The notes beneath the pieces were generated by a model. It searched no databases. It had not been told where the DNA came from and worked only from the letters and a program-made list of their open reading frames with translations. The translations under genes were made by a program, and so were the position numbers. Positions 1 to 64,000 of a stretch of 64,000 nucleotides of DNA are shown here, piece by piece (positions within the stretch are counted from its first letter, which is position 1; each line of letters opens with the position of its first letter). This stretch comes from Shouchella clausii (GTDB lineage: Bacteria > Bacillota > Bacilli > Bacillales > Bacillaceae_D): positions 930,001 through 994,000 of the forward strand of contig NZ_BCXJ01000001.1 of NCBI RefSeq assembly GCF_001598215.1. The letters are read 5' to 3'.

Positions 1-742
1 GAATTACTGAAAAAGTGAATATTTTCTCGATGTGTAAATTAGATAATTTTAATAGGAGACTATTTCCAATAATCCCTCCAATGATACCCCCGGGAATCAT
101 AACAAGCAGCATGTATAGATTGTAGTCACCAAAGCCGGTAGTAAATGCAACGACTAAAAGAGCGGAGATTTGCGAGAAAAATATAATAAAAATGGAATGG
201 TATCCTGCATATTTTGTCGTCATCGAAAAAAGCAAACATAGTACGGCTACATTTAATGGCCCTCCGCCAATCCCTATAAATGAAGACAGAAACCCTAAGG
301 CAAGCCCAACTAACAAAATGATCCATTTATTTGCGAGCCTATAGGATTTTGACTTACCCTTATTTTTAAAATAAATAATGATTAATAACAGCAATAGCAC
401 TAATAAACTAGATTGAATAATAGCCGTTATATTGGGTATGTTTAGGGAAATAGCGATTAAATTGAAAATCGTTTTTCCTAATATCCCTCCCATAATCGAT
501 CCAAAAGCAATAATGGAACTCGATACTTTATCAAGCTTAATTTTTTGCTGTTTCATTTTCATAAGAGAAACGGTAGCCATTGATAAAACGGTTGTTGCAG
601 ATAAAATACTAATTGTTGGTAGATCAAAATGCCCAAACAAGTCCAAAACAGGTTTTATAATGACGCCTCCGCCCAGACCTGCGGCTGCCCCAATTGTTGT
701 AGCGAGAAGGCCTAACAAAAAATATAGCACAAAAATAACCAT
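1..742 (-). CDS. TauE/SafE-family sulfite/organosulfur anion permease (3' end outside window)
   Basis: Read on the reverse strand from an ATG at 742 preceded by a GGAGGAG ribosome site; the frame stays open to the window edge, giving about 247 residues of a protein normally near 250-270. The N-terminus is a hydrophobic helix ending in a glycine-rich GAAAGLGGG turn, and a second copy of the same motif (FIGIGGGP) occurs near residue 155; this internal repeat is the hallmark of TauE/SafE. Several further membrane spans follow. Family members move sulfite, sulfoacetate or related anions. It is divergent from the GntR/sulfatase locus, so a role in exporting or importing a sulfur anion linked to sulfatase action is a reasonable inference, but the substrate cannot be read from the sequence. 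Confidence 0.85.
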   Translation of the reverse strand, partial: MVIFVLYFLLGLLATTIGAAAGLGGGVIIKPVLDLFGHFDLPTISILSATTVLSMATVSLMKMKQQKIKLDKVSSSIIAFGSIMGGILGKTIFNLIAISLNIPNITAIIQSSLLVLLLLLIIIYFKNKGKSKSYRLANKWIILLVGLALGFLSSFIGIGGGPLNVAVLCLLFSMTTKYAGYHSIFIIFFSQISALLVVAFTTGFGDYNLYMLLVMIPGGIIGGIIGNSLLLKLSNLHIEKIFTFSVI

Positions 743-934
743 TAACTCCTCCTAAACTTGCGCTCTATTGATCATTTGTATTTTATCAAATTAAAAGTGG
801 TTTACATAATACCGATAAGTTATAGGATATAAGCAAAGGTTATGATCGATAATGATTATTTAGAGGGATAATGGTTAACTCGCTTTAAATTTGCTATATT
901 GAAGGTATAACATGTGAACGTGGAGGTTAATCTG

Positions 935-1657
935 TTGTCTCAAAAGCCTAAAAGAATTGCGAAGTATAAAATGATTGAAGAATATATACTTGAAAAAATA
1001 AAGAGCGGAGAATATACCAAGGGACAATTAATCGAGACGGAGCAAGAATTAGTGGATAAATTTGGCGTTAGTCGAGTAACCGTGCGGCAGGCTACGAATA
1101 ATCTTGTTGCAAAGGGATATTTATCAAGAAGTCAAGGCAGTGGCACTTATGTATCGAGCTCTCAAATTGTTGGGAGAACAACGAACGTGAAGAGTTTTAC
1201 AGAAGAAATGAAGGAAATGGGGAAAGTTGCCAGTACAGAAATAAAAGAATTCAAAATAACGTCTGCTAGCCAAGAGATCGCTCATAAATTACGAATTGAG
1301 AACGGCAGTCCTGTTTATTTTATTAAAAGGCTTCGAAAAGCGGATGACATTCCTATGATGCTGGAGTCTACTTATATGAGTGTAAAGGAATATCCTGACC
1401 TCTCCTATGAGGATATGACGAAGTCCAAATATAAGTATATTGAAGAAGTGAAAAATCAGATCATTGATCATTCCCACCACGTTGTTGTACCAATCATGCC
1501 TACAGAAGAGATTATTAAGTATTTTAACTATAACCCAGATCAACCGCTCATCAAATTGCTAAATACCACGTTCTTATCTACAGGAAAAGTATTGGATTAT
1601 ACCGAAGTCATTCTGAATTCCGAGAAGTACCAATATCAATCAATAAGAGCTAAATAA
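935..1657 (+). CDS. GntR/HutC-family transcriptional regulator with UTRA domain
   Basis: About 240 residues. The N-terminal 70 residues are a winged helix (KYKMIEEYILEKI ... FGVSRVTVRQA) and the rest is a UTRA effector-binding domain, as in regulators such as NagR/YvoA and TreR that sense phosphorylated sugars. The start is taken as TTG at 935 because GTGGAGG lies 8 bases upstream; an in-frame GTG at 914 has no such site. It sits directly upstream of the PTS/sulfatase genes and is divergent from the TauE/SafE gene. It is therefore the likely local repressor or activator, with a sugar phosphate made by the PTS as a plausible effector. That effector is inferred. Confidence 0.88.
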   Translation: MSQKPKRIAKYKMIEEYILEKIKSGEYTKGQLIETEQELVDKFGVSRVTVRQATNNLVAKGYLSRSQGSGTYVSSSQIVGRTTNVKSFTEEMKEMGKVASTEIKEFKITSASQEIAHKLRIENGSPVYFIKRLRKADDIPMMLESTYMSVKEYPDLSYEDMTKSKYKYIEEVKNQIIDHSHHVVVPIMPTEEIIKYFNYNPDQPLIKLLNTTFLSTGKVLDYTEVILNSEKYQYQSIRAK

Positions 1658-1725
1658 TTTGTATTAACAAATTTACAAGGTGATTTGCTGCTGAAATCGT
1701 CTCAATCTTAAATAGTTAATTGCTG

Positions 1726-1760
1726 AGGCATTCGTCAACGGTGATGAATGCCTTTATTTA
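1726..1760 (+). terminator. Rho-independent terminator after the GntR gene
   Basis: A 12-bp stem (AGGCATTCGTCA with TGATGAATGCCT, one G-T pair) around a 4-base loop is followed by TTTATTTA. It separates the regulator transcript from the PTS operon. Confidence 0.75.
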
Positions 1761-1971
1761 CCGCCTGTTTTTTCATACGTCGGGGGCTTTATAATTGCCG
1801 TAAACCTTGAGAAGAAGGCAAGATTTCAGGAAAGGTTGGAAAACTCCTCTCTAGAAGGATATTTTAGTTTGAAGACCATATAGTTGTCATTTCCACATGA
1901 TGAATGATAACCACTATTTGATAGTTATTCCGGTTAAACGACAAAACATTAACACATAAAAATAAATTGTA

Positions 1972-1999
1972 TTGACATATTTAATGGATTTGATACTAT
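1972..1999 (+). promoter_or_regulatory. Sigma-A promoter of the PTS/sulfatase operon
   Basis: A consensus -35 (TTGACA, 1972-1977) and a -10 (TACTAT, 1994-1999) are 16 bases apart, about 120 bases before the EIICB start. This is the only strong promoter seen in the gap and fits an operon running from 2122 at least to the hairpin at 5628. Confidence 0.65.
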
Positions 2000-2064
2000 G
2001 TTTATAGCTAATGAATGGATAGCTTCCTTCAAACTTTTAAGAAGAGTTCGTTTTTTTAGTTGAA

Positions 2065-2081
2065 TGAAAGCGATTGCTTCA
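2065..2081 (+). promoter_or_regulatory. cre-like catabolite-repression site
   Basis: TGAAAGCGATTGCTTCA is an imperfect palindrome with the central CG and flanking TGAAA/TTCA of CcpA cre boxes, though it departs from the consensus at about two positions. It lies downstream of the promoter and 41 bases before the EIICB start, a usual roadblock position for CcpA repression of sugar operons. Confidence 0.45.
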
Positions 2082-2121
2082 TAAGCTACATGTCACTTCT
2101 AAGGGAGAAAGGGGAAAAAAA

Positions 2122-3699
2122 ATGAAAGATTTACTGATGGGTTTTGGGCAAAAACTGGGTAAAGCGATTTTGCTCCCAGTAGCAATCCTTCCAGTAGCAG
2201 GTTTATTACTTGGAGTATCGTCAGCATTATCTGGACAAGCAGTGATTGATACTTATCCAATCCTAGGAAACACGGTTTTGCAAGCGATTTTACAAATTAT
2301 GAATGCAGCGGGTTCAGGTGTATTTAATGCACTTCCTCTTATATTCGCAGTAGGTATAGCGATAGGTTTAGCTAAAAAAGAAAAAGGCCCTGCTGCTTTA
2401 GCGGCTGTTGTTGGTTATTTCGTGTTAATTATTACAATTAACTCTCTGTTAACTATCACTGGCGATATAGCCCCGCCAGATGTGGACCCTAGGGCTTTCG
2501 GGCAAGGCTCACAGTTTGGCGTTTTGACGCTTCAAATGGGAGTGTTTGGAGGAATTTTAACAGGCATTGTCACTGGTTTCATTCATAATCGTTTTTACAA
2601 TATAAAGTTGCCTGAAATGCTTGCTTTCTTTGGAGGATCTAGATTTGTTCCAATTATAAATACTTTTGTATTTCTGATTGTTGGGGCAATGATGTACATT
2701 ATCTGGCCATTTATTGGGAGTGGCATCGCTTCATTTGGAGAATTTGCAACAGGGCTAGGCACACTTGGATCATTTTTATATGGCCTAATGTTACGTACCT
2801 TGTATTTGTTTGGTCTTCATCATGTCTTTTATTTACCGTTTTGGACGACTGCCGCGGGAGGAACGTTAGAAGTTGGGGGACAAGTATACGAAGGATTCCA
2901 AACCATCTTTTTGGCCCAATTGTCTGACCCTGAGACGACTAAATTCTTCGGTAACTTAGCGTTGTTCAATAGTGGCCGGTATTTGCATATGATGTTCGGA
3001 ATGCTTGGGATCGTATTTGCAATGTACAAGGCCATTCCTGCTGGCCCGAAGAGAAAAGCAACTGCAGGCTTTTTGTTATCTGTTGGCCTAACTGCGTTTG
3101 TTACTGGGGTGACGGAACCAATTTCATTCGCATTATTATTTGCTTCACCTATTTTGTTTGCTGCAGAGGCTATTTTATTTGCGCTAAGCTTTGTTTTAGC
3201 GAGTCTAGCAAACATTACAATCGGCTCAACCTTCTCAGCGGGGCTAGTTGAATTCCTTTTATTTGGAGTATTCCAAGGAAACGACAAAACGAATTTTCTG
3301 TGGGCCATTCTTTTAGGGATTCCTGTTGCAATCGTTTACTATTTTGTATTTAAGTTTTTAATTGTAAAGCTAAATGCGAAAACACCTGGCCGTGATGACG
3401 AAGAGGTTACAGATCAGGAAAGCGCTCATCAAGCCTCTTATGCAGATGGCCAAGCAAAAACAATCATTGAAGGTCTAGGTGGATTTGGAAATATTACGGA
3501 AATTGACAACTGTGCGACTAGATTAAGAGTAAGTGTGGTCAAACCAGATAAAATTAACGCCAGCCTTTTAAAACAAACTGGTGCCATGAATACGGTAGTA
3601 AGAGGCAAAGCTATTCAGGTTATCTATGGACCAAAGGTGAATATTATTCGCGGAGAAATAGACGATTATATCCAAGAGAATAATATTAGACATTTGTAG
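2122..3699 (+). CDS. PTS sugar transporter EIICB, glucose/N-acetylglucosamine family
   Basis: A 525-residue polytopic membrane protein with an EIIC channel (about residues 5-390, ten or so hydrophobic segments) and a C-terminal EIIB domain whose phosphorylation cysteine is in EIDNCATRLR at about residue 464. The ATG at 2122 follows a GGGAGAAAGGGG site; the longer frame to 2074 lacks one. The channel belongs to the glucose/glucosamine/N-acetylglucosamine superfamily. EIIA is supplied by the separate gene at 5138. The gene is followed at once by a sulfatase, so the imported sugar is probably a sulfated or N-sulfated amino sugar, phosphorylated during entry. The sugar itself is inferred from neighbours. 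Confidence 0.9.
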   Translation: MKDLLMGFGQKLGKAILLPVAILPVAGLLLGVSSALSGQAVIDTYPILGNTVLQAILQIMNAAGSGVFNALPLIFAVGIAIGLAKKEKGPAALAAVVGYFVLIITINSLLTITGDIAPPDVDPRAFGQGSQFGVLTLQMGVFGGILTGIVTGFIHNRFYNIKLPEMLAFFGGSRFVPIINTFVFLIVGAMMYIIWPFIGSGIASFGEFATGLGTLGSFLYGLMLRTLYLFGLHHVFYLPFWTTAAGGTLEVGGQVYEGFQTIFLAQLSDPETTKFFGNLALFNSGRYLHMMFGMLGIVFAMYKAIPAGPKRKATAGFLLSVGLTAFVTGVTEPISFALLFASPILFAAEAILFALSFVLASLANITIGSTFSAGLVEFLLFGVFQGNDKTNFLWAILLGIPVAIVYYFVFKFLIVKLNAKTPGRDDEEVTDQESAHQASYADGQAKTIIEGLGGFGNITEIDNCATRLRVSVVKPDKINASLLKQTGAMNTVVRGKAIQVIYGPKVNIIRGEIDDYIQENNIRHL

Positions 3700-3765
3700 T
3701 TGGAGAAATCGAGGATCGCTTTAGCAATAAATGAATGTTGGGGATCTTCAAAAAGGAGTTTTATG

Positions 3766-5145
3766 ATGAAGAAGAATGTTATTTATATACACACACATGA
3801 TAGCGGAAAGGTTTTAAGTCCGTATGGATATGACGTACCTACACCATCGCTACAGAAATTTGCTGAAGACGCGACCATTTTTAGGCAGGCTTATTGTGTC
3901 GGGCCTACATGTTCACCGAGTAGAGCTGGATTATTGACAGGCATGTACCCTCATAGTAATGGGATGTTTGGATTATCCCAGAGAGGATTTAAGCTTCATG
4001 ATTACAATCAGCACTTAGTGAATTTTTTAAAAAAAGAAGATTATTTTACTGTGTTATGTGGCATCCAGCATGAGGCTGGAAGTTATATCGATCATGATAA
4101 AGGTGCGAAAATAATTGGTTATGATCAAGATATCACTTCTGATAATACAGGATTATCCGAACAAGAGCTTGTGAAATGGGATTATGAAAATGCTCGTCAA
4201 GTTTGCCAATGGCTGCAGCAATCTAATAAGAAAAAACCATTCTTTTTATCCTATGGAATGTTTGCTACTCATCGGAAATTTCCTGAAGAGGCACATGAAA
4301 ATGACCGTTCGTTTGATTCGAAATACGTGATGCCGCCATATCCAGTGCCAGACAATAAGAAAATAAGAGAGGACTATACAGGCTACCTTAACTCTGCGAC
4401 TTGGGTGAATGCTTCTTTTGATTTAGTCATTGAGACATTAAAAGAAGAAGGCTTGTATGATGATTCAATCATCATATTTACGACAGATCATGGCCTTGCT
4501 TTTCCATTTAGTAAATGTACTTTATATGATTCAGGCATTGGCGTTTCATTGATTATGCGTGTTCCTGATAGTTCGATGATTGGGGAGGAAGTAGAAGGGT
4601 TGGTTTCACAAGTAGACGTTTTCCCTACTTTATGCGACTTATTAGAGATCGAACAGCCTTCTTACTTACAAGGCGTTTCTTTTGCAGAGATGTTCAATGT
4701 GAAAAATCATGAAGTGAGAGAAGAAGTATTTGCTGAAATCAACTATCACACAGCTTATGAGCCTGCCAGAAGCATCCGTACAAAAAGATATAAGTATATA
4801 AAATTTTATGATGATGACTATTTGAAAATAAACCGTACAAACATTGATAATTCCCCGACTAAAACGCTCATGCATGAAAATGGGCTTGAAGAGGTTGTGA
4901 AACCAAAAGAAGGACTTTATGATTTGCTCTTTGATCCTGGTGAAAGAAATAACCTGGCTGGTGATAAACGTTATGAAAATGTGCTGATTGACATGCGCAA
5001 AAAGCTCCATGATTATCAAACAAAAACAGATGACCCGATTTTAACTGGTCATTTCAAATTGAAAGAGGGCTGGAAGGTTAACAAATCAGAAACCTATAAT
5101 CCTAGTTCAAAAGATCCTAATGATTATTTAAAGGTAGGTGAGTAA
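3766..5145 (+). CDS. Cytoplasmic type I sulfatase resembling N-sulfoglucosamine sulfohydrolase (sulfamidase)
   Basis: 459 residues from ATG 3766, chosen because AAGGAG lies 7 bases upstream. Cys49 in CSPSR is the site converted to formylglycine, followed by the usual AGLLTGMYP segment. The adjacent HSNGMFGL and the block FTTDHGLAFPF resemble SGSH-type sulfamidases, which remove the N-sulfate from glucosamine, more than arylsulfatases. There is no signal peptide, so the enzyme should act inside the cell on a sugar or sugar phosphate delivered by the PTS. Its activating enzyme is encoded at 6501. Cleaving an O-sulfate instead is possible; assignment to the sulfatase family itself is secure. The stop overlaps the EIIA start. 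Confidence 0.85.
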   Translation: MKKNVIYIHTHDSGKVLSPYGYDVPTPSLQKFAEDATIFRQAYCVGPTCSPSRAGLLTGMYPHSNGMFGLSQRGFKLHDYNQHLVNFLKKEDYFTVLCGIQHEAGSYIDHDKGAKIIGYDQDITSDNTGLSEQELVKWDYENARQVCQWLQQSNKKKPFFLSYGMFATHRKFPEEAHENDRSFDSKYVMPPYPVPDNKKIREDYTGYLNSATWVNASFDLVIETLKEEGLYDDSIIIFTTDHGLAFPFSKCTLYDSGIGVSLIMRVPDSSMIGEEVEGLVSQVDVFPTLCDLLEIEQPSYLQGVSFAEMFNVKNHEVREEVFAEINYHTAYEPARSIRTKRYKYIKFYDDDYLKINRTNIDNSPTKTLMHENGLEEVVKPKEGLYDLLFDPGERNNLAGDKRYENVLIDMRKKLHDYQTKTDDPILTGHFKLKEGWKVNKSETYNPSSKDPNDYLKVGE

Positions 5146-5620
5146 TGTGTTTGGCCTATTTAATAAGAAAAGGAATACATTTGTCAGTCCAGCTTCAGGC
5201 ACGATTAAATTAATTGATCAAGTGAAGGATGAGACATTTTCCCAAAAAATGATGGGGGATGGGTTTGCAATTGAACCAACTTCTCCGCAAATCTATGCTC
5301 CCATTGATGCGAAAGTGGATTTTGTTTTTCAAACAAACCATGCTGTCGGTTTAAGGACAGATGACGGGAAAGAGATTTTAATACACGTTGGTGTAGACAC
5401 AGTTCGTCTAGAGGGCAAAGGGTTTACATCTCATATTAAAGAAGGGCATAGGGTAAAAAAAGGGGACCTGTTGTTAACCGTTGATTTTGATTCGATTCAA
5501 GAACTGGTCCCATCAACAGACATCATTTTGATTTTTACAAGTGGTGAAGCTTGTACCGTGAACAATCCTGACAGTAAAGTTGACGCTCGGCAGGAAAATA
5601 TTATCCAACTTTCAAAATAA
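5138..5620 (+). CDS. PTS EIIA component, glucose family
   Basis: 160 residues of the Crr/IIA-Glc fold: VSPASGTI near residue 17, the structural histidine in TNHAVG and the phosphoryl-accepting histidine in EILIHVGVDTV, then VKKGDLLL. It takes phosphate from HPr and passes it to the EIIB domain of the transporter at 2122, which lacks its own EIIA. The start is GTG at 5138, eight bases inside the sulfatase gene, so translation is probably coupled. A hairpin follows the stop. Confidence 0.92.
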   Translation: MSNVFGLFNKKRNTFVSPASGTIKLIDQVKDETFSQKMMGDGFAIEPTSPQIYAPIDAKVDFVFQTNHAVGLRTDDGKEILIHVGVDTVRLEGKGFTSHIKEGHRVKKGDLLLTVDFDSIQELVPSTDIILIFTSGEACTVNNPDSKVDARQENIIQLSK

Positions 5621-5627
5621 AGATCGT

Positions 5628-5665
5628 TCTCGCTTTCTCCTATTTGTGAGTGAGCGAGATTTTTC
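5628..5665 (+). terminator. Terminator-like hairpin after EIIA
   Basis: TCTCGCT pairs with AGCGAGA, with partial extension inward to CTC/GAG, and ATTTTT follows. It may end or attenuate the EIICB-sulfatase-EIIA transcript, lowering expression of nanE and the formylglycine-generating enzyme downstream. Confidence 0.6.
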
Positions 5666-5728
5666 CATTATTCATTTAGATATTCAATGGTTTCACATTC
5701 GGGAAATATGAAAAAGAGGAGATAGAGA

Positions 5729-6466
5729 ATGGAATCATTAAGCGAAAAACAGCAGACTGTAATTGAACAATTAAAAAATGGTCTCATCGTGTCTTGCCAA
5801 GCAAAAAAAGAGGATCCGATTTATTTACCAGGTATCATTACGAAAATGGCTGAATCGGCAATATGGGGAGGGGCGGCCGGACTGCGAATAAATACGCCTG
5901 AACATATTAAAGAAGTGCGTAAAATAATGGATCTGCCGATTATTGGGTTATGGAAGCAGCATACAAAGGATCATCCTGTCTTCATTACACCTACTATCGA
6001 AGCAGTAGAAGAGGTCATAGAGGCAGGGGCAGATATTGTGGCAATAGACGCCACTGATCGGGTCAATGCACAAGGAGAAAAAGCATATCTTCTTATTGAT
6101 AAAATTAAACAGAAGTACCCCGATACGATCATTTTAGCTGATATTCGCAATGAAAAAGAAGCCGTTTTGGCATTAGAACAAGGCGCCCATATGGTAGCCC
6201 CAACTTTATATCGGTTTAACGATCATCCAAAATCAATTGACAGTCCGGATTTTGAGATGTTGGCTAAAATCGTTCGTGTCACGAAAGGGAATGGCTTCGT
6301 ATTAATGGAAGGCAAAATTAATACCCCTGAAGAGGCAATCGAAAGTCTTTATTTAGGTGCGTATGCGGTGGTAGTTGGAAGTGCCATTACTCGTCCCCAT
6401 TTAACGACATTAAGATTTACCAACAAAATCAACAAATATGAACATAAGATGCCGCTCTATTATTAA
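5729..6466 (+). CDS. nanE: Putative N-acetylmannosamine-6-phosphate 2-epimerase
   Basis: 245 residues with the TIM-barrel pattern of NanE: LIVSCQA near the N-terminus, GAAGLRIN, PIIGLWK, ADIVAIDAT around residue 108, ILADIRNEKEA, and the phosphate-binding GAYAVVVGSAITRP at the C-terminus. NanE interconverts ManNAc-6-phosphate and GlcNAc-6-phosphate, channelling amino sugars to NagA/NagB. No sialic acid lyase or ManNAc kinase gene is nearby; the PTS supplies the 6-phosphate here. A good GGAG site precedes ATG 5729. Its presence supports an amino sugar as the substrate of the locus. Confidence 0.9.
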   Translation: MESLSEKQQTVIEQLKNGLIVSCQAKKEDPIYLPGIITKMAESAIWGGAAGLRINTPEHIKEVRKIMDLPIIGLWKQHTKDHPVFITPTIEAVEEVIEAGADIVAIDATDRVNAQGEKAYLLIDKIKQKYPDTIILADIRNEKEAVLALEQGAHMVAPTLYRFNDHPKSIDSPDFEMLAKIVRVTKGNGFVLMEGKINTPEEAIESLYLGAYAVVVGSAITRPHLTTLRFTNKINKYEHKMPLYY

Positions 6467-6500
6467 TAGGTGAATATTATTCAATGAAGAGGTGAGGGAA

Positions 6501-7457
6501 ATGGACCATAATAAAAGCTGTTGCTCCGTGTCTAGGTCAACGATTAGAAACAATGCTCATACTGAAAAGGATATGCCCATTAGAACGTTAAATACGAAGC
6601 AAAAACATTGTGATGACATGGTTTACCTTAAAGGAGGCAACTTTTTAATGGGAACAGAGGATCCAGATGCTAATCCATTTGATCAGGAAGGACCTGTTCG
6701 GAAAGTTGCGGTACGGCCGTTTTACGTTGATAAATATGCTGTCACAAATCGGCGATTTCAAGAATTTATTAGCGATACGAACTATCAAACAGATGCCGAT
6801 ACATTCGGCTGGTCTTTTGTCTTCCATCTCTTACTGTCTGAAAAAACTGCTCAGAAAGTGACACAGGTACCTGTTCAAACCCCATGGTGGCGTGTAGTGG
6901 AAGGAGCAACTTGGAATCACCCTGAAGGTCCTGATTCTTCTATTGAAGATCGAATGGATCATCCAGTTGTACATGTTTCTTGGAATGATGCGAAAGCTTA
7001 TTGTGAATGGGCTGGGAAAAGGCTCCTTACGGAAGAGGAATGGGAATACGCTGCGAGAGGGGGGCTTGTTCAGCAAAGGTATCCGTGGGGAAATACGCTC
7101 TATCCTAATGGAGAACACCGGTGTAATATTTGGCAAGGGGAGTTTCCGACTAAAAATACAATAGAAGATGGCTATCTAGGGACAGCCCCTGTACATTCTT
7201 TTCCCGCAAACGGTTATGGCTTATATAATATGTCAGGGAATGTGTGGGAATGGTGTGAAAACTGGTTTGACAAAAACAAGGTAAGTGGACAACCTACAAA
7301 TAGGCCAATGCCAGAATCTCCAAAAGCGATGCGGGGCGGATCCTATTTATGTCATGATTCATACTGTAACAGGTATAGGGTCGCTGCTCGAAGTTGTAAT
7401 ACGCCAGACAGTTCATCAGGCAATGTCGGGTTTCGTTGCGCAGTAAGTGCAGAATAA
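6501..7457 (+). CDS. Formylglycine-generating enzyme (sulfatase-modifying factor)
   Basis: 318 residues from ATG 6501 behind AGAGGTGAGG. The FGE-sulfatase domain starts at VYLKGGNFLMGTEDP, carries VSWNDAKAYCEWAGKRLLTEEEWEYAARGG in the middle (cited here only as the segment about 160-190), and ends with the active-site pair Cys284 and Cys289 in SYLCHDSYCNRYR, then NTPDSS and GFRC. Those cysteines bind copper and perform the oxygen-dependent oxidation of the sulfatase cysteine. Many related proteins lack the pair, so its retention argues for a true FGE rather than a generic SUMF1-like protein. The neighbouring sulfatase, with Cys49, is the obvious client. Its N-terminal 40 residues are cysteine-rich and unusual. 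Confidence 0.92.
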   Translation: MDHNKSCCSVSRSTIRNNAHTEKDMPIRTLNTKQKHCDDMVYLKGGNFLMGTEDPDANPFDQEGPVRKVAVRPFYVDKYAVTNRRFQEFISDTNYQTDADTFGWSFVFHLLLSEKTAQKVTQVPVQTPWWRVVEGATWNHPEGPDSSIEDRMDHPVVHVSWNDAKAYCEWAGKRLLTEEEWEYAARGGLVQQRYPWGNTLYPNGEHRCNIWQGEFPTKNTIEDGYLGTAPVHSFPANGYGLYNMSGNVWEWCENWFDKNKVSGQPTNRPMPESPKAMRGGSYLCHDSYCNRYRVAARSCNTPDSSSGNVGFRCAVSAE

Positions 7458-7565
7458 TAGAGCCTAGCCAAAATTAATTTTAAATACGTCTGTCCGTTCA
7501 TTTAGTTCTCTCGTTCTTAGAAACATCGTTGGATTTAGTATGGTTCATTTCAGGTAAGGGTGTGA

Positions 7566-8456
7566 ATGATCGTCTTGAATATAGAGAGTTTACGAATGTT
7601 TTGTAAAGTTGCAGACGGAGGGAGCATCAGTCAGGCTGCGCGCTTAAGTTTTGTAACCCAGCCAGCGGTAACAAAACAAATTCGCCAACTAGAGAACAGT
7701 TATGGGACGGCTTTATTTGATCGAACTGAAGGAAAAATGCTGCTATCAGAAGCAGGAGAACAATTATACCCCTATGCAAAGGAAATAGTGGAAAGTTATG
7801 ATAACTCGGTGCAAGCTCTTCAAGAAGTGATAGGCATTCGAGATCCTAAACTAAACGTTGGAGCAAGCTTAACAATCGGTGAATATTTACTTCCTGGCCT
7901 ATTGGGGAACTTTCAACAAAAACATGCCGATATTAAATTCAGTTTATTAATTGGAAATACACCATATATATTATCGAAACTTGAAGCGAATGAAATTGAT
8001 ATTGCGCTCATAGAGGGACGCGTCCATCAGTCTGAATATAGCCTGAAAAAATTTGCAGTTGATGAGCTGATTCTCGTTACATCTTACAACCATCGTTGGA
8101 AGGAAAGAGAATCGATTGACATTCACGAACTTACAGAAGAAAAAATGATTTGGAGAGAAAAGGATTCAGGAACAAGATTGATTGTCGAGAACGCATTAAC
8201 TGACTACGGTATTTTGGAACAAATAGAAAATGTGATGGAGCTTGGCAGTATGCAGTCGATAAAAAGTGCCGTGGAAGCAGGGCTTGGAATAAGCATTCTA
8301 CCAAGAATAACTGTTAGTAAGGAACTGCAATTTAAGATTTTAAGAGAAGTGCCGATTAAAGGATTTACTCTGATGAGGGACTTATGGTTAGTCCAAAAGA
8401 AACAGCGTTTTAAAAAGAGCGCACACATTCACTTCTATGATTTCTTACTTCCATAA
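7566..8456 (+). CDS. LysR-family transcriptional regulator
   Basis: 296 residues: an N-terminal helix-turn-helix (VADGGSISQAARLSFVTQPAVTKQI) and a periplasmic-binding-protein-like effector domain. The pattern, with TIGEYLLPGLLG near residue 102 and the GSMQSIKSAVEAGLGISILP segment, is that of the CysL/YeiE type, some of which respond to sulfur status. It lies 108 bases after the formylglycine-generating enzyme, in the same direction. Whether it controls the sulfatase locus, the TauE/SafE gene or distant sulfur genes is not visible. Confidence 0.88.
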   Translation: MIVLNIESLRMFCKVADGGSISQAARLSFVTQPAVTKQIRQLENSYGTALFDRTEGKMLLSEAGEQLYPYAKEIVESYDNSVQALQEVIGIRDPKLNVGASLTIGEYLLPGLLGNFQQKHADIKFSLLIGNTPYILSKLEANEIDIALIEGRVHQSEYSLKKFAVDELILVTSYNHRWKERESIDIHELTEEKMIWREKDSGTRLIVENALTDYGILEQIENVMELGSMQSIKSAVEAGLGISILPRITVSKELQFKILREVPIKGFTLMRDLWLVQKKQRFKKSAHIHFYDFLLP

Positions 8457-8496
8457 CAACGAATGAAAACAGCGGTACACTAAATGGGACTGTTGT

Positions 8497-8542
8497 CATT
8501 AGGGGAGAGGGCAACTCTAGGGAGCCACCTGGTCACCTAATG
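8497..8542 (+). other. Possible structured RNA element of unknown class
   Basis: In the 3' region of the LysR transcript CATTAGG (8497-8503) pairs with CCTAATG (8536-8542), enclosing a smaller AGAG/CTCT hairpin and a CCA/TGG pairing, and a strong terminator follows 18 bases later. The architecture resembles a small regulatory RNA or riboswitch expression platform, but I could not match it to a known family, and no gene lies directly downstream in the same direction. Confidence 0.25.
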
Positions 8543-8559
8543 GAATTCTGCCAAAAAGC

Positions 8560-8586
8560 GAGGGACATGTTGTCCCTCTTTTTTGC
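8560..8586 (+). terminator. Rho-independent terminator
   Basis: Perfect 8-bp GAGGGACA/TGTCCCTC stem with a 3-base loop and a run of T residues. It ends the LysR transcript before the convergent amidase gene. Confidence 0.9.
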
Positions 8587-8656
8587 TGATCGTTTGTTGA
8601 TAGAACGCTGTTGCCCGATGATGTCGACGACAACGATGTCAAACGGCACTGGAAGC

Positions 8657-8684
8657 TAAGCAATCAACGTCAGTAGATTGCTTA
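8657..8684. repeat. Inverted repeat in the convergent gap
   Basis: TAAGCAATC and GATTGCTTA form a perfect 9-bp dyad around a 10-base loop just beyond the stop of the amidase gene at 8726. There is no T-run on either side, so it may stabilise the amidase mRNA end rather than act as an intrinsic terminator. Confidence 0.4.
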
Positions 8685-8725
8685 AGAATACCAGCGGTTG
8701 TCGCCGACGCAGCAGTGGATGGCCA

Positions 8726-9580
8726 CTATCCATCGATAACGCTGTTCGCAATCGCTTCTGCCACCACTTGTCGATAATTGGCGTCCGCAAGTTGGGTCGC
8801 GTCGTCGGCATTCGACACAAATCCTGTCTCCACAAGAATCGCCGGCATAGCTGTATGGCAAATGACATAAAAGGTTTCCTCAAAAATGCCTCGGTCGGTT
8901 CGATCTGTGTTTTCGACTAATTGGTTTTGGATATTAGCTGCCATATGCTTGCCTGCTGCACTTCCCGGGAAATAATAAGTTTCGACACCATTTGCAGCTG
9001 GGTTAGAGAAACCGTTTGCATGTATGCTAATAAACTGGTCAGCTCCCCAAGCGTTTGCCATTGCTGTTCTCTCTTCTAAGCTGACAAATACATCTTCGTC
9101 TCGTGTCATCAATACGGTAAAACCAGCATTTTCTAAAATGTCACGTGTCCGTTTGCCGATATCTAATACAATCTCTTTTTCCATTAAGCCGTTCGCTACA
9201 GCTCCGCTATCTTTCCCACCGTGCCCAGGGTCCAACACAATCCGTTCATTGTTTGGTGGTACACTGTCATGTTTAGCACTGCTTCGGTCGACCGGTTCTC
9301 CATCATGATTTGTAATATAATGAAGGCTGATATAGCCACTGCCGTCGACTAGTTCGCCCCAGCCATCGCCGTTGTCCGTATACTCTACTTGTTCGCCTGG
9401 GGTCAACCATCCAACAACTTCGTGACTCGTGCTCGGCCCGCTACGGACATTTAATGACGTTTGTGTATCGACTTCCCCTGTTTTTGCTGCTATTGCAAGC
9501 GCGTCTTCAGAAATCACAACTGAAGAAAGCGCGAATACGATAAAAAAGAAAAGACAAAGTGTCATTTGATTGCATTTCAT
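8726..9580 (-). CDS. Secreted N-acetylmuramoyl-L-alanine amidase with SH3b domain
   Basis: 284 residues. An N-terminal signal peptide (hydrophobic residues 6-30) leads into a bacterial SH3 domain (SLNVRSGPSTSHEVVGWL) and then an Amidase_3 catalytic domain with the zinc and catalytic residues in LDPGHGGKDSGA, SIHAN and ILVETGFVSN. The enzyme cleaves the amide between muramic acid and the stem peptide, as in CwlD, CwlC and LytC; SH3b domains usually target the wall. The start follows GGAGGTATTTTTT. It stands alone on the reverse strand. A growth, sporulation or autolytic role cannot be told from sequence. Confidence 0.92.
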   Translation of the reverse strand: MKCNQMTLCLFFFIVFALSSVVISEDALAIAAKTGEVDTQTSLNVRSGPSTSHEVVGWLTPGEQVEYTDNGDGWGELVDGSGYISLHYITNHDGEPVDRSSAKHDSVPPNNERIVLDPGHGGKDSGAVANGLMEKEIVLDIGKRTRDILENAGFTVLMTRDEDVFVSLEERTAMANAWGADQFISIHANGFSNPAANGVETYYFPGSAAGKHMAANIQNQLVENTDRTDRGIFEETFYVICHTAMPAILVETGFVSNADDATQLADANYRQVVAEAIANSVIDG

Positions 9581-9754
9581 AAAAAATACCTCCTGTCTAA
9601 GTCACCTGCCTTAGCAGTCTAGCCATCTAGTAGAAAAAATAAACAGTTTCATAGAAAGAAAGTTCAGGAAGCGGGCTAAAAAGGATATGTTTTTATGGGT
9701 AAAACACCATCGTATCGGGCAAAATGATAAAATAAAGGAAAGGGAAGAGTGGCC

Positions 9755-10148
9755 ATGGAACCATCATTGCAAATGATTACATTGCCTGTCTGCAACTTAA
9801 AACGGGCGCTGAGTTTTTATGAAAAGGCATTGCCATTTCAACCAAAAAAAGACAATCCAACCAGATGCTACCCACGCTGCGCTCAAAGTAAAAGATGGCC
9901 TAGGCCTTATCCTCATGCTTAGATCGGAAGTTTCCCGAATTTATGGCATTACCGAAAAAGCGAACAATGGCACGATTTTAACGTTAGCCTGCGAGTCAGA
10001 TGAAGAAGTTGACGCTGCCTTTGCGAAAGTCGCAGCAACATCTGCACACTTCATTCACCCGCGCCAGCGCGATGAATGGTCTTACTCATTTGTTTTTTCA
10101 GATCCAGACGGAAACTTATGGGAAGTGATTCATATAGAGCACCTTTAG
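9755..10148 (+). pseudogene. VOC (glyoxalase-fold) protein interrupted by a frameshift
   Basis: The gene begins at ATG 9755 after GGAAAGGGAAGAG with the typical VOC opening (ITLPVCNLKRALSFYEKAL), then loses frame at a run of seven A residues at 9844-9850. The remaining protein is in the +1 frame to the stop at 10148 and ends in the usual DPDGNLWEVIH. Removing one A joins the two parts into about 130 residues of a normal single-domain VOC protein. This is either a recent inactivation, a phase-variable tract or a sequencing error. VOC proteins include glyoxalases, dioxygenases and antibiotic-binding proteins; the substrate is not evident. Confidence 0.8.
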
Positions 10149-10170
10149 CCCGCTGAGCAAGCGGGCTTTT
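10148..10170 (+). terminator. Terminator after the VOC gene
   Basis: GCCCGCT/AGCGGGC stem with a short loop and TTTT, beginning at the last base of the VOC stop codon. Confidence 0.8.
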
Positions 10171-10191
10171 ATGTGGAGCGAGGTTAGGAAA

Positions 10192-10218
10192 ACACGGCCC
10201 TTGTGACAAGGGCCGTGT
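10192..10218 (-). terminator. Terminator of the reverse-strand LtaS operon
   Basis: Perfect 12-bp inverted repeat ACACGGCCCTTG/CAAGGGCCGTGT with a 3-base loop, eight bases past the LtaS stop; reading on the reverse strand a short TTT follows. Confidence 0.75.
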
Positions 10219-10225
10219 ATAATGA

Positions 10226-12064
10226 TTAGTCAAGAAAACGGAGTAGGTCGCCAAGCAAGATCTCATCAGAGAGAGCCAACTGCTCTCGGACAATTTCTAG
10301 ATCATTGGCGCAGTATGTTTCCTCTACAGGTTGTTCAGTTTTTCGGTCATAACAAGTGTGGTCTGCATACAAATACTTCTCAGATACGAATCGACCATCG
10401 CGAAAGATAATCGGCACATCGCTAGGACGGGTGAACAAGTCGTAGCTAAACGTTATGTTCTCATTGGCAGAAAGTCCTAAGAGCTGAAGAAGGGTAGCAT
10501 GAATATCGATTTGCCCGCCTTCCGTTTCAATCGTTTGTCCTGTTTGCCCAGGGATATGGATAATGAGCGGTACTTTTTGCAAATCCATATGGGTTAGTGT
10601 ATTTTCTTCTTGGCCAAGCAATGTATGAACACCGCTTTCGTATTGGCGGGAAATCCCGTAATGGTCGCCGTATAACAGGAAGATGGTATCTTCATAATGT
10701 CCTTCTTTTTTGAGATCGGCAAAAAACTGCTCAATTGCTTCATCTTGATAGCGAATGGTCGTCACATAGCGATTGACTACATCGACTCCTGTGTCGGCTG
10801 GATCAATTGATTGGTCCTCTTGTTCAAGCAAGAACGGAAAATGGTTCGTCAAAGGAATAAATTTAGCCATATAGGGTGGTTCCAACGTGTTGAGATGGTC
10901 AATTGACTGGGCAAAAAAGGGTTTGTCTTTCAGCCCGTAGTTGACACTCAACTCATCTGTTATCTCATAATCGTCTTTTGAGAAAAACTCGTCATATCCT
11001 AGCGTTTCATACATCGCTTCACGGTTCCAAAAAGTCGCATCATTGGCATGGAAAGCGGCCGATGTATACCCTTGTTCTTTCAAGATTTGAGGAAGGGAGC
11101 GAAATGTATTTTCATAACGCCGTACAAATGCCGAGCCGCTGGATAGCGGGTAAAAGCCGGTATCGAGCATAAACTCCATATCCGATGATTTGCCTTGTGC
11201 GGTTTGGTCATAAATGTTTGGAAAATAAAAACTCTCTTCAATCAATTGGTTTAAGAACGGCGTTAGTTCCTTGCCATTTACCGTCTGCCCAATCACGAAA
11301 TTTTGCGTGGACTCAAGGCTAATCATCACGATGTTTTTTCCCTGTGCGACGCCAAACACATCCACGTCAGGAGACGGTTTTTCTTGCATTTCCGCTTGTA
11401 TGCCAGAAGCGGTTGCTTCATTGGCCCACGTTTCTTTCAGCGGCGCACTAATGCCTTGGGCAAGATTGACCAATTGATAATTGTAGAGGCCAAGAGAAGC
11501 GACAAGTTCATCTCTGGCGTAATCAGTCTTAAGCAAATACGGATTTTGAATATGGCTGATGCCTAGTGCCACTACTAGCGCCACCAAACCGGACCAGGCA
11601 AAACCTTTTCCGTGCGGGCGCTCAATCGGTCGTCGTTCTATTTTTGCGCTAATGGTGAACCAAACAACGACAAATAAGTCGATGAGCAACAACAAATCAT
11701 AAGGTGAAACGAGCTCGGCTGTGCTTGATCCGAGCCCACCAACATTGCTAAATTGCAGGAAAACGGACACAGTCAGAAAATCAATATAGAACCGGTAGTA
11801 TAAAAGGGTACCGAACAACAACGCTGTGCATAAGAGATAAACAAGCAAAAACACGAGCGGGCGAACATGCTTGCTAAAGTAAAAACTAAAGCCAAGCAAG
11901 AGCATAAGAGAACCGAGAGGACCGATGAGCAACAAAAAGACGTCAACGCCATTTTGTATAGGCAACGAAAAAGCCGTTGCCGACACAATCACGGTTTTCA
12001 GCCATAGTGCGACAACACCTAAGCGAATAAGATGTTTTGTTAAAAATTGTTTGAGTTCATTCAT
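10226..12064 (-). CDS. LtaS-type sulfatase: lipoteichoic-acid synthase-like phosphoglycerol transferase
   Basis: 612 residues: about five membrane helices in the first 170 residues, then an extracellular alkaline-phosphatase-fold catalytic domain. The family features are visible: NIVMISLEST with the metal-binding Glu251, the catalytic Thr288 in YDQTAQGKSSD (compare QTGQGKTSD in LtaS) and the metal-binding YGDHYGIS. Unlike classical sulfatases there is no CxPSR. The family transfers glycerol phosphate from phosphatidylglycerol to build lipoteichoic acid; Bacillus paralogues include YfnI, YqgS and the primase YvgJ. It is the last gene of a three-gene operon and overlaps the fusion gene by eight bases, so its acceptor may be an unusual lipid. 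Confidence 0.88.
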   Translation of the reverse strand: MNELKQFLTKHLIRLGVVALWLKTVIVSATAFSLPIQNGVDVFLLLIGPLGSLMLLLGFSFYFSKHVRPLVFLLVYLLCTALLFGTLLYYRFYIDFLTVSVFLQFSNVGGLGSSTAELVSPYDLLLLIDLFVVVWFTISAKIERRPIERPHGKGFAWSGLVALVVALGISHIQNPYLLKTDYARDELVASLGLYNYQLVNLAQGISAPLKETWANEATASGIQAEMQEKPSPDVDVFGVAQGKNIVMISLESTQNFVIGQTVNGKELTPFLNQLIEESFYFPNIYDQTAQGKSSDMEFMLDTGFYPLSSGSAFVRRYENTFRSLPQILKEQGYTSAAFHANDATFWNREAMYETLGYDEFFSKDDYEITDELSVNYGLKDKPFFAQSIDHLNTLEPPYMAKFIPLTNHFPFLLEQEDQSIDPADTGVDVVNRYVTTIRYQDEAIEQFFADLKKEGHYEDTIFLLYGDHYGISRQYESGVHTLLGQEENTLTHMDLQKVPLIIHIPGQTGQTIETEGGQIDIHATLLQLLGLSANENITFSYDLFTRPSDVPIIFRDGRFVSEKYLYADHTCYDRKTEQPVEETYCANDLEIVREQLALSDEILLGDLLRFLD

Positions 12065-13679
12065 AACTGTGAACCGCCTGTTCTTGTTTCATTTTTGCAT
12101 AGATGGTAGCAATGGTATGAACTGCTTTTTTGGCAAAGCGATCGTCGATGTGGCCCATTAACGCTAGCTGGAACCAATTGCGTTCGAGCAGATAGGCGCT
12201 TTCATAACTGACATGAATGCCGTGTTGTTTGAGACGGTCGCCAAATTCTCTTGCAGACAAGTGGCCAGAAAGGTCAACTGTAATAATAGCAGGAGAAAAA
12301 GACTCGCCGCGTACTACTGTAAAGCCATTCGCTTCTAGTTTAGCCAATATGGACTGGCATAAAGAATCATATGGCGGAGCTGGATGGTTTAGTGCTTCAT
12401 TTAATGCATACAAGCCATTCGAGCAATGGGTAAACGGTACACTCTCCGCTTGTTCATATGTGCCAATGTCAAGGTAGGCAGGCAACGAATCATTTACAAA
12501 AGCTGGCTCGTCATGAAAGACAAGGGCAAGCCCGGGATAGGCCGCCAATCCCTTGCCGCTGACGGAACTGGCAAGCCAGACGCCAGATAAGTCAACAGGA
12601 ACAGAGCCGAGGCTGCTGCATGCGTCAAGGCATAAACGAACGTCATGTTTGCCGCAAATCTCTTTGAGACGGTCAAGAGCATACAGGCGTCCCGTCGACG
12701 TTTCACAATGGACGGTCCAAAGCCAGCCAATCTCAGAATCGGCCTCTAGCCATTTTTCAATGTTTTCATAAGAAACTGGGCCAGTTTGGGAATGGGCCAA
12801 TTGGTCAAATGATAACCCCCACCGCTCTGCTTGCTTGACTAACCGTTCGCCAAATTCACCGCTTGTGAGAATGACTCCTTTTTGATTTAGCGTTGACAGT
12901 TGAGCTGCTACCATCTCATTGGCGAGTGTCCCTGTCCCGACCGCGAGTTCCACATAATGACCATTTGTTAGCCGAAGTAGCTTTTCTTTCGTTTGTGCCA
13001 TCACTTGGTGGAATTCTTCGGCCTGATGAGACACAGGAGCCTTGGCCCAAGCCTCTTGCACAGCTTTCAGTTGTGTGACAGGCCCAGGCAAAAACAACTG
13101 CTGGGCAGGCGCTTGCTGCTCTTGCTGCCGTTCCATTAACTTTTGAAACGCTTTGGTGGAAGCTTTAAAATGTTCTTCTGTTAAATACATCGGTTGGTAA
13201 CGGGCTTCCTCAGACCCGACAAGCGGCCCAAACGGCACAAAGCCAATCCGCTTATAAAGCTTTAATTGCCGCGTTGTCCCCGATATAAGGGCCATCGTAT
13301 ACCCTTGTTTTAGACAATAGGAAACGAGTTGCTCGCATAGGCGGTAAAAGACAATCCCTTTGCGGTATTCTTTTTTGATCGAAAGCAGCCGGATTTCACA
13401 TAGCTTTTCATCGCTATTTATGTAAGAGTCAAGGTTTTCTAATTTACTGTCTAATGAAAATGGGCGCGTATCGCGAATAGAAATCATGCCAATGATTTCT
13501 TGGCCACGCTTGGCAATAATGTACAGGTTTTCGTCATTAAAACGGTCAACGAGCCTTTTTTCTGTATTTGGGCGATGCTGCGGGATCTCTTCGACAAAGG
13601 TGTCGTAATTTAACTTATGAATTTGATCGAATTCTTCATCTGTATCAGCAATCTTGTATGTAATCGCAGATGTGTCCAT
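12057..13679 (-). CDS. Fusion of a GNAT/N-acyl amino-acid-synthase-like domain with a class V aminotransferase
   Basis: 540 residues from ATG 13679, which has a GAAAGGGG site; the longer frame to 13712 does not. Residues 1-160 are an acyltransferase of the FeeM/autoinducer-synthase-like GNAT branch (EFDQIHKLNYDTFVEEIP, then YRKGIVFYRLCEQL and a LYKRIGFVPFG ending). Residues 195-530 are a fold-type I class V aminotransferase with LDACSSLGSVP (Asp about 352) and the PLP lysine in SVSGKGLAAYPG at about residue 376. Such aminotransferases include serine-pyruvate and 2-aminoethylphosphonate enzymes. The fusion suggests that an amine is made and N-acylated by one protein. Flanking genes point to lipid or cell-envelope use. 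Function is inferred. Confidence 0.82.
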   Translation of the reverse strand: MDTSAITYKIADTDEEFDQIHKLNYDTFVEEIPQHRPNTEKRLVDRFNDENLYIIAKRGQEIIGMISIRDTRPFSLDSKLENLDSYINSDEKLCEIRLLSIKKEYRKGIVFYRLCEQLVSYCLKQGYTMALISGTTRQLKLYKRIGFVPFGPLVGSEEARYQPMYLTEEHFKASTKAFQKLMERQQEQQAPAQQLFLPGPVTQLKAVQEAWAKAPVSHQAEEFHQVMAQTKEKLLRLTNGHYVELAVGTGTLANEMVAAQLSTLNQKGVILTSGEFGERLVKQAERWGLSFDQLAHSQTGPVSYENIEKWLEADSEIGWLWTVHCETSTGRLYALDRLKEICGKHDVRLCLDACSSLGSVPVDLSGVWLASSVSGKGLAAYPGLALVFHDEPAFVNDSLPAYLDIGTYEQAESVPFTHCSNGLYALNEALNHPAPPYDSLCQSILAKLEANGFTVVRGESFSPAIITVDLSGHLSAREFGDRLKQHGIHVSYESAYLLERNWFQLALMGHIDDRFAKKAVHTIATIYAKMKQEQAVHSYE

Positions 13680-13680
13680 A

Positions 13681-14226
13681 TCAATGCCCCTTTCTGTGAG
13701 CAAATAGCACAATCATGAGCAAAAGCGCAAACAAGCCAGCAAGGCTGTATGCAGTTTGGCAAAGCAGTGTAAGCGGGATCGTACAAATGGCGATCAGGCC
13801 TGCCTTCGTAAACGATCGTTTGCAAGCACGCAAGACGGCAAGTGCTAGGCCGCACACGACTAAAGCAAGGGGGGCTAGCACAAGCGCAGCCGCCAAATAA
13901 ACGACGACTCCTTTTCCACCTGAGCGCTGCAATTGCAGCGGCCAAATATGGCCAATGAGAATGGCCAAAGCCATTGCACCAATAACGATATCAGAAACGT
14001 CAAGCCACATTCTCCCTATGGCTAATGGAATAATTGTTTTTAACGCATCGATCGCGACTGTACCGATAAAGGCCTTTTTGCCAAAAATGCGTCCGGCATT
14101 TCGTGCCCCAGCATTCGCGCTTCCCAAAGTGCGGATGTCTTGTTTGTATTTCATATGTCCGATATAGTAAGCCCCGTTTATACAGCCACATGCATAGGAT
14201 ACAGCAACGAGTAGGAAAAATGCCAT
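13681..14226 (-). CDS. PlsY-family glycerol-3-phosphate acyltransferase-like membrane protein
   Basis: 181 residues with four to five hydrophobic helices. PlsY landmarks are recognisable though altered: GSANAGARNAGR in place of GSGNIGATNVLR near residue 36, and GHIWPLQLQRSGGKGV near residue 93. PlsY transfers acyl groups from acyl-phosphate to glycerol 3-phosphate. Divergence of the first motif and the operon context suggest a paralogue with a different acceptor rather than the housekeeping enzyme. Its stop is one base before the start of the fusion gene, so the two are almost certainly co-translated. Confidence 0.82.
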   Translation of the reverse strand: MAFFLLVAVSYACGCINGAYYIGHMKYKQDIRTLGSANAGARNAGRIFGKKAFIGTVAIDALKTIIPLAIGRMWLDVSDIVIGAMALAILIGHIWPLQLQRSGGKGVVVYLAAALVLAPLALVVCGLALAVLRACKRSFTKAGLIAICTIPLTLLCQTAYSLAGLFALLLMIVLFAHRKGH

Positions 14227-14592
14227 GGAATCGCCCTTTTATAGAGAAGATAGTAATTTTTACCGTTTTATCATATCACACTCTATGAAAAGGATTAAGA
14301 ACCTTTCTAAAAGATAGGTTGTTTTTGAAAGATGAAATGAAACATTGCCTTCTTGTACGAACTGGAAAAATAGAGGAGATTCAATAGAAGCATCTGTAGC
14401 CATGCTCGATGAATCGTTTGTCCATCGCTAGTTTGAAAGAAGAAAAGCCTAACAACTATAGCCCCATACGATGTGTTAAACTAGAAAAAAGGAGGGGCTT
14501 TAGATGCCATACGTAAAGCTGACATGAGTCTAACCTAAATGATCACATTTTTTTGATAGCACTACTAAGAAAGATCATTAGGAGGACAAAAT
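14227..14592. other. Divergent intergenic region with a 7-codon start remnant
   Basis: 366 bases between the PlsY-like gene and the hydrolase. At 14504-14527 a strong GGAGGGG site precedes the reading frame MPYVKLT and a stop. MPYV with proline at position 2 is how 4-oxalocrotonate tautomerases begin, so this may be a truncated tautomerase or a short leader. AATGATC and GATCATT around 14538-14580 form a weak dyad upstream of the hydrolase start. I see no other gene. Confidence 0.35.
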
Positions 14593-15609
14593 ATGATGGA
14601 AACGATCAAACAAGTAGTGAAAGAAACAGCAAAAGCAGAAACTTTTGCTGGTACTTATTACTTAGCTACTCCAGAAGGCACCGTAACAGACAGTTTTGGC
14701 TTTGCCAACCGAGCCGAACAAATCCCTAACCAAACGAATACCCGCTACGGCATGGCATCAGGCACAAAGTTACTAACCGCGATTGCGGTTTGCCAACTAG
14801 CGGACTCAGGAAAGTTGCCCTTAGATAGCAAATTGGCCGATTGTTTAGAAATCGATAACTTAGGGTTCGACCCTGAAATAACGGTGCATCAACTGTTGAC
14901 CCATACTTCCGGGATTGCCGATTATTTTGACGAAAAAGTCATGGACGACTACGAGGAGCTTTGGCAGCAAACGCCTGTTTACCAGATGAGAAAGGGAAAA
15001 GATTTTTTGCCACTTTTCCAACAACAAGAAATGAAAGAGAAGCCAGGAACCACATTCCGTTACAACAATTCTGGCTACATTGTTCTCGGCCTTGTCGTTG
15101 AGCAGGCAAGCGGGCTTCCGTTTAGCGACTATGTTGAAAAGGCGATTTTTCAACAAGCAGGCATGACTAGGTCCGGTTTTTTCGGAATGGATGCTCTGCC
15201 AGAAGGCGCTGCTCTTGGCTACATTGACGAAGAAAATGGCAAATGGCGCACAAATGTATTTTCTGTTCCAGCTAAAGGAGGGGCTGACGGGGGCGCTTAT
15301 GTGACAGCACCAGAAATGGCGAAGCTATGGCAAGAGTTAGGTGCAGGCAAGCTCATGTCTAAGGAAATGGTCGCTACGCTGTTGGCACCTCATGTACAAG
15401 TCGAAGGCGATCTTTTTTACGGCTATGGCGGGTACATGAAGGGCGAGGCGGGCCGCGTAAACAAACATATTTTTATGGGCTATGATCCAGGAGTCAATTT
15501 CCGAATGGCTTGTTACCCTGAAACAGGGCATGTGCTCGTTGTATGTTCGAACAACTCTGACGGTGCATTCGCACTGCAGACGGCGATCGAAACCGCGCTT
15601 TTCACATAA
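14593..15609 (+). CDS. Serine hydrolase of the beta-lactamase / class C penicillin-binding-protein fold
   Basis: 338 residues. The nucleophile motif SGTK (Ser56, Lys59), the YNN triad near residue 154 in FRYNNSGYIVLG, and a GADGG segment replacing the KTG/HTG motif are present. No signal peptide is visible, so it is probably cytoplasmic, unlike true beta-lactamases or DD-peptidases. Relatives act as esterases, D-amino-peptidases or have unknown roles. AGGAGG precedes ATG 14593 (a second ATG follows at once). It is single, with a terminator downstream. Confidence 0.88.
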   Translation: MMETIKQVVKETAKAETFAGTYYLATPEGTVTDSFGFANRAEQIPNQTNTRYGMASGTKLLTAIAVCQLADSGKLPLDSKLADCLEIDNLGFDPEITVHQLLTHTSGIADYFDEKVMDDYEELWQQTPVYQMRKGKDFLPLFQQQEMKEKPGTTFRYNNSGYIVLGLVVEQASGLPFSDYVEKAIFQQAGMTRSGFFGMDALPEGAALGYIDEENGKWRTNVFSVPAKGGADGGAYVTAPEMAKLWQELGAGKLMSKEMVATLLAPHVQVEGDLFYGYGGYMKGEAGRVNKHIFMGYDPGVNFRMACYPETGHVLVVCSNNSDGAFALQTAIETALFT

Positions 15610-15729
15610 GGACTTATGAGGTTCTCTCCGTGTGTAGGCATTGTTTGAAAGCGATAAAAAGCAAATAAGCGGGCGGGACAAATACACCGGCTTTTGTATC
15701 ATGTAACAAACATAGAATTCCGAAATAGC

Positions 15730-15759
15730 CCCTTCCCCCTACATAGGGGGAGGTTTTCT
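15730..15759 (+). terminator. Terminator between hydrolase and PhzF-like gene
   Basis: CCTTCCCCCT pairs with AGGGGGAGG (one bulged base) around ACAT and is followed by TTTTCTT, upstream of the PhzF-like gene. Confidence 0.75.
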
Positions 15760-15780
15760 TAGGTGGTGGGAGGAAGAAAG

Positions 15781-16674
15781 ATGAAACATATACAAGTATG
15801 GCATTACGAAGCGTTCAGCAGACAGAAAGGAAAAGGAAACCCTGCTGGCGTTGTCTTTGAAGGAGATGCGTTAGAAGAAAGGAACATGCAAGAAATCGCT
15901 AAAAAGGTTGGCTTTAACGAAACGGCTTTTGTTCTTCACTCCGATGTGGCAGATTTACGCTTGCGCTATTTTACGCCAGGGCATGAAATGGATTTGTGCG
16001 GCCACGGTACGGTTGCCGCATTGCAAGCGCTTGTCGAGGCTGGAACGCTTGACAAGCAAACAAAACTTACCCTCGAAACAAAAGCGGGCATTTTAAACAT
16101 AGAGTTGGAAACAAAGGCAGGGCAGTTAATGATTGCGATGGAACAGGCAGCTCCTCAATTTGAACGCTTCAATGGATCAGCTGCTAAACTGGCGGAAGCA
16201 CTTGGCTTGTCTCCATCCGATTTAGACAGCCGACTGCCGATTATGTACGGCAGCACAGGCACTTGGACGCTTCTCGTGCCGATAAAAAGCATTCACGCTT
16301 TTTCGCAAATGAAGCCGCAAAACCGTGAATTTCCAGCGATTTTAACAGAGAAGCCCCGTTGTTCAGTCCATCCCTTTTGTGTGGAAACGATCGACCCAGA
16401 CGCCGATCTTCATGGCCGCCACTTTTCATCTCCATATTCAGGCACGATCGAAGACCCAGTCACGGGGACGGCGTCTGGTGTAATGGGTGCTTACGGGACA
16501 ACGTATATTGACAACAGCAAACAGGAGTGGCTCGTCGAACAAGGGCAAGAAATCGGCAAAGATGGGCGCGTTCTTGTCGTTGTTAAGGCGGACAAGAACG
16601 GCAAGCCTCATGTCTCGATTAAAGGGGAAGGCGTTTACGTTGACAGCTTCATGGTCGAAATAGGTGCTAGCTAA
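15781..16674 (+). CDS. PhzF-family isomerase
   Basis: 297 residues from ATG 15781, which follows GGGAGGAAG. The diaminopimelate-epimerase-like fold is indicated by KGNPAGVVF, the catalytic glutamate in NETAFV near residue 46, DLCGHGTVA and, in the second half, IEDPVTGTASGVMGAY. PhzF isomerises a phenazine intermediate, but most Bacillus homologues have unknown small-molecule substrates. No phenazine genes are nearby. A strong hairpin lies downstream. Confidence 0.9.
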   Translation: MKHIQVWHYEAFSRQKGKGNPAGVVFEGDALEERNMQEIAKKVGFNETAFVLHSDVADLRLRYFTPGHEMDLCGHGTVAALQALVEAGTLDKQTKLTLETKAGILNIELETKAGQLMIAMEQAAPQFERFNGSAAKLAEALGLSPSDLDSRLPIMYGSTGTWTLLVPIKSIHAFSQMKPQNREFPAILTEKPRCSVHPFCVETIDPDADLHGRHFSSPYSGTIEDPVTGTASGVMGAYGTTYIDNSKQEWLVEQGQEIGKDGRVLVVVKADKNGKPHVSIKGEGVYVDSFMVEIGAS

Positions 16675-16759
16675 GCAATGGCTGAAAAGGCACTTCTTGT
16701 TTCTGGTGGATGATTCTTCTACCCTCTGCTGATCCCCTTTGCAGGAAAACGAGCTATGT

Positions 16760-16794
16760 ATGACTGAAGGTATGACAGCACCTTCAGTCATTTT
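16760..16794 (+). terminator. Bidirectional terminator between convergent genes
   Basis: ATGACTGAAGGT and ACCTTCAGTCAT form a perfect 12-bp stem with TTTTAA after it, between the PhzF-like gene and the convergent DCC-family gene. Confidence 0.8.
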
Positions 16795-16827
16795 AACTTC
16801 TAATTATTCACGTTTCCGCTTATCCGA

Positions 16828-17205
16828 TCATCCCGGCAGCGCTATATCAAGCGAAAGTCGTCCAAACCATTGGTGGCGGTGGCTGGAAATGAAGCGATAC
16901 GCTGCCGTTCCAACGATCTCTACCAAGGAAAAGGAAAGCAATGGAGTGAGCCAGGCTAGTGCTGGCAGGCGGGAGAGGATTTTACGTATAGCTTGGAAAC
17001 CAATCGATACTTGGCCTTCTTTTGACAGGACATAGATTTCGTCATACATGTCTACATAGCGGGCTGCTTTTTTTCGTGTTGTCTCGCTTACGGACTGGAC
17101 AGGGAACCAACGAAGTTCCCTGTTCCAGTCTAGTTTCATAACGACTTTTTTCACGGCTTGGCACAACGGGCATTGGGCGTCATAAAAGACAATATCGGTT
17201 TTCAT
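16828..17205 (-). CDS. DCC-family (DUF393) thioredoxin-like protein
   Basis: 125 residues. The N-terminus IVFYDAQCPLCQ carries Cys12-Pro-Leu-Cys15, the DCC-family redox motif, and the C-terminal half is hydrophobic, as in this family. ATG 17205 is preferred over GTG 17211 because GAGGTGAG is correctly spaced only for the former. The family is annotated as thiol-disulfide oxidoreductase but is little studied. It sits downstream of, and in the same direction as, an oxidoreductase gene. Confidence 0.85.
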   Translation of the reverse strand: MKTDIVFYDAQCPLCQAVKKVVMKLDWNRELRWFPVQSVSETTRKKAARYVDMYDEIYVLSKEGQVSIGFQAIRKILSRLPALAWLTPLLSFSLVEIVGTAAYRFISSHRHQWFGRLSLDIALPG

Positions 17206-17256
17206 GTCCACTCACCTCAACAACCGTATTGCCGAAAACCGTCCAAGTTAAACACA

Positions 17257-18264
17257 TTACACGGGTTGCGCGCTTTTTAAGAAAATACGGCGCCCTTCTG
17301 TGGCCGATTGCAGCGCAGCTTCATTGATTTGCGTTAAGCGGAGCATATCCTCTCGTGTAATATGCGGCTTTTTGCCATCTTTGATTTCCGCAACCCATTG
17401 GGCGATTGCGCTTGGTCCAGGCTCTGGTAGTGTCGGCGTTTGCCAAGATCCGTCGCCAAGTTGGCTGGAACGGATGCGGACTGAGCGGTCTTCAACGAGC
17501 AAACTGCCTTCTGTACCATGCAACTCAAGCAAAAATGGGCTGGAACTACCAATAAAGCCGGCTTCGATAATACCGCTTGCGCCAGAATCATAGCGGACGA
17601 TGACTGAGGCATGGTCATCGACTTCACGCCCGGTGAACGAAACCATTTCGCACATGACAGACGCTGCTTCGCCAGCAAGGCGGTTTGTTAAATAAATCGG
17701 ATGGGCACCTAAGTCAATTAAGGCGCCGCCTCCGCATTGGTTTTTGTCATAGAAGTGAGGAGGCAGCCACCCGTCTGGATGCGTGTCTGTTGGCAAGGCG
17801 CCGCCATGTTCAAGCCGGCAACGGATGGACGTCAATTGGCCAAGCCAGCCGTTATCAAGTGCTTGTTGGGCATAGATGTAAGACGGGTCATTTAAACGAG
17901 GCAATGACAGCATTAACGAGACATTGTTTTTATCTACAGCTTCAAAGATAGCGATACAGTCTTCCTCTGTAAGCGCTAACACTTTTTCGGAAAAAATATG
18001 CTTTTTTGCAGCGACACAAGCAAGAATTACATCTTTGTGCATGGAAGTAGGCGTGTCGACAATCACCCCGTCGATTTGATCTTGGGCAAGCAATTCATTT
18101 AAATCTTCGAAAAAATCAACCTCTAACTCCTTCGCCCACTGTCTTCCCCGTTCTCGTTCTTCATCCCAGACAGCAACGACAGATAAATCAGGGTGCTCCA
18201 GTGCTTGGTGGGCATAATCATTGGCATGGACATGCCAGCGGCTTAACAATGCAACTTGAATCAT
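17257..18264 (-). CDS. Gfo/Idh/MocA-family oxidoreductase (1)
   Basis: 335 residues. N-terminal Rossmann domain (VALLSRWHVHANDYA, lacking the usual glycine-rich GxGxxG), SEKVLALTEED at the place of the catalytic EKP motif, and a C-terminal alpha/beta domain with GGGALIDLGAHPIYL. Such enzymes oxidise or reduce a hydroxyl or keto group on sugars and cyclitols with NAD(P). The EKP lysine is kept but its proline is replaced (EKV). It is next to an AraC regulator and opens a region with three more members of the family. Confidence 0.87.
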   Translation of the reverse strand: MIQVALLSRWHVHANDYAHQALEHPDLSVVAVWDEERERGRQWAKELEVDFFEDLNELLAQDQIDGVIVDTPTSMHKDVILACVAAKKHIFSEKVLALTEEDCIAIFEAVDKNNVSLMLSLPRLNDPSYIYAQQALDNGWLGQLTSIRCRLEHGGALPTDTHPDGWLPPHFYDKNQCGGGALIDLGAHPIYLTNRLAGEAASVMCEMVSFTGREVDDHASVIVRYDSGASGIIEAGFIGSSSPFLLELHGTEGSLLVEDRSVRIRSSQLGDGSWQTPTLPEPGPSAIAQWVAEIKDGKKPHITREDMLRLTQINEAALQSATEGRRIFLKSAQPV

Positions 18265-18319
18265 TGTACTCCTCCTCAGCAGTTAATACAGTCCATACTA
18301 GAGAGTCAGTTAATTGCTG

Positions 18320-19246
18320 TCAAGACAAAAAAGTTTCATTTTTATCAAACACGCTTTGTTGAAGACGCTTTTTAAAGCGTAAAGGTGAGAGATGTTTAGC
18401 TTGTTTAAAATGTTGGATAAAATAGCTTGTGCTCGAATAGCCGACGCTCACCGCTACCTCTGTAATGCTTAAATCGGTCGTCGTTAATAGTTTCTCCGCT
18501 TCTGTGATTCGAATGTAGTTCAGCAGTTCAGTGAACGAACGCCCGGTAATGCTTTTGATTTTTCGAGAAAAATAGCTATAGCTTAAATTGCATGTAGCTG
18601 CTGCTTGTTTTGCCGTCAGCGCTGTAGCGTAGTGGCTTTCTAATAATTGGAACACTTGCCGCATAAGCTGGAAATCGCTGTCATTGATCGATTCCGTCCC
18701 AACAGAAATGCCTGATTGGCGCCAATGGCGTAAAACCGCTAAAAAAATCGTGCAAATATGAATCCGGATCGCAAAGTCATAGCCGTAATCCTTGTGTGAA
18801 AATTCGTCATTGATTTTTGTAATCGTTGCTGGAATGACGGTGCTTGCCATTTCCCTGTTTTTTAGCAGTGTTTGCGGGCTTGACTTTGACATCGTAAAAG
18901 GAAATACGTACTTAGACTCAAAAATCGAGCGTGATGTAGAATACAAGACCTCAGGATCAAGTTTAATCACAAGGTATTCGACATTTTCACCGCTCTCTGC
19001 CCATATTGCATGGACTTCGTTGGAGTTGATAATCACTAAGTCGCCTTTCTCCATAAGGAACGGTTGCCCGCTCACAAAAACGCGGGCGCGCCCAGAAAAC
19101 GAATAGAGCAGTTCAATGGCGTCATGAAAATGGGGGCTGGCAATTCGTCGGTTTGGTTCGCTTGTTTGCATATGGCAGTGGATCGGCTCCCGAATGTCAT
19201 TTCCACTTGGCAATTGTTCTTTGTAAGCATCTAATTGCGTGAACAT
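18320..19246 (-). CDS. AraC-family transcriptional regulator (1)
   Basis: 308 residues from ATG 19246 behind AAGGAGAG. N-terminal cupin sensor (HFHDAIELLYSFSGRA, about residues 38-53) and C-terminal double helix-turn-helix ending in ITEVAVSVGYSSTSYFIQHFKQAKHLSP. It is divergent from the TIM-barrel/oxidoreductase/ABC operon that starts at 19369 and is the likely sugar-responsive activator of it. Confidence 0.9.
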   Translation of the reverse strand: MFTQLDAYKEQLPSGNDIREPIHCHMQTSEPNRRIASPHFHDAIELLYSFSGRARVFVSGQPFLMEKGDLVIINSNEVHAIWAESGENVEYLVIKLDPEVLYSTSRSIFESKYVFPFTMSKSSPQTLLKNREMASTVIPATITKINDEFSHKDYGYDFAIRIHICTIFLAVLRHWRQSGISVGTESINDSDFQLMRQVFQLLESHYATALTAKQAAATCNLSYSYFSRKIKSITGRSFTELLNYIRITEAEKLLTTTDLSITEVAVSVGYSSTSYFIQHFKQAKHLSPLRFKKRLQQSVFDKNETFLS

Positions 19247-19368
19247 CCTATCTCTCCTTATGACAAACATTTAATATAATTGAATAGTTCTAGTATATAA
19301 TCAATTGAGCCGAACATGGTACGATTTTTTCGAAAGAATTCAGAAAACGGTAAAGGTGGTGTGCGAAC

Positions 19369-20115
19369 ATGGCTCGAATTGGCTTGCAATTGTATTCCGT
19401 TAAAGAACGGTGTGCCGCTGATTTTTTTGGCACATTAGACGAGGTCGCGAGGTCAGGGTATGAAGGCGTTGAATTTGCCGGATATTTTGGCAAAAGCAGC
19501 AAGGAGTTAAAAAAGAGGTTAGCAGATAACCAACTCGTTGCGGCGGGGAGCCATATATCGATCGAACAACTGACAGATCAGTTGGATGAAGTGATTGCTT
19601 ATGCAAACGAAATTGAAAGCCCTTACATTATTTGCCCTGGCTTGCCTGAGCCTTATCGGGACAGCGCCGATGCTTATAAACGTACAGGAGAGCTGTTGAC
19701 GAAAATCGGTGAAAAGGCAGCAGCGGCCAATATTGCGTTCGGCTATCACAACCATGACATCGAACTTACCCAATTTGAAGGCGAATACGGACTTGATCTG
19801 TTATTTGCCGCTGCGGACCCACGTTATCTGTTTATGGAGCTTGATACGTTCTGGCTGGAAGCAACGGGGCAGAAGTCCATTGACTGGATTCACCGTTATA
19901 AAGACCGGATTAAAATTTTGCATATGAAAGATATGAACAACCTACAGGAATTGCGCAATGTTGAAGTTGGCAGCGGCATAATGGATTTTCACGGGATTCA
20001 TGCAGCCGCAAAGCAGTACGGTGTTGACTGGTACACGGTTGAACAAGAGCAGTTTGACAAAGATGAGTTTGAATCAATTAAAGAAAGCGCCCAATTTTTG
20101 CATTCATTACGATAA
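19369..20115 (+). CDS. TIM-barrel sugar phosphate isomerase/epimerase (1)
   Basis: 248 residues of the xylose-isomerase-like AP-endonuclease-2 fold: IGLQLYSVKE at the N-terminus, GYEGVEFAG, FGYHNHDIEL, a metal-binding glutamate in LFMELDTFWLEATG, ILHMKDMNN and a final YTVEQEQFD. The conserved Glu/Asp/His residues bind a divalent metal. Relatives isomerise or epimerise sugars, or cleave 3-keto-glycosides. It starts an operon with an oxidoreductase 14 bases downstream, a pairing known from oxidative deglycosylation systems; the actual substrate is not shown. Confidence 0.88.
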   Translation: MARIGLQLYSVKERCAADFFGTLDEVARSGYEGVEFAGYFGKSSKELKKRLADNQLVAAGSHISIEQLTDQLDEVIAYANEIESPYIICPGLPEPYRDSADAYKRTGELLTKIGEKAAAANIAFGYHNHDIELTQFEGEYGLDLLFAAADPRYLFMELDTFWLEATGQKSIDWIHRYKDRIKILHMKDMNNLQELRNVEVGSGIMDFHGIHAAAKQYGVDWYTVEQEQFDKDEFESIKESAQFLHSLR

Positions 20116-20129
20116 AAGGAGCGATTGAA

Positions 20130-21242
20130 ATGGAAGAGCGGACAGTAAGAATTGGCATTATTGGTTGCGGAGGCATTGCCAATGGCAAACAAATGCCGAG
20201 TTTGGCTAAAGTGAAAGGCGTCGAAATGGTGGCGTTTTGTGACATTATTAAAGAAAGGGCAGAGAAAGCGGCGGAAACGTACGGCAGCGAAGGCGCGAAG
20301 GTGTATACCGATTACACCGAGCTATTGAAGGATTCGTCGATTGAAGTCATCCATGTGTGTACGCCTAATAAGTCCCATGCGCCGATCAGCATTGCAGCGA
20401 TGGAAGCAGGCAAGCATGTGCTGTGCGAAAAGCCAATGGCGAAAACGGCTGCTGAAGCACGGCAAATGGTGGAGACAGCAAAGCGCACAGGCAAAAAGCT
20501 AACAATCGGCTATGACAACCGTTACCGCAATGACTCCCTTTATTTGAAGGAGCTTGTGGAACAAGGCGAGCTAGGCGACATTTACTTTGCGAAAGCACAT
20601 GCCGTGCGGCGTCGTGCGGTACCGACGTGGGGCGTCTTTTTAAACGAGGAAGAACAAGGGGGCGGCCCGTTAATTGACATCGGTACCCATGCCCTAGATT
20701 TAACGTTATGGACGATGAATAACTACAACGTTAAAAGCGTTGTCGGCAATGTTTACTACAAGCTGTCGAATACAGAAAATGCGGCCAATGCTTTTGGCCC
20801 GTGGGATCCAAAAGAGTTTACTGTCGAAGATTCGGCATTTGCGTTTATTACGATGGAAAATGGCGCAACGATTACATTGGAGGCAAGCTGGGCCCTTAAT
20901 ACGCTTGATGTGGATGAAGCAAAAACGACATTATGTGGCACGAAAGCAGGCGCAGATATGCGTGACGGTTTGCGGATCAACGGCGAAAAATTAAGCCGCC
21001 TATACGTAACGAAGCCAGATTTAAACGCTGGCGGAGTCGCCTATTATGAAGGCGGTGCAGAAAGCCAAGCAGACAAGGAAGCGCGCCTTTGGATTGAGGC
21101 GATTCGCAACGGCACGGAGCCACTCGTAAAAGCGGAACAAGCGCTTGTTGTCAGTGAAATTTTGGAAGCGATTTATCAATCAGCGAAAACAGGCAAAACC
21201 ATTTATTTTGATGAGGCCAATGTACCTGCGACGACCAATTAA
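20130..21242 (+). CDS. Gfo/Idh/MocA-family oxidoreductase (2)
   Basis: 370 residues with a complete Rossmann motif (IGIIGCGGIANG), catalytic lysine in CEKPMAKTA near residue 98, and GGGPLIDIGTHALDL in the substrate domain. NAD(P)-dependent oxidation of a sugar ring hydroxyl is the usual reaction. It is translated between the TIM-barrel gene and a solute-binding protein, so it should act on the sugar that this ABC system brings in. Confidence 0.92.
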   Translation: MEERTVRIGIIGCGGIANGKQMPSLAKVKGVEMVAFCDIIKERAEKAAETYGSEGAKVYTDYTELLKDSSIEVIHVCTPNKSHAPISIAAMEAGKHVLCEKPMAKTAAEARQMVETAKRTGKKLTIGYDNRYRNDSLYLKELVEQGELGDIYFAKAHAVRRRAVPTWGVFLNEEEQGGGPLIDIGTHALDLTLWTMNNYNVKSVVGNVYYKLSNTENAANAFGPWDPKEFTVEDSAFAFITMENGATITLEASWALNTLDVDEAKTTLCGTKAGADMRDGLRINGEKLSRLYVTKPDLNAGGVAYYEGGAESQADKEARLWIEAIRNGTEPLVKAEQALVVSEILEAIYQSAKTGKTIYFDEANVPATTN

Positions 21243-21256
21243 TGGAGGTGCCAATC

Positions 21257-22561
21257 ATGTCTATTCGTTTTCGTTCCTTGAAATGGGTCGGTCTTTTGGC
21301 GGCAGTCACGACTGTTCAAACGGCATGCAGCAGCGCAGACACGGGTACAGAGGAGCTTGAGGAAGAAGTGATTACCGTCGAAGGACGGACGACGGTCACT
21401 TATTGGCATAACTATACTGGAAAAGGACTGGAAGCCATCGAACAGGTGGCTTCTGACTTTAATGAAAGTCAGGACGACATTTTTGTGCAACCGATTTATA
21501 GCGCCTCTTCTGAAGGAGACGACCAGCGGCTTTTGACAGCAATTGCTGGCGGCAATCCTCCAGATCTTGCCCATTTCGACCGTTTCAAAGTCGCCCAATA
21601 TGCGGCAGAGAATTCCCTTGAACCGCTGACGCCTTTTATTGAAGCCGATCACTACGATATGGGAATTTATTATGACTATGCGGTTGAAGAATCGACTTAC
21701 GAGGGCGACATTTATGCTATGCCGCTGACAACCGATTCAAGGCTGCTTTTTTACAATAAAGACCGCTTTGTCGAAGCGGGGCTAGACCCTGATCATCCGC
21801 CATCAACGATTCAGGAATTAGAAGAGGCGATTGAAAAGCTCTCAACGATTGAAGATGGGCGCGTGCAGGAGCTTGGTATGGTGCCATGGACGGCGCAAGG
21901 TTGGTTTTACACGTGGGCATGGGCATTTGGCGGTGATTTTTATGACCCAGAGACAGGCGCGCTGACGATCAATCATCCGAAAAATGTCGAAGCGTTGGAA
22001 TGGCTTGTTTCAATTGCCGACAAGTATGACGCAGCGACGGTCACAAGTTTTGACACAGCCCAAGGAAGCAATGAGATGGACCCTTTTATTCAAGAAATTT
22101 ATAGCATGAAAGTTGATGGCCCGTTCTCGATCTCTACCATTAATCAATACAATCCTGACTTAAATTATGGGGTGACCCCTGTCCCTACGCCAACAGGCGA
22201 CAATTTTGCGACATGGTCAGGAGGGATGTCACTGATCATTCCGAAAGGAGCCAAACATGCTGAAGAGGCGTGGGAATTTATGAAATATTTCGGCAGCGAA
22301 CAAGGACAGCGTACGTTCAATGAAATGGACCACCAAATGTCGGTGATTGATACGGTCAATGAAGAACTATATGGCGATGATCCGATTATGAAGGAATTTA
22401 TTGACATTTTGCCGGATTCGAATTCGCGGCCTCCGATTGCAAGCGGGCAATTGCTATGGAACGAGCTCGACCGGGCAGTGGAGTATGCGATCCACGGCAG
22501 AGACGAGCCCCAAGCGTTGCTTGATAAAGTCGCTAAAAAAGTGGCCGAAGAGGAAAATTAG
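21257..22561 (+). CDS. ABC sugar-binding lipoprotein, CUT1 type (1)
   Basis: 434 residues from ATG 21257 (GGAGGTG upstream). A signal sequence ends in a TAC lipobox at about residue 24, giving a lipid-anchored protein. The mature part is a class I extracellular solute-binding protein, with TYWHNYTG and SGGMSLIIPKGAKHAEEAWEF as recognisable blocks. It delivers an oligosaccharide or glycoside to the two permeases encoded next; the ATPase is not here and is probably a shared MsmX/MsmK-type protein elsewhere. Confidence 0.92.
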   Translation: MSIRFRSLKWVGLLAAVTTVQTACSSADTGTEELEEEVITVEGRTTVTYWHNYTGKGLEAIEQVASDFNESQDDIFVQPIYSASSEGDDQRLLTAIAGGNPPDLAHFDRFKVAQYAAENSLEPLTPFIEADHYDMGIYYDYAVEESTYEGDIYAMPLTTDSRLLFYNKDRFVEAGLDPDHPPSTIQELEEAIEKLSTIEDGRVQELGMVPWTAQGWFYTWAWAFGGDFYDPETGALTINHPKNVEALEWLVSIADKYDAATVTSFDTAQGSNEMDPFIQEIYSMKVDGPFSISTINQYNPDLNYGVTPVPTPTGDNFATWSGGMSLIIPKGAKHAEEAWEFMKYFGSEQGQRTFNEMDHQMSVIDTVNEELYGDDPIMKEFIDILPDSNSRPPIASGQLLWNELDRAVEYAIHGRDEPQALLDKVAKKVAEEEN

Positions 22562-22572
22562 GAGGGTGGAAG

Positions 22573-23499
22573 ATGGCAAAATTGGAAACGGGAAAGGCGC
22601 CGAAAATACGGGTAAGTCGCAAGCGCTCGAATGAAAGTTTAGCCGGTTGGCTGTTTGCGTTGCCTTGGATCATTGGGCTTTTGCTTTTTTTCGCATACCC
22701 TTTGATTTCTTCAATATATTACAGTTTTACGGATTACAGCATTTTGCAAAGCGGCAAATTTATTGGCTTGGCTAATTACCGCGAGTTGTTTCAAGACGAG
22801 TTGTTTTGGATTTCGATTTACAATACCATTTATTTTGCTGTTTTATTCGTGCCCTTAAGCATTATTTTTGGCGTTGCTTTGGCGATGGTGCTGAATATGC
22901 GGGTGCGCGGCATGGCCGTGTACCGGACGATTTTCTTTTTGCCGACTCTTGTTCCCCATGTCGCATTGGCGATCTTATGGATTTGGTTGTTAAATCCCCA
23001 ATTCGGGTTGGTCAACGCTGTTCTAGACTGGTTTGGCATACAGGGGCCTCCTTGGCTTGGCAGCACATTTTGGTCAAAACCGGCATTGATCTTGATGTCG
23101 CTCTGGGGGATTGGACAGGCGGTTATCATTTATTTGGCTGGTCTAAGCGATATTTCGCAAGAGTACTATGAAGCAGCGGAAGTTGATGGCGCAAGCTTTC
23201 TGCAAAAGACGTTTTATATTACGCTGCCGTTGTTGACGCCTGTGATTTTCTTCAATTTGGTGATGGGCTTTATTGGAGCGTTCCAGCAATTCACACTGCC
23301 TTATACGATGACCCAAGGTTCTGGAAGCCCTGCTGATTCATTGACATTTTACGTCATGTATCTTTATGACAACGCGTTTAGTTATTTCCGGATGGGCTAT
23401 GCATCGGCAATGGCATGGATTTTGTTTGTCATCATTATGGCATTGACGGCCATCGTTTTTTGGAGTTCAAAACGATGGGTCCATTACCAAGGCGATTAG
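22573..23499 (+). CDS. ABC sugar permease, MalF type (1)
   Basis: 308 residues, six membrane helices, and the EAA cytoplasmic loop at YEAAEVDGASFLQKTFYITLPLL, residues about 197-219, which docks on the ATPase. First of two permeases of a CUT1 importer, with the start 11 bases after the binding-protein stop. Confidence 0.93.
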   Translation: MAKLETGKAPKIRVSRKRSNESLAGWLFALPWIIGLLLFFAYPLISSIYYSFTDYSILQSGKFIGLANYRELFQDELFWISIYNTIYFAVLFVPLSIIFGVALAMVLNMRVRGMAVYRTIFFLPTLVPHVALAILWIWLLNPQFGLVNAVLDWFGIQGPPWLGSTFWSKPALILMSLWGIGQAVIIYLAGLSDISQEYYEAAEVDGASFLQKTFYITLPLLTPVIFFNLVMGFIGAFQQFTLPYTMTQGSGSPADSLTFYVMYLYDNAFSYFRMGYASAMAWILFVIIMALTAIVFWSSKRWVHYQGD

Positions 23500-23509
23500 G
23501 AGGTGCCTC

Positions 23510-24346
23510 ATGAACACATTGGCAAAAAAACGATTAAAAAGCATCTATGCTCATACCATTTTAATTCTTGCATCGATTTTGTTTTTAGTTCCTTTTGTGT
23601 GGATGGTGTCTACTTCTTTTAAGCCGATTACGCAAGTCTTTACGTTTCCGCCAGAATTTTTGCCGCGGCCTTTCCAATGGGAGAATTATATTGAAGCAAC
23701 AAAGTATATTCCGTTTTGGACATACACATGGAACACCGCCGTTATTACAGGATTAAGCACACTCGGAGTTGTTCTTTCCTGTCCCCTAGTAGCCTATAGT
23801 TTTGCAAAACTCCGGTGGCGCGGCCGCAATACGTTGTTTGCGATTACGATTGGCGTCATGATGATCCCGACACAGGTGACGATGATCCCGCTCTTCTTGC
23901 TTTTTAACCAGTTAGGGTGGGTAGGAACGAACTTGCCATTGATTGTGCCCGCTTTTTTCGGTGTCCCTTTTTCGATTTTTCTGCTGAGGCAATTTTTTAA
24001 AGGCCTTCCTGACACATTACGGGAAGCTGCAAAAATTGATGGGGCCAGTGAATGGCGCATCTATTGGCAAATCATGTTTCCATTAGCGAAGCCCGCTGTG
24101 TTAGCAGTCGCGCTGTTCCAATTTATGGCGGCGTGGACCGATTTTCTTGGACCGCTTATTTACTTGACTGAGGAAGCAACCTATACATTGTCGCTCGGGC
24201 TCCAGCAATTCCAAAACCAACAAGGTTCTCAGTGGCATATGATGATGGCCGTTTCGACGCTGATGACGTTGCCGATTATCGTGTTGTTCTTCTTCATGCA
24301 AAAAACGTTTATTCGCGGAATCACGTTTACAGGCATCAAAGGCTAA
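23510..24346 (+). CDS. ABC sugar permease, MalG type (1)
   Basis: 278 residues with six membrane helices and the EAA motif LREAAKIDGASEWRIYW near residue 168. Partner of the permease upstream, spaced 10 bases. It completes the membrane part of the first importer. Confidence 0.93.
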   Translation: MNTLAKKRLKSIYAHTILILASILFLVPFVWMVSTSFKPITQVFTFPPEFLPRPFQWENYIEATKYIPFWTYTWNTAVITGLSTLGVVLSCPLVAYSFAKLRWRGRNTLFAITIGVMMIPTQVTMIPLFLLFNQLGWVGTNLPLIVPAFFGVPFSIFLLRQFFKGLPDTLREAAKIDGASEWRIYWQIMFPLAKPAVLAVALFQFMAAWTDFLGPLIYLTEEATYTLSLGLQQFQNQQGSQWHMMMAVSTLMTLPIIVLFFFMQKTFIRGITFTGIKG

Positions 24347-24443
24347 ATCACAATGAGGGAAAAACAAAACGCCGTTTTACACAACGAAGAACAAGCGCGT
24401 GTGGCTAGAATCGCCTATAGTAGAAGCATAGGGGGCGATACAG

Positions 24444-25202
24444 GTGAACGAAAAACTCGCAGTAACGGTATTTACTGTTCGTGAACAGTTAAAAACGATC
24501 GGCATTGGCCCAGTCTTTAAAGAGCTCGCGCAAATGGGCTATAAAGGGCTGCAATTGTCAGGGTTGCCAGCAGGCTATGACCAAGATGAAGTCGCTTACC
24601 ATTTAAAGGCGAACAATGTGGTCGCTGCCGGAATGCATGTGCCGTTTGCTCGCTTGACGAATGAGCTTGACCTTGTGCTGAAAGAGGCAAAGAAATACGG
24701 GACAAATGCTTTGTTCTGCCCATATTTGCCTGAAGAGCTGCGGACGGTGGAAGGCTACCGGGCCGTTAAGGAAGGGCTAAATAAAGTGGCGCAACAGGCA
24801 CCTGATTTTCAAATCGGTTTCCATAACCATGCTTTCGAGTTTGAGACAACCATCGATGGTCAAGATGCGCTTAGCTATTTGCTTGAACCGAGCCAAGACA
24901 ACCGCATTCTAGCTGAAATTGACGTCTACTGGGTTAAAAAAGGCGGGCGCGATCCATACACATTTATTCAGAAGTACAGCGGGCGAATGCCAATGATTCA
25001 CTTGAAAGACATGACGAAAGATGAGGAAGAGACATTTGCCGAAGTCGGAGAAGGGTCGATCCCCTTTTTGCCGATTTTGCAATGGGGCGAACAAAATGGA
25101 GTAGAGTGGTATGTTGTCGAACAAGATGTATGCAAAAGGGACCCGATGGACAGCTTGCGCATAAGCCTCGCCAACTTACAGCAATTGGCGACACAGCTTT
25201 AA
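24444..25202 (+). CDS. TIM-barrel sugar phosphate isomerase/epimerase (2)
   Basis: 252 residues, starting at GTG 24444 behind GGGGGCG. It is the same fold as the protein at 19369 (TVFTVREQLK, GYKGLQLSGLPAG, IGFHNHAFEFE, LAEIDVYWVKKGG, MIHLKDMTKD, WYVVEQDVCKRDP) but clearly a separate paralogue. Placed after the permeases, it may carry out the second step on the imported sugar, for example cleavage or isomerisation of a keto-sugar. Confidence 0.87.
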   Translation: MNEKLAVTVFTVREQLKTIGIGPVFKELAQMGYKGLQLSGLPAGYDQDEVAYHLKANNVVAAGMHVPFARLTNELDLVLKEAKKYGTNALFCPYLPEELRTVEGYRAVKEGLNKVAQQAPDFQIGFHNHAFEFETTIDGQDALSYLLEPSQDNRILAEIDVYWVKKGGRDPYTFIQKYSGRMPMIHLKDMTKDEEETFAEVGEGSIPFLPILQWGEQNGVEWYVVEQDVCKRDPMDSLRISLANLQQLATQL

Positions 25203-25384
25203 CGACTAGTGGGTAACCTCCCTCAGACTGATAGAAAACGCTTGTCAGACGAGAAGTGCAGCCGAGGGAAGATGCGAATAGAACATGGGTTCATGAGCAG
25301 CGGTTTTCTTGCGCATGAAACGACAGTTTCAAAGCATATGACTGAGGCAAACGACGACGTATGCGAGCGTTTGTCTACAGTCTG

Positions 25385-25409
25385 TGGCTAAGCGCCCACC
25401 GCTTAGCCA
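25385..25409. repeat. Inverted repeat at the convergent ends
   Basis: Perfect 10-bp dyad TGGCTAAGCG/CGCTTAGCCA with a 5-base loop overlapping the stop region of the reverse AraC gene. There is no T-run, so it is a weak terminator candidate serving both converging transcripts. Confidence 0.5.
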
Positions 25410-26254
25410 GACATGCTTTGACGCTTGTATTGTGCAGGTGTGATGCCTGTGAACTGTTTAAATACTTTTGTGAAATGGGACGGATAATGAAAGCCAACTT
25501 GGTAGCAAATATCAGTAATGCTGGCGTCGCTTACGAGAAGTTCAATTTTCGCTTGATTGACTCGCCGCTGATACAAATATTTAAAAATGGTTACGCCTGT
25601 CATTTCTTTGAACACTTTCGACAGATGGTATTTGCTAACGTGAAGTGCCTCTTCCAGCGTTTCAAGGCCGAGATGTTCATGATAATGGTTTTCAATAAAG
25701 GAGACGACCGCTTGGACGGTCTTTTCTTTTTGGCTCATTTCTCCCTTAGGGAGCTCGTTTTGTGACGTGCCCCAATAGGAGCAAAGATAAAGAAGCAGAT
25801 CCATAAAAGCTAACTGGAAGCGGGGGGCAGCCATAGGGCCACCCCGCTTTTGGCTATCATGTAACTGGGCTAGATGCTGTTCCAATTGCTGGCGGCTCCC
25901 CCCAGTAAAAGAGAGGCGTACTGGCTTCACTTGGGCGAATGGCAAAAGGGCGTGGTCGTCTCCTAATGCTTGAAACACCTCTTGAAAAAAACGGTGGTCA
26001 AAGTGAATCGTTGAGCGGACATAAGGATGGCCGTGATACAGCTTTGGGCAATGAAGTGTCAAGCCATTCATTAAAATAATATCGCCAGGGGCAAGGGAAA
26101 AAATTTGATCGCCAATTAAGTACGTGCATTTGCCTTCATGAAAATAAAAGATTTCTGCCTGTTCGTGAGAGTGGAAGGAAAGCGTCCGTTCATTTTTATG
26201 GTCTTCTTTGTAGTTAAAATTCAATGCTGGCGTTTGTAAAAGCGCGCCGCTCAT
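25403..26254 (-). CDS. AraC-family transcriptional regulator (2)
   Basis: 283 residues from ATG 26254, which overlaps the preceding gene's stop in an ATGA. A cupin sensor domain (FSLAPGDIILMNGLTLH) precedes the AraC DNA-binding domain ITDICYQVGFHYPSHFTKVFKQFTGITPAQYK (positions about 245-277). Translational coupling to the oxidoreductase upstream means it reports on and probably controls that operon. Confidence 0.9.
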   Translation of the reverse strand: MSGALLQTPALNFNYKEDHKNERTLSFHSHEQAEIFYFHEGKCTYLIGDQIFSLAPGDIILMNGLTLHCPKLYHGHPYVRSTIHFDHRFFQEVFQALGDDHALLPFAQVKPVRLSFTGGSRQQLEQHLAQLHDSQKRGGPMAAPRFQLAFMDLLLYLCSYWGTSQNELPKGEMSQKEKTVQAVVSFIENHYHEHLGLETLEEALHVSKYHLSKVFKEMTGVTIFKYLYQRRVNQAKIELLVSDASITDICYQVGFHYPSHFTKVFKQFTGITPAQYKRQSMSG

Positions 26255-27342
26255 GTTGTTTGCTCCCATGGCATCATACGCTCAGCTTGTGCTTGGGCGC
26301 GCAAGCACAGCTCCGCTGCTTTAAAAGCATGGGCTTGGGTCATTGCGTGTTCCGTCCGGTTTAGGCAATCAAGAATCAATTCGCCAAAAAACGGAAAGCC
26401 CACTTTCCCAGATAAAGCAAAATGCTGCTCGCCATCTTTATTTACCAAATAGAGATGGTCGCCATTTTGGTCACGGGCAACATCGACATACTTACGCAGT
26501 TCGATGGTCCCCTCTGTCCCTGTAATGAACGTCCGTCCGTCTCCCCATGTGCTTAACCCGTCTGGCGTGTGCCAATCCACTTTAAAAAAGTGTGTCGCAC
26601 CGTTGTCGCCGACAAGTGTCGCGTCGCCGTAATCTTCGAGTTCAGGGTAATCAGGATGGGCATAATTGGCGACTTTGCTGTGAAGCACCGTTGCGTCGCG
26701 GGCCCCGGAGAAAAACAGGAATTGCTCGATTTGATGGCTGCCGATGTCGCAAAGAATGCCGCCATACTTTTCTTTTTGGAAGAACCACTTTGGACGGTTT
26801 GGGGCGTTAAGCCGGTGCGGTCCAAACCCCGTTACTTGCAAAACGCGGCCAATCGCCCCTTGCTGGATTAAATCGCCTGCAAATACAGCTGCTTCAACAT
26901 GCAAGCGTTCGCTGTAATAAACCATGTATTTTTGTTTAGTCCGCTCAACGGCTGCTTTCGCCTGTTCCAGCTGCTCAAGCGATGTAAACGGCGCTTTGTC
27001 CGTAAAATAGTCTTTTCCACTTTCCATTACCTGAATGCCAAGGGCGGCCCGCTCAGATGGGATCGCCGCCGCGGCTATTAAATCGATCGTTTCATCGCTA
27101 AGGATGTCGGCTGCGCTAGCAGCTATTTGCACATTTGGATAAGTGTCAACAAAAGCAGCGACTTTTTTAGGATCAGGATCGTACACAGACACAAGCGTTG
27201 CCCCCGCCTCGAGCAAGCCATTGCACATACCGTATATATGTCCATGGTCAAGCCCAATCGCGGAAAAGCGAAATTCGTCTTTAGTGACGACTTTGTTTGG
27301 TTTTCCTTTTGGTGCATAATTCATCCCATTTTGCTTGCTCAT
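26251..27342 (-). CDS. Gfo/Idh/MocA-family oxidoreductase (3)
   Basis: 363 residues. The Rossmann region is unusual (FSAIGLDHGHIYGMC), lacking the classical GxGxxG, and the EKP site is replaced by TDKAPFTSLEQ, where DKAP keeps the lysine. The C-terminal domain has GGILCDIGSHQIEQFL. Several family members with this pattern act on inositol-like or keto-sugar substrates. It begins 11 bases after the fourth oxidoreductase and is followed by its AraC regulator. Confidence 0.87.
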   Translation of the reverse strand: MSKQNGMNYAPKGKPNKVVTKDEFRFSAIGLDHGHIYGMCNGLLEAGATLVSVYDPDPKKVAAFVDTYPNVQIAASAADILSDETIDLIAAAAIPSERAALGIQVMESGKDYFTDKAPFTSLEQLEQAKAAVERTKQKYMVYYSERLHVEAAVFAGDLIQQGAIGRVLQVTGFGPHRLNAPNRPKWFFQKEKYGGILCDIGSHQIEQFLFFSGARDATVLHSKVANYAHPDYPELEDYGDATLVGDNGATHFFKVDWHTPDGLSTWGDGRTFITGTEGTIELRKYVDVARDQNGDHLYLVNKDGEQHFALSGKVGFPFFGELILDCLNRTEHAMTQAHAFKAAELCLRAQAQAERMMPWEQTT

Positions 27343-27353
27343 CGTTTTCCTCC

Positions 27354-28514
27354 TCAGTAACTTTCTCGTACATCCAACGTTTGATTGGTTGTGACCGTTT
27401 TTCCTGGAGAGTTTCGGATTCGTTCGTTTAAGTTTTGCTCGTAAAGGCCTTCATCTAAAGGGAGTTCGACCCAATTGTCGATCCACGTTGACAAATGCAT
27501 GGCATTGGATAATGTCAGGCCTTGCATGCCTTCCTCGCCTGGGGCGATTAGTGGAACGCCATGTAAAATCCCATCGACAAAATTTTGGGTAATGCCTTGG
27601 TGCCCCGTTTCGGTGCCTGCGACAGGGATATCGATTTTCCAATGTTCTGGAGCGCCAAAACCACCTTTATAGGATGCGTTAAACGCGGGCTCTGGCGTCC
27701 GCAACTGCCAAAAAGACAGCGTTTCGCCTTCAATGACCGCTTTTCCTCTTGTGCCAGTCACTTCAAGGCGGTTGGTCCCTGGAGCTTCTGCTGTTGTGGT
27801 AATAAACACGCCAGTCGCACCGCTTTCGTACTCCATATAAGCGGTCACTTCATCCTCCACTTCAATATCGCGGTATTTTCCAAATGAGCAAAAAGCACGG
27901 ATTCGTTTCGGTTCCATGCCAATCAGCCAGCCCCATAAATCTAATTGGTGGGGGCACTGGTTGATGAGGACGCCGCCGCCCTCGCCTGGCCAGGTGGCGC
28001 GCCAACTGCTTGAGTCATAATAGCTTTGCGAGCGGTACCAATCGGTAATGATCCAGTTCATTCGCCGAATCGTCCCTAGTTCGCCCGATTGGATCAAATC
28101 TCTAAGCTTCTGATAAATCGGCTTTGTCCGTTGATTGTACATTAAAGAATACACACGCCCGCTTTTTTGAGCTGCTTCATTCATTTCCCGCACTTGGCGC
28201 GTGTACACGCCTGCAGGCTTCTCGCAAAGGACGTGCAGGCCTGCGGCAAAGGCTTGCTCAGCAAGGCGTGAGTGGCTATAGTGTGGCGTGGCAATGAGCA
28301 CGGCATCAACGACATTGGCGTGAAAGAAATCGATTTCATTCGTAAATACAGGCACTTCGTCGCCAAAATGTTGTTGCAAGGCACTGGCTCGCTCTCCGTC
28401 TTCTTCCAATAATGCGCCAAGACATGCGTCTTTTATGCTTCCATCTGCTAAGTAAGCGGCATGGGCGCCGCCCATATTGCCAACACCAATCACACCGATC
28501 CGCACTTGATCCAT
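27354..28514 (-). CDS. Gfo/Idh/MocA-family oxidoreductase (4)
   Basis: 386 residues from ATG 28514. Rossmann motif IGVIGVGNMGGAH, catalytic lysine in LCEKPAGVYTRQ near residue 96, and GGGVLINQCPHQLDLWGWL, where the usual GTH is replaced by CPH, a known variant of one subfamily. First gene of a reverse operon of two oxidoreductases and an AraC regulator; a cre site is in its leader. Confidence 0.92.
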   Translation of the reverse strand: MDQVRIGVIGVGNMGGAHAAYLADGSIKDACLGALLEEDGERASALQQHFGDEVPVFTNEIDFFHANVVDAVLIATPHYSHSRLAEQAFAAGLHVLCEKPAGVYTRQVREMNEAAQKSGRVYSLMYNQRTKPIYQKLRDLIQSGELGTIRRMNWIITDWYRSQSYYDSSSWRATWPGEGGGVLINQCPHQLDLWGWLIGMEPKRIRAFCSFGKYRDIEVEDEVTAYMEYESGATGVFITTTAEAPGTNRLEVTGTRGKAVIEGETLSFWQLRTPEPAFNASYKGGFGAPEHWKIDIPVAGTETGHQGITQNFVDGILHGVPLIAPGEEGMQGLTLSNAMHLSTWIDNWVELPLDEGLYEQNLNERIRNSPGKTVTTNQTLDVRESY

Positions 28515-28529
28515 CAAACCCTCTCCTTT

Positions 28530-28543
28530 TGTTTGCGCTTACA
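28530..28543 (-). promoter_or_regulatory. cre site (CcpA) before the oxidoreductase operon
   Basis: On the reverse strand TGTAAGCGCAAACA fits the cre consensus TGNAARCGNWWWCA at every position. It lies 15 bases before the start codon at 28514, where bound CcpA-HPr-Ser-P would block transcription or initiation when glucose is present. Confidence 0.7.
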
Positions 28544-28604
28544 AACAGTGTAGTCTTCATGAGTAGGTTTAGCTGTTCTATTGTTGGGGATTTTCGATTC
28601 TTAC

Positions 28605-29486
28605 TTATACGTGGTTGTTGTCTGTATTCATGGACAAGCGGTATTGGTGCGGCGTTGCATTGGTTTTGCCCTTGAACATTTGAATGAAATACGAGACATT
28701 CGTTAAGCCGATACGTTGGCTAATCTCGTCGATAGGCAAGCTCGTCGTTTGCAAAAGGTGGCACGCTTCCTTCATCCGCCGCGCTGTTAAATAGTCGGTA
28801 ATGCTGCTACCTGTCTCACGGCGGAACACTTTGGAAACATACGACTTGGACAAATACAAGTCCTGTGCCAGTTGCGACAGGTCAAAAGGTTCCATTAAAT
28901 GGTCTTCAATCCAACCCATAATCCGTTCGGCGTAATGGATTTTGCGGAGCTCCTTTGTAGGAGGCCGTCCCTTTAGCTGATGCTGCATATAGCTGAGCAA
29001 TTGAATCAAAAGCAACTCTTCCCGTTCAGCCCGTTCGTTGATCGAAGCTGCTTCAGCCATTTTGTCATGCATGTCGCATAAGGAGCGAATGTAAAAGTAG
29101 TCTTCAGAAAAATCAATAAATGGATCTTGGTTGTAGTCATTTTTTAAGTGGTGGAAAAATTGGACCATCGCCGGATAGGCCGTTAGGCGCTTTTCGGCAT
29201 GCAATGGGTCGAAATGAAGTGTGGCCCGTTCATATGGAGCGGCAGAAGCAGGCGCAACATGGTGCAATTGAAAGGGCTGGAAGAAAAAAAGCATGCCTTT
29301 TTTGATTGGCGACATTTGCTGGTTCACAACGACACTGCCGGCCCCGTCAAACACAATGAGCAATTCACAACCTTGGTGCCAATGGTAATAGCCATTATAA
29401 TCAGTCGGATAAAACAGTTTCTTATGATGCCAATCAAGCGCTTCGGAGCTTTGGGGACTTTGCTGGAACAATGGCTTTTTTGTCAT
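28605..29486 (-). CDS. AraC-family transcriptional regulator (3)
   Basis: 293 residues: cupin domain (YYHWHQGCELLIVFDG, residues about 34-49) and C-terminal AraC domain (LYLSKSYVSKVFRRETGSS and ISQRIGLTNVSYFIQMFKG). It is divergent from the GH88/ABC operon starting at 29591 and is the probable inducer-dependent activator of it. Confidence 0.9.
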   Translation of the reverse strand: MTKKPLFQQSPQSSEALDWHHKKLFYPTDYNGYYHWHQGCELLIVFDGAGSVVVNQQMSPIKKGMLFFFQPFQLHHVAPASAAPYERATLHFDPLHAEKRLTAYPAMVQFFHHLKNDYNQDPFIDFSEDYFYIRSLCDMHDKMAEAASINERAEREELLLIQLLSYMQHQLKGRPPTKELRKIHYAERIMGWIEDHLMEPFDLSQLAQDLYLSKSYVSKVFRRETGSSITDYLTARRMKEACHLLQTTSLPIDEISQRIGLTNVSYFIQMFKGKTNATPHQYRLSMNTDNNHV

Positions 29487-29552
29487 GCTGCCGCACTCCT
29501 TTTGTGCAACAAAACAATATTTCTTTCCATTGTATCATGATTTTTTTATTGG

Positions 29553-29566
29553 TGGAAGCGCTATCA
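29553..29566 (+). promoter_or_regulatory. cre site (CcpA) before the GH88 operon
   Basis: TGGAAGCGCTATCA matches the cre consensus TGWAANCGNTNWCA except at the third base, and lies 25 bases upstream of the GH88 start. Together with the site at 28530 it places both flanking operons under carbon catabolite control. Confidence 0.7.
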
Positions 29567-29590
29567 TGTGTATCAAAAGGAGGGAGTCAG

Positions 29591-30700
29591 ATGGAAACAG
29601 TACAACACATCATCGGCATCGATGAATTGGAACAACGCATCATAAAGATGGCCAAGCAAATGGAGCCCCGTTCACCCCATGCGTCAAATAGCAGCGGGCG
29701 GTACGACGATATGCCTGTTAGTTGGTGGACCTCTGGCTTTTACCCTGGTTTGCTTTGGCTGATGCATGATGTTACAGGCAATGTTTTCTTTAAAAATCAA
29801 GCAGAAGGTTGGTCACAGAAAATAGAGGAAGCATTCCAAGAACATCCGATCATTTTGCATCATGATGTTGGCTTTCAATTTTTGTTGACGGCGGTGATGG
29901 AGTATGAACAAACGGGAAACGAAGACGGGCTGCGAATCGGCTTGAAGGCAGCGAATTATTTGGCAGGACGGTTCAATCCAGTTGGCGGTTTTATTAAAGC
30001 GTGGAATGGCGACGAGAGAAAAGGCTGGGCCATTATTGACTGCATGATGAACATTTCTTTGCTTTATTGGGCCAGCCGCGTCACCAATGACCCAAGCTAC
30101 GGACAAATCGCCTCGGCACACGCTGATACAACGTTGCAATGGGGCGTCCGCGACGATGGCAGCACAAGCCATATCCTTTCTTTTAACCCCCATACAGGGG
30201 AATTTATCGAGTCCATTGGCGGCCAAGGATACGGACCTGACTCGGCATGGAGCCGGGGAAACGCCTGGGCGTTGTATGGCTTTGCCAACGCCTGTCGCCA
30301 TACAGGGAAGCGCGCCTATTTGCATGTAGCTAAACGAATTGCCCACTTTTTTCTGGCCGCGCTGCCAGAAGACAATGTGCCGTATTGGGATTTTCGCTGC
30401 GGTGGGGACGACGAGGAGCCACGGGACAGTTCCGCCGCGGCCATCGCTGCTTCTGGCTTACTGGAAATCGAAGCACAAGTGCCACAGCCAGAAAAACGTA
30501 TGTACCGGCGGGCGGCAGAAAAGATATTACAATCGCTAAGCACCCATTATTTGGCGAGTGGCGAAAGCGAGGCAATCTTGACAAAGGCAACAGGCAATGC
30601 CCCAGAAGGTCGCGACATTCACGTCTCACTTATTTATGGCGATTATTTCTTTGCTGAAGCGATTGCGAAACGAAACGGTTGGCAACGGCGGATTTTCTAA
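29591..30700 (+). CDS. GH88-family unsaturated glucuronyl hydrolase
   Basis: 369 residues from ATG 29591 (AGGAGGGAG upstream). The (alpha/alpha)6-barrel family is shown by SWWTSGFYPGLLWLMHD near residue 44, HHDVGFQF with the catalytic aspartate near residue 97, the second aspartate in IIDCMMN near residue 153 and SAWSRGNAWALYGFA. GH88 removes a 4,5-unsaturated uronic acid from oligosaccharides left by polysaccharide lyases acting on glycosaminoglycans, ulvan, xanthan and similar polymers. No signal peptide is present, so it degrades imported oligosaccharides, presumably those carried by the following ABC importer. Confidence 0.92.
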   Translation: METVQHIIGIDELEQRIIKMAKQMEPRSPHASNSSGRYDDMPVSWWTSGFYPGLLWLMHDVTGNVFFKNQAEGWSQKIEEAFQEHPIILHHDVGFQFLLTAVMEYEQTGNEDGLRIGLKAANYLAGRFNPVGGFIKAWNGDERKGWAIIDCMMNISLLYWASRVTNDPSYGQIASAHADTTLQWGVRDDGSTSHILSFNPHTGEFIESIGGQGYGPDSAWSRGNAWALYGFANACRHTGKRAYLHVAKRIAHFFLAALPEDNVPYWDFRCGGDDEEPRDSSAAAIAASGLLEIEAQVPQPEKRMYRRAAEKILQSLSTHYLASGESEAILTKATGNAPEGRDIHVSLIYGDYFFAEAIAKRNGWQRRIF

Positions 30701-30726
30701 TTGAAAGAAAAGGAGGCCAGAAATGG

Positions 30727-31638
30727 ATGAAAGCGAAAATAGGGGAGAGTGTCCAACTGCAGACACGTCGAAATAAAGCCGCAAAATCAACGATCACATG
30801 GTATTTGTTTTTGTTGCCAACGTTATTGGGGATTGCTTGTTTTATTATTTATCCGGTGTTTGAATCGTTCCGTTTGAGTTTTTACCGCTCAAACGGGACG
30901 ATCGAAACGTGGATTGGTTTAGGCAATTATCAACGTGTTTTAGGTTCAAGTGCATTTTGGAATGCGGTTTACAATACGTTTTATATTGCTTTTTTTCAGC
31001 TGCTGCTAGCGATTCCAGCCGGGTTTGTCCTCGCCAGCATGATCAATCGCATAAAACGATTTCAAAGCATGTTTAAAGTGTTGTTTTTCTTGCCTAATGT
31101 TACTTCAATCGTTGCTGCTGCGATGATTTTTATGTTTGTGCTCCAGCCGGAAGTCGGCCTCATTAACCATTTCTTAGACTTGCTTGGCTTGCCAACGTCC
31201 CCATGGCTATCTGATCCGTCGACCTCAAAAGCAGGCGTCATTTTGCTGGCTGTTTGGCATTGGCTCGGCTTTGTCATTATTATTTGTTTGGCCAATTTGC
31301 AAGCGATTTCACCGGAATTGTATGAAGCCGCTGAAATCGACGGCGCCTCCAGTTTGCAACAATGGCTGTTTATCACGATTCCGAACATGGCAGGGACATT
31401 CGCTTTTCTGTTTATCATGGGCTGGATTTCTGGTTTACAGCGGTTCCAAGAAGTGTTTGTGCTCGGCGGTCCAGGGGGCAGTCCTAGCCGTTCCATGCAG
31501 ACAGTGGTCGCCCTCATTTATGAGCGGGGCTTTGGCGGGTTTGAATTTGGCATTGCCTCTGCCATCACGGTATTGCTGTTTCTCATCATTCTTGCATTTA
31601 CAGTACTGAACCTCAAGCTGACACGCTTGAAACTATAG
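30727..31638 (+). CDS. ABC sugar permease, MalF type (2)
   Basis: 303 residues from ATG 30727, eight bases after AGGAGGCC. Six membrane helices and the EAA loop LYEAAEIDGASSLQQW near residue 200. Part of the second CUT1 importer, likely for unsaturated uronyl oligosaccharides. Confidence 0.93.
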   Translation: MKAKIGESVQLQTRRNKAAKSTITWYLFLLPTLLGIACFIIYPVFESFRLSFYRSNGTIETWIGLGNYQRVLGSSAFWNAVYNTFYIAFFQLLLAIPAGFVLASMINRIKRFQSMFKVLFFLPNVTSIVAAAMIFMFVLQPEVGLINHFLDLLGLPTSPWLSDPSTSKAGVILLAVWHWLGFVIIICLANLQAISPELYEAAEIDGASSLQQWLFITIPNMAGTFAFLFIMGWISGLQRFQEVFVLGGPGGSPSRSMQTVVALIYERGFGGFEFGIASAITVLLFLIILAFTVLNLKLTRLKL

Positions 31639-31644
31639 GAGGGG

Positions 31645-32496
31645 ATGAATTTGGCCCAAAGCCAACAAGCAAACCGGCGTGTTGCTCACATTGTGATTTA
31701 TGTGTTTCTTTTTGTTTGCGCACTGCTCGTCATCGCTCCTTTTGTATGGATGGTGAGCATAAGCTTTGACCGAATGGCCAATATTCAAGTACCGTTTCCG
31801 CCAAGTTTTATTCCTGATTTGTTTTCGATCTTTAACTATGAATTGGTATTTGAAAATGGCCGCATTTTCCGTGCGTATCTTAATTCAGGATTGGTAACGT
31901 TTGGTTCAGTCGTTTTACAAGTGTCAGCCGCGCTATTAGGAGGCTATGCCTTTTCAAAAGGGCGCTTTAAAGGGAAAAAGCTGCTGTTTCTTGTCGTGCT
32001 TGCGACGATGATGGTGCCCATTGAAGCGCGGCTTATCCCATTGTATTCGATGTTTAATCGCGTTGGCTTGCTCGATACATTTTGGCCAGTGATTTTGCCC
32101 TCGATTTTGTATGGCCTAGGCGTGTTCCTCACTAAACAATTTTTTGACCAAATTCCTGACAGTTTGCGGGAAGCAGCCTCCATCGACGGCGCTAGTGAAT
32201 TCAGAACATTTTTTCAAGTTTACGCGCCATTGGCCGGCCCGATTACAGCGACACTCATCATCTTGTCGTTTATGGGCAACTGGAATGAGTTTGTATGGCC
32301 GCTCGTTGTCTTAAACTCGGAACAGCTCCAGACGATTCCACTCTTTCTCGCCAGCTTTTCGTTAGAAAACGGAACGGCATTAGCCGGAATGACGATGGCG
32401 CTGGCAACGATAAGCGTCGTGCCCATTATTATCGTATTTGTTTGTTTGCAGCGCTATATTATCCAAAGCATTGCCCTTAGCGGCTTAAAAGAATAG
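31645..32496 (+). CDS. ABC sugar permease, MalG type (2)
   Basis: 283 residues, six membrane helices, EAA motif LREAASIDGASEFRTFF near residue 174. ATG 31645 is very near AGGAGG; the in-frame TTG six bases on is better spaced and may be the true start. It is the second permease of the importer. Confidence 0.92.
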   Translation: MNLAQSQQANRRVAHIVIYVFLFVCALLVIAPFVWMVSISFDRMANIQVPFPPSFIPDLFSIFNYELVFENGRIFRAYLNSGLVTFGSVVLQVSAALLGGYAFSKGRFKGKKLLFLVVLATMMVPIEARLIPLYSMFNRVGLLDTFWPVILPSILYGLGVFLTKQFFDQIPDSLREAASIDGASEFRTFFQVYAPLAGPITATLIILSFMGNWNEFVWPLVVLNSEQLQTIPLFLASFSLENGTALAGMTMALATISVVPIIIVFVCLQRYIIQSIALSGLKE

Positions 32497-32509
32497 GGGG
32501 ACTGCAAAA

Positions 32510-33835
32510 ATGAAGCGATTGAGTACACTTGTGGCAGCCTGTTCGTTGGTAATGCTCACCAGTTGTGCGCCGCAAACGGAAACAGAAAACGCCCCGAGTG
32601 AAAACGCAGACTTGACCGTCGCGATGATTGGCGATTTTAAGATGCAAGATACAACAGACCCGATTACAGGCCAAAAAGCGACCGGTTTCCATGCTGCAAA
32701 AGCAGAATTTGAACGGCTCCATCCAGGCGTTACAATTGAATTCATCATTATGCCGTGGAGCAACTATGTCGCCAATACACAAGCGATGCTGGCTGGGAGC
32801 CAGGCTGACGTCTACCAAATGCCAGGCGTCAACGACTTTGCTGCCCAAGGCTTGGTCGAACCACTCGAATCTTACATTGAAGAAGACGACGATTTTGATT
32901 TAGGCGTCTATAACGACAACTTAGTTGAAGGCTGGAAAGTATTCGGTCCAGACGATGACACGCCACAAATTTACTCCCTCCCAGTGCTTGGGGACGGGCG
33001 TTTCATCCAATACGACAAGCTGTTGTTTGAACAATGGGGCGTCGAGCCACTTTCCGAATACCCGACAGTAGAAGAAGTGATCGACAAAGCGAAGCAAATG
33101 ACAGGCGAAAATCCAGTCACAGGTGAACAAAACTATGGCATTTACTTCCCTGGCACAAACGACACCGCCTTAACGCTCACCAATTTTATGGAAGGCTTTG
33201 GCGGCGAATGGGGCACAGGCCAACGCTGGGAAGATATTGAGCTGCACTTCGATTCGCCTGAAATGAAACAGGCGCTCGAAGCGATGGTTGAGCTCGCCGA
33301 CTACATGCCAAAAAGCTTTATTAACGGTCAAGGCAATGAACGCTGGCTGACGCCAAGCAACAACATCGCTATTGGCGTCAATCAAGGAAACGGCAACTTA
33401 AAAACAATTTACGCCCAAAGTCTACAAGACCGCTTCCCGATTGTGCAAAACTTTAAAAACGAAAACGGCGTCGGCGGGATGTTCTCCGGCAGCCCGCTCG
33501 CAATCGGAAAAACGAGCAAAAACAAAGACCTAGCTTGGGAATTTATTAAATTCAGCGCAAGCGAATACTTCCAGCGCTTTCTATGGGAAGAATGGGGGGC
33601 TACACCTGTCATTAAACAGGCAGCCAAATGGGAAAGCATCCAGGAGATGGAGCTAATGGAACCCGTCCTCGAAGCGATGAGCAATGCCGTCACGCCCCGC
33701 TACCCATGGGCCTCCTCCCAGCCACGCTACATTTTGCAAGCAAAAACCGAAGGCGCCTTAACTGGCACGATGTCAGTAGAACAAGCCTTGGAGGAGGCAC
33801 AACAGGAGAGCATGGAGTGGATTGAGGGGCGGTAG
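32510..33835 (+). CDS. ABC sugar-binding lipoprotein, CUT1 type (2)
   Basis: 441 residues with a lipobox LTSC at about residue 19 and a class I solute-binding domain. Acidic residues are frequent after the lipobox. Last gene of the GH88 operon; a terminator follows. Part of this gene (about 33198-33250) is repeated in degraded form at 35519, which points to an old duplication or rearrangement beyond its 3' end. Confidence 0.92.
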   Translation: MKRLSTLVAACSLVMLTSCAPQTETENAPSENADLTVAMIGDFKMQDTTDPITGQKATGFHAAKAEFERLHPGVTIEFIIMPWSNYVANTQAMLAGSQADVYQMPGVNDFAAQGLVEPLESYIEEDDDFDLGVYNDNLVEGWKVFGPDDDTPQIYSLPVLGDGRFIQYDKLLFEQWGVEPLSEYPTVEEVIDKAKQMTGENPVTGEQNYGIYFPGTNDTALTLTNFMEGFGGEWGTGQRWEDIELHFDSPEMKQALEAMVELADYMPKSFINGQGNERWLTPSNNIAIGVNQGNGNLKTIYAQSLQDRFPIVQNFKNENGVGGMFSGSPLAIGKTSKNKDLAWEFIKFSASEYFQRFLWEEWGATPVIKQAAKWESIQEMELMEPVLEAMSNAVTPRYPWASSQPRYILQAKTEGALTGTMSVEQALEEAQQESMEWIEGR

Positions 33836-33863
33836 AAAGAGTAGAGATGTAAGAGCAAATACT

Positions 33864-33889
33864 AAGAGCGTCGGGTGGCGCTCTTTTGT
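33864..33889 (+). terminator. Terminator of the GH88/ABC operon
   Basis: AAGAGCG and CGCTCTT form a stem around an 8-base loop and are followed by TTGTTT. The 14-base string AGAGCGTCGGGTGG here recurs in the terminator at 34960. Confidence 0.8.
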
Positions 33890-34075
33890 TTGGAGGGGTT
33901 TTGTTCAACAAAAAAGAACCCCAGAAAGGAATTAGGTGATCGATTTCGTTCAAATTGAATAGTGGGTTAAGGTTGACGAAACAGCCGGGGGCAAATATAT
34001 GTAAATTATCTGTAAATGACTTCCTCTTAGTCTTGCTTAGTTCCGAATGTATGCCTGATTGTTTGCGACGCCTGT

Positions 34076-34660
34076 TTAAGAACCTCGAATTTCTGAGATG
34101 ATGTCACTGAGAAACTTTTGCTGTTCGACACTAGCTGTTTCACATAGCCCCCATAGCAATTGATTCTCATGCTCAGTCAAATCCCGTTTGAGTGTTGAAC
34201 TTATTCTTTGTTTCAAGTCGAAATAAACACCCTTTTCTTCGACCGCGCGAATATAATGCCCGTCCGGATCATAAAAGGTGAAATAACCGAAATCATTAGT
34301 AAATACAGGTTCTTTATCAATAGGGGTTCTAGCTTGTTTAATCCGTTCATACAACGCAAGCAAGTCATTCGTTAAAATCTCAACCATCGTCACATGCCCT
34401 GTGCTGCTTGTGATAAAGAATGAATGGGGAAAGACAAACTTCAATTGTGTCACATCTTCAGGTTTAGTTTCCATCAAAAAAATACCTGGACCATTTCTGT
34501 TTTTCAATGCAATATGTGCTTCTCCAAATGAATAATCTGTTGAAACCAATTCATAGCCTAAGACATTACAATAAAAGTCGACTGATTTTTTCAAATTTGT
34601 GACTGGAAACCGCATGCTGCAATACCCAATCACATCCGCATCATTTTTTTCTTTGTTCAA
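34076..34660 (-). CDS. VOC (glyoxalase/bleomycin-resistance fold) protein with C-terminal helical extension
   Basis: 194 residues. Residues 12-130 form a VOC domain (MRFPVTNLKKSVDFYCNVLGYELVS segment at the start, FTFYDPDGHYIRAVEE at the end). The last 60 residues are a charged helical tail not found in minimal VOC proteins. The substrate cannot be told. It is isolated on the reverse strand, between the carbohydrate region and the AT-rich island. Confidence 0.82.
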   Translation of the reverse strand: MNKEKNDADVIGYCSMRFPVTNLKKSVDFYCNVLGYELVSTDYSFGEAHIALKNRNGPGIFLMETKPEDVTQLKFVFPHSFFITSSTGHVTMVEILTNDLLALYERIKQARTPIDKEPVFTNDFGYFTFYDPDGHYIRAVEEKGVYFDLKQRISSTLKRDLTEHENQLLWGLCETASVEQQKFLSDIISEIRGS

Positions 34661-34881
34661 TATCTTCTACTCCTTTTTAGTTACTTTAACTAATCGCCTT
34701 TGCCGGTTTTAAAATCAAATTTGAGTACTTTCCTTATTCGTTAGAAGATTTCACAATCCTGCCTGTTAGCTGGCTGATTATTAAAATTATGTTTTGAGAG
34801 AGATTGAAACAAAAAGCATCCCTTGGTAGGATGTGGAGGGCCAACGATATTGACCTCTAATTTAGTACCAAGGAGACTAAA

Positions 34882-34912
34882 ATGATTATAAAGAAACAAA
34901 TAAACAATAAAA
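34882..34912 (+). pseudogene. 5' fragment resembling the Nudix gene start at 47650
   Basis: ATGATTATAAAGAAACAA and the following TAAACAATAAAA differ from the start of the Nudix pseudogene at 47650 by only a few bases, and an AAGGAGA site precedes it. The similarity ends after about 30 bases. It could be a relic or chance; that copies lie on both sides of the island is notable. Confidence 0.35.
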
Positions 34913-34959
34913 TCATACATTTTCTAATTGAGTATAAAATATCCAGTAGGTATGTAAGG

Positions 34960-34993
34960 AGAGCGTCGGGTGGGTACCGTGACGCTCTTTTTT
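34960..34993 (+). terminator. Orphan terminator
   Basis: AGAGCGTC/GACGCTCT stem with a 13-base loop and a run of seven T residues. It shares 14 bases with the terminator at 33864, so it was probably copied along with the binding-protein fragment. Confidence 0.75.
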
Positions 34994-35518
34994 TGGGGAG
35001 AAGGTGTTGATTAAAAAAAGTTGCCACTTGTTGCGGGGCTCCATGAAACTTGTACTGTGTAATCCTTGGCGATAGAGGTCAGAATAGATAACTGAGGTAG
35101 CGTTAACCCCTTTTTCAATTGTGCGCACTGTTCTAAAGTAAGTCTTTTACCATGGGATGGAGAAGTACTCTGGCATAAACACAGAACTAGAAGTTTCATA
35201 GGATGTATTCCTCAGCGGTTAAGTAGTTAAGAGACCAATGAATTATTACATGATTGAACCAATACACAAAATCAAATAAAGCAAGGTCGAGTTTTTGTTG
35301 ATCAAAAGAACTGCTATTCTTGTATTGACTGACCTAACGATAGAACGTTGATCGGTGTTTGTCCCTAATCTAGAATGACTTTTCTATGCGCTTACCGAGC
35401 GTATCTAATAAAGTATGTTTGACGCCTACGTATCCCTTGAAGTGCTGATAGATAGGGCAAACAAGGTCTTTTCGATGTTTCGATCCGTTCTTCACTAACA
35501 TTGAAGGCAAATATGTAA

Positions 35519-35571
35519 TTTGGCGGCAAATGGGGCACAGGCTGATGCTGGGAAAATATTGAGCTGTATTT
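35519..35571 (+). pseudogene. Degraded fragment of the CUT1 binding-protein gene
   Basis: About 53 bases, starting with TTGGCGGCAAATGGGGCACA, match 33198-33250 inside the intact binding-protein gene with roughly seven differences (my alignment by eye). The surrounding sequence is only faintly similar and contains stops in all frames. It is best explained as the remnant of a duplicated operon end, together with the copied terminator at 34960. Confidence 0.7.
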
Positions 35572-35911
35572 AACAACCTGGAAAGGAGCAAATGATAGGA
35601 TGCTCAATATTAGTCAGTTCAAATAAAAAAAAGGATTGACTATTATCTTATTAGTGTGATAAATTTAACTAAACAGTGTTGTAAATATTAAAAAGTCAAA
35701 GTATAAGCTAATCGATGTTCCGGCTCGTTGGCCTAGCTTTGATGGCATAAAGTGATTGAGTAGTGTATATGAGAGTATAGATGAATGGGCGAAGCTATGC
35801 CCTGACATAATTTGTCCCTGGTTGGAATGTTTTTTCTGACTGGGCTTCTTCATTAGCTATGAAAAAGCCGTTTTGTAAATTTAATAAAAGGAGAAAGGGA
35901 TGACCTAAACC

Positions 35912-35941
35912 TTGTGTAATGTTATGTAGTCGTTGTATAGT
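35912..35941 (+). promoter_or_regulatory. Candidate promoter for the loaP/RiPP cluster
   Basis: TTGTGT (35912-35917) and TATAGT (35936-35941) are 18 bases apart, about 130 bases before loaP. The match is moderate; in such AT-rich DNA chance matches are common. Confidence 0.35.
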
Positions 35942-36073
35942 CATGACGCTAGTAGAGAGGACTCTGTTATAAAAGACTGTTCAATAAAAAGAAAATTATA
36001 AACTAGGTTATACCTCTTATAAATCTACATCAGAATAATTATCTAATAATAATTGGTGTAAAGGGAGATGGAT

Positions 36074-36625
36074 ATGAAGTGGTATGCCTTATTTGTTGAG
36101 TCAAGAAAAGAAGACTTCGTTAAGAAAATGATAAAGAAATATATAGACTGTTCAAACATAACAGTCATTGTTCCGAAACGAAAATTAATTGAACGTAAAC
36201 AAGGAATAAATCAACTGGTTTATAAGAATCTTTTTCCTGGTTATGTGTTTGTCTATACTGTAATGGATGTGGACTTATATTATCAATTAAAACAGGTACC
36301 GCGCTTTTACAAACTGCTTAATTACAAACATGACTATCAATCAAAAGAAACAAAACACCATCCTTTTACAGAGATAGATACAGATGAAATGCGTCCTGTT
36401 CTAAGCCTAATTAATAATGAAGAAATAATCGACTTTTCGACTATATATACGGAAGGTTCAGAGATAAGAGTTATTGATGGTCCTTTAAAAGGTAAAGAAG
36501 CAATTATAAAGAGAATAAATAAGCGAAAAGGTAGGGCGAAAATTTGTATAGAACTGTTTGCAGAGAATAAATTTTTGGATGTAGGGATTGAAGTGCTTTC
36601 AAAAGGGAAAATGAAGAGTGTATAA
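36074..36625 (+). CDS. loaP: LoaP-type specialised NusG paralogue (processive antiterminator)
   Basis: 183 residues from ATG 36074, spaced six bases from AAGGGAG (an ATG at 36068 abuts that site). The N-terminal NGN domain begins KWYALFVESRKEDF and contains NLFPGYVFVYT; a C-terminal KOW domain has GSEIRVIDGPLKGKEAII. LoaP proteins bind an RNA hairpin in the leader of long biosynthetic operons, such as the difficidin and macrolactin operons of Bacillus velezensis, and let RNA polymerase pass terminators. As first gene of the island, it is expected to act on the leader at 36626-36898 and on the terminator at 40376. Family assignment is firm, target inferred. Confidence 0.88.
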   Translation: MKWYALFVESRKEDFVKKMIKKYIDCSNITVIVPKRKLIERKQGINQLVYKNLFPGYVFVYTVMDVDLYYQLKQVPRFYKLLNYKHDYQSKETKHHPFTEIDTDEMRPVLSLINNEEIIDFSTIYTEGSEIRVIDGPLKGKEAIIKRINKRKGRAKICIELFAENKFLDVGIEVLSKGKMKSV

Positions 36626-36898
36626 TTTTATAGTCCTTGGAGGATATCGTGAGCTATCTTTGTTTACTTGTACTCATTTTGGTTTAGATACTGCAAGATT
36701 TTTGTAGGTGAAAATGGTTATTCCAATGAATATAGTTAGTCAATTCCCGCTTTATCTGCTTGGGCAGACTAGTAAGGTGGAGCAGGAACTCTCACAAAAT
36801 AGCTAATTCTCCAATAGTGAAAAAAACAAAGCAGAGGCTAGCTATTCTATTGTTGGCATTTATCATTTTTTATTATAAGTTTGAAAAAAGGTGTATGT
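36626..36898 (+). promoter_or_regulatory. Leader RNA between loaP and the biosynthetic genes; probable LoaP target
   Basis: 273 non-coding bases with several hairpins: CTGCAA/TTGTAG near 36690, TCTGC-TTGG-GCAGA at 36755-36768, and AATAGCTA (36798-36805) with TAGCTATT (36839-36846). The last competes with a CCAATAG/CTATTG pairing, and a T-rich stretch follows at about 36860. Mutually exclusive pairings before a U-rich tract suggest an attenuator, the kind of place where LoaP loads. I cannot confirm the specific LoaP hairpin from memory. Confidence 0.45.
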
Positions 36899-38038
36899 AT
36901 GAATGTGACAGAATTGCTAACAGTTTCGATAATTGTTGAAAGGAATATACAGTATAAAATCACTAAAAATAATTACGAAAACAAATATTTAGTAGATGAT
37001 GAAAACATTCAAAGAATTGACTATTCAATGAGAAAATCGCCATACAAAGACTTTAATGAGGAATTTTTGGAAAGGAAAGGTGTTACAAATAAAAGGAATT
37101 TTAGAAGTAAAATAGAGATGATAAATGTAAAAAATCTTTTAGACGAATGGTCCATAATCAATAGTGGTATTTTAAAAGAGTCCAACGATATAAATATAAC
37201 ATTAAGTACAAATTACATAAAAAAATATAGTATCTTCCCTATCTATAAGGATTTTAATCTTTCTATAAACACAGAAAACTTTATTATTGGTAGTATGACT
37301 ATTTCTGAGAGTACTATCAATTTTTCAGTTTCAAGTATAAATACACTTTATCACGAATTAAATCGAGTTTTAAAGAAGTTAATAAATAACAAAGAAAATT
37401 ATATTGGAAATACAGTGGGAATAAAAGGAAAATACAATTTATTTTTCGATCCTTTTGTTTCCTCAATTTTTTTCCATGAATTAGTAGGCCACGGTTTAGA
37501 AGAAGGATTCTTGAAAAAAGGGGATAAGGTGGGCCCTTTAAATCTGAGTGTTTATCAAGCATGTCTTGATGATTTAAGTGTACCAAGAACGCCCAAATAT
37601 CAAAAACAATTACTTATTAAGAATGGATTTGTAATAGTTGATAAAATTGAAATACAAGGACATAGAAAGTCTATAAGACATTCACCTTCAATTAGATTGA
37701 ATAATTTAATCATCGATGGTGGGTTTAACAGTAAGCCAAACTTTGTGGAGAAAGAGATTTCATATATTAAATGTTGTAATGTAGGATTAGCTGAATTTTA
37801 TGAAGGATACATTATATTGGAAATAAAGAATGGTTTGTTAATTAGTGATAGTAAAGATTATAAAAGGATAGAAAGATTAATATTAAAGATACATGTCAAC
37901 GAAGTGTATAAACACTTCAAACATCTTTATGACGATTATGAGACTGTAAGGGGTATATGTACAAAGAATAATGATACCCTTCCGACAGTTAACCACTCAC
38001 CATCTATATTATTCTTAGATACCTATGTGGAGAGCTAA
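36899..38038 (+). CDS. TldD-like metalloprotease of the RiPP cluster
   Basis: 379 residues from ATG 36899 (AAAAAGGTG upstream; an alternative TTG lies at 36881). The zinc site of TldD is present: His193-Glu194-Leu-Val-Gly-His198 in FHELVGHGLEEG, and a third ligand, Cys354, in RGICTKNNDTLP, which lines up with the GMCGKDGQ region of TldD. RHSPSIRLNNL corresponds to the family's substrate-strand segment. It is about 100 residues shorter than E. coli TldD. TldD/TldE heterodimers trim unfolded peptides, for example mature microcin B17, and stand in for leader peptidases in some PQQ-like pathways. The gene after it is its natural TldE partner. Confidence 0.82.
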   Translation: MNVTELLTVSIIVERNIQYKITKNNYENKYLVDDENIQRIDYSMRKSPYKDFNEEFLERKGVTNKRNFRSKIEMINVKNLLDEWSIINSGILKESNDINITLSTNYIKKYSIFPIYKDFNLSINTENFIIGSMTISESTINFSVSSINTLYHELNRVLKKLINNKENYIGNTVGIKGKYNLFFDPFVSSIFFHELVGHGLEEGFLKKGDKVGPLNLSVYQACLDDLSVPRTPKYQKQLLIKNGFVIVDKIEIQGHRKSIRHSPSIRLNNLIIDGGFNSKPNFVEKEISYIKCCNVGLAEFYEGYIILEIKNGLLISDSKDYKRIERLILKIHVNEVYKHFKHLYDDYETVRGICTKNNDTLPTVNHSPSILFLDTYVES

Positions 38039-38039
38039 T

Positions 38040-38981
38040 ATGAAATGGCAAAATATTTTATTAGAATCTAAAATGATTGACTTTGGATTAAAAATTAAAA
38101 CCACTGTAAAAGAAAGAATAAAAGCTTTCAGAATTATATACGAGCATAATTATGGAACTGCGGTAGATTATAGTGGAAATGATGAATTGCTTGTTGAAAA
38201 AGCTATTAGGAATTCTGTTAGTTTTCCTAAAAATAAGCTCGACTTTTATCCCTTAACTAAAAGCGAGCAATTGGACAATGATCGACCTAAGCAGCTAGGG
38301 GTAGGAAAATATTTAATATTTAACTTATTTCTGAAAAATGAACAGAATATTTCGATAGAAGAAAAAACTTTTTTCCAAATAAATGCTTGTATTATAAATG
38401 AAAAAAAACTTATAAATGCAAAATGCAGTAAAGAGAAAATTTTTGAGCACCCATGGGTTATTTCACCATTGGCATTATCTAAAATCATATTAAATGAGTG
38501 GTCTTCAATTCTTAGAATGGAGAAAAAATCATTTGAATTTCCATGTGATATTAAAATAATAGATCGGGCAACAAAAATGAAGTATGATTTCGAAGGAACT
38601 TTAAAACAAGAAACTTTATTTGTATCAGAGGGGGAAGTTATTAATTATGCTTACAATCTAGAAAAAGCGAATGGGAACTTAGATTTGCTTAATGGTCAAG
38701 GTGGTATTAATGGAATATTTTTAACAGACTTATACTTGATTAGTAATGATGTTTCTCCATGGCCAGACTTTGAATTTTATTATGTTGAAGATGTTCACAG
38801 TATTAAAAATAATATGTTTTTAGTTACTTTCAGAAACGTATTTAATAAAAACATAGAGCTCGTAAAAATAAATAAACACAAATTGTTTACAAACTATGAG
38901 TGGCTAGAAGAAAGAGGAAGAGGAATTTTTCCCTGGAATGTGCCTTACTTACTAATTAAAAACCCATATAGTATTAAGTAA
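38040..38981 (+). CDS. TldE/PmbA-like inactive partner of the TldD protease
   Basis: 313 residues from ATG 38040 with GGAG upstream; the preceding gene stops at 38038. It has no HExxxH motif. NGQGGINGIFLTDLYLISND near residue 223 and the overall length and order fit the non-catalytic TldE/PmbA subunit, which shapes the cleavage chamber with TldD. Similarity is weak, so the identification rests partly on position. A lipid- or peptide-binding role cannot be excluded. Confidence 0.6.
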   Translation: MKWQNILLESKMIDFGLKIKTTVKERIKAFRIIYEHNYGTAVDYSGNDELLVEKAIRNSVSFPKNKLDFYPLTKSEQLDNDRPKQLGVGKYLIFNLFLKNEQNISIEEKTFFQINACIINEKKLINAKCSKEKIFEHPWVISPLALSKIILNEWSSILRMEKKSFEFPCDIKIIDRATKMKYDFEGTLKQETLFVSEGEVINYAYNLEKANGNLDLLNGQGGINGIFLTDLYLISNDVSPWPDFEFYYVEDVHSIKNNMFLVTFRNVFNKNIELVKINKHKLFTNYEWLEERGRGIFPWNVPYLLIKNPYSIK

Positions 38982-38995
38982 GAGGATGTGAAGTA

Positions 38996-40207
38996 TTGAA
39001 AAATAAAAATTTATGGATCTTAATGTTAGGCATTACAGGAGCCGAATTTGGAATGTGGTTTGGTTTAGTTGGTAACTTGAATTATTTACAAAATAGTTTA
39101 GATTCAAGCCTGTTGCAATCACTAATATTATTATCAGGCGTAATTGTCGGTACTTTGTTTGGTCCTTATGCAGGGAGCTTAATTGACAAGACCAGTAAAA
39201 AGAATATCCTGCTTTATGCATCAATTGCGAGGATAATTGCGGTTTTGGTTATGTTTTTGGCTATATTATATAATTCTGTGCTATTGGTTATTGGATATAG
39301 TGTATTAATGGGGATTTCTGCCTCGTTCTACTTTCCAGCTATAAATGCATTGATACCGATGATTGTCACTCAGAAGCAATTAACATTTGCAAATGTCTTA
39401 CAAAATAATCTGATGACCATTATTCGTATAATTGGAGCAGCTTCAGCAGGTGTCTTATTAGTTTCTGTTTCGCTATATCATTTGTACATAATTTCATTGA
39501 TATTTTACTTGGTACTTCTTTTTTCTATTTTTTTCCTTAACATAAACGAAAGCGATTTAACTCTTAATACTAAGAAGAATGAAATCAAGTTTAGAGAGAT
39601 CCTGCCAATTCTTAAGAATGAGAAGATAATTTTCATACTATTATTGCTCTCTTTTGTACCGTACGTATTTATATCTGGATTTAATTTAATGGTAATAGAA
39701 ATTAGCAATATACAAAATTCAGTCGCAATTACAGGTTTATTATACGCAACTGAAGGTATATGTATACTTTTGGCTGGGTTTTTAATCATCAAAGTTAATA
39801 GAAGTAACTTTATATTATATATAATCTGCTTTTCTTGTTTTTCAATGGCATTGTCACAATTCATTTTATCGTCTTCTAATCAAATGTATATTCCATTCAT
39901 TGCTTTTGCAATATTTGGTCTTTCTGCAGGAATCTTTATACCCGTGTCAAATACCTATTTCCAAAAAAATATTGAGCCTAATTATCATGGAAGGTTTTTC
40001 GCCTTTAAGAGAATATTAGAAAACTTGATTGCTCAATTTTCATTAGTGCTTATTGGATTTTTATTAGACTTTATCGGTTTCAATTCAATGATGTTCTTTT
40101 TTGGCATAATATCATTAATTATAGTATCTATATGTAGTTACTATTTATTAATTGATAGAAAATTAACTATACCAATGAAGGGAGGTGAAAAAAATGAAAA
40201 ATTTTAA
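38996..40207 (+). CDS. MFS exporter of the RiPP cluster
   Basis: 403 residues starting at TTG 38996 (GAGGATGTG upstream). About 12 membrane helices; the first half carries GTLFGPYAGSLIDKTSKK between helices 2 and 3, the MFS motif A of drug and macrolide effluxers. It probably exports the finished peptide product and gives self-resistance. The last 14 bases overlap the precursor gene, including that gene's ribosome site, so the precursor is translated after the transporter. Confidence 0.88.
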   Translation: MKNKNLWILMLGITGAEFGMWFGLVGNLNYLQNSLDSSLLQSLILLSGVIVGTLFGPYAGSLIDKTSKKNILLYASIARIIAVLVMFLAILYNSVLLVIGYSVLMGISASFYFPAINALIPMIVTQKQLTFANVLQNNLMTIIRIIGAASAGVLLVSVSLYHLYIISLIFYLVLLFSIFFLNINESDLTLNTKKNEIKFREILPILKNEKIIFILLLLSFVPYVFISGFNLMVIEISNIQNSVAITGLLYATEGICILLAGFLIIKVNRSNFILYIICFSCFSMALSQFILSSSNQMYIPFIAFAIFGLSAGIFIPVSNTYFQKNIEPNYHGRFFAFKRILENLIAQFSLVLIGFLLDFIGFNSMMFFFGIISLIIVSICSYYLLIDRKLTIPMKGGEKNEKF

Positions 40208-40364
40208 ACCAGCTTTTGAAGCTACTCAAGTAACATCAATGCAGTGGAATAGAACTGCCCCAATGGCAGTTGCTGAAGCTGCGAACTTGTCTAAACCCGC
40301 TAATATTTCAAAAGAAACTCTTAATGAACTCAAACAAGCAATTCAAGAAGAAATGAAACTTTAA
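40194..40364 (+). CDS. RiPP precursor peptide (56 residues)
   Basis: The frame begins at ATG 40194 behind a strong GGAGGTG and ends at 40364. It opens MKNFKPAFEATQVTSMQWNR; then TAPMAVAEAANLSKPAN (21-37) and a helical, charged tail (38-56, ending EEMKL) follow. The start resembles PqqA, which begins with a KPAF segment followed by a VT-containing core (compare KPAFIDLRLGLEVTLY of Klebsiella PqqA), and the neighbouring enzymes are of PqqE/PqqD type. There is one Trp (18) and no Tyr or Cys. Thr, Ser, Gln and Trp at 11-21 are plausible modification sites, and the C-terminal helix may be a recognition follower. A terminator follows, as is common after precursor genes. Function is inferred from context. 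Confidence 0.8.
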   Translation: MKNFKPAFEATQVTSMQWNRTAPMAVAEAANLSKPANISKETLNELKQAIQEEMKL

Positions 40365-40375
40365 GTACCGAAAAA

Positions 40376-40400
40376 ACTAGGAGGTTTCCTCCTAGTTTTA
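40376..40400 (+). terminator. Intrinsic terminator between precursor and tailoring genes
   Basis: A perfect 9-bp stem ACTAGGAGG/CCTCCTAGT with a TTT loop, six A residues before and TTTTA after. It should end most transcripts just after the precursor, giving excess peptide over enzymes, and is a likely place for LoaP to permit read-through into the enzyme genes. Confidence 0.85.
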
Positions 40401-40421
40401 CTCAATATTAGGAGGGGTGTT

Positions 40422-41570
40422 ATGTTTTTACGTGGACCTGCCCATGTGGATTTTAATCTTACAAATGGTTGCAATTTAGCTTGTTCTCATTGTCACAGCT
40501 CATCTGGCCCTAGGTTAGATAATGAATTAAAAACCGACGAGATTCTGGAAGTAATAAATGATTTGCATAAGATGGGTACGCTTAAAATTGCCTTTGCAGG
40601 TGGCGAACCTTTTATCAGAAGAGATATTATAGAGATTTTGTCATTTGCATGTAACCTACCAGGCTGGACAGTCTCAGTAATTACAAACGGATTATTTTTA
40701 CATGAAAGAAATGTGAATTTGTTGAAAGAAAAGTGTCCCAATCTAATGATTAATGTAAGTATAGATGGATCGACCCCAGAAAACTATACCGTTTTAAGAA
40801 AACAAGTTAACAATCCAAATTTTGATCCTGTGCCAGTATTTGAGAGGGTCAAAGATGGAGTCAAAAAAGTCGTTGATGCAGGATTTAATACATCTATTAA
40901 CTTTACTGTTACTAAAGCAACTGAACAAGACCTTTTTGATACTTATAAATTAGCGATGAATCTAGGAGCAAATGCTCTTGTTGGAATAAAGTTCTTCCCT
41001 GGTGGTTATGGAAGAAAGCATTTAGATAAATTTGAGTTACCTTTTAATACATGGGCAAAGATATTTTCAAAGCTAACTAAAGAAAAATTAAGTGGAAATT
41101 ATGAACATTTACAAATATCTATTCCGGCCCCATGGGAGTTTTATTTACCGTTAATCGAACAGGATATTGATATTGAGCAAGCAGAGAAAGTTTGGAATTA
41201 TAGAAGCCCATTAAGGGAAAGTGGTTACAAATCACACAATGATATAGGTGATATTTTAGGTAATGCAGAATTATCAGTTTCTTCTAATGGAGAGGTCTAT
41301 CCTTCCGTTTTGGTTATTGGTGAGGAAGAACTTGAATGTGGAAATCTACGTAAGGAAAGCATATTTGAAATATGGAAAAGATCAAGTATCCTTACAGAGA
41401 TTAGAGGGCTAACGATTGAAAAGTTAGAAGGGAATTGTAGAATGTGTAGTTTGAAAGATATTTGTGGTGGAGGTTCAAGGTCTAGAGCTTATGCAAAAGA
41501 GAAGAAATTGTATGCAAAAGATTATATGTGTCCTATAGTCAATTCACTAAGGGAGTTAGAATATGTCTGA
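40422..41570 (+). CDS. SPASM radical SAM peptide-modifying enzyme (PqqE/AlbA-like)
   Basis: 382 residues. The radical SAM cluster is Cys17-x3-Cys21-x2-Cys24 in NGCNLACSHCHSS, followed by the SAM-binding AFAGGEPFIRRD. The C-terminal SPASM domain keeps Cys306, Cys339, Cys342, Cys348 and Cys370 for auxiliary iron-sulfur clusters. Enzymes of this type install carbon-carbon, thioether or other cross-links, or excise groups, on ribosomal peptides, using a PqqD-like partner to hold the leader; here that partner is encoded next, overlapping by eight bases. The likely substrate is the peptide at 40194. The reaction cannot be predicted. Confidence 0.9.
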   Translation: MFLRGPAHVDFNLTNGCNLACSHCHSSSGPRLDNELKTDEILEVINDLHKMGTLKIAFAGGEPFIRRDIIEILSFACNLPGWTVSVITNGLFLHERNVNLLKEKCPNLMINVSIDGSTPENYTVLRKQVNNPNFDPVPVFERVKDGVKKVVDAGFNTSINFTVTKATEQDLFDTYKLAMNLGANALVGIKFFPGGYGRKHLDKFELPFNTWAKIFSKLTKEKLSGNYEHLQISIPAPWEFYLPLIEQDIDIEQAEKVWNYRSPLRESGYKSHNDIGDILGNAELSVSSNGEVYPSVLVIGEEELECGNLRKESIFEIWKRSSILTEIRGLTIEKLEGNCRMCSLKDICGGGSRSRAYAKEKKLYAKDYMCPIVNSLRELEYV

Positions 41571-41877
41571 TATGATTATTATTGGAGATAAGTGTGATGC
41601 AATTAGGTACTATAGAGATAGTAAAGGTTGTGAATTTCGTGCTTCTGGCGTGATTATTTCTGGAAACGAAGATTTGGCTAAATTATTCGATATAATAAAT
41701 GAGAAAAAACCTACTGATGGACTACCCGAAATTTCGAAATTAAGTGGGTTGGATTCGAAACAGGTAATAAAGATTTTGAGCTCTTTGTTTAACGATTTAT
41801 ATCAATCTGGATTAAACGTTCCATATCTTTACAAGGATTGGAATGAATACGTTAAAAATGAAGAAAGGGGTGTTTAA
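41563..41877 (+). CDS. PqqD-like RiPP recognition element protein
   Basis: 104 residues. The N-terminal beta-strands (IIIGDKCDAIRYYRDSKGCEF segment) and the helical remainder (GNEDLAKLFDIINEKKPT and ISKLSGLDSKQVIKILSSLFNDLYQ) fit the winged-helix-like PqqD/RRE fold that binds leader peptides. Similarity is low and rests on size, predicted pattern and its place overlapping the SPASM gene. Expected to deliver the precursor to one or both radical SAM enzymes. Confidence 0.65.
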   Translation: MSDMIIIGDKCDAIRYYRDSKGCEFRASGVIISGNEDLAKLFDIINEKKPTDGLPEISKLSGLDSKQVIKILSSLFNDLYQSGLNVPYLYKDWNEYVKNEERGV

Positions 41878-41880
41878 TAC

Positions 41881-43353
41881 TTGAAAGATGTTGTAGTAAT
41901 TGCTCCGTTTAGAAGGCCTACTTTTCGTACAGCAATATCAAAAAAGTATCCTGTTGACGAACCCTGGGATTCTCCACCGCTAATAATAACAGGTGAATTA
42001 TTAAATAATGGATTATCGGCTACTTATTTCCCCTTAATAAATATTTTCAATGCTTACAATGAGGACACAGATAAGGAGATTTTAGAACAATTTATACTGG
42101 ATAACCCTGCAAAAATTTACTTGTTTTCTTCTGATCATTTTATACCTAGTAGAAGTACAGCATCATTATATGGTATGAGAATTTTATCAAGAATTATAAA
42201 ATCTAAAAATAAGAATTCAATTATTGGATCAATTGGTAGAATTAGTACTGTTTTGGAAAACGATATTTTTACTGAAGTAGAAGAGTTAGATTTTTCTATC
42301 GTAGGTGAGCCAGAAGAATTAATAGGTAATATGATTAATGAAATTCTCGGAGAAGGATTGGATTCCGTAAATAATAAATATAGCTGTTTTTGTCTGCGGG
42401 GCTCTATAAAAAAACCAGAACCAGCAGTAATTAAGGACTTAGAGAACATCTCTTTACCAGCTTATGAAGTGCTAGGACCAGCTTTTGAAATGTTTGAAAA
42501 ATACAGTAGTAAAAAAACTCGTACCATTCCTTTCAGTATGAGGACAAGCTTAGGGTGCAAGTTTAAATGTAAGTTTTGTAGTGGTGTGCCTAATTGGTTG
42601 AACTACAGGAAAAAAAGTAAAGAAAAAGTAAGTGCTGAAATTCAGCATTTTAAAAAACATGTTGGAAATAAAGGTTATATTTGCTTTTTAGAAGACGAAA
42701 TATTTACAAGAGATGTTGAGCATGTCAGAGATATCACAAAAGTCTTTAAAGATAATGAAATTTTTTTAGAGGGGTTGTACACTCATTCAACTCTACTAAC
42801 CGAGGAAATAGCTGAATACTTGGTGCCAATCACCAATAGAGTTTATATCGGCCTTGACAATGCAAATGATAAAATTTTACGCAAAATGGCTAAAGGTCAA
42901 AACATGGACATAGTGTTATCGACAATTGAAAAAGCAAGAACTGTTGGATTGAAGGTTCATTTGGAGTGGATAATTGGTACACCAGAGGAAGATGTAGATT
43001 CGTTGATAATATCATTGAGTACGATTTTCAATTTATTAAACACTGGTGTAGTTGATAATATTAATACTTACGTTTATTGCCCGCATCCAGGAACTGAATA
43101 TGCGGTTAATTGTAAAAAGTATAATATCAATATAGTTGCAGATTTAGAAGATATTCAAGAATCAGGGGGGATTCCTGCCTCATATACAGGCAAATTAAGT
43201 AGAAATGAAATTTTCTCTGCTTATTTGATTAGTCAATTATTAATTGCTGAGGTTAAAAATAACATAAAAATTAATGGGTATACAAATGAAGTCACTTATC
43301 CTAACAGTAATGAACTGAAGAGAATTTTTGGATTTTTAAAACAGAATAAATAG
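41881..43353 (+). CDS. Cobalamin-type radical SAM enzyme (B12-binding domain class)
   Basis: 490 residues, starting at TTG 41881 after GGGGTG. The N-terminal 160 residues resemble the Rossmann-like B12-binding domain of class B radical SAM methyltransferases (VVVIAPFRRPTF, SPPLIITGELLNNGLSATYFP), although the DxHxxG cobalamin-ligand motif is not evident. The radical SAM cluster is Cys226-x3-Cys230-x2-Cys233 in LGCKFKCKFCSG, then GYICFLEDEIF and later LEWIIGTPEED. Members methylate unreactive carbon or phosphorus atoms, or rearrange substrates. Within this cluster it may C-methylate the peptide. No corrinoid synthesis gene is nearby, so cobalamin would have to be made elsewhere or taken up. 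Confidence 0.85.
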   Translation: MKDVVVIAPFRRPTFRTAISKKYPVDEPWDSPPLIITGELLNNGLSATYFPLINIFNAYNEDTDKEILEQFILDNPAKIYLFSSDHFIPSRSTASLYGMRILSRIIKSKNKNSIIGSIGRISTVLENDIFTEVEELDFSIVGEPEELIGNMINEILGEGLDSVNNKYSCFCLRGSIKKPEPAVIKDLENISLPAYEVLGPAFEMFEKYSSKKTRTIPFSMRTSLGCKFKCKFCSGVPNWLNYRKKSKEKVSAEIQHFKKHVGNKGYICFLEDEIFTRDVEHVRDITKVFKDNEIFLEGLYTHSTLLTEEIAEYLVPITNRVYIGLDNANDKILRKMAKGQNMDIVLSTIEKARTVGLKVHLEWIIGTPEEDVDSLIISLSTIFNLLNTGVVDNINTYVYCPHPGTEYAVNCKKYNINIVADLEDIQESGGIPASYTGKLSRNEIFSAYLISQLLIAEVKNNIKINGYTNEVTYPNSNELKRIFGFLKQNK

Positions 43354-43376
43354 AAAACAACTGAAGGGAGATTAAA

Positions 43377-45494
43377 ATGAGTCAAAAAAATATCTATATA
43401 TTAGGTGTAAGCATGTCGAATCATGATAGAGCAGCAGCCTTATTGAAAAATGGAGCTATTTGCTCTGCTATTGCTGAGGAAAGGCTGGATAGAAGAAAAA
43501 AATCGGACGGCTTTTATGCTAGTAGACCTAATAATATAGTAATACCCCCTTTGGCAGCAATAACGTATGTGTTAAGGGAAGAGGGAATTCAACTGAATGA
43601 TGTAGACCTACTTGTATGTGGGAGATCAATTCAATCGTGCAAAGAAACGATTTTACAATATATCCCTATTTCTGAAGATAAAGTTGTGGAAGCTATTTTA
43701 CCTTCTCATCATTTGATGCATGCGTATAGTGCTTTTGGAACTAGCCCATTTAAAGAAAGTGCAGTTCTCGTCTTGGACGAACAAGGCCATAGGTTAAATA
43801 ATGGGAAGTATGAGAAAATCTCAATGTATAAGGGATCGGACGGTGCCCTTAAGAAAGTTAGTAATACTTTTGGAGATTCACAAAGTATTAGTTTAGGGAT
43901 GTTTTTTGATATATTTTCATCATTAACAGGACTAAGTGAAGCGGGAGTTCCTTCTGCAGGAAAATTAATGGGCCTTGCTCCTTTTGGAAAACCGCAAGAT
44001 GATTGGAAGCAACTAATTGAGATCAAAGATGGAGATGTAATAATAGATATTAAGAAAATAGATGAATTTTTTGAAGGTGTTTTACCTCAATATGAAACTA
44101 ATAACGTGATTGTTGAAAAGATAGACGATTTCTTAGAAAAATATATACCTGTTCATTGGAATACTCCACTTGCATATAATCTCGCTTATAAAGCACAATC
44201 GGAATTATCGAAAGCTATAGAATCATTATCCTTATTTCTATTGAAGAAAACAAATTGTCAATATCTTTGTTATGCTGGTGGTGTTGCTTTAAACTGTTCA
44301 GCTAATAGTAAATTAAAAAAACAGGGTTGGAAAGATATTTATGTGCACCCAGCAGCTACAGATGATGGGGTTGCTGTAGGACTGTGCCAATATGGATGGA
44401 TTGAATTACTTGAACAACCTAGAAAGTTGATCAAATTTAATCCTTTTTTGGGAAAAACATATACAAATGAAACAGTTATTCAAGAACTTAAGAGCACAAA
44501 TCTACTAAAACACAGTGAAAAAATAGATGTAGTCCACACTGTATCGGAATATATTGCAAAAGGCGAAATTGTTTGTTGGTTTCAAGGTTCAAGTGAGTGG
44601 GGGCCAAGAGCATTGGGTTCTAGAAGCATTCTAGCAAACCCCTTAGAAAAGTCAATTACTGAGAAGATTAATAAAAAGGTTAAATTTCGGGAGCGTTTTA
44701 GACCTTTTGGTATTAGTATCACAGAGGGTGATTATGAACAGATTTCTAATTTCAAAGATATACCCAAGTCTCTATCGCCGTATATGCTAAATGTGGTACC
44801 AGCTAAAGATATTTTAAAAGAAGTCCGTCATGTTGATGGGACTATCAGGTTTCAGGAAGTATGTAAATCATTTCAGCCTCTATATTACAAGTTGATAAAA
44901 CAGGTAGGTAGAAAGACGGGATTAAATGCCGTTCTTAATACCTCTTTTAATGTGATGGGTGAACCGTTGGTAGAAAAACCGGATGAAGCAATAAGACAAT
45001 TCTTTTTATCTGGAGCAAATGTTTTGGTAATGGGAGACATATGTATTGATAAGAGCAACATCCCAATTAATGAATTAGAAAGAATAGAAAATATGTTTAA
45101 GAAAAAATCAAATATAAATACATTGAACTTTGTATTAAGTCTTGAATCAGCTAATTTTGAAAATGAAGCGGACCAATTGATGAAACGTTATAGTCCAGAG
45201 AAGCAAAGCCCACTAACAAAAAGGAAGTATCATGCATTTTGTTTACGCCAGGCAATAAGAAAAAATGACCATGAGGGTATACATTTACATATAAAAGAGT
45301 TAATGACATATATTAGCTATCCTCAAGAGGCAAATATCGTCATTAGTGCTTTAAGGGATTATCTTCCAAATAGTTATAACCTTGCAGGTTTACTAACCCA
45401 GGTATCAAATCAATATAATGCCTATGAATTTTTTGAAAGGTTGCTGTTAGTTAGCGATAAGGAGAATAAAGATGGAAGCTATTTATTACGATAA
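43377..45494 (+). CDS. O-carbamoyltransferase (NodU/CmcH/TobZ family) with C-terminal extension
   Basis: 705 residues. The N-terminal Kae1-like part has the carbamoyl-adenylate metal and nucleotide sites (GVSMSNHDRAAALLKNG, ILPSHHLMHAYSAF, CYAGGVALNCSANSKL); the C-terminal YrdC-like part holds GSSEWGPRALGSRSILANP and LNTSFNVMGEPLVEKP. Such enzymes use carbamoyl phosphate and ATP to carbamoylate a hydroxyl, as in cephamycin, novobiocin and tobramycin synthesis. About 140 residues at the end (from about 565) go beyond the usual 570-residue length and match nothing I know. In a RiPP setting the hydroxyl would be a Ser/Thr or one made by the P450s downstream. Confidence 0.9.
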   Translation: MSQKNIYILGVSMSNHDRAAALLKNGAICSAIAEERLDRRKKSDGFYASRPNNIVIPPLAAITYVLREEGIQLNDVDLLVCGRSIQSCKETILQYIPISEDKVVEAILPSHHLMHAYSAFGTSPFKESAVLVLDEQGHRLNNGKYEKISMYKGSDGALKKVSNTFGDSQSISLGMFFDIFSSLTGLSEAGVPSAGKLMGLAPFGKPQDDWKQLIEIKDGDVIIDIKKIDEFFEGVLPQYETNNVIVEKIDDFLEKYIPVHWNTPLAYNLAYKAQSELSKAIESLSLFLLKKTNCQYLCYAGGVALNCSANSKLKKQGWKDIYVHPAATDDGVAVGLCQYGWIELLEQPRKLIKFNPFLGKTYTNETVIQELKSTNLLKHSEKIDVVHTVSEYIAKGEIVCWFQGSSEWGPRALGSRSILANPLEKSITEKINKKVKFRERFRPFGISITEGDYEQISNFKDIPKSLSPYMLNVVPAKDILKEVRHVDGTIRFQEVCKSFQPLYYKLIKQVGRKTGLNAVLNTSFNVMGEPLVEKPDEAIRQFFLSGANVLVMGDICIDKSNIPINELERIENMFKKKSNINTLNFVLSLESANFENEADQLMKRYSPEKQSPLTKRKYHAFCLRQAIRKNDHEGIHLHIKELMTYISYPQEANIVISALRDYLPNSYNLAGLLTQVSNQYNAYEFFERLLLVSDKENKDGSYLLR

Positions 45495-46440
45495 AAAAAA
45501 CAATAAATGGATAGTCGTTAGCAACCAATATAGTCGAATTATTCTTGAATCCAAAAAATTCAGAACTCCGAAAGTCGAAGAAATGAGTGAGGATACACCT
45601 AGTTTTTTCCTTGCTTTAACAATAGCCGATGAAAAAGATTATAAAAGATTAAAGCATAATTTTTCCAGTTATTTTACTAAGAAAAAAGTGGCAGAATTAA
45701 AGGAGAATATATTCAAAAGACACGCTGCTAGAATTCTAAAAGAGCAAAATTACGGCAACAATGCAGAATGTATTCATAGTAGGATAATAGAACCTTATTG
45801 TACTTATGCCATCATTGATATGCTGGGGCTTGAGGAAAATTTAGGTAAAGAACTTGTAACCGCATATAGAATTGGTAACAAATACGCAAAAGAGAATAAT
45901 TCTAAGGGACAGGTTTACTTTAGTTATGTTAACCACATGTTAAAAGACATGATAAATGATCAAACGGTCATAAGTACTCAGGGTTATATAAATGAATTAA
46001 AAAATAATGAGAAACTCACAGAAATAGAAAAGGTGAGTATGATAATTCCGTTTATAGATATGTTAGCGTCAAGTAAAACAATGGAATTACCGATGTTATC
46101 CTATAAAAATTACAAAAACAACAAAATGGACAATGTAAGCTTATCTTATATTGTTGAGGAAAGCGCTCGTCTTTTAGATGGCTTGTTTCTTAGTAGGTTT
46201 GCGCTGGAAGATTTTAGTTTAGACGGAAAAGTGATTAAATCTGGTGAAAAGGTTAATGTGCGTGTTTCTCAAGCTTCTAAGGACAATTCTGTATTTAAAT
46301 GTCCTAATATGTTTCAAGCAAACCGCCATAACCTAAGTGAGAGTTTAAGTTTTGGAGTTGGAGATCATAGATGTCTTGGAAAAAATTTTACAGTGGCGTT
46401 AATTACTACGTTGTTAGAGGAGTTAAATAAAATTGAGTAA
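45472..46440 (+). CDS. Short atypical cytochrome P450 (1)
   Basis: 322 residues, about 80 less than usual bacterial P450s; the missing part is at the N-terminus. The heme loop FGVGDHRCLGKNF puts the ligand at Cys300, and the ExxR helix is EESARLL. The I-helix consensus (A/G)Gx(D/E)T is absent, with IDMLASSKTMELP in its place, so proton delivery to oxygen must differ from standard hydroxylases; such enzymes often perform couplings or unusual oxidations. The gene starts inside the carbamoyltransferase gene (AAGGAG upstream) and overlaps the second P450. Transcription and stoichiometry are thus tied to the cluster. Confidence 0.85.
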   Translation: MEAIYYDKKNNKWIVVSNQYSRIILESKKFRTPKVEEMSEDTPSFFLALTIADEKDYKRLKHNFSSYFTKKKVAELKENIFKRHAARILKEQNYGNNAECIHSRIIEPYCTYAIIDMLGLEENLGKELVTAYRIGNKYAKENNSKGQVYFSYVNHMLKDMINDQTVISTQGYINELKNNEKLTEIEKVSMIIPFIDMLASSKTMELPMLSYKNYKNNKMDNVSLSYIVEESARLLDGLFLSRFALEDFSLDGKVIKSGEKVNVRVSQASKDNSVFKCPNMFQANRHNLSESLSFGVGDHRCLGKNFTVALITTLLEELNKIE

Positions 46441-47485
46441 ATGTCCGATGAGATTTAATGAAGATGATCATGCATGGATAATTGAGGGTTTAGAGGAATC
46501 AAAATATATACTCGAGTCTCAATATTTTCGGAAGCCTAAACAAAATGAGTTTGAGCATGGCACTCTTATGTCACCAAGCTTTTTCCTGGCATTAGAATTA
46601 ACGCCAGAAGAGGAACACGAGAGAATTAGAAAAGAATTTGCTAAATCATTTTCCAACAACAGGATGAAGAGAATTGAAAAAGAAATTCTTGAACCGAACG
46701 CAACTCTTTTTTTGGATAGTATGACTGATATAAATATTACTTCTATTGAAAAGAATTTTTTAGAGTTGTATTGTGATAAGGCATTTAAAGAAATTGTCGG
46801 TTTAAATAAAGAGTTTAGCAAAGAAATCCTTGCAATATATAAAGTTTGTGACAACTTCTTTAAAAAAGATGGTCCAAAATCCCTTCATGGAAGAGCAGGG
46901 TACAGGTTAATGTATAGTAAACTTATAGACTATTGCAAGAAATACAAAAAAAATGAGGAGCAACTTAGTTTTATAGGGTATATGGTAAATAATGATGAGG
47001 TTCGTATAGAAGAAATAGTTTATTATGTTATCCCTTTTTTGGAAATGATTTCTTTGAAGATCCATATAGAATTACCTCTTGAATTAATAAAACATTTGTC
47101 AAAACTTCCTACTGATATTAGAGAAGATTTCATTAAAAATAGAAAGAATTTAAATCTGGCAATTGAAGAAGCGGCTAGATTAATGAAACCAAATAGGGCA
47201 GAAGGTCCATATATTACTAGGGTACCTATTCAGGATATTAAAGTTAACAATCAGCTAGTTTTAGAGGGAGAAAGAGTTGTATTAAAAATAGTAGAAAGTG
47301 GTTTGGACGAGCGCACGTTCAAAGATGCAAATGACTACAATCCATGGAGAGAGAACCTCAATCTTCATTTAGCTTTCGGGGCTGGATTACATCGGTGTTT
47401 AGGTAAAAACTTAGCAAAATCAGTTGCCGCTTGTGCTGCCACTCAACTTTTTATTAAATATCCGAATATAAATATTTCAAGCTAA
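46433..47485 (+). CDS. Short atypical cytochrome P450 (2)
   Basis: 350 residues from TTG 46433. Heme loop FGAGLHRCLGKNL with Cys322 and ExxR in EEAARLM. Like its neighbour it has no classical I-helix motif (PFLEMISLKIHIELP) and a short N-terminus. The two P450s share the pattern SPSFFLALELT / TPSFFLALTIA near residue 45, so they are paralogues. No ferredoxin or reductase gene accompanies them, so electrons come from host proteins. Last gene of the RiPP cluster. Confidence 0.85.
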   Translation: MSKCPMRFNEDDHAWIIEGLEESKYILESQYFRKPKQNEFEHGTLMSPSFFLALELTPEEEHERIRKEFAKSFSNNRMKRIEKEILEPNATLFLDSMTDINITSIEKNFLELYCDKAFKEIVGLNKEFSKEILAIYKVCDNFFKKDGPKSLHGRAGYRLMYSKLIDYCKKYKKNEEQLSFIGYMVNNDEVRIEEIVYYVIPFLEMISLKIHIELPLELIKHLSKLPTDIREDFIKNRKNLNLAIEEAARLMKPNRAEGPYITRVPIQDIKVNNQLVLEGERVVLKIVESGLDERTFKDANDYNPWRENLNLHLAFGAGLHRCLGKNLAKSVAACAATQLFIKYPNINISS

Positions 47486-47549
47486 TTTTATGTGTATCAA
47501 TGCTTCTTGTTCACTCATTAATTACACTAAGAGAGTGCAATTAAGAAGC

Positions 47550-47645
47550 GATTATTATTTTTTGAAGAGCGGTTAGTAATAATGAGGTTAGAGATTAGCG
47601 AGGAAGATTCCAGGGGGACATATTATAGAGGAGAGACGATAGCCA
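47550..47645 (+). pseudogene. Degraded duplicate of the Nudix-box region
   Basis: About 95 bases, beginning ATTTTTTGAAGAGCGGTTAG, match 47765-47857 in the Nudix pseudogene directly downstream, with scattered substitutions and small indels. It no longer encodes a protein. Relic of a tandem duplication or of a partial copy brought in with the island. Confidence 0.65.
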
Positions 47646-47649
47646 AAAA

Positions 47650-48168
47650 ATGATTATACAGGAACAACTAAACAATAAAAGTTTACCTTGCCCAAATATT
47701 ATTCAAATGGTGTTATCAAATGTTCCACCAGCAACTCATTTAGTCACCGCAGTCCATTGTCTATCATTTTTTGAAGAACGGTTAGTACTAACGAGGTTAG
47801 AGAATAGAGGCTGGGAAATTCCAGGAGGACATATGGAAGAAGGTGAAACGATAGTCGAAGCTTTAAGAAGAGAGGACTAGGCGGGAGCTTATATAAGTTC
47901 GGAAACCTTAATAGGGTATGAAAAGATTACGTTATTAGATAGTAGACAAGATGGTTACCCCTATCCTTACCCATCAAGTTATCAGTTATTTTTCGCAGCA
48001 ATAGCGGAGAAGTTTGTTAAGATAAATGACCCAACAGGACAAGCGAAAGAAAGGTACTTCTTAGACTTGAACAATAAGCGTGACCAAAAGAGTCAATGGG
48101 TAGTTGACCATTATCACCTATGTCTAGCCGCTTATAATCGTTTATGTCACATAAAGAAGGATGATTAA
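47650..48168 (+). pseudogene. Nudix hydrolase gene with in-frame stop
   Basis: The frame opens at ATG 47650 and contains most of a Nudix box (PGGHMEEGETIVEALRRE). TAG at 47878-47880 stops it exactly where the box should continue with EE-x-G, then the same frame runs on as AGAYISSETLIGYEK to a normal end at 48168, about 172 codons in all. Comparison with the motif suggests that about two codons are also missing at the stop. Catalytic glutamates are lost, so even a read-through product would be dead. It marks the right edge of the island. Intact relatives hydrolyse nucleotide diphosphate derivatives. Confidence 0.8.
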
Positions 48169-48189
48169 ATGAACTTACTCGCTTCAAGG

Positions 48190-48224
48190 CCAGCACCAAC
48201 GCCTGCTCGCTTCGTTGGTGCTGG
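48190..48224. repeat. Strong inverted repeat between convergent genes
   Basis: CCAGCACCAACG and CGTTGGTGCTGG form a perfect 12-bp stem with an 11-base loop. No T-run follows on the forward strand (TCATTA), so it may be a factor-assisted terminator or an RNA-stabilising end. Confidence 0.5.
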
Positions 48225-48333
48225 TCATTACGAATTCGTGGTACACGTGATTTTAGTTGGTGTATGAAGGAGCAATTGCAGGATTCTAGGCGCCTATCAG
48301 TCCGTTTTATAACGATCCGCATATTTTCTAAAT

Positions 48334-49707
48334 TCAGTTCAAATCAGAATGCAAATCATTCCCGGTCTCTGTTTGATAGGCTCCGAAATCATCAAACTCT
48401 TCATCCTTCCATATCCAATACGCTTGATTTTTGCTGCTATAGTGATTATAGTCGACGCTATTTCCTTCATTTTCGCTGAACTCGTTTGTGATCATTCGTC
48501 CGTCTTCATTCGCTTTGATGTAGTTGTTATGCAATTCATTGTTTCTAGTGTCGAAGGCTAGATTGATTTCACCATAACCAAGATGCTTCCCGTTATTTTC
48601 TGTTAACTCGTTTTCTTTAATGATACAATTTTCCGTCCTTCCACGATCTTCGTCATAGCCGCCAAGGGTAATGCCTGCTCCATGATTGTTATAAATGCGG
48701 TTCCTTGATACTTCCACATTTGAAGTGGCACCGCCGTCATGCTCACTTGCCAGTTCAATTCCAAAATCATTGTGGTGAACGTCATTGTCGATAATTTTTA
48801 CAGCTTTGCCTCCATCCACGTATATGCCGGCGGCTGAGTAATCTTCCCCATAGGCGGGATTGCCAAAAGAGGAACTATTGTATACATGATTTTCTTCAAT
48901 TACACCATTTCTAGCCTGATCTTGCGAAGGATTCGGCGCGATCCCTTCAAAGCCGATGATGTCGATGCCAATATTGTTGTTATCGTGTACAATATTCTGC
49001 GCAATACGAAAGCCGTCTACATTTCCATTAATCGCCATCGCTTCGCTCGCCCCTAGTTTCAGGTTATACAACTCATTTTGGGTAATAGCAAGCTGTTCCA
49101 ATGAAGTTGACGAGTTACCGTAAACGGCAATGCCGTGTGCATTACCGCCTCCTATTCGCTGATCTGCGTTTGTTCCCATATCGTGGATGCGATTCCCTAT
49201 CATTTCAATATTCCTGCCGCTACCGCTCACATGAATGCCAACGGGCGTGACATCGGGTGATGATGTATAAAAATGGCGTATTTCAATGCCTTCGACACGT
49301 ACATAACTGGCATTGTCAATACGAATGATGCCATCTTCGACTTGCTTTACACCCTTGCCGTCTATTATTGCCGTTTGTCCCTCCACATTGCGCAAAGATA
49401 TGTAACCTTGGTCAAGCGATCCAGATTTATTGATGCTCACCGTTTGGTGATACACTCCCTCCATTAGGAATACAGTGCCACCTGGTTTGACTAATTCGAT
49501 TGCTTTCTGGATACTGGCAAACGGCGCATTCATTGTTCCAGGATTCGTATCTTTGCCTGGCGGTGAGACGTAGTAATCTCTTATTTCCGTTTCGGCTGTT
49601 GCTGGCAGCCTCGCCCCTGAAGTTGGATATAGTTTGGTGCTGAAGTAAGCGGCACTTCCTACTAACAATACGAGGAAACAAGTCCAGAAAATCTTTTTTT
49701 TGTTCAT
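48334..49707 (-). CDS. Secreted or membrane-anchored right-handed parallel beta-helix protein
   Basis: 457 residues from ATG 49707. An N-terminal hydrophobic helix (FWTCFLVLLVGSAAYF) is a signal or anchor. YYVSPPGKDTNPGTMNAPFASIQKAI and GGTVFLMEGVYHQ (about residues 45-90) are the opening of the DUF1565/pectate-lyase-like fold, and repeated N-rich rungs such as NEL, NRI and NDV with HDN or YNN steps fill the rest. Relatives are polysaccharide lyases, epimerases or adhesins acting outside the cell. Which reaction, if any, is uncertain; a link with the GH88 operon 18 kb away is possible, since GH88 needs lyase products. Confidence 0.8.
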   Translation of the reverse strand: MNKKKIFWTCFLVLLVGSAAYFSTKLYPTSGARLPATAETEIRDYYVSPPGKDTNPGTMNAPFASIQKAIELVKPGGTVFLMEGVYHQTVSINKSGSLDQGYISLRNVEGQTAIIDGKGVKQVEDGIIRIDNASYVRVEGIEIRHFYTSSPDVTPVGIHVSGSGRNIEMIGNRIHDMGTNADQRIGGGNAHGIAVYGNSSTSLEQLAITQNELYNLKLGASEAMAINGNVDGFRIAQNIVHDNNNIGIDIIGFEGIAPNPSQDQARNGVIEENHVYNSSSFGNPAYGEDYSAAGIYVDGGKAVKIIDNDVHHNDFGIELASEHDGGATSNVEVSRNRIYNNHGAGITLGGYDEDRGRTENCIIKENELTENNGKHLGYGEINLAFDTRNNELHNNYIKANEDGRMITNEFSENEGNSVDYNHYSSKNQAYWIWKDEEFDDFGAYQTETGNDLHSDLN

Positions 49708-50025
49708 GATAACCACATCCGTGATTTGAATTTTTCCATCTATTTCACATCTTTATCTTTACTCAGTTTTTTTGTTGAGCTGCTGTATATGTAGTAGTTC
49801 ATAAGTGTTCAAGTTTGGGGGCGAGTCATAATTTCCCGCACCGGTTTTCATCAATGATCACCTAAAAGTACAAGATGATTTCTCTTTTGTATTAGAATAG
49901 CCTAGTTCTCCGTCATTGTATAGAATAGTGTTTATTCTATTGAAGGTGAAATTGCTGATGCTACTCAAAGGGTGTTGACTCGTCATAAGAATGAAGGATA
50001 CCGTCTTAAAAATCGTATATAACAA
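49708..50025. other. Divergent intergenic stretch
   Basis: About 320 bases before the DMT transporter's promoter. I see no coding frame, only AT-rich sequence with a local dyad (TAGAATAGTGTTTATTCTAT near 49920). Confidence 0.5.
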
Positions 50026-50055
50026 TTGACAATGTTCAAAGGATGCTCCTATACT
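50026..50055 (+). promoter_or_regulatory. Sigma-A promoter of the DMT transporter
   Basis: TTGACA (50026-50031) and TATACT (50050-50055) with 18-base spacing. Transcription would start near 50062, leaving a leader of about 135 bases that includes the hairpin at 50134. Confidence 0.65.
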
Positions 50056-50133
50056 ATGAACGGAACAGAATAACTTACCTAAAACCTATTTGGGAAGTTG
50101 TGGACTTTTCTAGAGAGCAATTTCTATTTTCGC

Positions 50134-50168
50134 CACACAAAGGCCGTACGGTCATTGTGTGTTTTTTT
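50134..50168 (+). terminator. Leader terminator (attenuator) upstream of the DMT transporter
   Basis: CACACAA/TTGTGTG with an internal CCGTACGG pairing is followed by seven T residues, all within the 5' leader and 13 bases before the ribosome site. A terminator between promoter and gene implies conditional read-through by a riboswitch, leader peptide or protein. The preceding 70 bases show no riboswitch class I can name. Confidence 0.7.
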
Positions 50169-50196
50169 GTGTTCAATAAAGGAGGAAACTGGCGCG

Positions 50197-51111
50197 ATGA
50201 AATTATGGCACTATGCATTAATCGTTTTTTTAGGAGGGTGTAGTTACGGGGTGTTGTCTACTTTTGTTAAATTGGCGTATGCGGCCGGTTTCACTGTGTC
50301 AGCAGTAACCGGGGGGCAATATCTCTTCGGCGCTGTGCTTACTTGGCTTGCAGTGTTCTTTACGAAAAAGAAAAAACTGACGCGGATACAATTTTTAAAG
50401 CTTATCCTATCTGGCGTTCCATTCGGGTTAACAGGAATATTTTATTATCAAGCTTTGCAAACTTTAAACGCCTCTCTAGCGATCGTGTTTTTGTTCCAAT
50501 TTGTTTGGATCGGAGCCTTGTTAGAGTGGGGGTTCCATAAGAAAAAGCCGACTAAGAGGAAACTTATTTCCATCGCGTTGCTTCTGGTTGGTTCCATGTT
50601 GGCAGCCAATATCCTATTTCAGGAACACTTGGCGTTGTCATGGCAAGGAAGCCTTTGGGGAATGCTTGCAGCATCATCCTTTTCCACATTCATTTTTTTG
50701 AGTGGTTCGGTTGAAAAGGAAACGCCTCCCGTTTTAAAAAGTGCTCTTCTTTCCACAGGAGGCGTATTGACCGTATTTATCGTCTTTCCACCAATGTTTT
50801 TATTTGACTTGGATGTATTAATGGGGATCATTCCTTATGGATTCGCACTGGGCATTTTCGGCGTCGTCCTTCCGCCCCTGCTCTTTTCGATTGGAATGCC
50901 CCGTGTCGGCCCGGGATTGGGAACCATTCTAACGTCATCCGAATTGCCGGTTGTGATTATCATGTCCTCTTTAGTGCTGGGAGAAGCGATAAGCTGGGCT
51001 CAGTGGGTTGGAGTGCTCATTATTCTCGGTGGGATCGTTTACAGCAACGCTCAATTTGATAGTCGGAAAAAATGGTCTTTAAATAAGGCTGACAGCCATA
51101 ACGTGAGCTAA
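50197..51111 (+). CDS. EamA/DMT-family transporter
   Basis: 304 residues from ATG 50197, with AAAGGAGG upstream; the longer frame to 50098 would run through the attenuator hairpin. Ten hydrophobic helices in two EamA repeats, with FYYQALQTLNASLAIVFLF in the first and LGTILTSSELPVVIIMSSLVLGE in the second. DMT proteins export or import amino acids, nucleotides or small metabolites. Control by an attenuator suggests that its expression follows the level of its own substrate. Confidence 0.88.
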   Translation: MKLWHYALIVFLGGCSYGVLSTFVKLAYAAGFTVSAVTGGQYLFGAVLTWLAVFFTKKKKLTRIQFLKLILSGVPFGLTGIFYYQALQTLNASLAIVFLFQFVWIGALLEWGFHKKKPTKRKLISIALLLVGSMLAANILFQEHLALSWQGSLWGMLAASSFSTFIFLSGSVEKETPPVLKSALLSTGGVLTVFIVFPPMFLFDLDVLMGIIPYGFALGIFGVVLPPLLFSIGMPRVGPGLGTILTSSELPVVIIMSSLVLGEAISWAQWVGVLIILGGIVYSNAQFDSRKKWSLNKADSHNVS

Positions 51112-51127
51112 AAATGTGGGATAAAAG

Positions 51128-51160
51128 AGCCTGCTAAACCCAGAGGTTAGTAGGCTTTTC
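51128..51160 (+). terminator. Terminator of the DMT transporter gene
   Basis: AGCCTGCTAA/TTAGTAGGCT (one G-T pair) with an 8-base loop and TTTTCT. Confidence 0.85.
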
Positions 51161-51237
51161 TATGGCTTTCTGGCTGTTGTGTTTAACCCTATCGAATCAA
51201 TGTCAGTCAGGGCATCATTTTTTAATTGTAAATATCG

Positions 51238-51266
51238 TTGACACGGTCGCTGCCTACATATATGAT
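51238..51266 (+). promoter_or_regulatory. Sigma-A promoter of the TetR gene
   Basis: TTGACA (51238-51243) and TATGAT (51261-51266), exactly 17 bases apart; the -10 touches the palindrome that follows. Confidence 0.8.
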
Positions 51267-51292
51267 TCAGTTAGTTATATAACTAACTGAAT
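51265..51292. promoter_or_regulatory. 28-bp perfect palindromic operator for the TetR protein
   Basis: ATTCAGTTAGTTAT is followed directly by its exact reverse complement ATAACTAACTGAAT. Its left end overlaps the -10 and it ends 17 bases before the tetR start, the standard layout for autorepression. TTAGTTA..TAACTAA is the type of site recognised by TetR regulators. Confidence 0.85.
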
Positions 51293-51309
51293 AGTGGTGG
51301 TGAACGAAA

Positions 51310-51897
51310 ATGGCTGAACCTAATGTGATTACAAAGCAAGATTTAATTGAATCGGCTAAAACGTGCATTGTCGAGAATGGGGTCAATCAGTTAACGCTTA
51401 AGGCTGTTGCAGAGGGAGCGGGAGTGACGCAAGGAACGGTTTACTACCATTTTAAAACGAAAGAGCAGCTTATGATTGAAGTGGTAGAGGATATGTGCAA
51501 AACCTCTTGGGAGAGGTTGGAACAGATGAAAGAGGATACGGGCCAGCAAGGGATTGAGTGGATGAAAGCAGGTCTTGAAGCTGCTTATAAAAGAAATTCA
51601 AGCGATGCTTCTTATCACTCGTTATTTTTCTCATTGGTTGCGGCAGGATTGCACAACCATAACATTCGTGAGCGAATTGGCGGATTACTGGCCTATGAGA
51701 ATGACGTTCTCCAAAAACAAATTCACGCATTAGCAGGAGACGAATGTTGCGGGATGCCGGCAGACGTCTGCAGTGTGTTCGTGAATGCGCTCATTGATGG
51801 TTTGGCGGTACAGTCTTTAATGAGATCGGATTTCGATGGCAAAAAAGTATTTGATTATCTGGAAAGGTTGCTGGCTAAACAATTGGGAAGCCGTTAG
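51310..51897 (+). CDS. TetR-family transcriptional regulator
   Basis: 195 residues. The N-terminal helix-turn-helix is clear (LKAVAEGAGVTQGTVYYHFKTKEQL, residues 28-52); the C-terminal 130 residues are the variable ligand domain and contain ECCGMPADVCS. It probably represses itself and the membrane protein gene 42 bases downstream through the palindrome at 51265. The ligand is unknown. Confidence 0.92.
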   Translation: MAEPNVITKQDLIESAKTCIVENGVNQLTLKAVAEGAGVTQGTVYYHFKTKEQLMIEVVEDMCKTSWERLEQMKEDTGQQGIEWMKAGLEAAYKRNSSDASYHSLFFSLVAAGLHNHNIRERIGGLLAYENDVLQKQIHALAGDECCGMPADVCSVFVNALIDGLAVQSLMRSDFDGKKVFDYLERLLAKQLGSR

Positions 51898-51938
51898 TCT
51901 TTTTCACATTCATTCGCTGCCAAAGGATGTGATATATT

Positions 51939-52313
51939 TTGTTTTTTCTTGTATGGGGTTTTTTAGTATGGTTAGGAGCGACAGCGGTTTTTCGTTTTTT
52001 CGGACAGTTTTTCTTCTCACTGGAACAGCCGCTGTTGTTGGTTGCTGCGTATGTAGTTGTAATTCCGTTGATTTTGAGTCTGACTTTTCCTGTTTATCGC
52101 TATAAAAAATTGGGACGGGGAGAACGCCAAAAAGCCGCTGTTTTCATTGCTTTGCCGGGGATGTTGTTCGATGTTGTCGTTTTGTTGTTTTTTGCTAATA
52201 TCTTTGAAAACTTAGATCCAGAAATGGATCGCATGTTTGCATCATGGCTGTTGTGGGCCTACTCAGCGATTCTCCTTACAGGGTTGGTCCCAAGGAAAAG
52301 GAACGTTACTTAA
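51939..52313 (+). CDS. Small four-helix membrane protein (possibly DUF5367 family)
   Basis: 124 residues from TTG 51939, preceded by AAAGGATGTG. Four predicted membrane helices, charged loop YRYKKLGRGERQK after the second, and FENLDPEMDRMFASWLLW before the last. It resembles small uncharacterised Bacillus membrane proteins of the DUF5367 type that sit next to TetR genes. It is likely co-transcribed with and regulated by the TetR protein; possible roles include resistance or lipid-stress response, but nothing in the sequence fixes one. Confidence 0.75.
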   Translation: MFFLVWGFLVWLGATAVFRFFGQFFFSLEQPLLLVAAYVVVIPLILSLTFPVYRYKKLGRGERQKAAVFIALPGMLFDVVVLLFFANIFENLDPEMDRMFASWLLWAYSAILLTGLVPRKRNVT

Positions 52314-52440
52314 TAGGCAAAAAAGGTTATTTTAGCGTAAAGGAAAGAGGCGGAGAAGCGTCTGCCCCAATCACTCTAATTTTATAATGAAAAAGCTGTT
52401 TATAAAGCACATAGCTGTTGAACAAACGATAAAACATGAA

Positions 52441-52488
52441 AGACCTAGAGCAAAGATCATTCGATCTTCGCCTCGGGTCTCTTTTTTT
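52441..52488 (+). terminator. Terminator after the TetR operon
   Basis: A long imperfect hairpin, AGACC...AAGATC pairing with GATCTT...GGGTCT around ATTC, followed by CTTTTTTT. It abuts the end of the convergent LysR gene. Confidence 0.8.
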
Positions 52489-53395
52489 ATGTTATTTGTG
52501 GAGCCGACTCTATTGTAATCACTTTTTTCAAAGCAGCGACCGACTCTTTAAAAAACAGAATCGCATCGTTTTCCCACAGGTGCTGGTGATAAACGAAATA
52601 AATTTGCCGCTTTAATCGGTTGTCATTTAGTTCCGTGAAAGCGAGGTGGTCTTCGCTTTCAATTAGGCGTTTAGAGATGAGGGCGACGGCTTGGCCGAAT
52701 GAAAGCATTTTGATGATCGTTGAAACGGAGTCAAGCTCAATTAAATCCATGTCTTTATCACGGCCTTTTAACCATGTTTTGGAGAAGTGTTTAGTTGAGC
52801 TTGACAGTGTGTGTACGAGCAGGCGTTGTTTGCTTAAGTCGACTTCTGCGAGCGTCTCCACTTTGGAAAAAGGATGGTCTTTGCTGTAGGCAAGCACCAG
52901 TTCATCGCAAGCAAATGCCTCGTAAACAAGCTCTTTTGCTTGGCTGCTTGTTTCCATTATTAAGCCAAAATCAAGTTCTTGCCGGACTAGTTTTTGTTCA
53001 ATTTCAGGTGCGGTTTTTACGTCTAGTGATACATTGATGCGCGGGTAGCGCTCGGCCATTTTGTGGATCAGCTCTGGCATGAATAGTTGGGCAGGGACGC
53101 CGCTAGCCCCTAATTGAAGCGAACCAGCTTCGCCTTTTTTGAATTGAAACAAGGCATGTTCTAATTTTTGGTTTGTTTGGCTCAATTGCTTGGCGTAGTG
53201 GTAGAGGATCTCCCCTCCTGGCGTTAGCCGATATCCACCGGCATTCGTACGGAACAACTTTATGCCGTATTCTTTTTCAAGTGAACGGATATGAAACGAT
53301 ACGGTGGGGGCGGACAGTTTTAACTGCTGAGCAGTCTCGGTCATTTTTTTCGTTTCGACAAGCGTTAAAAAGACGTCTAGCTTTTGAATGTTCAC
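52487..53395 (-). CDS. LysR-family regulator divergent from the ABC/CYTH operon
   Basis: 302 residues, N-terminal helix-turn-helix (MTETAQQLKLSAPTVSFHIRSLEKEYG, residues 18-44) and a LysR effector domain with LQLGASGVPAQLFMPELI. It is divergent from the operon at 53533 with 137 bases between, the usual arrangement of a LysR activator and its target. TTAACGT occurs twice in the gap. Confidence 0.9.
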   Translation of the reverse strand: MNIQKLDVFLTLVETKKMTETAQQLKLSAPTVSFHIRSLEKEYGIKLFRTNAGGYRLTPGGEILYHYAKQLSQTNQKLEHALFQFKKGEAGSLQLGASGVPAQLFMPELIHKMAERYPRINVSLDVKTAPEIEQKLVRQELDFGLIMETSSQAKELVYEAFACDELVLAYSKDHPFSKVETLAEVDLSKQRLLVHTLSSSTKHFSKTWLKGRDKDMDLIELDSVSTIIKMLSFGQAVALISKRLIESEDHLAFTELNDNRLKRQIYFVYHQHLWENDAILFFKESVAALKKVITIESAPQIT

Positions 53396-53461
53396 TTTAT
53401 CACCTTAACGTATTTTAGATTTTTTCTAACTACACGATGATTTTCGCAGATTTATTTTAAT

Positions 53462-53471
53462 TTAACGTTAA
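53462..53471. promoter_or_regulatory. Palindrome in the LysR/ABC intergenic region
   Basis: TTAACGTTAA is a perfect 10-bp palindrome, and half of it (TTAACGT) recurs near 53405. It is a candidate LysR binding site, though shorter than a typical T-N11-A box. Confidence 0.4.
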
Positions 53472-53532
53472 CGGAAGATTAATCATGTCTATACATTCGG
53501 CTCCTATACTCAGTAGTTGAGGGGAGGATTCC

Positions 53533-54507
53533 ATGAAAATTACCTTAAAAGGGATTGAGAAAGCATATGGATCATTCCAAGCTGTAAAACCGCTTGATTT
53601 AACAATCGAGGACAGGTTTGTGACGATTCTTGGGCAATCAGGGTGCGGAAAAACAACTTTGCTTAAAATGCTTGCTGGCCTGACCGAGCCAACGGCGGGA
53701 GAGTTGTTTTTCGATGACCACCTTATTTTCTCGAAAGCAAGGAAGACGAATGTCAAACCGAATAAACGAGGCATTGCCATGGTATTTCAAGACTTTGGCT
53801 TGTGGCCCCATATGACTGTGTACGACAACATCGCCTTCGGTTTACGCAACATACGTTCAAAGAAAGATAGGCGCGATGCAGTGAACGAAGCGTTAGCAAA
53901 AGTAAGGCTCGAAGACAAAGCGACTAAAAAGCCAGGCGAACTATCTGGAGGGCAACAGCAACGTGTTGCATTGGCGAGGGCGATTGCGGTGAATCCAAAG
54001 CTGATTTTATTCGATGAAGCGCTCAGTGCCCTTGATGCGATCTTGCGTGAGCAGATGCGGGAAGAGATTTTGGCGATTGTCCAAAAAATTGGCGCGCAAG
54101 CGATTTTTGTGACACATGACCAAACAGAGGCAATGGCCATGTCAGACATGATGATCGTGATGGAAGCAGGACATGTTGTTCAAACAGGACGACCTGAACA
54201 CATTTATCGATCGCCCGCACACGCTTATGTCGCTGATTTTATCGGCAAAGCGAATTGGATGAAAAGCCAAGAGGGGATGATTAGACCTGAGCGCATTTCT
54301 TTGCAGCCAAAAGGGCATGCACGCGCTCAAACAGGCCACGTCCGCAAAAGCTTATTTACAGGAGACCGCTATTTGATTGTGGCTGAAGTTAATGGCCAGC
54401 ATTGGCAGTTCTATGATCAAAATCCTCATGAAATGGGTTCCTCTATTACGTTGTACGTACAAGAAAGCGACATTCATTATTTCCAAAAACAGGAGGCTTC
54501 TTCATGA
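53533..54507 (+). CDS. ABC importer ATPase, FbpC/AfuC/PotA type
   Basis: 324 residues. Walker A GQSGCGKTT (about 36-44), Q-loop in MVFQDFGLWPHM, signature LSGGQQQRVALARA, Walker B LILFDEALSALD and switch histidine in VTHDQTEAMAMSD. A C-terminal OB-like domain follows. This subfamily powers import of ferric iron, hexose phosphates, phosphonates, thiamine or polyamines. The binding-protein gene starts inside its stop codon region (overlap 4 bases). Confidence 0.92.
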   Translation: MKITLKGIEKAYGSFQAVKPLDLTIEDRFVTILGQSGCGKTTLLKMLAGLTEPTAGELFFDDHLIFSKARKTNVKPNKRGIAMVFQDFGLWPHMTVYDNIAFGLRNIRSKKDRRDAVNEALAKVRLEDKATKKPGELSGGQQQRVALARAIAVNPKLILFDEALSALDAILREQMREEILAIVQKIGAQAIFVTHDQTEAMAMSDMMIVMEAGHVVQTGRPEHIYRSPAHAYVADFIGKANWMKSQEGMIRPERISLQPKGHARAQTGHVRKSLFTGDRYLIVAEVNGQHWQFYDQNPHEMGSSITLYVQESDIHYFQKQEASS

Positions 54508-55535
54508 TGAAAAAAACAACAATCGCTCCAGTAGCCGGCATCGGAGCTGCGCTGTTTCTCCTTAGTGCATGCGGAGCAGAGGTAGGCGGGGAAGGGAACA
54601 CAGCAACTGAAAGCACGTCCTCTAATGAAAACCAAAGCATTACGGTGTATTCGGCTGGGCCTGAAGGGTTGGCTGAAGACATTAAAACCGCTTTTGAAGA
54701 GGAGACCGGTATTCAAGTCGACATGTTTCAAGGGACAACGGGAAAAATTCTTTCCAGGCTTGAAGCGGAGTCTAACAATCCAGTTGCCGATGTGGTCGTC
54801 CTTGCCTCAGTACCGTCAATGGAAGGGTTAAAATCAGAAGGGATGCTCCAGCCTTATGAAGCCCAAAACGGCGAACTTATGAACCCAGAATGGAGCGATA
54901 GCGACCATTATTATTATGGATACAGCGCTTCGGCTCTTGGAGTAGCTTACAACACGAATCAAGTCGACAATCCTCCTGGTCAGTGGACAGACTTTAGTGA
55001 TCCTGAGTGGGCCAATCGGGTGACGATGCCTGATCCGACTTCCTCTGGTTCAGCAGTTGACTTCTTGTACGGGTTAACGAGCACAGAAGCGGACGGATGG
55101 GAATGGATTGAAGGTTGGATCGACAATGGCTTGCTTGTCGCTGGGGCGAATAAAGAATCCCTAGATGCGGTCATTACTGGAGACAGAGACGTCGTTGTGT
55201 CCGCGGTCGATTACATGGCGTACAAAGCGAAAGCGAGCGGTGAGCCGATTGAGATTTACTACCCTGAAAGCGGAACAGTGATCAGTCCACGTGCAGCTGG
55301 AGTATTGGCCGATGCCACCAATGTCAGCGGCGCACAAGCATACATCGATTTTCTCCTTTCCGATAAAGCGCAGCAGCTCGTCGCCGATGCCTATCTTCTG
55401 CCAGGCAATGAAGAGATTGCGTTAAGCGACCGCGCTTCGCTAAGTGAAATTCCTGTACTCCCAGTTACGTGGGAAGGAGCGGAAGAAAAGCAAATTGATA
55501 CATTAAATGAGTTTACGTCGAAGTTGCAGCAATGA
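54504..55535 (+). CDS. ABC substrate-binding lipoprotein, FbpA/AfuA-like (SBP family 1)
   Basis: 343 residues with a signal peptide and a lipobox LSAC at about residue 18. The mature domain has ITVYSAGPEGLAEDI, GTTGKILSRLEAE, YGYSASALGVAYNT and VTMPDPTSSGSAVDFLYG, the pattern of FbpA/AfuA/2-aminoethylphosphonate binders. The tyrosine pair of ferric-ion binders is not obvious (the usual YY near the C-terminus is missing), which favours a phosphorylated organic ligand such as a sugar phosphate or phosphonate over iron. Its neighbours (MBL hydrolase and CYTH protein) agree with a phosphate ester. Confidence 0.87.
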   Translation: MMKKTTIAPVAGIGAALFLLSACGAEVGGEGNTATESTSSNENQSITVYSAGPEGLAEDIKTAFEEETGIQVDMFQGTTGKILSRLEAESNNPVADVVVLASVPSMEGLKSEGMLQPYEAQNGELMNPEWSDSDHYYYGYSASALGVAYNTNQVDNPPGQWTDFSDPEWANRVTMPDPTSSGSAVDFLYGLTSTEADGWEWIEGWIDNGLLVAGANKESLDAVITGDRDVVVSAVDYMAYKAKASGEPIEIYYPESGTVISPRAAGVLADATNVSGAQAYIDFLLSDKAQQLVADAYLLPGNEEIALSDRASLSEIPVLPVTWEGAEEKQIDTLNEFTSKLQQ

Positions 55536-55548
55536 TGGAGGATTCATA

Positions 55549-57207
55549 ATGGTTGTCAGGAAACACATTTCGTTTGGCGCATTGCTCATATTGCTTGCAG
55601 CATTGGCGGCAGCGCCGTTGTTTGCGGTATTCGTACAGACATTTTTCCGAGATGGCTCGTTTTCTCTCGATACGTTTTTGGCTACGCTACAACATGGCCG
55701 AGTTCTGTCAACGATGCGCCATTCGTTTTTGCTAGGTTTGTATGTAATCGCCGCAACGACGTGCATTGCCCTTCCTCTTGCGTTGATCCGAACCAAAACA
55801 AGGCTGGCCAAGCACGATTGGCTAGATCTCGTCTTTACGATTCCATTTATGACGCCTCCTTATATTGGTTCAATGGGCTGGATTCTGTTTATGCAAAACA
55901 ATGGCTATTACGAGCAGCTGTTTTCAACAGCAGCCCCGTCATCGTTTTTTAGCATAGCAGGCATGGTTTTCATTATGAGCATGCACTTATACCCGTTTTT
56001 GTACTTGATGCTAAAAAATGCGCTTGTTCGAATGAATGGTTCTTTTCAAGACGCAGCGCTCGTTTATGGGGCGAACCCAATCAGCAACTGGATCCGCGTT
56101 GTTCTGCCATTGCTCTTATCCAGCTACGTAATGGCGGCATTGCTTATTTTTATTAAAACATTAGCGGAGTTCGGCACGCCGGCGACATTTGGAAAACGGA
56201 TTGGCTATCCTGTTTTCACAACGGAAATCCATCAATACTTGTCCCGTTGGCCTGTCGATATTCCAGCAGCAACGTCGTTGTCATTTGTGCTATTAGGTGT
56301 GTGCATGGCTGTTTGGTATATGCAAAGTCTTGTTAGCCAGAAATTTGCATACGGCATTCATTCTGGCAAGTCGTCTATGCAAACAAGACAAGTCGAATCG
56401 TGGCCTATCACTGTTAGTGCTTATGTGTTTACGGGCGTGATTCTGCTGTTATCGATCGGCATTCCGTATTTCTCGATTGTCGCCACTTCACTGCTCGATG
56501 TCCGCGGCGATGGGTTAAGTTGGTCAAACCTTACGTTTGGTCATTACGTAGAGCTGTTTTCGTTCCAGTCATCTGGCTATCACGCTTTTATGAACAGCGT
56601 TGGGTTTGCGTTTGCTGCTGCATCAATTGCCTCGCTGCTTGGTTTCTTCACGGCGTTGTATGTTAAAAATGCTTCTTCTAAGCGGCAGAAACTAATTGAT
56701 TTGACAAGTTTGTTGCCAAATATTGTGCCAGGCATTGTCTTTGTTGTTGGCTTGATTTTATTTTGGAATGCAAGTTGGCTGCCAGCCACTGTCTACAATA
56801 CGAAATGGATGCCGATTCTCACGTACATTGTTTTGTTTTTGCCTTACTCGGTCCAGTACACAAAGGCAGCATTATCACAGCTCGACCAATCGATTGACCA
56901 TGCCAATTCCATTTATGGGCCGACGGCAGCGAGTATTCTTGTGCGAGTATGGCTCCCCCTTCTCGCACAAGGTGTTTTGGCCGGATGGATCATGACGTTT
57001 ATTATTTCGATGCGCGAGTTAGTTGGTTCGCTTTTAATTCTTCCACCATCTGTTCAAACAGGCGCTACGTTTATTTACAGCCAATTTGAACAAGGAAACG
57101 TTTCCCTCGGGATGGCGATGGCTGTGGTGACCGTATTAATGACAGTCGTGTTTTTATATGTGGTCGAATGGCTGCAGCGAAAGGCGCTCGTAAAGCAACA
57201 TGGTTAA
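55549..57207 (+). CDS. ABC permease, FbpB/AfuB-like fused double permease
   Basis: 552 residues from ATG 55549 with TGGAGG upstream. Twelve membrane helices in two homologous halves, each with a degenerate EAA loop (FQDAALVYGANPISNWIRVVLPLL near 180; DQSIDHANSIYGPTAASILVRVWLPLL near 455). One chain forms the whole pore. It is translationally coupled to the hydrolase gene, which overlaps its last 8 bases. Confidence 0.92.
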   Translation: MVVRKHISFGALLILLAALAAAPLFAVFVQTFFRDGSFSLDTFLATLQHGRVLSTMRHSFLLGLYVIAATTCIALPLALIRTKTRLAKHDWLDLVFTIPFMTPPYIGSMGWILFMQNNGYYEQLFSTAAPSSFFSIAGMVFIMSMHLYPFLYLMLKNALVRMNGSFQDAALVYGANPISNWIRVVLPLLLSSYVMAALLIFIKTLAEFGTPATFGKRIGYPVFTTEIHQYLSRWPVDIPAATSLSFVLLGVCMAVWYMQSLVSQKFAYGIHSGKSSMQTRQVESWPITVSAYVFTGVILLLSIGIPYFSIVATSLLDVRGDGLSWSNLTFGHYVELFSFQSSGYHAFMNSVGFAFAAASIASLLGFFTALYVKNASSKRQKLIDLTSLLPNIVPGIVFVVGLILFWNASWLPATVYNTKWMPILTYIVLFLPYSVQYTKAALSQLDQSIDHANSIYGPTAASILVRVWLPLLAQGVLAGWIMTFIISMRELVGSLLILPPSVQTGATFIYSQFEQGNVSLGMAMAVVTVLMTVVFLYVVEWLQRKALVKQHG

Positions 57208-58303
57208 AGTAACGGCGTTAGGGGGAGTCGGCGAATACGGCCGCAACTGTTTTTTGCTTAAAGAGGAAGCGACCAATCAAACGATTTTGCTTGACTGCGG
57301 CGTCAAAAATGGAAAACCAGAACAATTTCCTGCAATTACTGAGCAACTAGCTTCTGCCATTGATGTTGTGTTTATTTCCCATGTTCATAACGACCATGTC
57401 GGCGCTTTGCCATTGCTCGCAGCAAAAGGATTTACGAAAGAGATATGGCTGAGCGAGGCGAGCCTTGCCCAGATTGAACCGATTAAGAGCGTCTGGCGCA
57501 AGAAAGCGGATGTTTCGCCGTATTCAAGCAGTGATGTTGACAAGCTCCGCTTCCAATCGTTCCCTAGCAATTCAAGAGGGAAGTGGACGAAACTATCCGA
57601 TCACTTGTCTTTTACATGGGGGTATAGCGGCCATATGCTTGGTAGCGTTTGGTATGTATTACAAGTCGGAAAACACATGATTTTCTTTTCCGGCGATATG
57701 TCACTTGAATCGCCGCTGCTTGTAACGGATTACCCTAGAAAAATGGGTTACGACGTCGCTTTGCTTGATACGGGCCATAGTGGCATCACGATGCCACGGG
57801 AAAAGAGTATGGAAGCGATTCTTGCTTTTGTGCACGACCCAGCTAGACGCTATACGATTCCCGTTTCGATTTCAGGCAAAGCGTTTGACTTAATGTACTT
57901 ACTGTACACGAACCTTCCAGACAGAATCTTTTTTATTGAAGCTTCTTTTCGAAAAAGCGCACATCTTTATTTGCAGTTTAGCGATAACATCAACAGTGCT
58001 AAGCAAGCTGCTTTGACAGAGATGTTACAAAGCGAACGGGTTCAGTTTGGTTTTGAGCCAGCAGACCAACGGCCAGGCATTTATATTTCTGAACAGCCTG
58101 TTGTTGGATGTGTCCCGATTTCAACTAGCGATTTGACCGCTCAGTCTTTTTATAAATCCCATCCTGATCTAGCTGACACGAATCATTTGCTTAAGTTTGT
58201 CAAAGCGAAGCAATACCTTTTCTTTCACAGCAGGCAGAAAGACTTGCGCCATTTGCTTTCGCAGATTCCTCATTATCAATCAAAACATATTGGAGGCGTA
58301 TGA
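57200..58303 (+). CDS. MBL-fold metallo-hydrolase, RNase J/CPSF-like
   Basis: 367 residues. The metal-binding motif is HVHNDHVGALPLL (about residues 56-68), with further ligands in SGHMLGSVWY, FSGDMS and LDTGHSG. The order resembles beta-CASP/RNase J and related phosphodiesterase proteins, but the beta-CASP domain looks reduced. No signal peptide. Located between a permease for a probable phosphorylated ligand and a secreted CYTH-like protein, it may hydrolyse the imported phosphodiester. Start and stop both overlap neighbouring genes, so it belongs to the same operon. Confidence 0.85.
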   Translation: MVKVTALGGVGEYGRNCFLLKEEATNQTILLDCGVKNGKPEQFPAITEQLASAIDVVFISHVHNDHVGALPLLAAKGFTKEIWLSEASLAQIEPIKSVWRKKADVSPYSSSDVDKLRFQSFPSNSRGKWTKLSDHLSFTWGYSGHMLGSVWYVLQVGKHMIFFSGDMSLESPLLVTDYPRKMGYDVALLDTGHSGITMPREKSMEAILAFVHDPARRYTIPVSISGKAFDLMYLLYTNLPDRIFFIEASFRKSAHLYLQFSDNINSAKQAALTEMLQSERVQFGFEPADQRPGIYISEQPVVGCVPISTSDLTAQSFYKSHPDLADTNHLLKFVKAKQYLFFHSRQKDLRHLLSQIPHYQSKHIGGV

Positions 58304-58305
58304 CA

Positions 58306-59100
58306 ATGAAAAAAACGATGGCTGTTGCCGCTCTTGCATTGGTTGCCGTGCTTGCTGCTGAAAGCAGCGCACAAGCCAATAGTCCGATTGTTCCAGGCTA
58401 TGAAGTAAAGTTTAACCTCGACGTTGATCAATTTGACAATGAAGACGAGATCGTATCGGCTTTCCATGCTGTCCACGATGAAGACGTGAACGTCTATTAT
58501 TTTGATACGCCCGAGCAACAGTTTCGCGAAAACGGCTACATTCACCGGTTGCGTGTGTATGGGAGCGATAAGAAAACCGATCTAACTTATAAAAAAGTGT
58601 TTCCGAATAGGACGGTTGACGAGGCGATAAACGAAGCAACGTTGCGAGGGTTTCACGGCGATATGTCAAATTACAAATTTGAAAACGACCGTAAACAAGG
58701 CAAAGACACGTTCTCCATTAGCAGAAAAGAGAAATTTAAAAAGACAGACGATATTCATTTTGAAGGGATTGACGAACAAAGCGTGATTGCCCTTTTCAGA
58801 AAAGAAGCACCGAAAAAATATGCCGGTTGGGATGACACGAGTTGGTATGACGCTACATTAAGCCGTTCCATTTCGTACGGGCCAGCATTGGCGAAGACCT
58901 ATGAAGGCGAATATCTCGGAATCGATGCCGATCTGGAAATCTGGTCGTATCAAGGCGAGTTGCTGGCAGAACTATCAACTAAGACGCCAGATCAAGCAGA
59001 AGCGGACGCGATTGAAGCTGCCTGGCTCCATGGCTTAACAGAATCTGGCTGGCTAAGCGCTGACCAAACGTCGAAAACGAGTTTTGTGATGGATCGGTAA
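58306..59100 (+). CDS. Secreted CYTH-like (triphosphate tunnel) domain protein
   Basis: 264 residues from ATG 58306, eight bases after GGAGG. A signal peptide ending around AQA (residues 23-26) precedes a CYTH-like domain: EVKFNLDVDQF at the first strand, YFDTPEQQFRENGYIHRLRVY and LTYKKVFPN with the basic tunnel residues, then ISRKEKF and IDADLEIWSYQGELLAELSTK. CYTH proteins bind tri- or polyphosphate groups inside a beta-barrel; adenylyl cyclase CyaB, thiamine triphosphatase and polyphosphate enzymes belong here. Nearly all are cytoplasmic; secretion and linkage to an importer are unusual. Catalytic activity is unproven, and a ligand-capturing role is equally possible. Confidence 0.75.
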   Translation: MKKTMAVAALALVAVLAAESSAQANSPIVPGYEVKFNLDVDQFDNEDEIVSAFHAVHDEDVNVYYFDTPEQQFRENGYIHRLRVYGSDKKTDLTYKKVFPNRTVDEAINEATLRGFHGDMSNYKFENDRKQGKDTFSISRKEKFKKTDDIHFEGIDEQSVIALFRKEAPKKYAGWDDTSWYDATLSRSISYGPALAKTYEGEYLGIDADLEIWSYQGELLAELSTKTPDQAEADAIEAAWLHGLTESGWLSADQTSKTSFVMDR

Positions 59101-59130
59101 AGGGATCAGCGTGAATAAGAGAAGTACTTT

Positions 59131-59176
59131 AAACAGGCTCTTCCTATCTATCAATGGATAAGAAGAGCCTGTTTAT
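59131..59176. terminator. Bidirectional terminator
   Basis: AAACAGGCTCTTC and GAAGAGCCTGTTT form a perfect 13-bp stem, with an 18-base loop that can partly pair (TATC/GATA). A-rich and T-rich ends allow it to serve both the CYTH operon and the converging gene at 59180. Confidence 0.88.
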
Positions 59177-59179
59177 CGA

Positions 59180-59680
59180 TCAACTGTCCCATTCGAATAC
59201 AGCGGCGGGAATATGTTTTATGAATTTATCTAGTTTGATAGGGAAATACGCTTCAATATCTCGCCTTAAGCCTTTCTCTAATGTTAAAAACGCTCGAAAT
59301 AAGTAGTCTAGGTCAAATACATTATAGAGCTCTTGTTCTGCCCAAATCGATTTCAGTCTAGCGCTATCGCCAAAAGGAATGATAGAGAGAATCGCTCCGT
59401 CCTCGTATTCATCAAACTCCAACGTATAGTAATGAAATTCCTGCGCTATTTTAGACTGGTCAATTGCCTGCTTCCAATTATACAAGTATGTATAAAACTC
59501 GAGTATGGGGAACTCTTCTTGATCAAAGTAAAGGTCGTCATTGATAAAAATTTTAAAGCGTGCACTGACATCTAAAATCGCAGAAACGTCTTTTCTTTGT
59601 TTATCAGTAATCCCGTTTCTGTCACTAGTGAACTGATACTCCATTTTTATTTGAGTGGATTGGCTGTCCATGGCATTCAT
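59180..59680 (-). CDS. Uncharacterised 166-residue protein
   Basis: Soluble, acidic and aromatic-rich, with no signal peptide or membrane segment. Notable segments: FKIFINDDLYFDQEEFPILEF, YYTLEFDEYEDGAILSIIPFG and IWAEQELYNVFDLDYLFRAF. These look like a small beta-rich domain followed by a helix; similar short proteins are common in Bacillus, and some belong to toxin-immunity or recently numbered DUF families. I cannot assign a function. GGAGTGG precedes ATG 59680. Confidence 0.7.
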   Translation of the reverse strand: MNAMDSQSTQIKMEYQFTSDRNGITDKQRKDVSAILDVSARFKIFINDDLYFDQEEFPILEFYTYLYNWKQAIDQSKIAQEFHYYTLEFDEYEDGAILSIIPFGDSARLKSIWAEQELYNVFDLDYLFRAFLTLEKGLRRDIEAYFPIKLDKFIKHIPAAVFEWDS

Positions 59681-59909
59681 AAATTTCCACCACTCCTTTA
59701 ATAGATAAAATGATGACGCAAAAAGGAAGACGACGAATCAGAACCATTATAATTGAATAGTGCTTGATTTTACATCCCTATTTCATGTAGGGCACCGCTC
59801 TTGCAGAAACTACTAGAGGAATCTCAACAACAAAGGCACCTCAACACATAGCAGCCTGCTTGGGAACAGCTAGCTGCTATGCGTAGCAAGTCAATTTGCT
59901 CTACTTTGT

Positions 59910-60030
59910 TTACAAATTGCCTGTTAAACGCTTGTGCTTCCCCTTTGCCATCCGTTTTTCAACCGGTATAAACAAAGCGATGATGCCAATCGCGGCGAAA
60001 AGGATAAAGGCAAACGGATAAGCAGTGATT
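59910..60030 (-). pseudogene. C-terminal remnant of an MFS transporter
   Basis: Read on the reverse strand from about 60030, ITAYPFAFILFAAIGIIALF is followed by IPVEKRMAKGKHKRLTGNL and a stop at 59910. A last membrane helix with a basic tail is how MFS permeases end. No upstream part remains, so this is a deletion remnant in the 476-base gap between the uncharacterised gene and the ligase gene. Confidence 0.65.
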
Positions 60031-60156
60031 CAAATGATTTTAAGACATTTTTTATGAAATGAAAAAATGGGCAACGAGACCCGATCTTTCCTGTTTAACT
60101 ACCCAAAATAAGAAATATTCTGTATGATATAGCTAAATGGAAGGGGGAGTCATCAG

Positions 60157-61725
60157 ATGGGACAGGTGTTGCAAGCGCCGCAAAGTTATAACGTAGCAGC
60201 TATGCTTGAACGGGAAGCGATCAGGACGCAAAAAGCGATTATTTGGCAAAACGAGGCCAATGACAAAGTTGAATGGACGTACGGCGACTTAATTCAAAAG
60301 ATGAACCAGCTCGCGAATGCCTTAAGTCGAAGCGGGCTTAAAAAAGGAGATCCGGTGTTGTTGCTTTTTCCACGCGTACCAGAGGCGTATGCGGCTTACC
60401 TTGCTTGTTTGAAAGGCGGCTTTGTCATCATTCCGTGTTCAGGGATGTTGCGAGCGAAAGATTTGGCTTACCGGCTTAGCCATTCGCAGGCGAAAGGCGT
60501 CCTTGCTTACAAAGGATTTACAGCCGAAATAGACAAAATTTCTGATGGCAGCACCGATGGCCTAATCGCGAAGTGGGTGTTTGGCGAAGCGCCGAGCGGC
60601 TGGGAAAATGCGGATGATCGAATGAAAAATGAAAGCGTTTCCTTTGAGCGGGAAATGGATAAAGAGGAAATCGCGTTTTTGCCCTATACGTCTGGCACGA
60701 CTGGAAATCCAAAGGCTGTTGTCCATACGCAAGCCTGGGCCTTTGCCCATTTGCAAACCGCTGCAACCGAATGGCTCGGTGTGGAAACAGGAGACCTTGT
60801 TTGGGCGACTGCGGCCCCAGGCTGGCAAAAGTGGGTATGGAGCCCGTTTTTATCGATAGTCGGCAAGCAGGCGACTGCCTTTGTTTACGATGGCCCTTTT
60901 CAGGCAAAAACGTATTTACAATTAATCGATGAATATGGCATTAATGTTTTTTGCGCGACGCCGACTGAATACCGGATGTTGGCGAAAGAGGAGGCGCTTT
61001 CTTCTTTTAAACTTAGCAGCATCAAGCATGCGGTTTCAGCAGGCGAACCCCTTAATCGAGCAGTGATTGCCACATTTCAAGAACAATTTGGCATAACAGT
61101 GCGCGATGGCTACGGACAAACCGAAAACACGTTGTTAATTGGCACAATGATTGGCATGGAAGCACGGCCTGGTTCAATGGGCAAACCAACGTCTGGAAAC
61201 GGTGTTGTCATATTAAACGAATCTGGAGAGGAGGCAGGCATTGGCGAGGTTGGCGATATTGCCGTCCATAAAGACGCGCCTGCATTGTTCCGTGAATATT
61301 ACAAAGATCCCGAAAGGACGAAAGCCGCTTATCGCGGTTCGTATTATCTAACAGGCGACCGTGCTTATCGGGACGAAGAAGGCTATTTTTGGTTTGAAGG
61401 ACGAAGTGACGATATTATTATTTCATCAGGGTATACGATTGGGCCGTTCGAAGTCGAGGATGCATTAACGAAACATCCAGCCGTCAAAGAATGTGCCGTT
61501 GTCGCTAGCCCCGATGAAATCCGCGGCCATATTGTCAAAGCGTTTGTCGTGCTCAATCGGCCAACGAACGATCAAAACAAGCTAACAAAAGAACTGCAAG
61601 AGTTTGTCAAACGTGAAACGGCTCCATACAAATACCCACGGGCAATTGAATATGTAGCCGGACTGCCAAAAACGATTTCTGGAAAGATAAGAAGGATCGA
61701 GCTGCGGCAGTTAAGCGAATCTTGA
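60157..61725 (+). CDS. Acyl-CoA synthetase (AMP-forming), medium-chain type
   Basis: 522 residues. The AMP-binding P-loop is YTSGTTGNPKAVVHTQ (about 176-191), followed by DGYGQTENT, YLTGDRAYRDEEGYFWFEGRSDDII and the C-terminal lysine in PKTISGKIRRIELR. It activates a carboxylic acid to acyl-AMP then acyl-CoA; the MACS-like pattern (APGWQKWVWSPF before the acyl pocket) fits short or medium-chain or branched acids. It is monocistronic. Confidence 0.92.
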   Translation: MGQVLQAPQSYNVAAMLEREAIRTQKAIIWQNEANDKVEWTYGDLIQKMNQLANALSRSGLKKGDPVLLLFPRVPEAYAAYLACLKGGFVIIPCSGMLRAKDLAYRLSHSQAKGVLAYKGFTAEIDKISDGSTDGLIAKWVFGEAPSGWENADDRMKNESVSFEREMDKEEIAFLPYTSGTTGNPKAVVHTQAWAFAHLQTAATEWLGVETGDLVWATAAPGWQKWVWSPFLSIVGKQATAFVYDGPFQAKTYLQLIDEYGINVFCATPTEYRMLAKEEALSSFKLSSIKHAVSAGEPLNRAVIATFQEQFGITVRDGYGQTENTLLIGTMIGMEARPGSMGKPTSGNGVVILNESGEEAGIGEVGDIAVHKDAPALFREYYKDPERTKAAYRGSYYLTGDRAYRDEEGYFWFEGRSDDIIISSGYTIGPFEVEDALTKHPAVKECAVVASPDEIRGHIVKAFVVLNRPTNDQNKLTKELQEFVKRETAPYKYPRAIEYVAGLPKTISGKIRRIELRQLSES

Positions 61726-61744
61726 ATGTTTTGGGTTTGATTGA

Positions 61745-61895
61745 CGGAGAGAGGCTTTTGGCCAAGAATGTGAGCTCCTCTATTAAATATACAATGATAA
61801 GGTGACTGAGCGGCTTTATCCCTGTATTCTATTGGGGTAAGGCCGTGTTTAATCTTTCTTGAATCGTTTGTAATGATAAAATAGATAGCCATCAT
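61745..61895 (-). mobile_element. Probable IS3-family transposase remnant (OrfB C-terminus)
   Basis: On the reverse strand the peptide KIKHGLTPIEYRDKAAQS resembles the conserved end of IS3/IS150 OrfB transposases (pattern K-x-x-x-L-x-P-x-E-Y-R). No other part of the element, no terminal inverted repeats and no upstream catalytic DDE residues remain, so it is an old fragment behind the acyl-CoA synthetase gene. Confidence 0.45.
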
Positions 61896-62132
61896 TGTTT
61901 TTCTTTAAGTCTCCTAAACGTTTTTGGGCGTATGTAACTGCTACTTTTTATATTTTAGTAAAAGTTTAAGCATTGATGAGTGGTGAGGGATAAATCTTCT
62001 CTTGGCTAATTATTTCAAAATCATATTGCTTGCCTTGGTTTTCCAGGGTAGAATTAGATGTTAACACATTACATTATATAATGAATTGTTAAAACAGTTT
62101 TAGAAATTTTATATATAGAGAGAGGTTAGAGT
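61896..62132. other. AT-rich non-coding spacer
   Basis: No coding frame or clear promoter apart from TATATATAGAGAGAGG just before the next gene, which contributes its ribosome site. Confidence 0.5.
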
Positions 62133-62738
62133 ATGGAGGAGCAGAGAGCAGGTTATACATTAATAGAGCGGTTGTTAATTTTCGCAATAGTTTTCTATTT
62201 GCTTGGCTTTATTGTTCTTGCATTCAGTCTATTATTTTTACCTTATGGAGATTTGCTTCTCAATAATTTAGTCCCTCAAGGTGACCCTAAAGCTTCGTTC
62301 TACATATTATCCTTTAGTGTTTTTAATGCAGGTTTACTTGGGGGAGCTTTTTATGCTGCTAGAGGACTTTATAGAAGACTGACGTCAGATGGTACGCAAC
62401 GGACTGTAGAATTTGAAGATAGATTTGATGTGAAGGTATGGTTCTTTTGGTATATCTTTCGCCCCCTCCAAGGGGGAGTATTAGCTATAATAATACTTTC
62501 ATTATTAAATGCTGGCTTTGTAGGTTTCTCTAACGTAAATGAACCAGATCCTCAATCACTTTACTTTCAAATAAGCTTAGGATTTCTTGTCGGATATGGA
62601 ACTCATGACGTTCTGAAGAAAATAGACGAGATTATCAAGGTAACCTTTTCTACTTCCAAAAAAAATGATTCTATGAACGTCATTAAAGAATCGAAAGATA
62701 AAATTCGCGAAAATAAGGATCAAGGTTTACATTTATAA
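62133..62738 (+). CDS. Four-helix membrane protein of unknown function
   Basis: 201 residues. Hydrophobic helices at about residues 14-36, 57-75, 105-130 and 145-160, a cytoplasmic loop rich in charged residues (RRLTSDGTQRTVEFEDRF) after the second, and a hydrophilic, lysine-rich tail. The gene is more AT-rich than its neighbours, suggesting recent arrival. I do not recognise the family. Confidence 0.7.
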   Translation: MEEQRAGYTLIERLLIFAIVFYLLGFIVLAFSLLFLPYGDLLLNNLVPQGDPKASFYILSFSVFNAGLLGGAFYAARGLYRRLTSDGTQRTVEFEDRFDVKVWFFWYIFRPLQGGVLAIIILSLLNAGFVGFSNVNEPDPQSLYFQISLGFLVGYGTHDVLKKIDEIIKVTFSTSKKNDSMNVIKESKDKIRENKDQGLHL

Positions 62739-62793
62739 AAAATGTTTAGGAGTTTCTAATGCTGCAAAATGGATGATGGAGGTGAAGAGCACC

Positions 62794-63258
62794 TTGCGGA
62801 TCGCTGTGTTCGTTTTTTTGCTCCTTGTCGGCTGTGAGCAGAGACACTTCAATAGCTTTGCCGAAACAAGAGCGTATCTCAAGGAGTTAGATGAGTTTCA
62901 AGAAGCACAACTGCTTATAAGCGAACAAATATCAGATAAGCAGGAAATGAGCGCTTACCGAAGAGGTTCAGGGATTTTGTTTGTTTCAATCAAAAAAGAA
63001 GAGGATGAGTATGTATGGGAGAGCAGTGACAGCGATTGGGATTTTGCTAGTGATGGCGACTTCTCGTATGAGCTGCTTGCAATCGATGGCGTTCATGTGC
63101 TGTTTGGAAAAGTGCTAAGCGAACACGAGATTGAGTCGATTTCGTTAGATGGGCAGCCGCTTCATTATGATCAAGATTCGGATTTCTTTTTTGCCTTTCG
63201 TGAAGAACCGTTTGTGATTGAAGAAGAAAATGTGGACATAACCGTTTCAATGGAATAA
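62794..63258 (+). CDS. Small lipoprotein of unknown function
   Basis: About 154 residues if translation starts at TTG 62794, which has GGAGGTG nine bases upstream; the ATGs at 62773 and 62776 lack a site. A short signal peptide ends in LLVGC, a lipobox with the cysteine near residue 14. The mature protein is acidic with aromatic residues (ESSDSDWDFASDGDF). It is probably anchored outside the membrane; family not recognised. Confidence 0.7.
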   Translation: MRIAVFVFLLLVGCEQRHFNSFAETRAYLKELDEFQEAQLLISEQISDKQEMSAYRRGSGILFVSIKKEEDEYVWESSDSDWDFASDGDFSYELLAIDGVHVLFGKVLSEHEIESISLDGQPLHYDQDSDFFFAFREEPFVIEEENVDITVSME

Positions 63259-63443
63259 GTCTTTTCCACCGTTCAACGCTGGCAACCATTTCTTCATGGC
63301 TGCTGGCTTTTTGTGTAGCTATCGTCTGGTGATCATTTCTATTCACTCCTTTAGCGCCAATCCACAAGGGCTTATCTTCCCTACAAAGATGTTTTATACT
63401 AGAGGGGCGATACATAACATCAAGGCGGAAAAGGGGAAAATGT

Positions 63444-64000
63444 ATGGACCATGCCAAAACGGAACCGATTTTTTTAGAGCCTGTTTTGCAAGAACGGATT
63501 TGGGGCGGACAGAAGCTAGCGGCGTACGGGTATGATTTGCCCTATGAGCGGACTGGGGAATGTTGGGGAATTTCGGCCCACCCTCATGGGCAAAGCAAAG
63601 TGGCAAGAGGGCCGCTAAAAGGTAAGACGTTGGCGGAGCTATGGGATCAGCATGGCGACTTGTTTGGCGGCAAAACGAGTGAAACGTTTCCGTTGCTCGT
63701 AAAACTATTGGATGCAAGAGAAGATTTATCTGTACAAGTCCATCCAAATGACGAGCAAGCGAAGCGATTGGAGGATCATGAAGCATACGGAAAGACTGAG
63801 TGCTGGTATGTAGTCGAAGCGGAACAAGGGGCGGAATTGATTTTAGGCCATACCGCAAAATCAAAAGCGGAGTTTGCAGAAATGGTTGAAGCGGGAAGAT
63901 GGGACGAGCTCCTCCGCCGCATTCCTATTCAAACAGGCGACTTTTTCCACGTACCAAGTGGAACAATCCATGCCCTCGGCGCTGGAAGTGTCATTTTGGA
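63444..64000 (+). CDS. manA: Mannose-6-phosphate isomerase, type I (3' end outside window)
   Basis: The first 185 residues are present. Start ATG 63444 follows AAAAGGGG; an ATG at 63440 is in another frame. ERIWGGQKLAAYGY, the zinc ligands Gln and His in VQVHPNDEQA, Glu in GKTECWYVVEAE and PSGTIHALGAG at the edge identify a short Bacillus-type ManA, which interconverts mannose 6-phosphate and fructose 6-phosphate. The gene was not covered by an obvious long open frame because it is cut by the window end. Confidence 0.9.
   Translation, partial: MDHAKTEPIFLEPVLQERIWGGQKLAAYGYDLPYERTGECWGISAHPHGQSKVARGPLKGKTLAELWDQHGDLFGGKTSETFPLLVKLLDAREDLSVQVHPNDEQAKRLEDHEAYGKTECWYVVEAEQGAELILGHTAKSKAEFAEMVEAGRWDELLRRIPIQTGDFFHVPSGTIHALGAGSVIL

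Follow-up and report, generated by a model that had tools for sequence, protein, structure and literature searches.

Gene content and organization of the locus

The window (the whole 64,000-nucleotide stretch of DNA analysed here) contains a run of 11 genes between positions 36068 and 47485, all on the + strand (Table 1). A first-pass annotation had given the number as ten, but its own list also totals 11, and every gene that it named, from loaP to the two P450 genes, was found in its place and orientation. The genes overlap by 8-23 bases or are separated by gaps of 3-57 bases, with the exception of loaP and the tldD-like gene, which are 255 bases apart. As had been noted, the cluster is richer in A+T than its surroundings, with a G+C content of 31.7% in comparison with 46.6% (8001-34000) and 43.9% (48001-64000) on the two sides. 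None of the 11 genes was recognized as an NRPS, PKS, sugar or terpene gene, and there was no match to Rfam at the gathering score.

The cluster lies within a putative insertion. The genes that flank the segment are approximately 3.6 kb apart in the close relative G029 and approximately 16.4 kb apart here; two short off-register matches to G029 (35519-35566 and 47553-47642) fall inside the segment.

Table 1. Features of the cluster and its surroundings (positions in the window)
Feature	Position	Strand	Basis
Segment absent from close relative G029, putative insertion	34913..47646	.	syntenic G029 matches stop at 34912 and restart at 47647
LoaP antiterminator (NusG paralogue)	36068..36625	+	NF033641, 204 bits (cut-off 125)
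TldD-like metalloprotease subunit	36881..38038	+	PF19289 (PmbA_TldD_3rd), 28 bits (cut-off 22); HExxxH is HELVGH
TldE-like partner subunit	38025..38981	+	position; 31% and 32% to relatives beside TldD
MFS exporter	38996..40207	+	PF07690 (MFS_1), 109 bits
Precursor peptide, 56 aa	40194..40364	+	leader with FKPAFE, core SMQWNRTAP, follower with ISKETLNELK
Terminator-like hairpin directly 3' of peptide gene	40373..40399	+	12-bp stem, z -2.87
SPASM-type radical SAM enzyme	40422..41570	+	PF04055, PF13186; cysteine columns; alignment to anSME and SuiB
PqqD-like discrete RiPP recognition element (RRE), predicted	41563..41877	+	AF2 model, pLDDT 85.5
B12-type radical SAM enzyme	41881..43353	+	PF04055; Radical_SAM, 63 bits
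NodU/TobZ-type carbamoyltransferase	43377..45494	+	PF16861, PF02543; Carbam_trans_C, 181 bits
Short cytochrome P450 (a)	45472..46440	+	PF00067, 38 bits (cut-off 22.8); haem-Cys loop FGVGDHRCLG
Short cytochrome P450 (b)	46433..47485	+	PF00067, 40.8 bits (cut-off 22.8); haem-Cys loop FGAGLHRCLG

Distribution of the cluster

The full enzyme set is accompanied by the peptide in all four of the full clusters found: those of the window, Alkalihalophilus marmarensis, Shouchella lonarensis and plasmid pCP1 of Deinococcus radiodurans, species that span two phyla, Bacillota and Deinococcota. The first-pass annotation had named the same gene set in relatives without the peptide gene as evidence that would count against it; the peptide was present in every relative found. 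A variant cluster on a Streptomyces plasmid encodes a protein related to the SPASM enzyme, together with a PqqD-like protein that is only 23% identical; no B12-type radical SAM enzyme, carbamoyltransferase, P450 or TldD/TldE is annotated near them. Taken together, the conserved peptide alongside the enzymes in four of four full clusters and in the Streptomyces variant bears out the proposal of a RiPP-type cluster, a reading that is strongly supported.

Searches with the SPASM profile matched 2 of 398 genomes at the phylum level and 1 of 398 at the class level, and the B12-type enzyme profile matched 3 of 397 at the order level, the window's own genome being counted each time. These searches gained one distant cousin, G570. 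Two weak candidates from the genome scan (L010 and L011, 26-28%) were set aside, as were 59 weakly SPASM-like loci on viral contigs (at most 38% over short stretches); the back-translated core pattern had no match in the viral contigs.

An ISDra5 (IS5-like) element sits between the peptide gene and the enzyme genes in Deinococcus. In S. lonarensis the reading frame of the P450 gene changes and also contains a stop, and loaP has an in-frame stop. D. radiodurans BRD125 (L075) differs from L077 by one-base gaps in the SPASM and B12-type enzyme genes and three in the tldE-like gene, which are either real or sequencing errors. Some copies may therefore be inactive. The PLSDB table does not list the peptide gene in 13 of its 15 D. 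radiodurans records. We dropped the idea of a dead peptide gene in this species (NC_000959), because in 14 of the 15 records a stretch of 182 bases agrees with the intact copy; NC_000959 is the one exception, and differs by a single base. Two P450 genes, as first described, are present in the window, but A. marmarensis, S. lonarensis (broken) and D. radiodurans have one each, and a pair is therefore not constant among the clusters.

The precursor peptide

The peptide is 75% and 71% identical to those of relatives by alignment, and SMQWNRTAP is identical in the four full clusters. When the window and all loci of the analysis were translated in six frames (1.97 million residues), the motif F.P.FE.{4,9}M.W.R, which was picked after the peptides had been seen, was confined to the peptide genes of these clusters. 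Whole-peptide dN/dS was 0.241/1.831 for the window against S. lonarensis and 0.301/1.278 for A. marmarensis against S. lonarensis; for the window against A. marmarensis dS was saturated (of the 56 codons, 22 differ silently and 15 are changed). This whole-peptide comparison shows a codon pattern indicative of constraint. The conserved blocks, which were selected for conservation, have 5-8 silent and 0-1 changed codons per 15. Against Deinococcus, 30-34 of 52-56 codons are changed and 20 positions are invariant, including FKP-FE and SMQWNRTAP.

The Streptomyces peptide retains F-x-P-x-FE ... M-x-W-x-R alone, and its frame stops right after the core. M-x-W-x-R is thus the sole core element present in five of five peptides (four full clusters and Streptomyces), whereas Q17, N19, T21 and S15 are invariant only where the B12-type enzyme, P450(s) and carbamoyltransferase occur. 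Because the Streptomyces cluster retains only this element, it points to M, W and R as the target of the SPASM enzyme, an assignment of residues to enzymes that is based on the one Streptomyces contrast.

The SPASM enzyme and the loss of AuxI cysteines

The SPASM enzyme matches Pfam Radical_SAM with 93 bits and SPASM with 26.7 bits (cut-off 21.5). It departs from the seven-cysteine motif CX9-15GX4C-CX2CX5CX3C-C given in PMC6231123: CX2CX5C and the last cysteine are present in five of five members, but the CX3C cysteine is serine in all five and the GX4C cysteine is serine in three, threonine in one and isoleucine in one. The AuxI ligand positions in the window enzyme are D277, L284/S285, S295 and S352; all four cysteines are gone in four members and three of the four in Deinococcus. 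The AuxII set (C339, C342, C348 and C370) is kept in all five, as are the extra cysteines C77, C105 and C306. ChlB, a solved SPASM domain, likewise reads CGGGS; a literature search on ChlB found no paper. PADLOC matches to viperin were rejected as superfamily-level.

In the cross-linking enzyme SuiB, AuxI has been observed to accept the electron (PMC9012708). The loss of its cysteines means that oxidative cross-linking is not assured, and the proposal of the first-pass annotation that the peptide is cross-linked is thereby weakened. The enzyme may nevertheless be a true oxidative cross-linker that forms a three-residue W-N-R (Trp-x-Arg) cyclophane, as in the triceptide and streptide maturases, and passes the electron to AuxII, the radical SAM (RS) cluster or an outside acceptor. 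Consistent with this, WgkB is the nearest of the NCBIfam models (165 bits, under its cut-off of 650), M-x-W-x-R is common to every peptide and the three extra cysteines are conserved. Additionally, GrsA and GrsB, which form lipid C-C bonds, most likely have the RS cluster only (PMC11186832), and auxiliary clusters can thus be dispensable. Set against the missing AuxI cysteines, this leaves cross-linking a serious possibility, somewhat short of an even chance.

We give similar weight, again a little under even, to a redox-neutral or decarboxylating reaction, which the absence of AuxI cysteines together with the role of AuxI in SuiB makes possible. Examples would be epimerization or, in the manner of AhbD, the oxidative decarboxylation of an acidic residue (the invariant Glu of FxPxFE, for instance), with any cross-link made by the P450(s). 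In its favour, AuxI is lost across the SPASM enzyme family, and the NCBIfam model that ranks second is that of the heme synthase AhbD (148 bits, under its cut-off of 500). According to PMC10452713, AuxII-only AhbDs exist in non-methanogenic archaea, with serines and a glutamate in place of the AuxI cysteines, and loss of AuxI in Methanosarcina barkeri AhbD is said to affect mainly the second decarboxylation. Their SPASM domain, likewise, is without AuxI and has AuxII, but these enzymes belong to a heme pathway and have no peptide substrate, and the same paper describes them as biochemically unstudied. The invariant Glu, moreover, falls in the stretch likely to be bound by the RRE.

The other proteins

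The PqqD-like protein has no Pfam match, and its fold search against the PDB returned nothing at an E value of 0.001 or better. The best PDB match was the TbiB1 RRE with leader (TM 0.61/0.73, probability 0.98, E 0.16), and the order of secondary structure is that of an RRE (PMC12710340), apart from an additional strand at the start and additional helices at the end. The protein is identified by its predicted fold as a putative RRE.

The best solved relative of the B12-type enzyme is MgmA (9ccb; sequence E 2.5e-8, fold E 4.6e-14), followed by fold matches to TsrM, AprD4, OxsB and TokK; the model has a mean pLDDT of only 59. The cobalamin radical SAM methylases MgmA, TsrM and TokK are thus among its best fold matches, but identity is low (10-17% in the Foldseek rows), and AprD4 and RimO/MiaB match too. 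The Pfam B12-binding domain exceeds its threshold in the cousin G570 alone (33.2 bits, cut-off 32.1); it gives E 0.039 in Deinococcus and no match in the window, where the fold match is good. Support for a B12-type domain comes mainly from fold, and the methylation named in the first-pass annotation is a prediction. MgmA is a glutamine C-methylase, and here Q17 is invariant wherever the B12-type enzyme occurs.

NodU/TobZ carbamoyltransferases have Kae1-like and YrdC-like domains and an HHxxHA iron site. By sequence the window enzyme has these domains and the HHxxHA motif; it aligns with TobZ at E 3.5e-62 over profile positions 14-560 and has approximately 130-145 additional C-terminal residues. 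HHxxHA, DEQG and DDG are present in four of four clusters. Its solved relatives include TobZ, decarbamoylnovobiocin carbamoyltransferase and GdmN, whose substrates are small molecules, and NodU/TobZ, P450 and B12-type radical SAM enzymes mostly act on small molecules. It is nonetheless very improbable that the peptide merely regulates or binds while the enzymes act on a non-peptide small molecule, since the PqqD-like protein, TldD/TldE and a strictly conserved peptide occur together in all four full clusters and none of the NRPS, PKS, sugar or terpene kind was recognized among the 11 genes.

AGxxT is the standard P450 I-helix motif, and P450 (a) lacks it in the alignment. Both P450s are without the usual motif, which is in keeping with a redox-neutral or decarboxylating SPASM enzyme and with any cross-link being left to the P450(s). 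HExxxH is present in the TldD-like protein of four of four clusters; the TldE-like protein has a sub-threshold Pfam match (12.8 bits, cut-off 22). The MFS exporter is 52-53% identical in two relatives.

Transcription

The window's LoaP is the sole match above the cut-off in its genome, and loaP lies beside the operon, as in LoaP-controlled operons. The placing of the cluster under LoaP may hold for the window, where the gene is intact, but it is intact in only one of four clusters: that of S. lonarensis is broken, and no LoaP was found in the 18.6 kb covered for A. marmarensis or the 20 kb covered for D. radiodurans. Downstream of loaP, the leader RNA that precedes the tldD-like gene folds no better than shuffled sequences (z -0.70) and we therefore claim no LoaP RNA element.

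A hairpin occurs at the same place after the peptide gene in A. marmarensis (z -3.41), S. lonarensis (z -4.92) and Streptomyces (z -6.19), and so in four of the four clusters folded; in Deinococcus an IS5-like element lies at this place. A terminator scan found 12 candidates against 6.4 expected, and this hairpin was not among the 12. Promoter matches were at chance level (66 against 64.8 expected).

Proposed pathway and comparison with known systems

The co-occurrence of peptide and enzymes, the conservation, the enzyme families and the loss of the AuxI ligands are observed directly, and we consider it likely that the M-Q-W-N-R-T-A-P core within the 56-aa peptide is converted by the cluster into a small natural product of ribosomal origin. 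From these observations we infer each reaction and the sequence of steps, how the genes are transcribed and what is produced. The discrete RRE would bind the N-terminal F-K-P-A-F-E and present the peptide. The AuxI-less SPASM enzyme would act first, on M-x-W-x-R, because this is the sole core element in the Streptomyces cluster, which has the SPASM and PqqD-like proteins without the other enzymes. The B12-type enzyme, P450(s) and carbamoyltransferase would target the residues that are invariant only alongside them (candidates Q17, N19, T21 and S15), C-methylation of Q17 being the best guess for the B12-type enzyme. The transferase may attach an O-carbamoyl group to Thr or Ser, or else to a hydroxyl introduced by a P450. 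TldD/TldE would trim the leader, the C-terminal part would be removed as a follower and the MFS protein would export the product. The hairpin probably ends most transcripts, giving peptide in excess of the enzymes, and LoaP, where intact, may favour read-through.

PQQ and mycofactocin pathways use a SPASM enzyme with a discrete PqqD-type RRE, and the PqqA leader has K-P-A-F. The cluster resembles them in these respects and in the probable trimming to a very small product, but has no Glu-Tyr or C-terminal Val-Tyr core and adds a carbamoyltransferase, a B12-type radical SAM enzyme and P450. With streptide- and triceptide-type RiPPs (SuiB, WgkB) it shares a SPASM-type enzyme, an RRE, a short peptide and a conserved Trp two before a possible partner (W-x-R); here, in contrast, the AuxI ligands are lost, the RRE is discrete and there are further tailoring enzymes, a follower and TldD/TldE.

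Carbamoyltransferases are described as "exceedingly rare" in RiPPs, with two precedents, crocagin and std of Streptomyces thermodiastaticus (PMC13174530). Std also has a follower, to a tripeptide core, and an MFS permease, but differs in its YcaO-TfuA and MNIO enzymes and its unrelated motif SNKEWQE, and its carbamoyltransferase modifies a lysine nitrogen; the words radical SAM and P450 are absent from the main text of the paper on std (PMC13174530). The enzyme of the window looks intact, but this peptide-modifying precedent for N-carbamoylation leaves the O-carbamoylation of the first-pass annotation less certain.

The literature searches returned no description of the cluster, in agreement with its having been called undescribed, and the enzyme combination was not found together in the literature searched. 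At slightly better than even odds, the cluster represents a RiPP family absent from that literature. Its AuxII-only SPASM enzyme would activate a mid-precursor M-x-W-x-R that has an FxPxFE leader on one side and a follower on the other; the B12-type radical SAM enzyme, P450 and carbamoyltransferase would then give a tiny carbamoylated product. The family would include a hidden pathway on D. radiodurans pCP1. The invariant core defines a peptide family across Bacillota and Deinococcota, and the AuxII-only enzyme bears on the role of auxiliary clusters and on whether AuxII alone supports peptide chemistry. This apparently undescribed peptide natural-product family is now open to testing, and with a copy in D. 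radiodurans, a radiation-resistant model organism, its metabolites and the effect of deletions could be tested directly. The host of the window is an alkali-loving soil bacterium.

The cluster and its precursor peptide

The RiPP-type cluster in the window is real, and its peptide family is well founded. Eleven genes lie on one strand, and their G+C content is 31.7%, against 46.6% and 43.9% in the flanks. The first-pass annotation counted ten genes; every gene that it listed is present, and its own list adds up to eleven. Twenty positions of the peptide are invariant in all four full clusters (window, Alkalihalophilus marmarensis, Shouchella lonarensis and Deinococcus radiodurans plasmid pCP1), including F-K-P-x-F-E, S-M-Q-W-N-R-T-A-P and the C-terminal I-S-x-x-x-L. 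Whole-peptide dN/dS is 0.241/1.831 for the window versus S. lonarensis and 0.301/1.278 for A. marmarensis versus S. lonarensis; for the window versus A. marmarensis dN is 0.225 and dS is saturated. Against Deinococcus dN is 0.63-0.69 (dS 1.95-2.74 or saturated), and little is therefore conserved there outside the invariant blocks. The motif F.P.FE.{4,9}M.W.R, set up after the peptides had been seen, does not occur beyond the peptides of these clusters in 1.97 million translated residues. In the window, A. marmarensis, S. lonarensis and Streptomyces a stable hairpin (z -2.87 to -6.19) also lies 3' of the peptide gene.

Related clusters

The family search found a close SPASM gene in 4 of 41 genomes, counting the window's own and that of a species-mate (G039, 100% identical). 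Scanning a collection of 84,980 species turned up five loci; the three close ones belong to S. tritolerans, A. marmarensis and S. lonarensis. The latter two each carry MFS, peptide, SPASM, PqqD-like, B12-type radical SAM, carbamoyltransferase, P450 and TldD/E genes, with TldD/E at the 3' end of the cluster in A. marmarensis. The S. lonarensis P450 has one in-frame stop and a frame change. The cluster had been placed under LoaP, but such control is not general: LoaP is interrupted by an in-frame stop in S. lonarensis, and none was found in 18.6 kb around the A. marmarensis cluster. The possible methyltransferase gene of S. lonarensis was not seen in the other clusters.

In the plasmid searches, 15 D. 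radiodurans records matched the B12-type enzyme (50% identity) and the SPASM enzyme (60%), and one of them gave 52% identity over 88% of the B12-type enzyme; the SPASM search added one Streptomyces record. pCP1 (L077) carries, in a row, SPASM, PqqD-like, B12-type radical SAM, carbamoyltransferase, TldD, TldE, MFS and one P450 gene. Its peptide is MHFKPTFEVMETKSMQWNRTAPTSGRVMSELKAEQQPATISPAELRKVRAAIKAAVAQAK, and the gene has a ribosome-binding site that is strong by eye. It is identical in 14 of the 15 records (182 bases compared); NC_000959 alone deviates, with a frame-shifting difference of one base. The incomplete PLSDB table has a gene under the peptide in 2 records and lacks it in 13. Among three further records compared with L077, strain BRD125 (L075) shows one-base gaps in the SPASM and B12-type genes and three more in TldE; in NC_000959, TldE has a single gap.

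The plasmid cluster of Streptomyces jietaisiensis has a SPASM relative (46.5%), a PqqD-like protein identified by alignment only (23% identical), a prolyl oligopeptidase-family protein, an O-methyltransferase, an MFS gene and a luciferase-like monooxygenase. No B12-type radical SAM, carbamoyltransferase, P450 or TldD/E gene is annotated in 25 kb around it. A 24-aa frame before the SPASM gene, missing from the gene table, reads METFAPSFEAPVGTDAMRWPRHTS. It keeps F-x-P-x-F-E and M-x-W-x-R, with a spacer one residue longer, and lacks S15, Q17, N19, T21 and the follower. This single contrast suggests that M-x-W-x-R is the SPASM target and that the remaining invariant residues may serve the other enzymes.

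Features of the window and of related loci
Feature	Location	Context	Remarks
Cluster	window 36068-47485	+ strand	LoaP, TldD-like, TldE-like, MFS, 56-aa peptide, SPASM radical SAM, PqqD-like, B12-type radical SAM, carbamoyltransferase, two short P450s
Decayed partial copy of adjoining NUDIX-like gene (47650 onward)	window 47553-47642	right edge of cluster segment	
Possible methyltransferase gene, S. lonarensis	L006 17297-17866	between LoaP and TldD	weak, sub-threshold Pfam matches
D. radiodurans precursor peptide gene	L077 9310-9492 (pCP1)	upstream of ISDra5 element	family of window peptide
Two PEP-utilising / PEP-pyruvate-binding genes	L077 20487-22563	downstream of D. radiodurans P450	
Related minimal S. 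jietaisiensis cluster	L078 11780-18830	plasmid	
Distant cousin (G570)	L083 10184-16495		27-aa frame MKKWIVPKADFVSGRWLKWDKDSVVEE, two SPASM enzymes, PqqD-like, B12-type radical SAM, MFS-like gene

Loss of AuxI cysteines from the SPASM enzyme

The one unusual feature, not visible to the first-pass annotation, is the loss of the cysteines of auxiliary cluster I (AuxI). The CX3CX2C motif is intact and the AuxII set (C339, C342, C348, C370) is kept in all five SPASM members, where C77, C105 and C306 are likewise invariant. The AuxI positions are D at 277, L/I at 284, S/C/N at 285, S/T/I at 295 and S at 352, the only cysteine being that at 285 in Deinococcus. In an alignment to anSME, S295 takes the place of the VYPC cysteine (C276) and S352 that of the final CKGGC cysteine (C330); the AuxI ligands of anSME are C255, C261, C276 and C330, and twitch enzymes retain the first (AuxI) half (numbering and statements from PMC6231123). 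Both SPASM enzymes of G570 keep the four AuxI cysteines. The apparent AuxII-only state of the window enzyme has a precedent in an AhbD subgroup, described as unstudied in PMC10452713. Oxidative cross-linking appears as probable as redox-neutral or decarboxylating chemistry, because SuiB uses AuxI, the observed electron acceptor (PMC9012708), whereas GrsA/GrsB seemingly form C-C bonds without an auxiliary cluster (PMC11186832).

The other enzymes

The PqqD-like protein of the window has no match in Pfam or NCBIfam. Its predicted model (pLDDT 85.5) has the strand and helix order of a RiPP recognition element (RRE). The nearest fold is TbiB1, a lasso-peptide RRE solved with leader bound (TM 0.61/0.73, probability 0.98); the E value of this match is only 0.16, however, and no PDB entry reaches E 0.001. 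RREs have a published definition, with motifs WxxP, YxxP, LxxP and KPxWxxP (PMC12710340); FxPxFE may be the recognition stretch here.

MgmA is the best match of the B12-type enzyme by sequence (E 2.5e-8) and fold (E 4.6e-14), followed in fold by TsrM, AprD4, OxsB and TokK; the top NCBIfam model, HpnJ, scores 71 bits, below its cut-off of 578. Cobalamin binding and methyl transfer are suggested rather than proved, because the predicted structure is of low confidence (mean pLDDT 59) and the enzyme also matches AprD4 and RimO. The P450s retain the haem-Cys loop but lack a standard I-helix motif. HExxxH is kept in all four TldD-like proteins. The carbamoyltransferase, which has an additional C-terminal part, aligns with TobZ along profile positions 14-560 and keeps HHxxHA, DEQG and DDG in all four clusters; crocagin and StdF are RiPP precedents (PMC13174530). 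No paper came up for this set of enzymes or for D. radiodurans in our literature searches, which left out most subscription papers, and within that literature the cluster is undescribed.

Origin of the segment

Synteny with G029, a close relative without the cluster, stops at 34912 and restarts at 47647, so that about 12.7 kb is missing there. Two short matches within the segment (35519-35566 and 47553-47642) map elsewhere in the G029 stretch. In a second genome, G035, the cluster is likewise missing between the same flanks. Presence and absence alone fit both loss and gain; we favour gain because of the low G+C content and the patchy spread.
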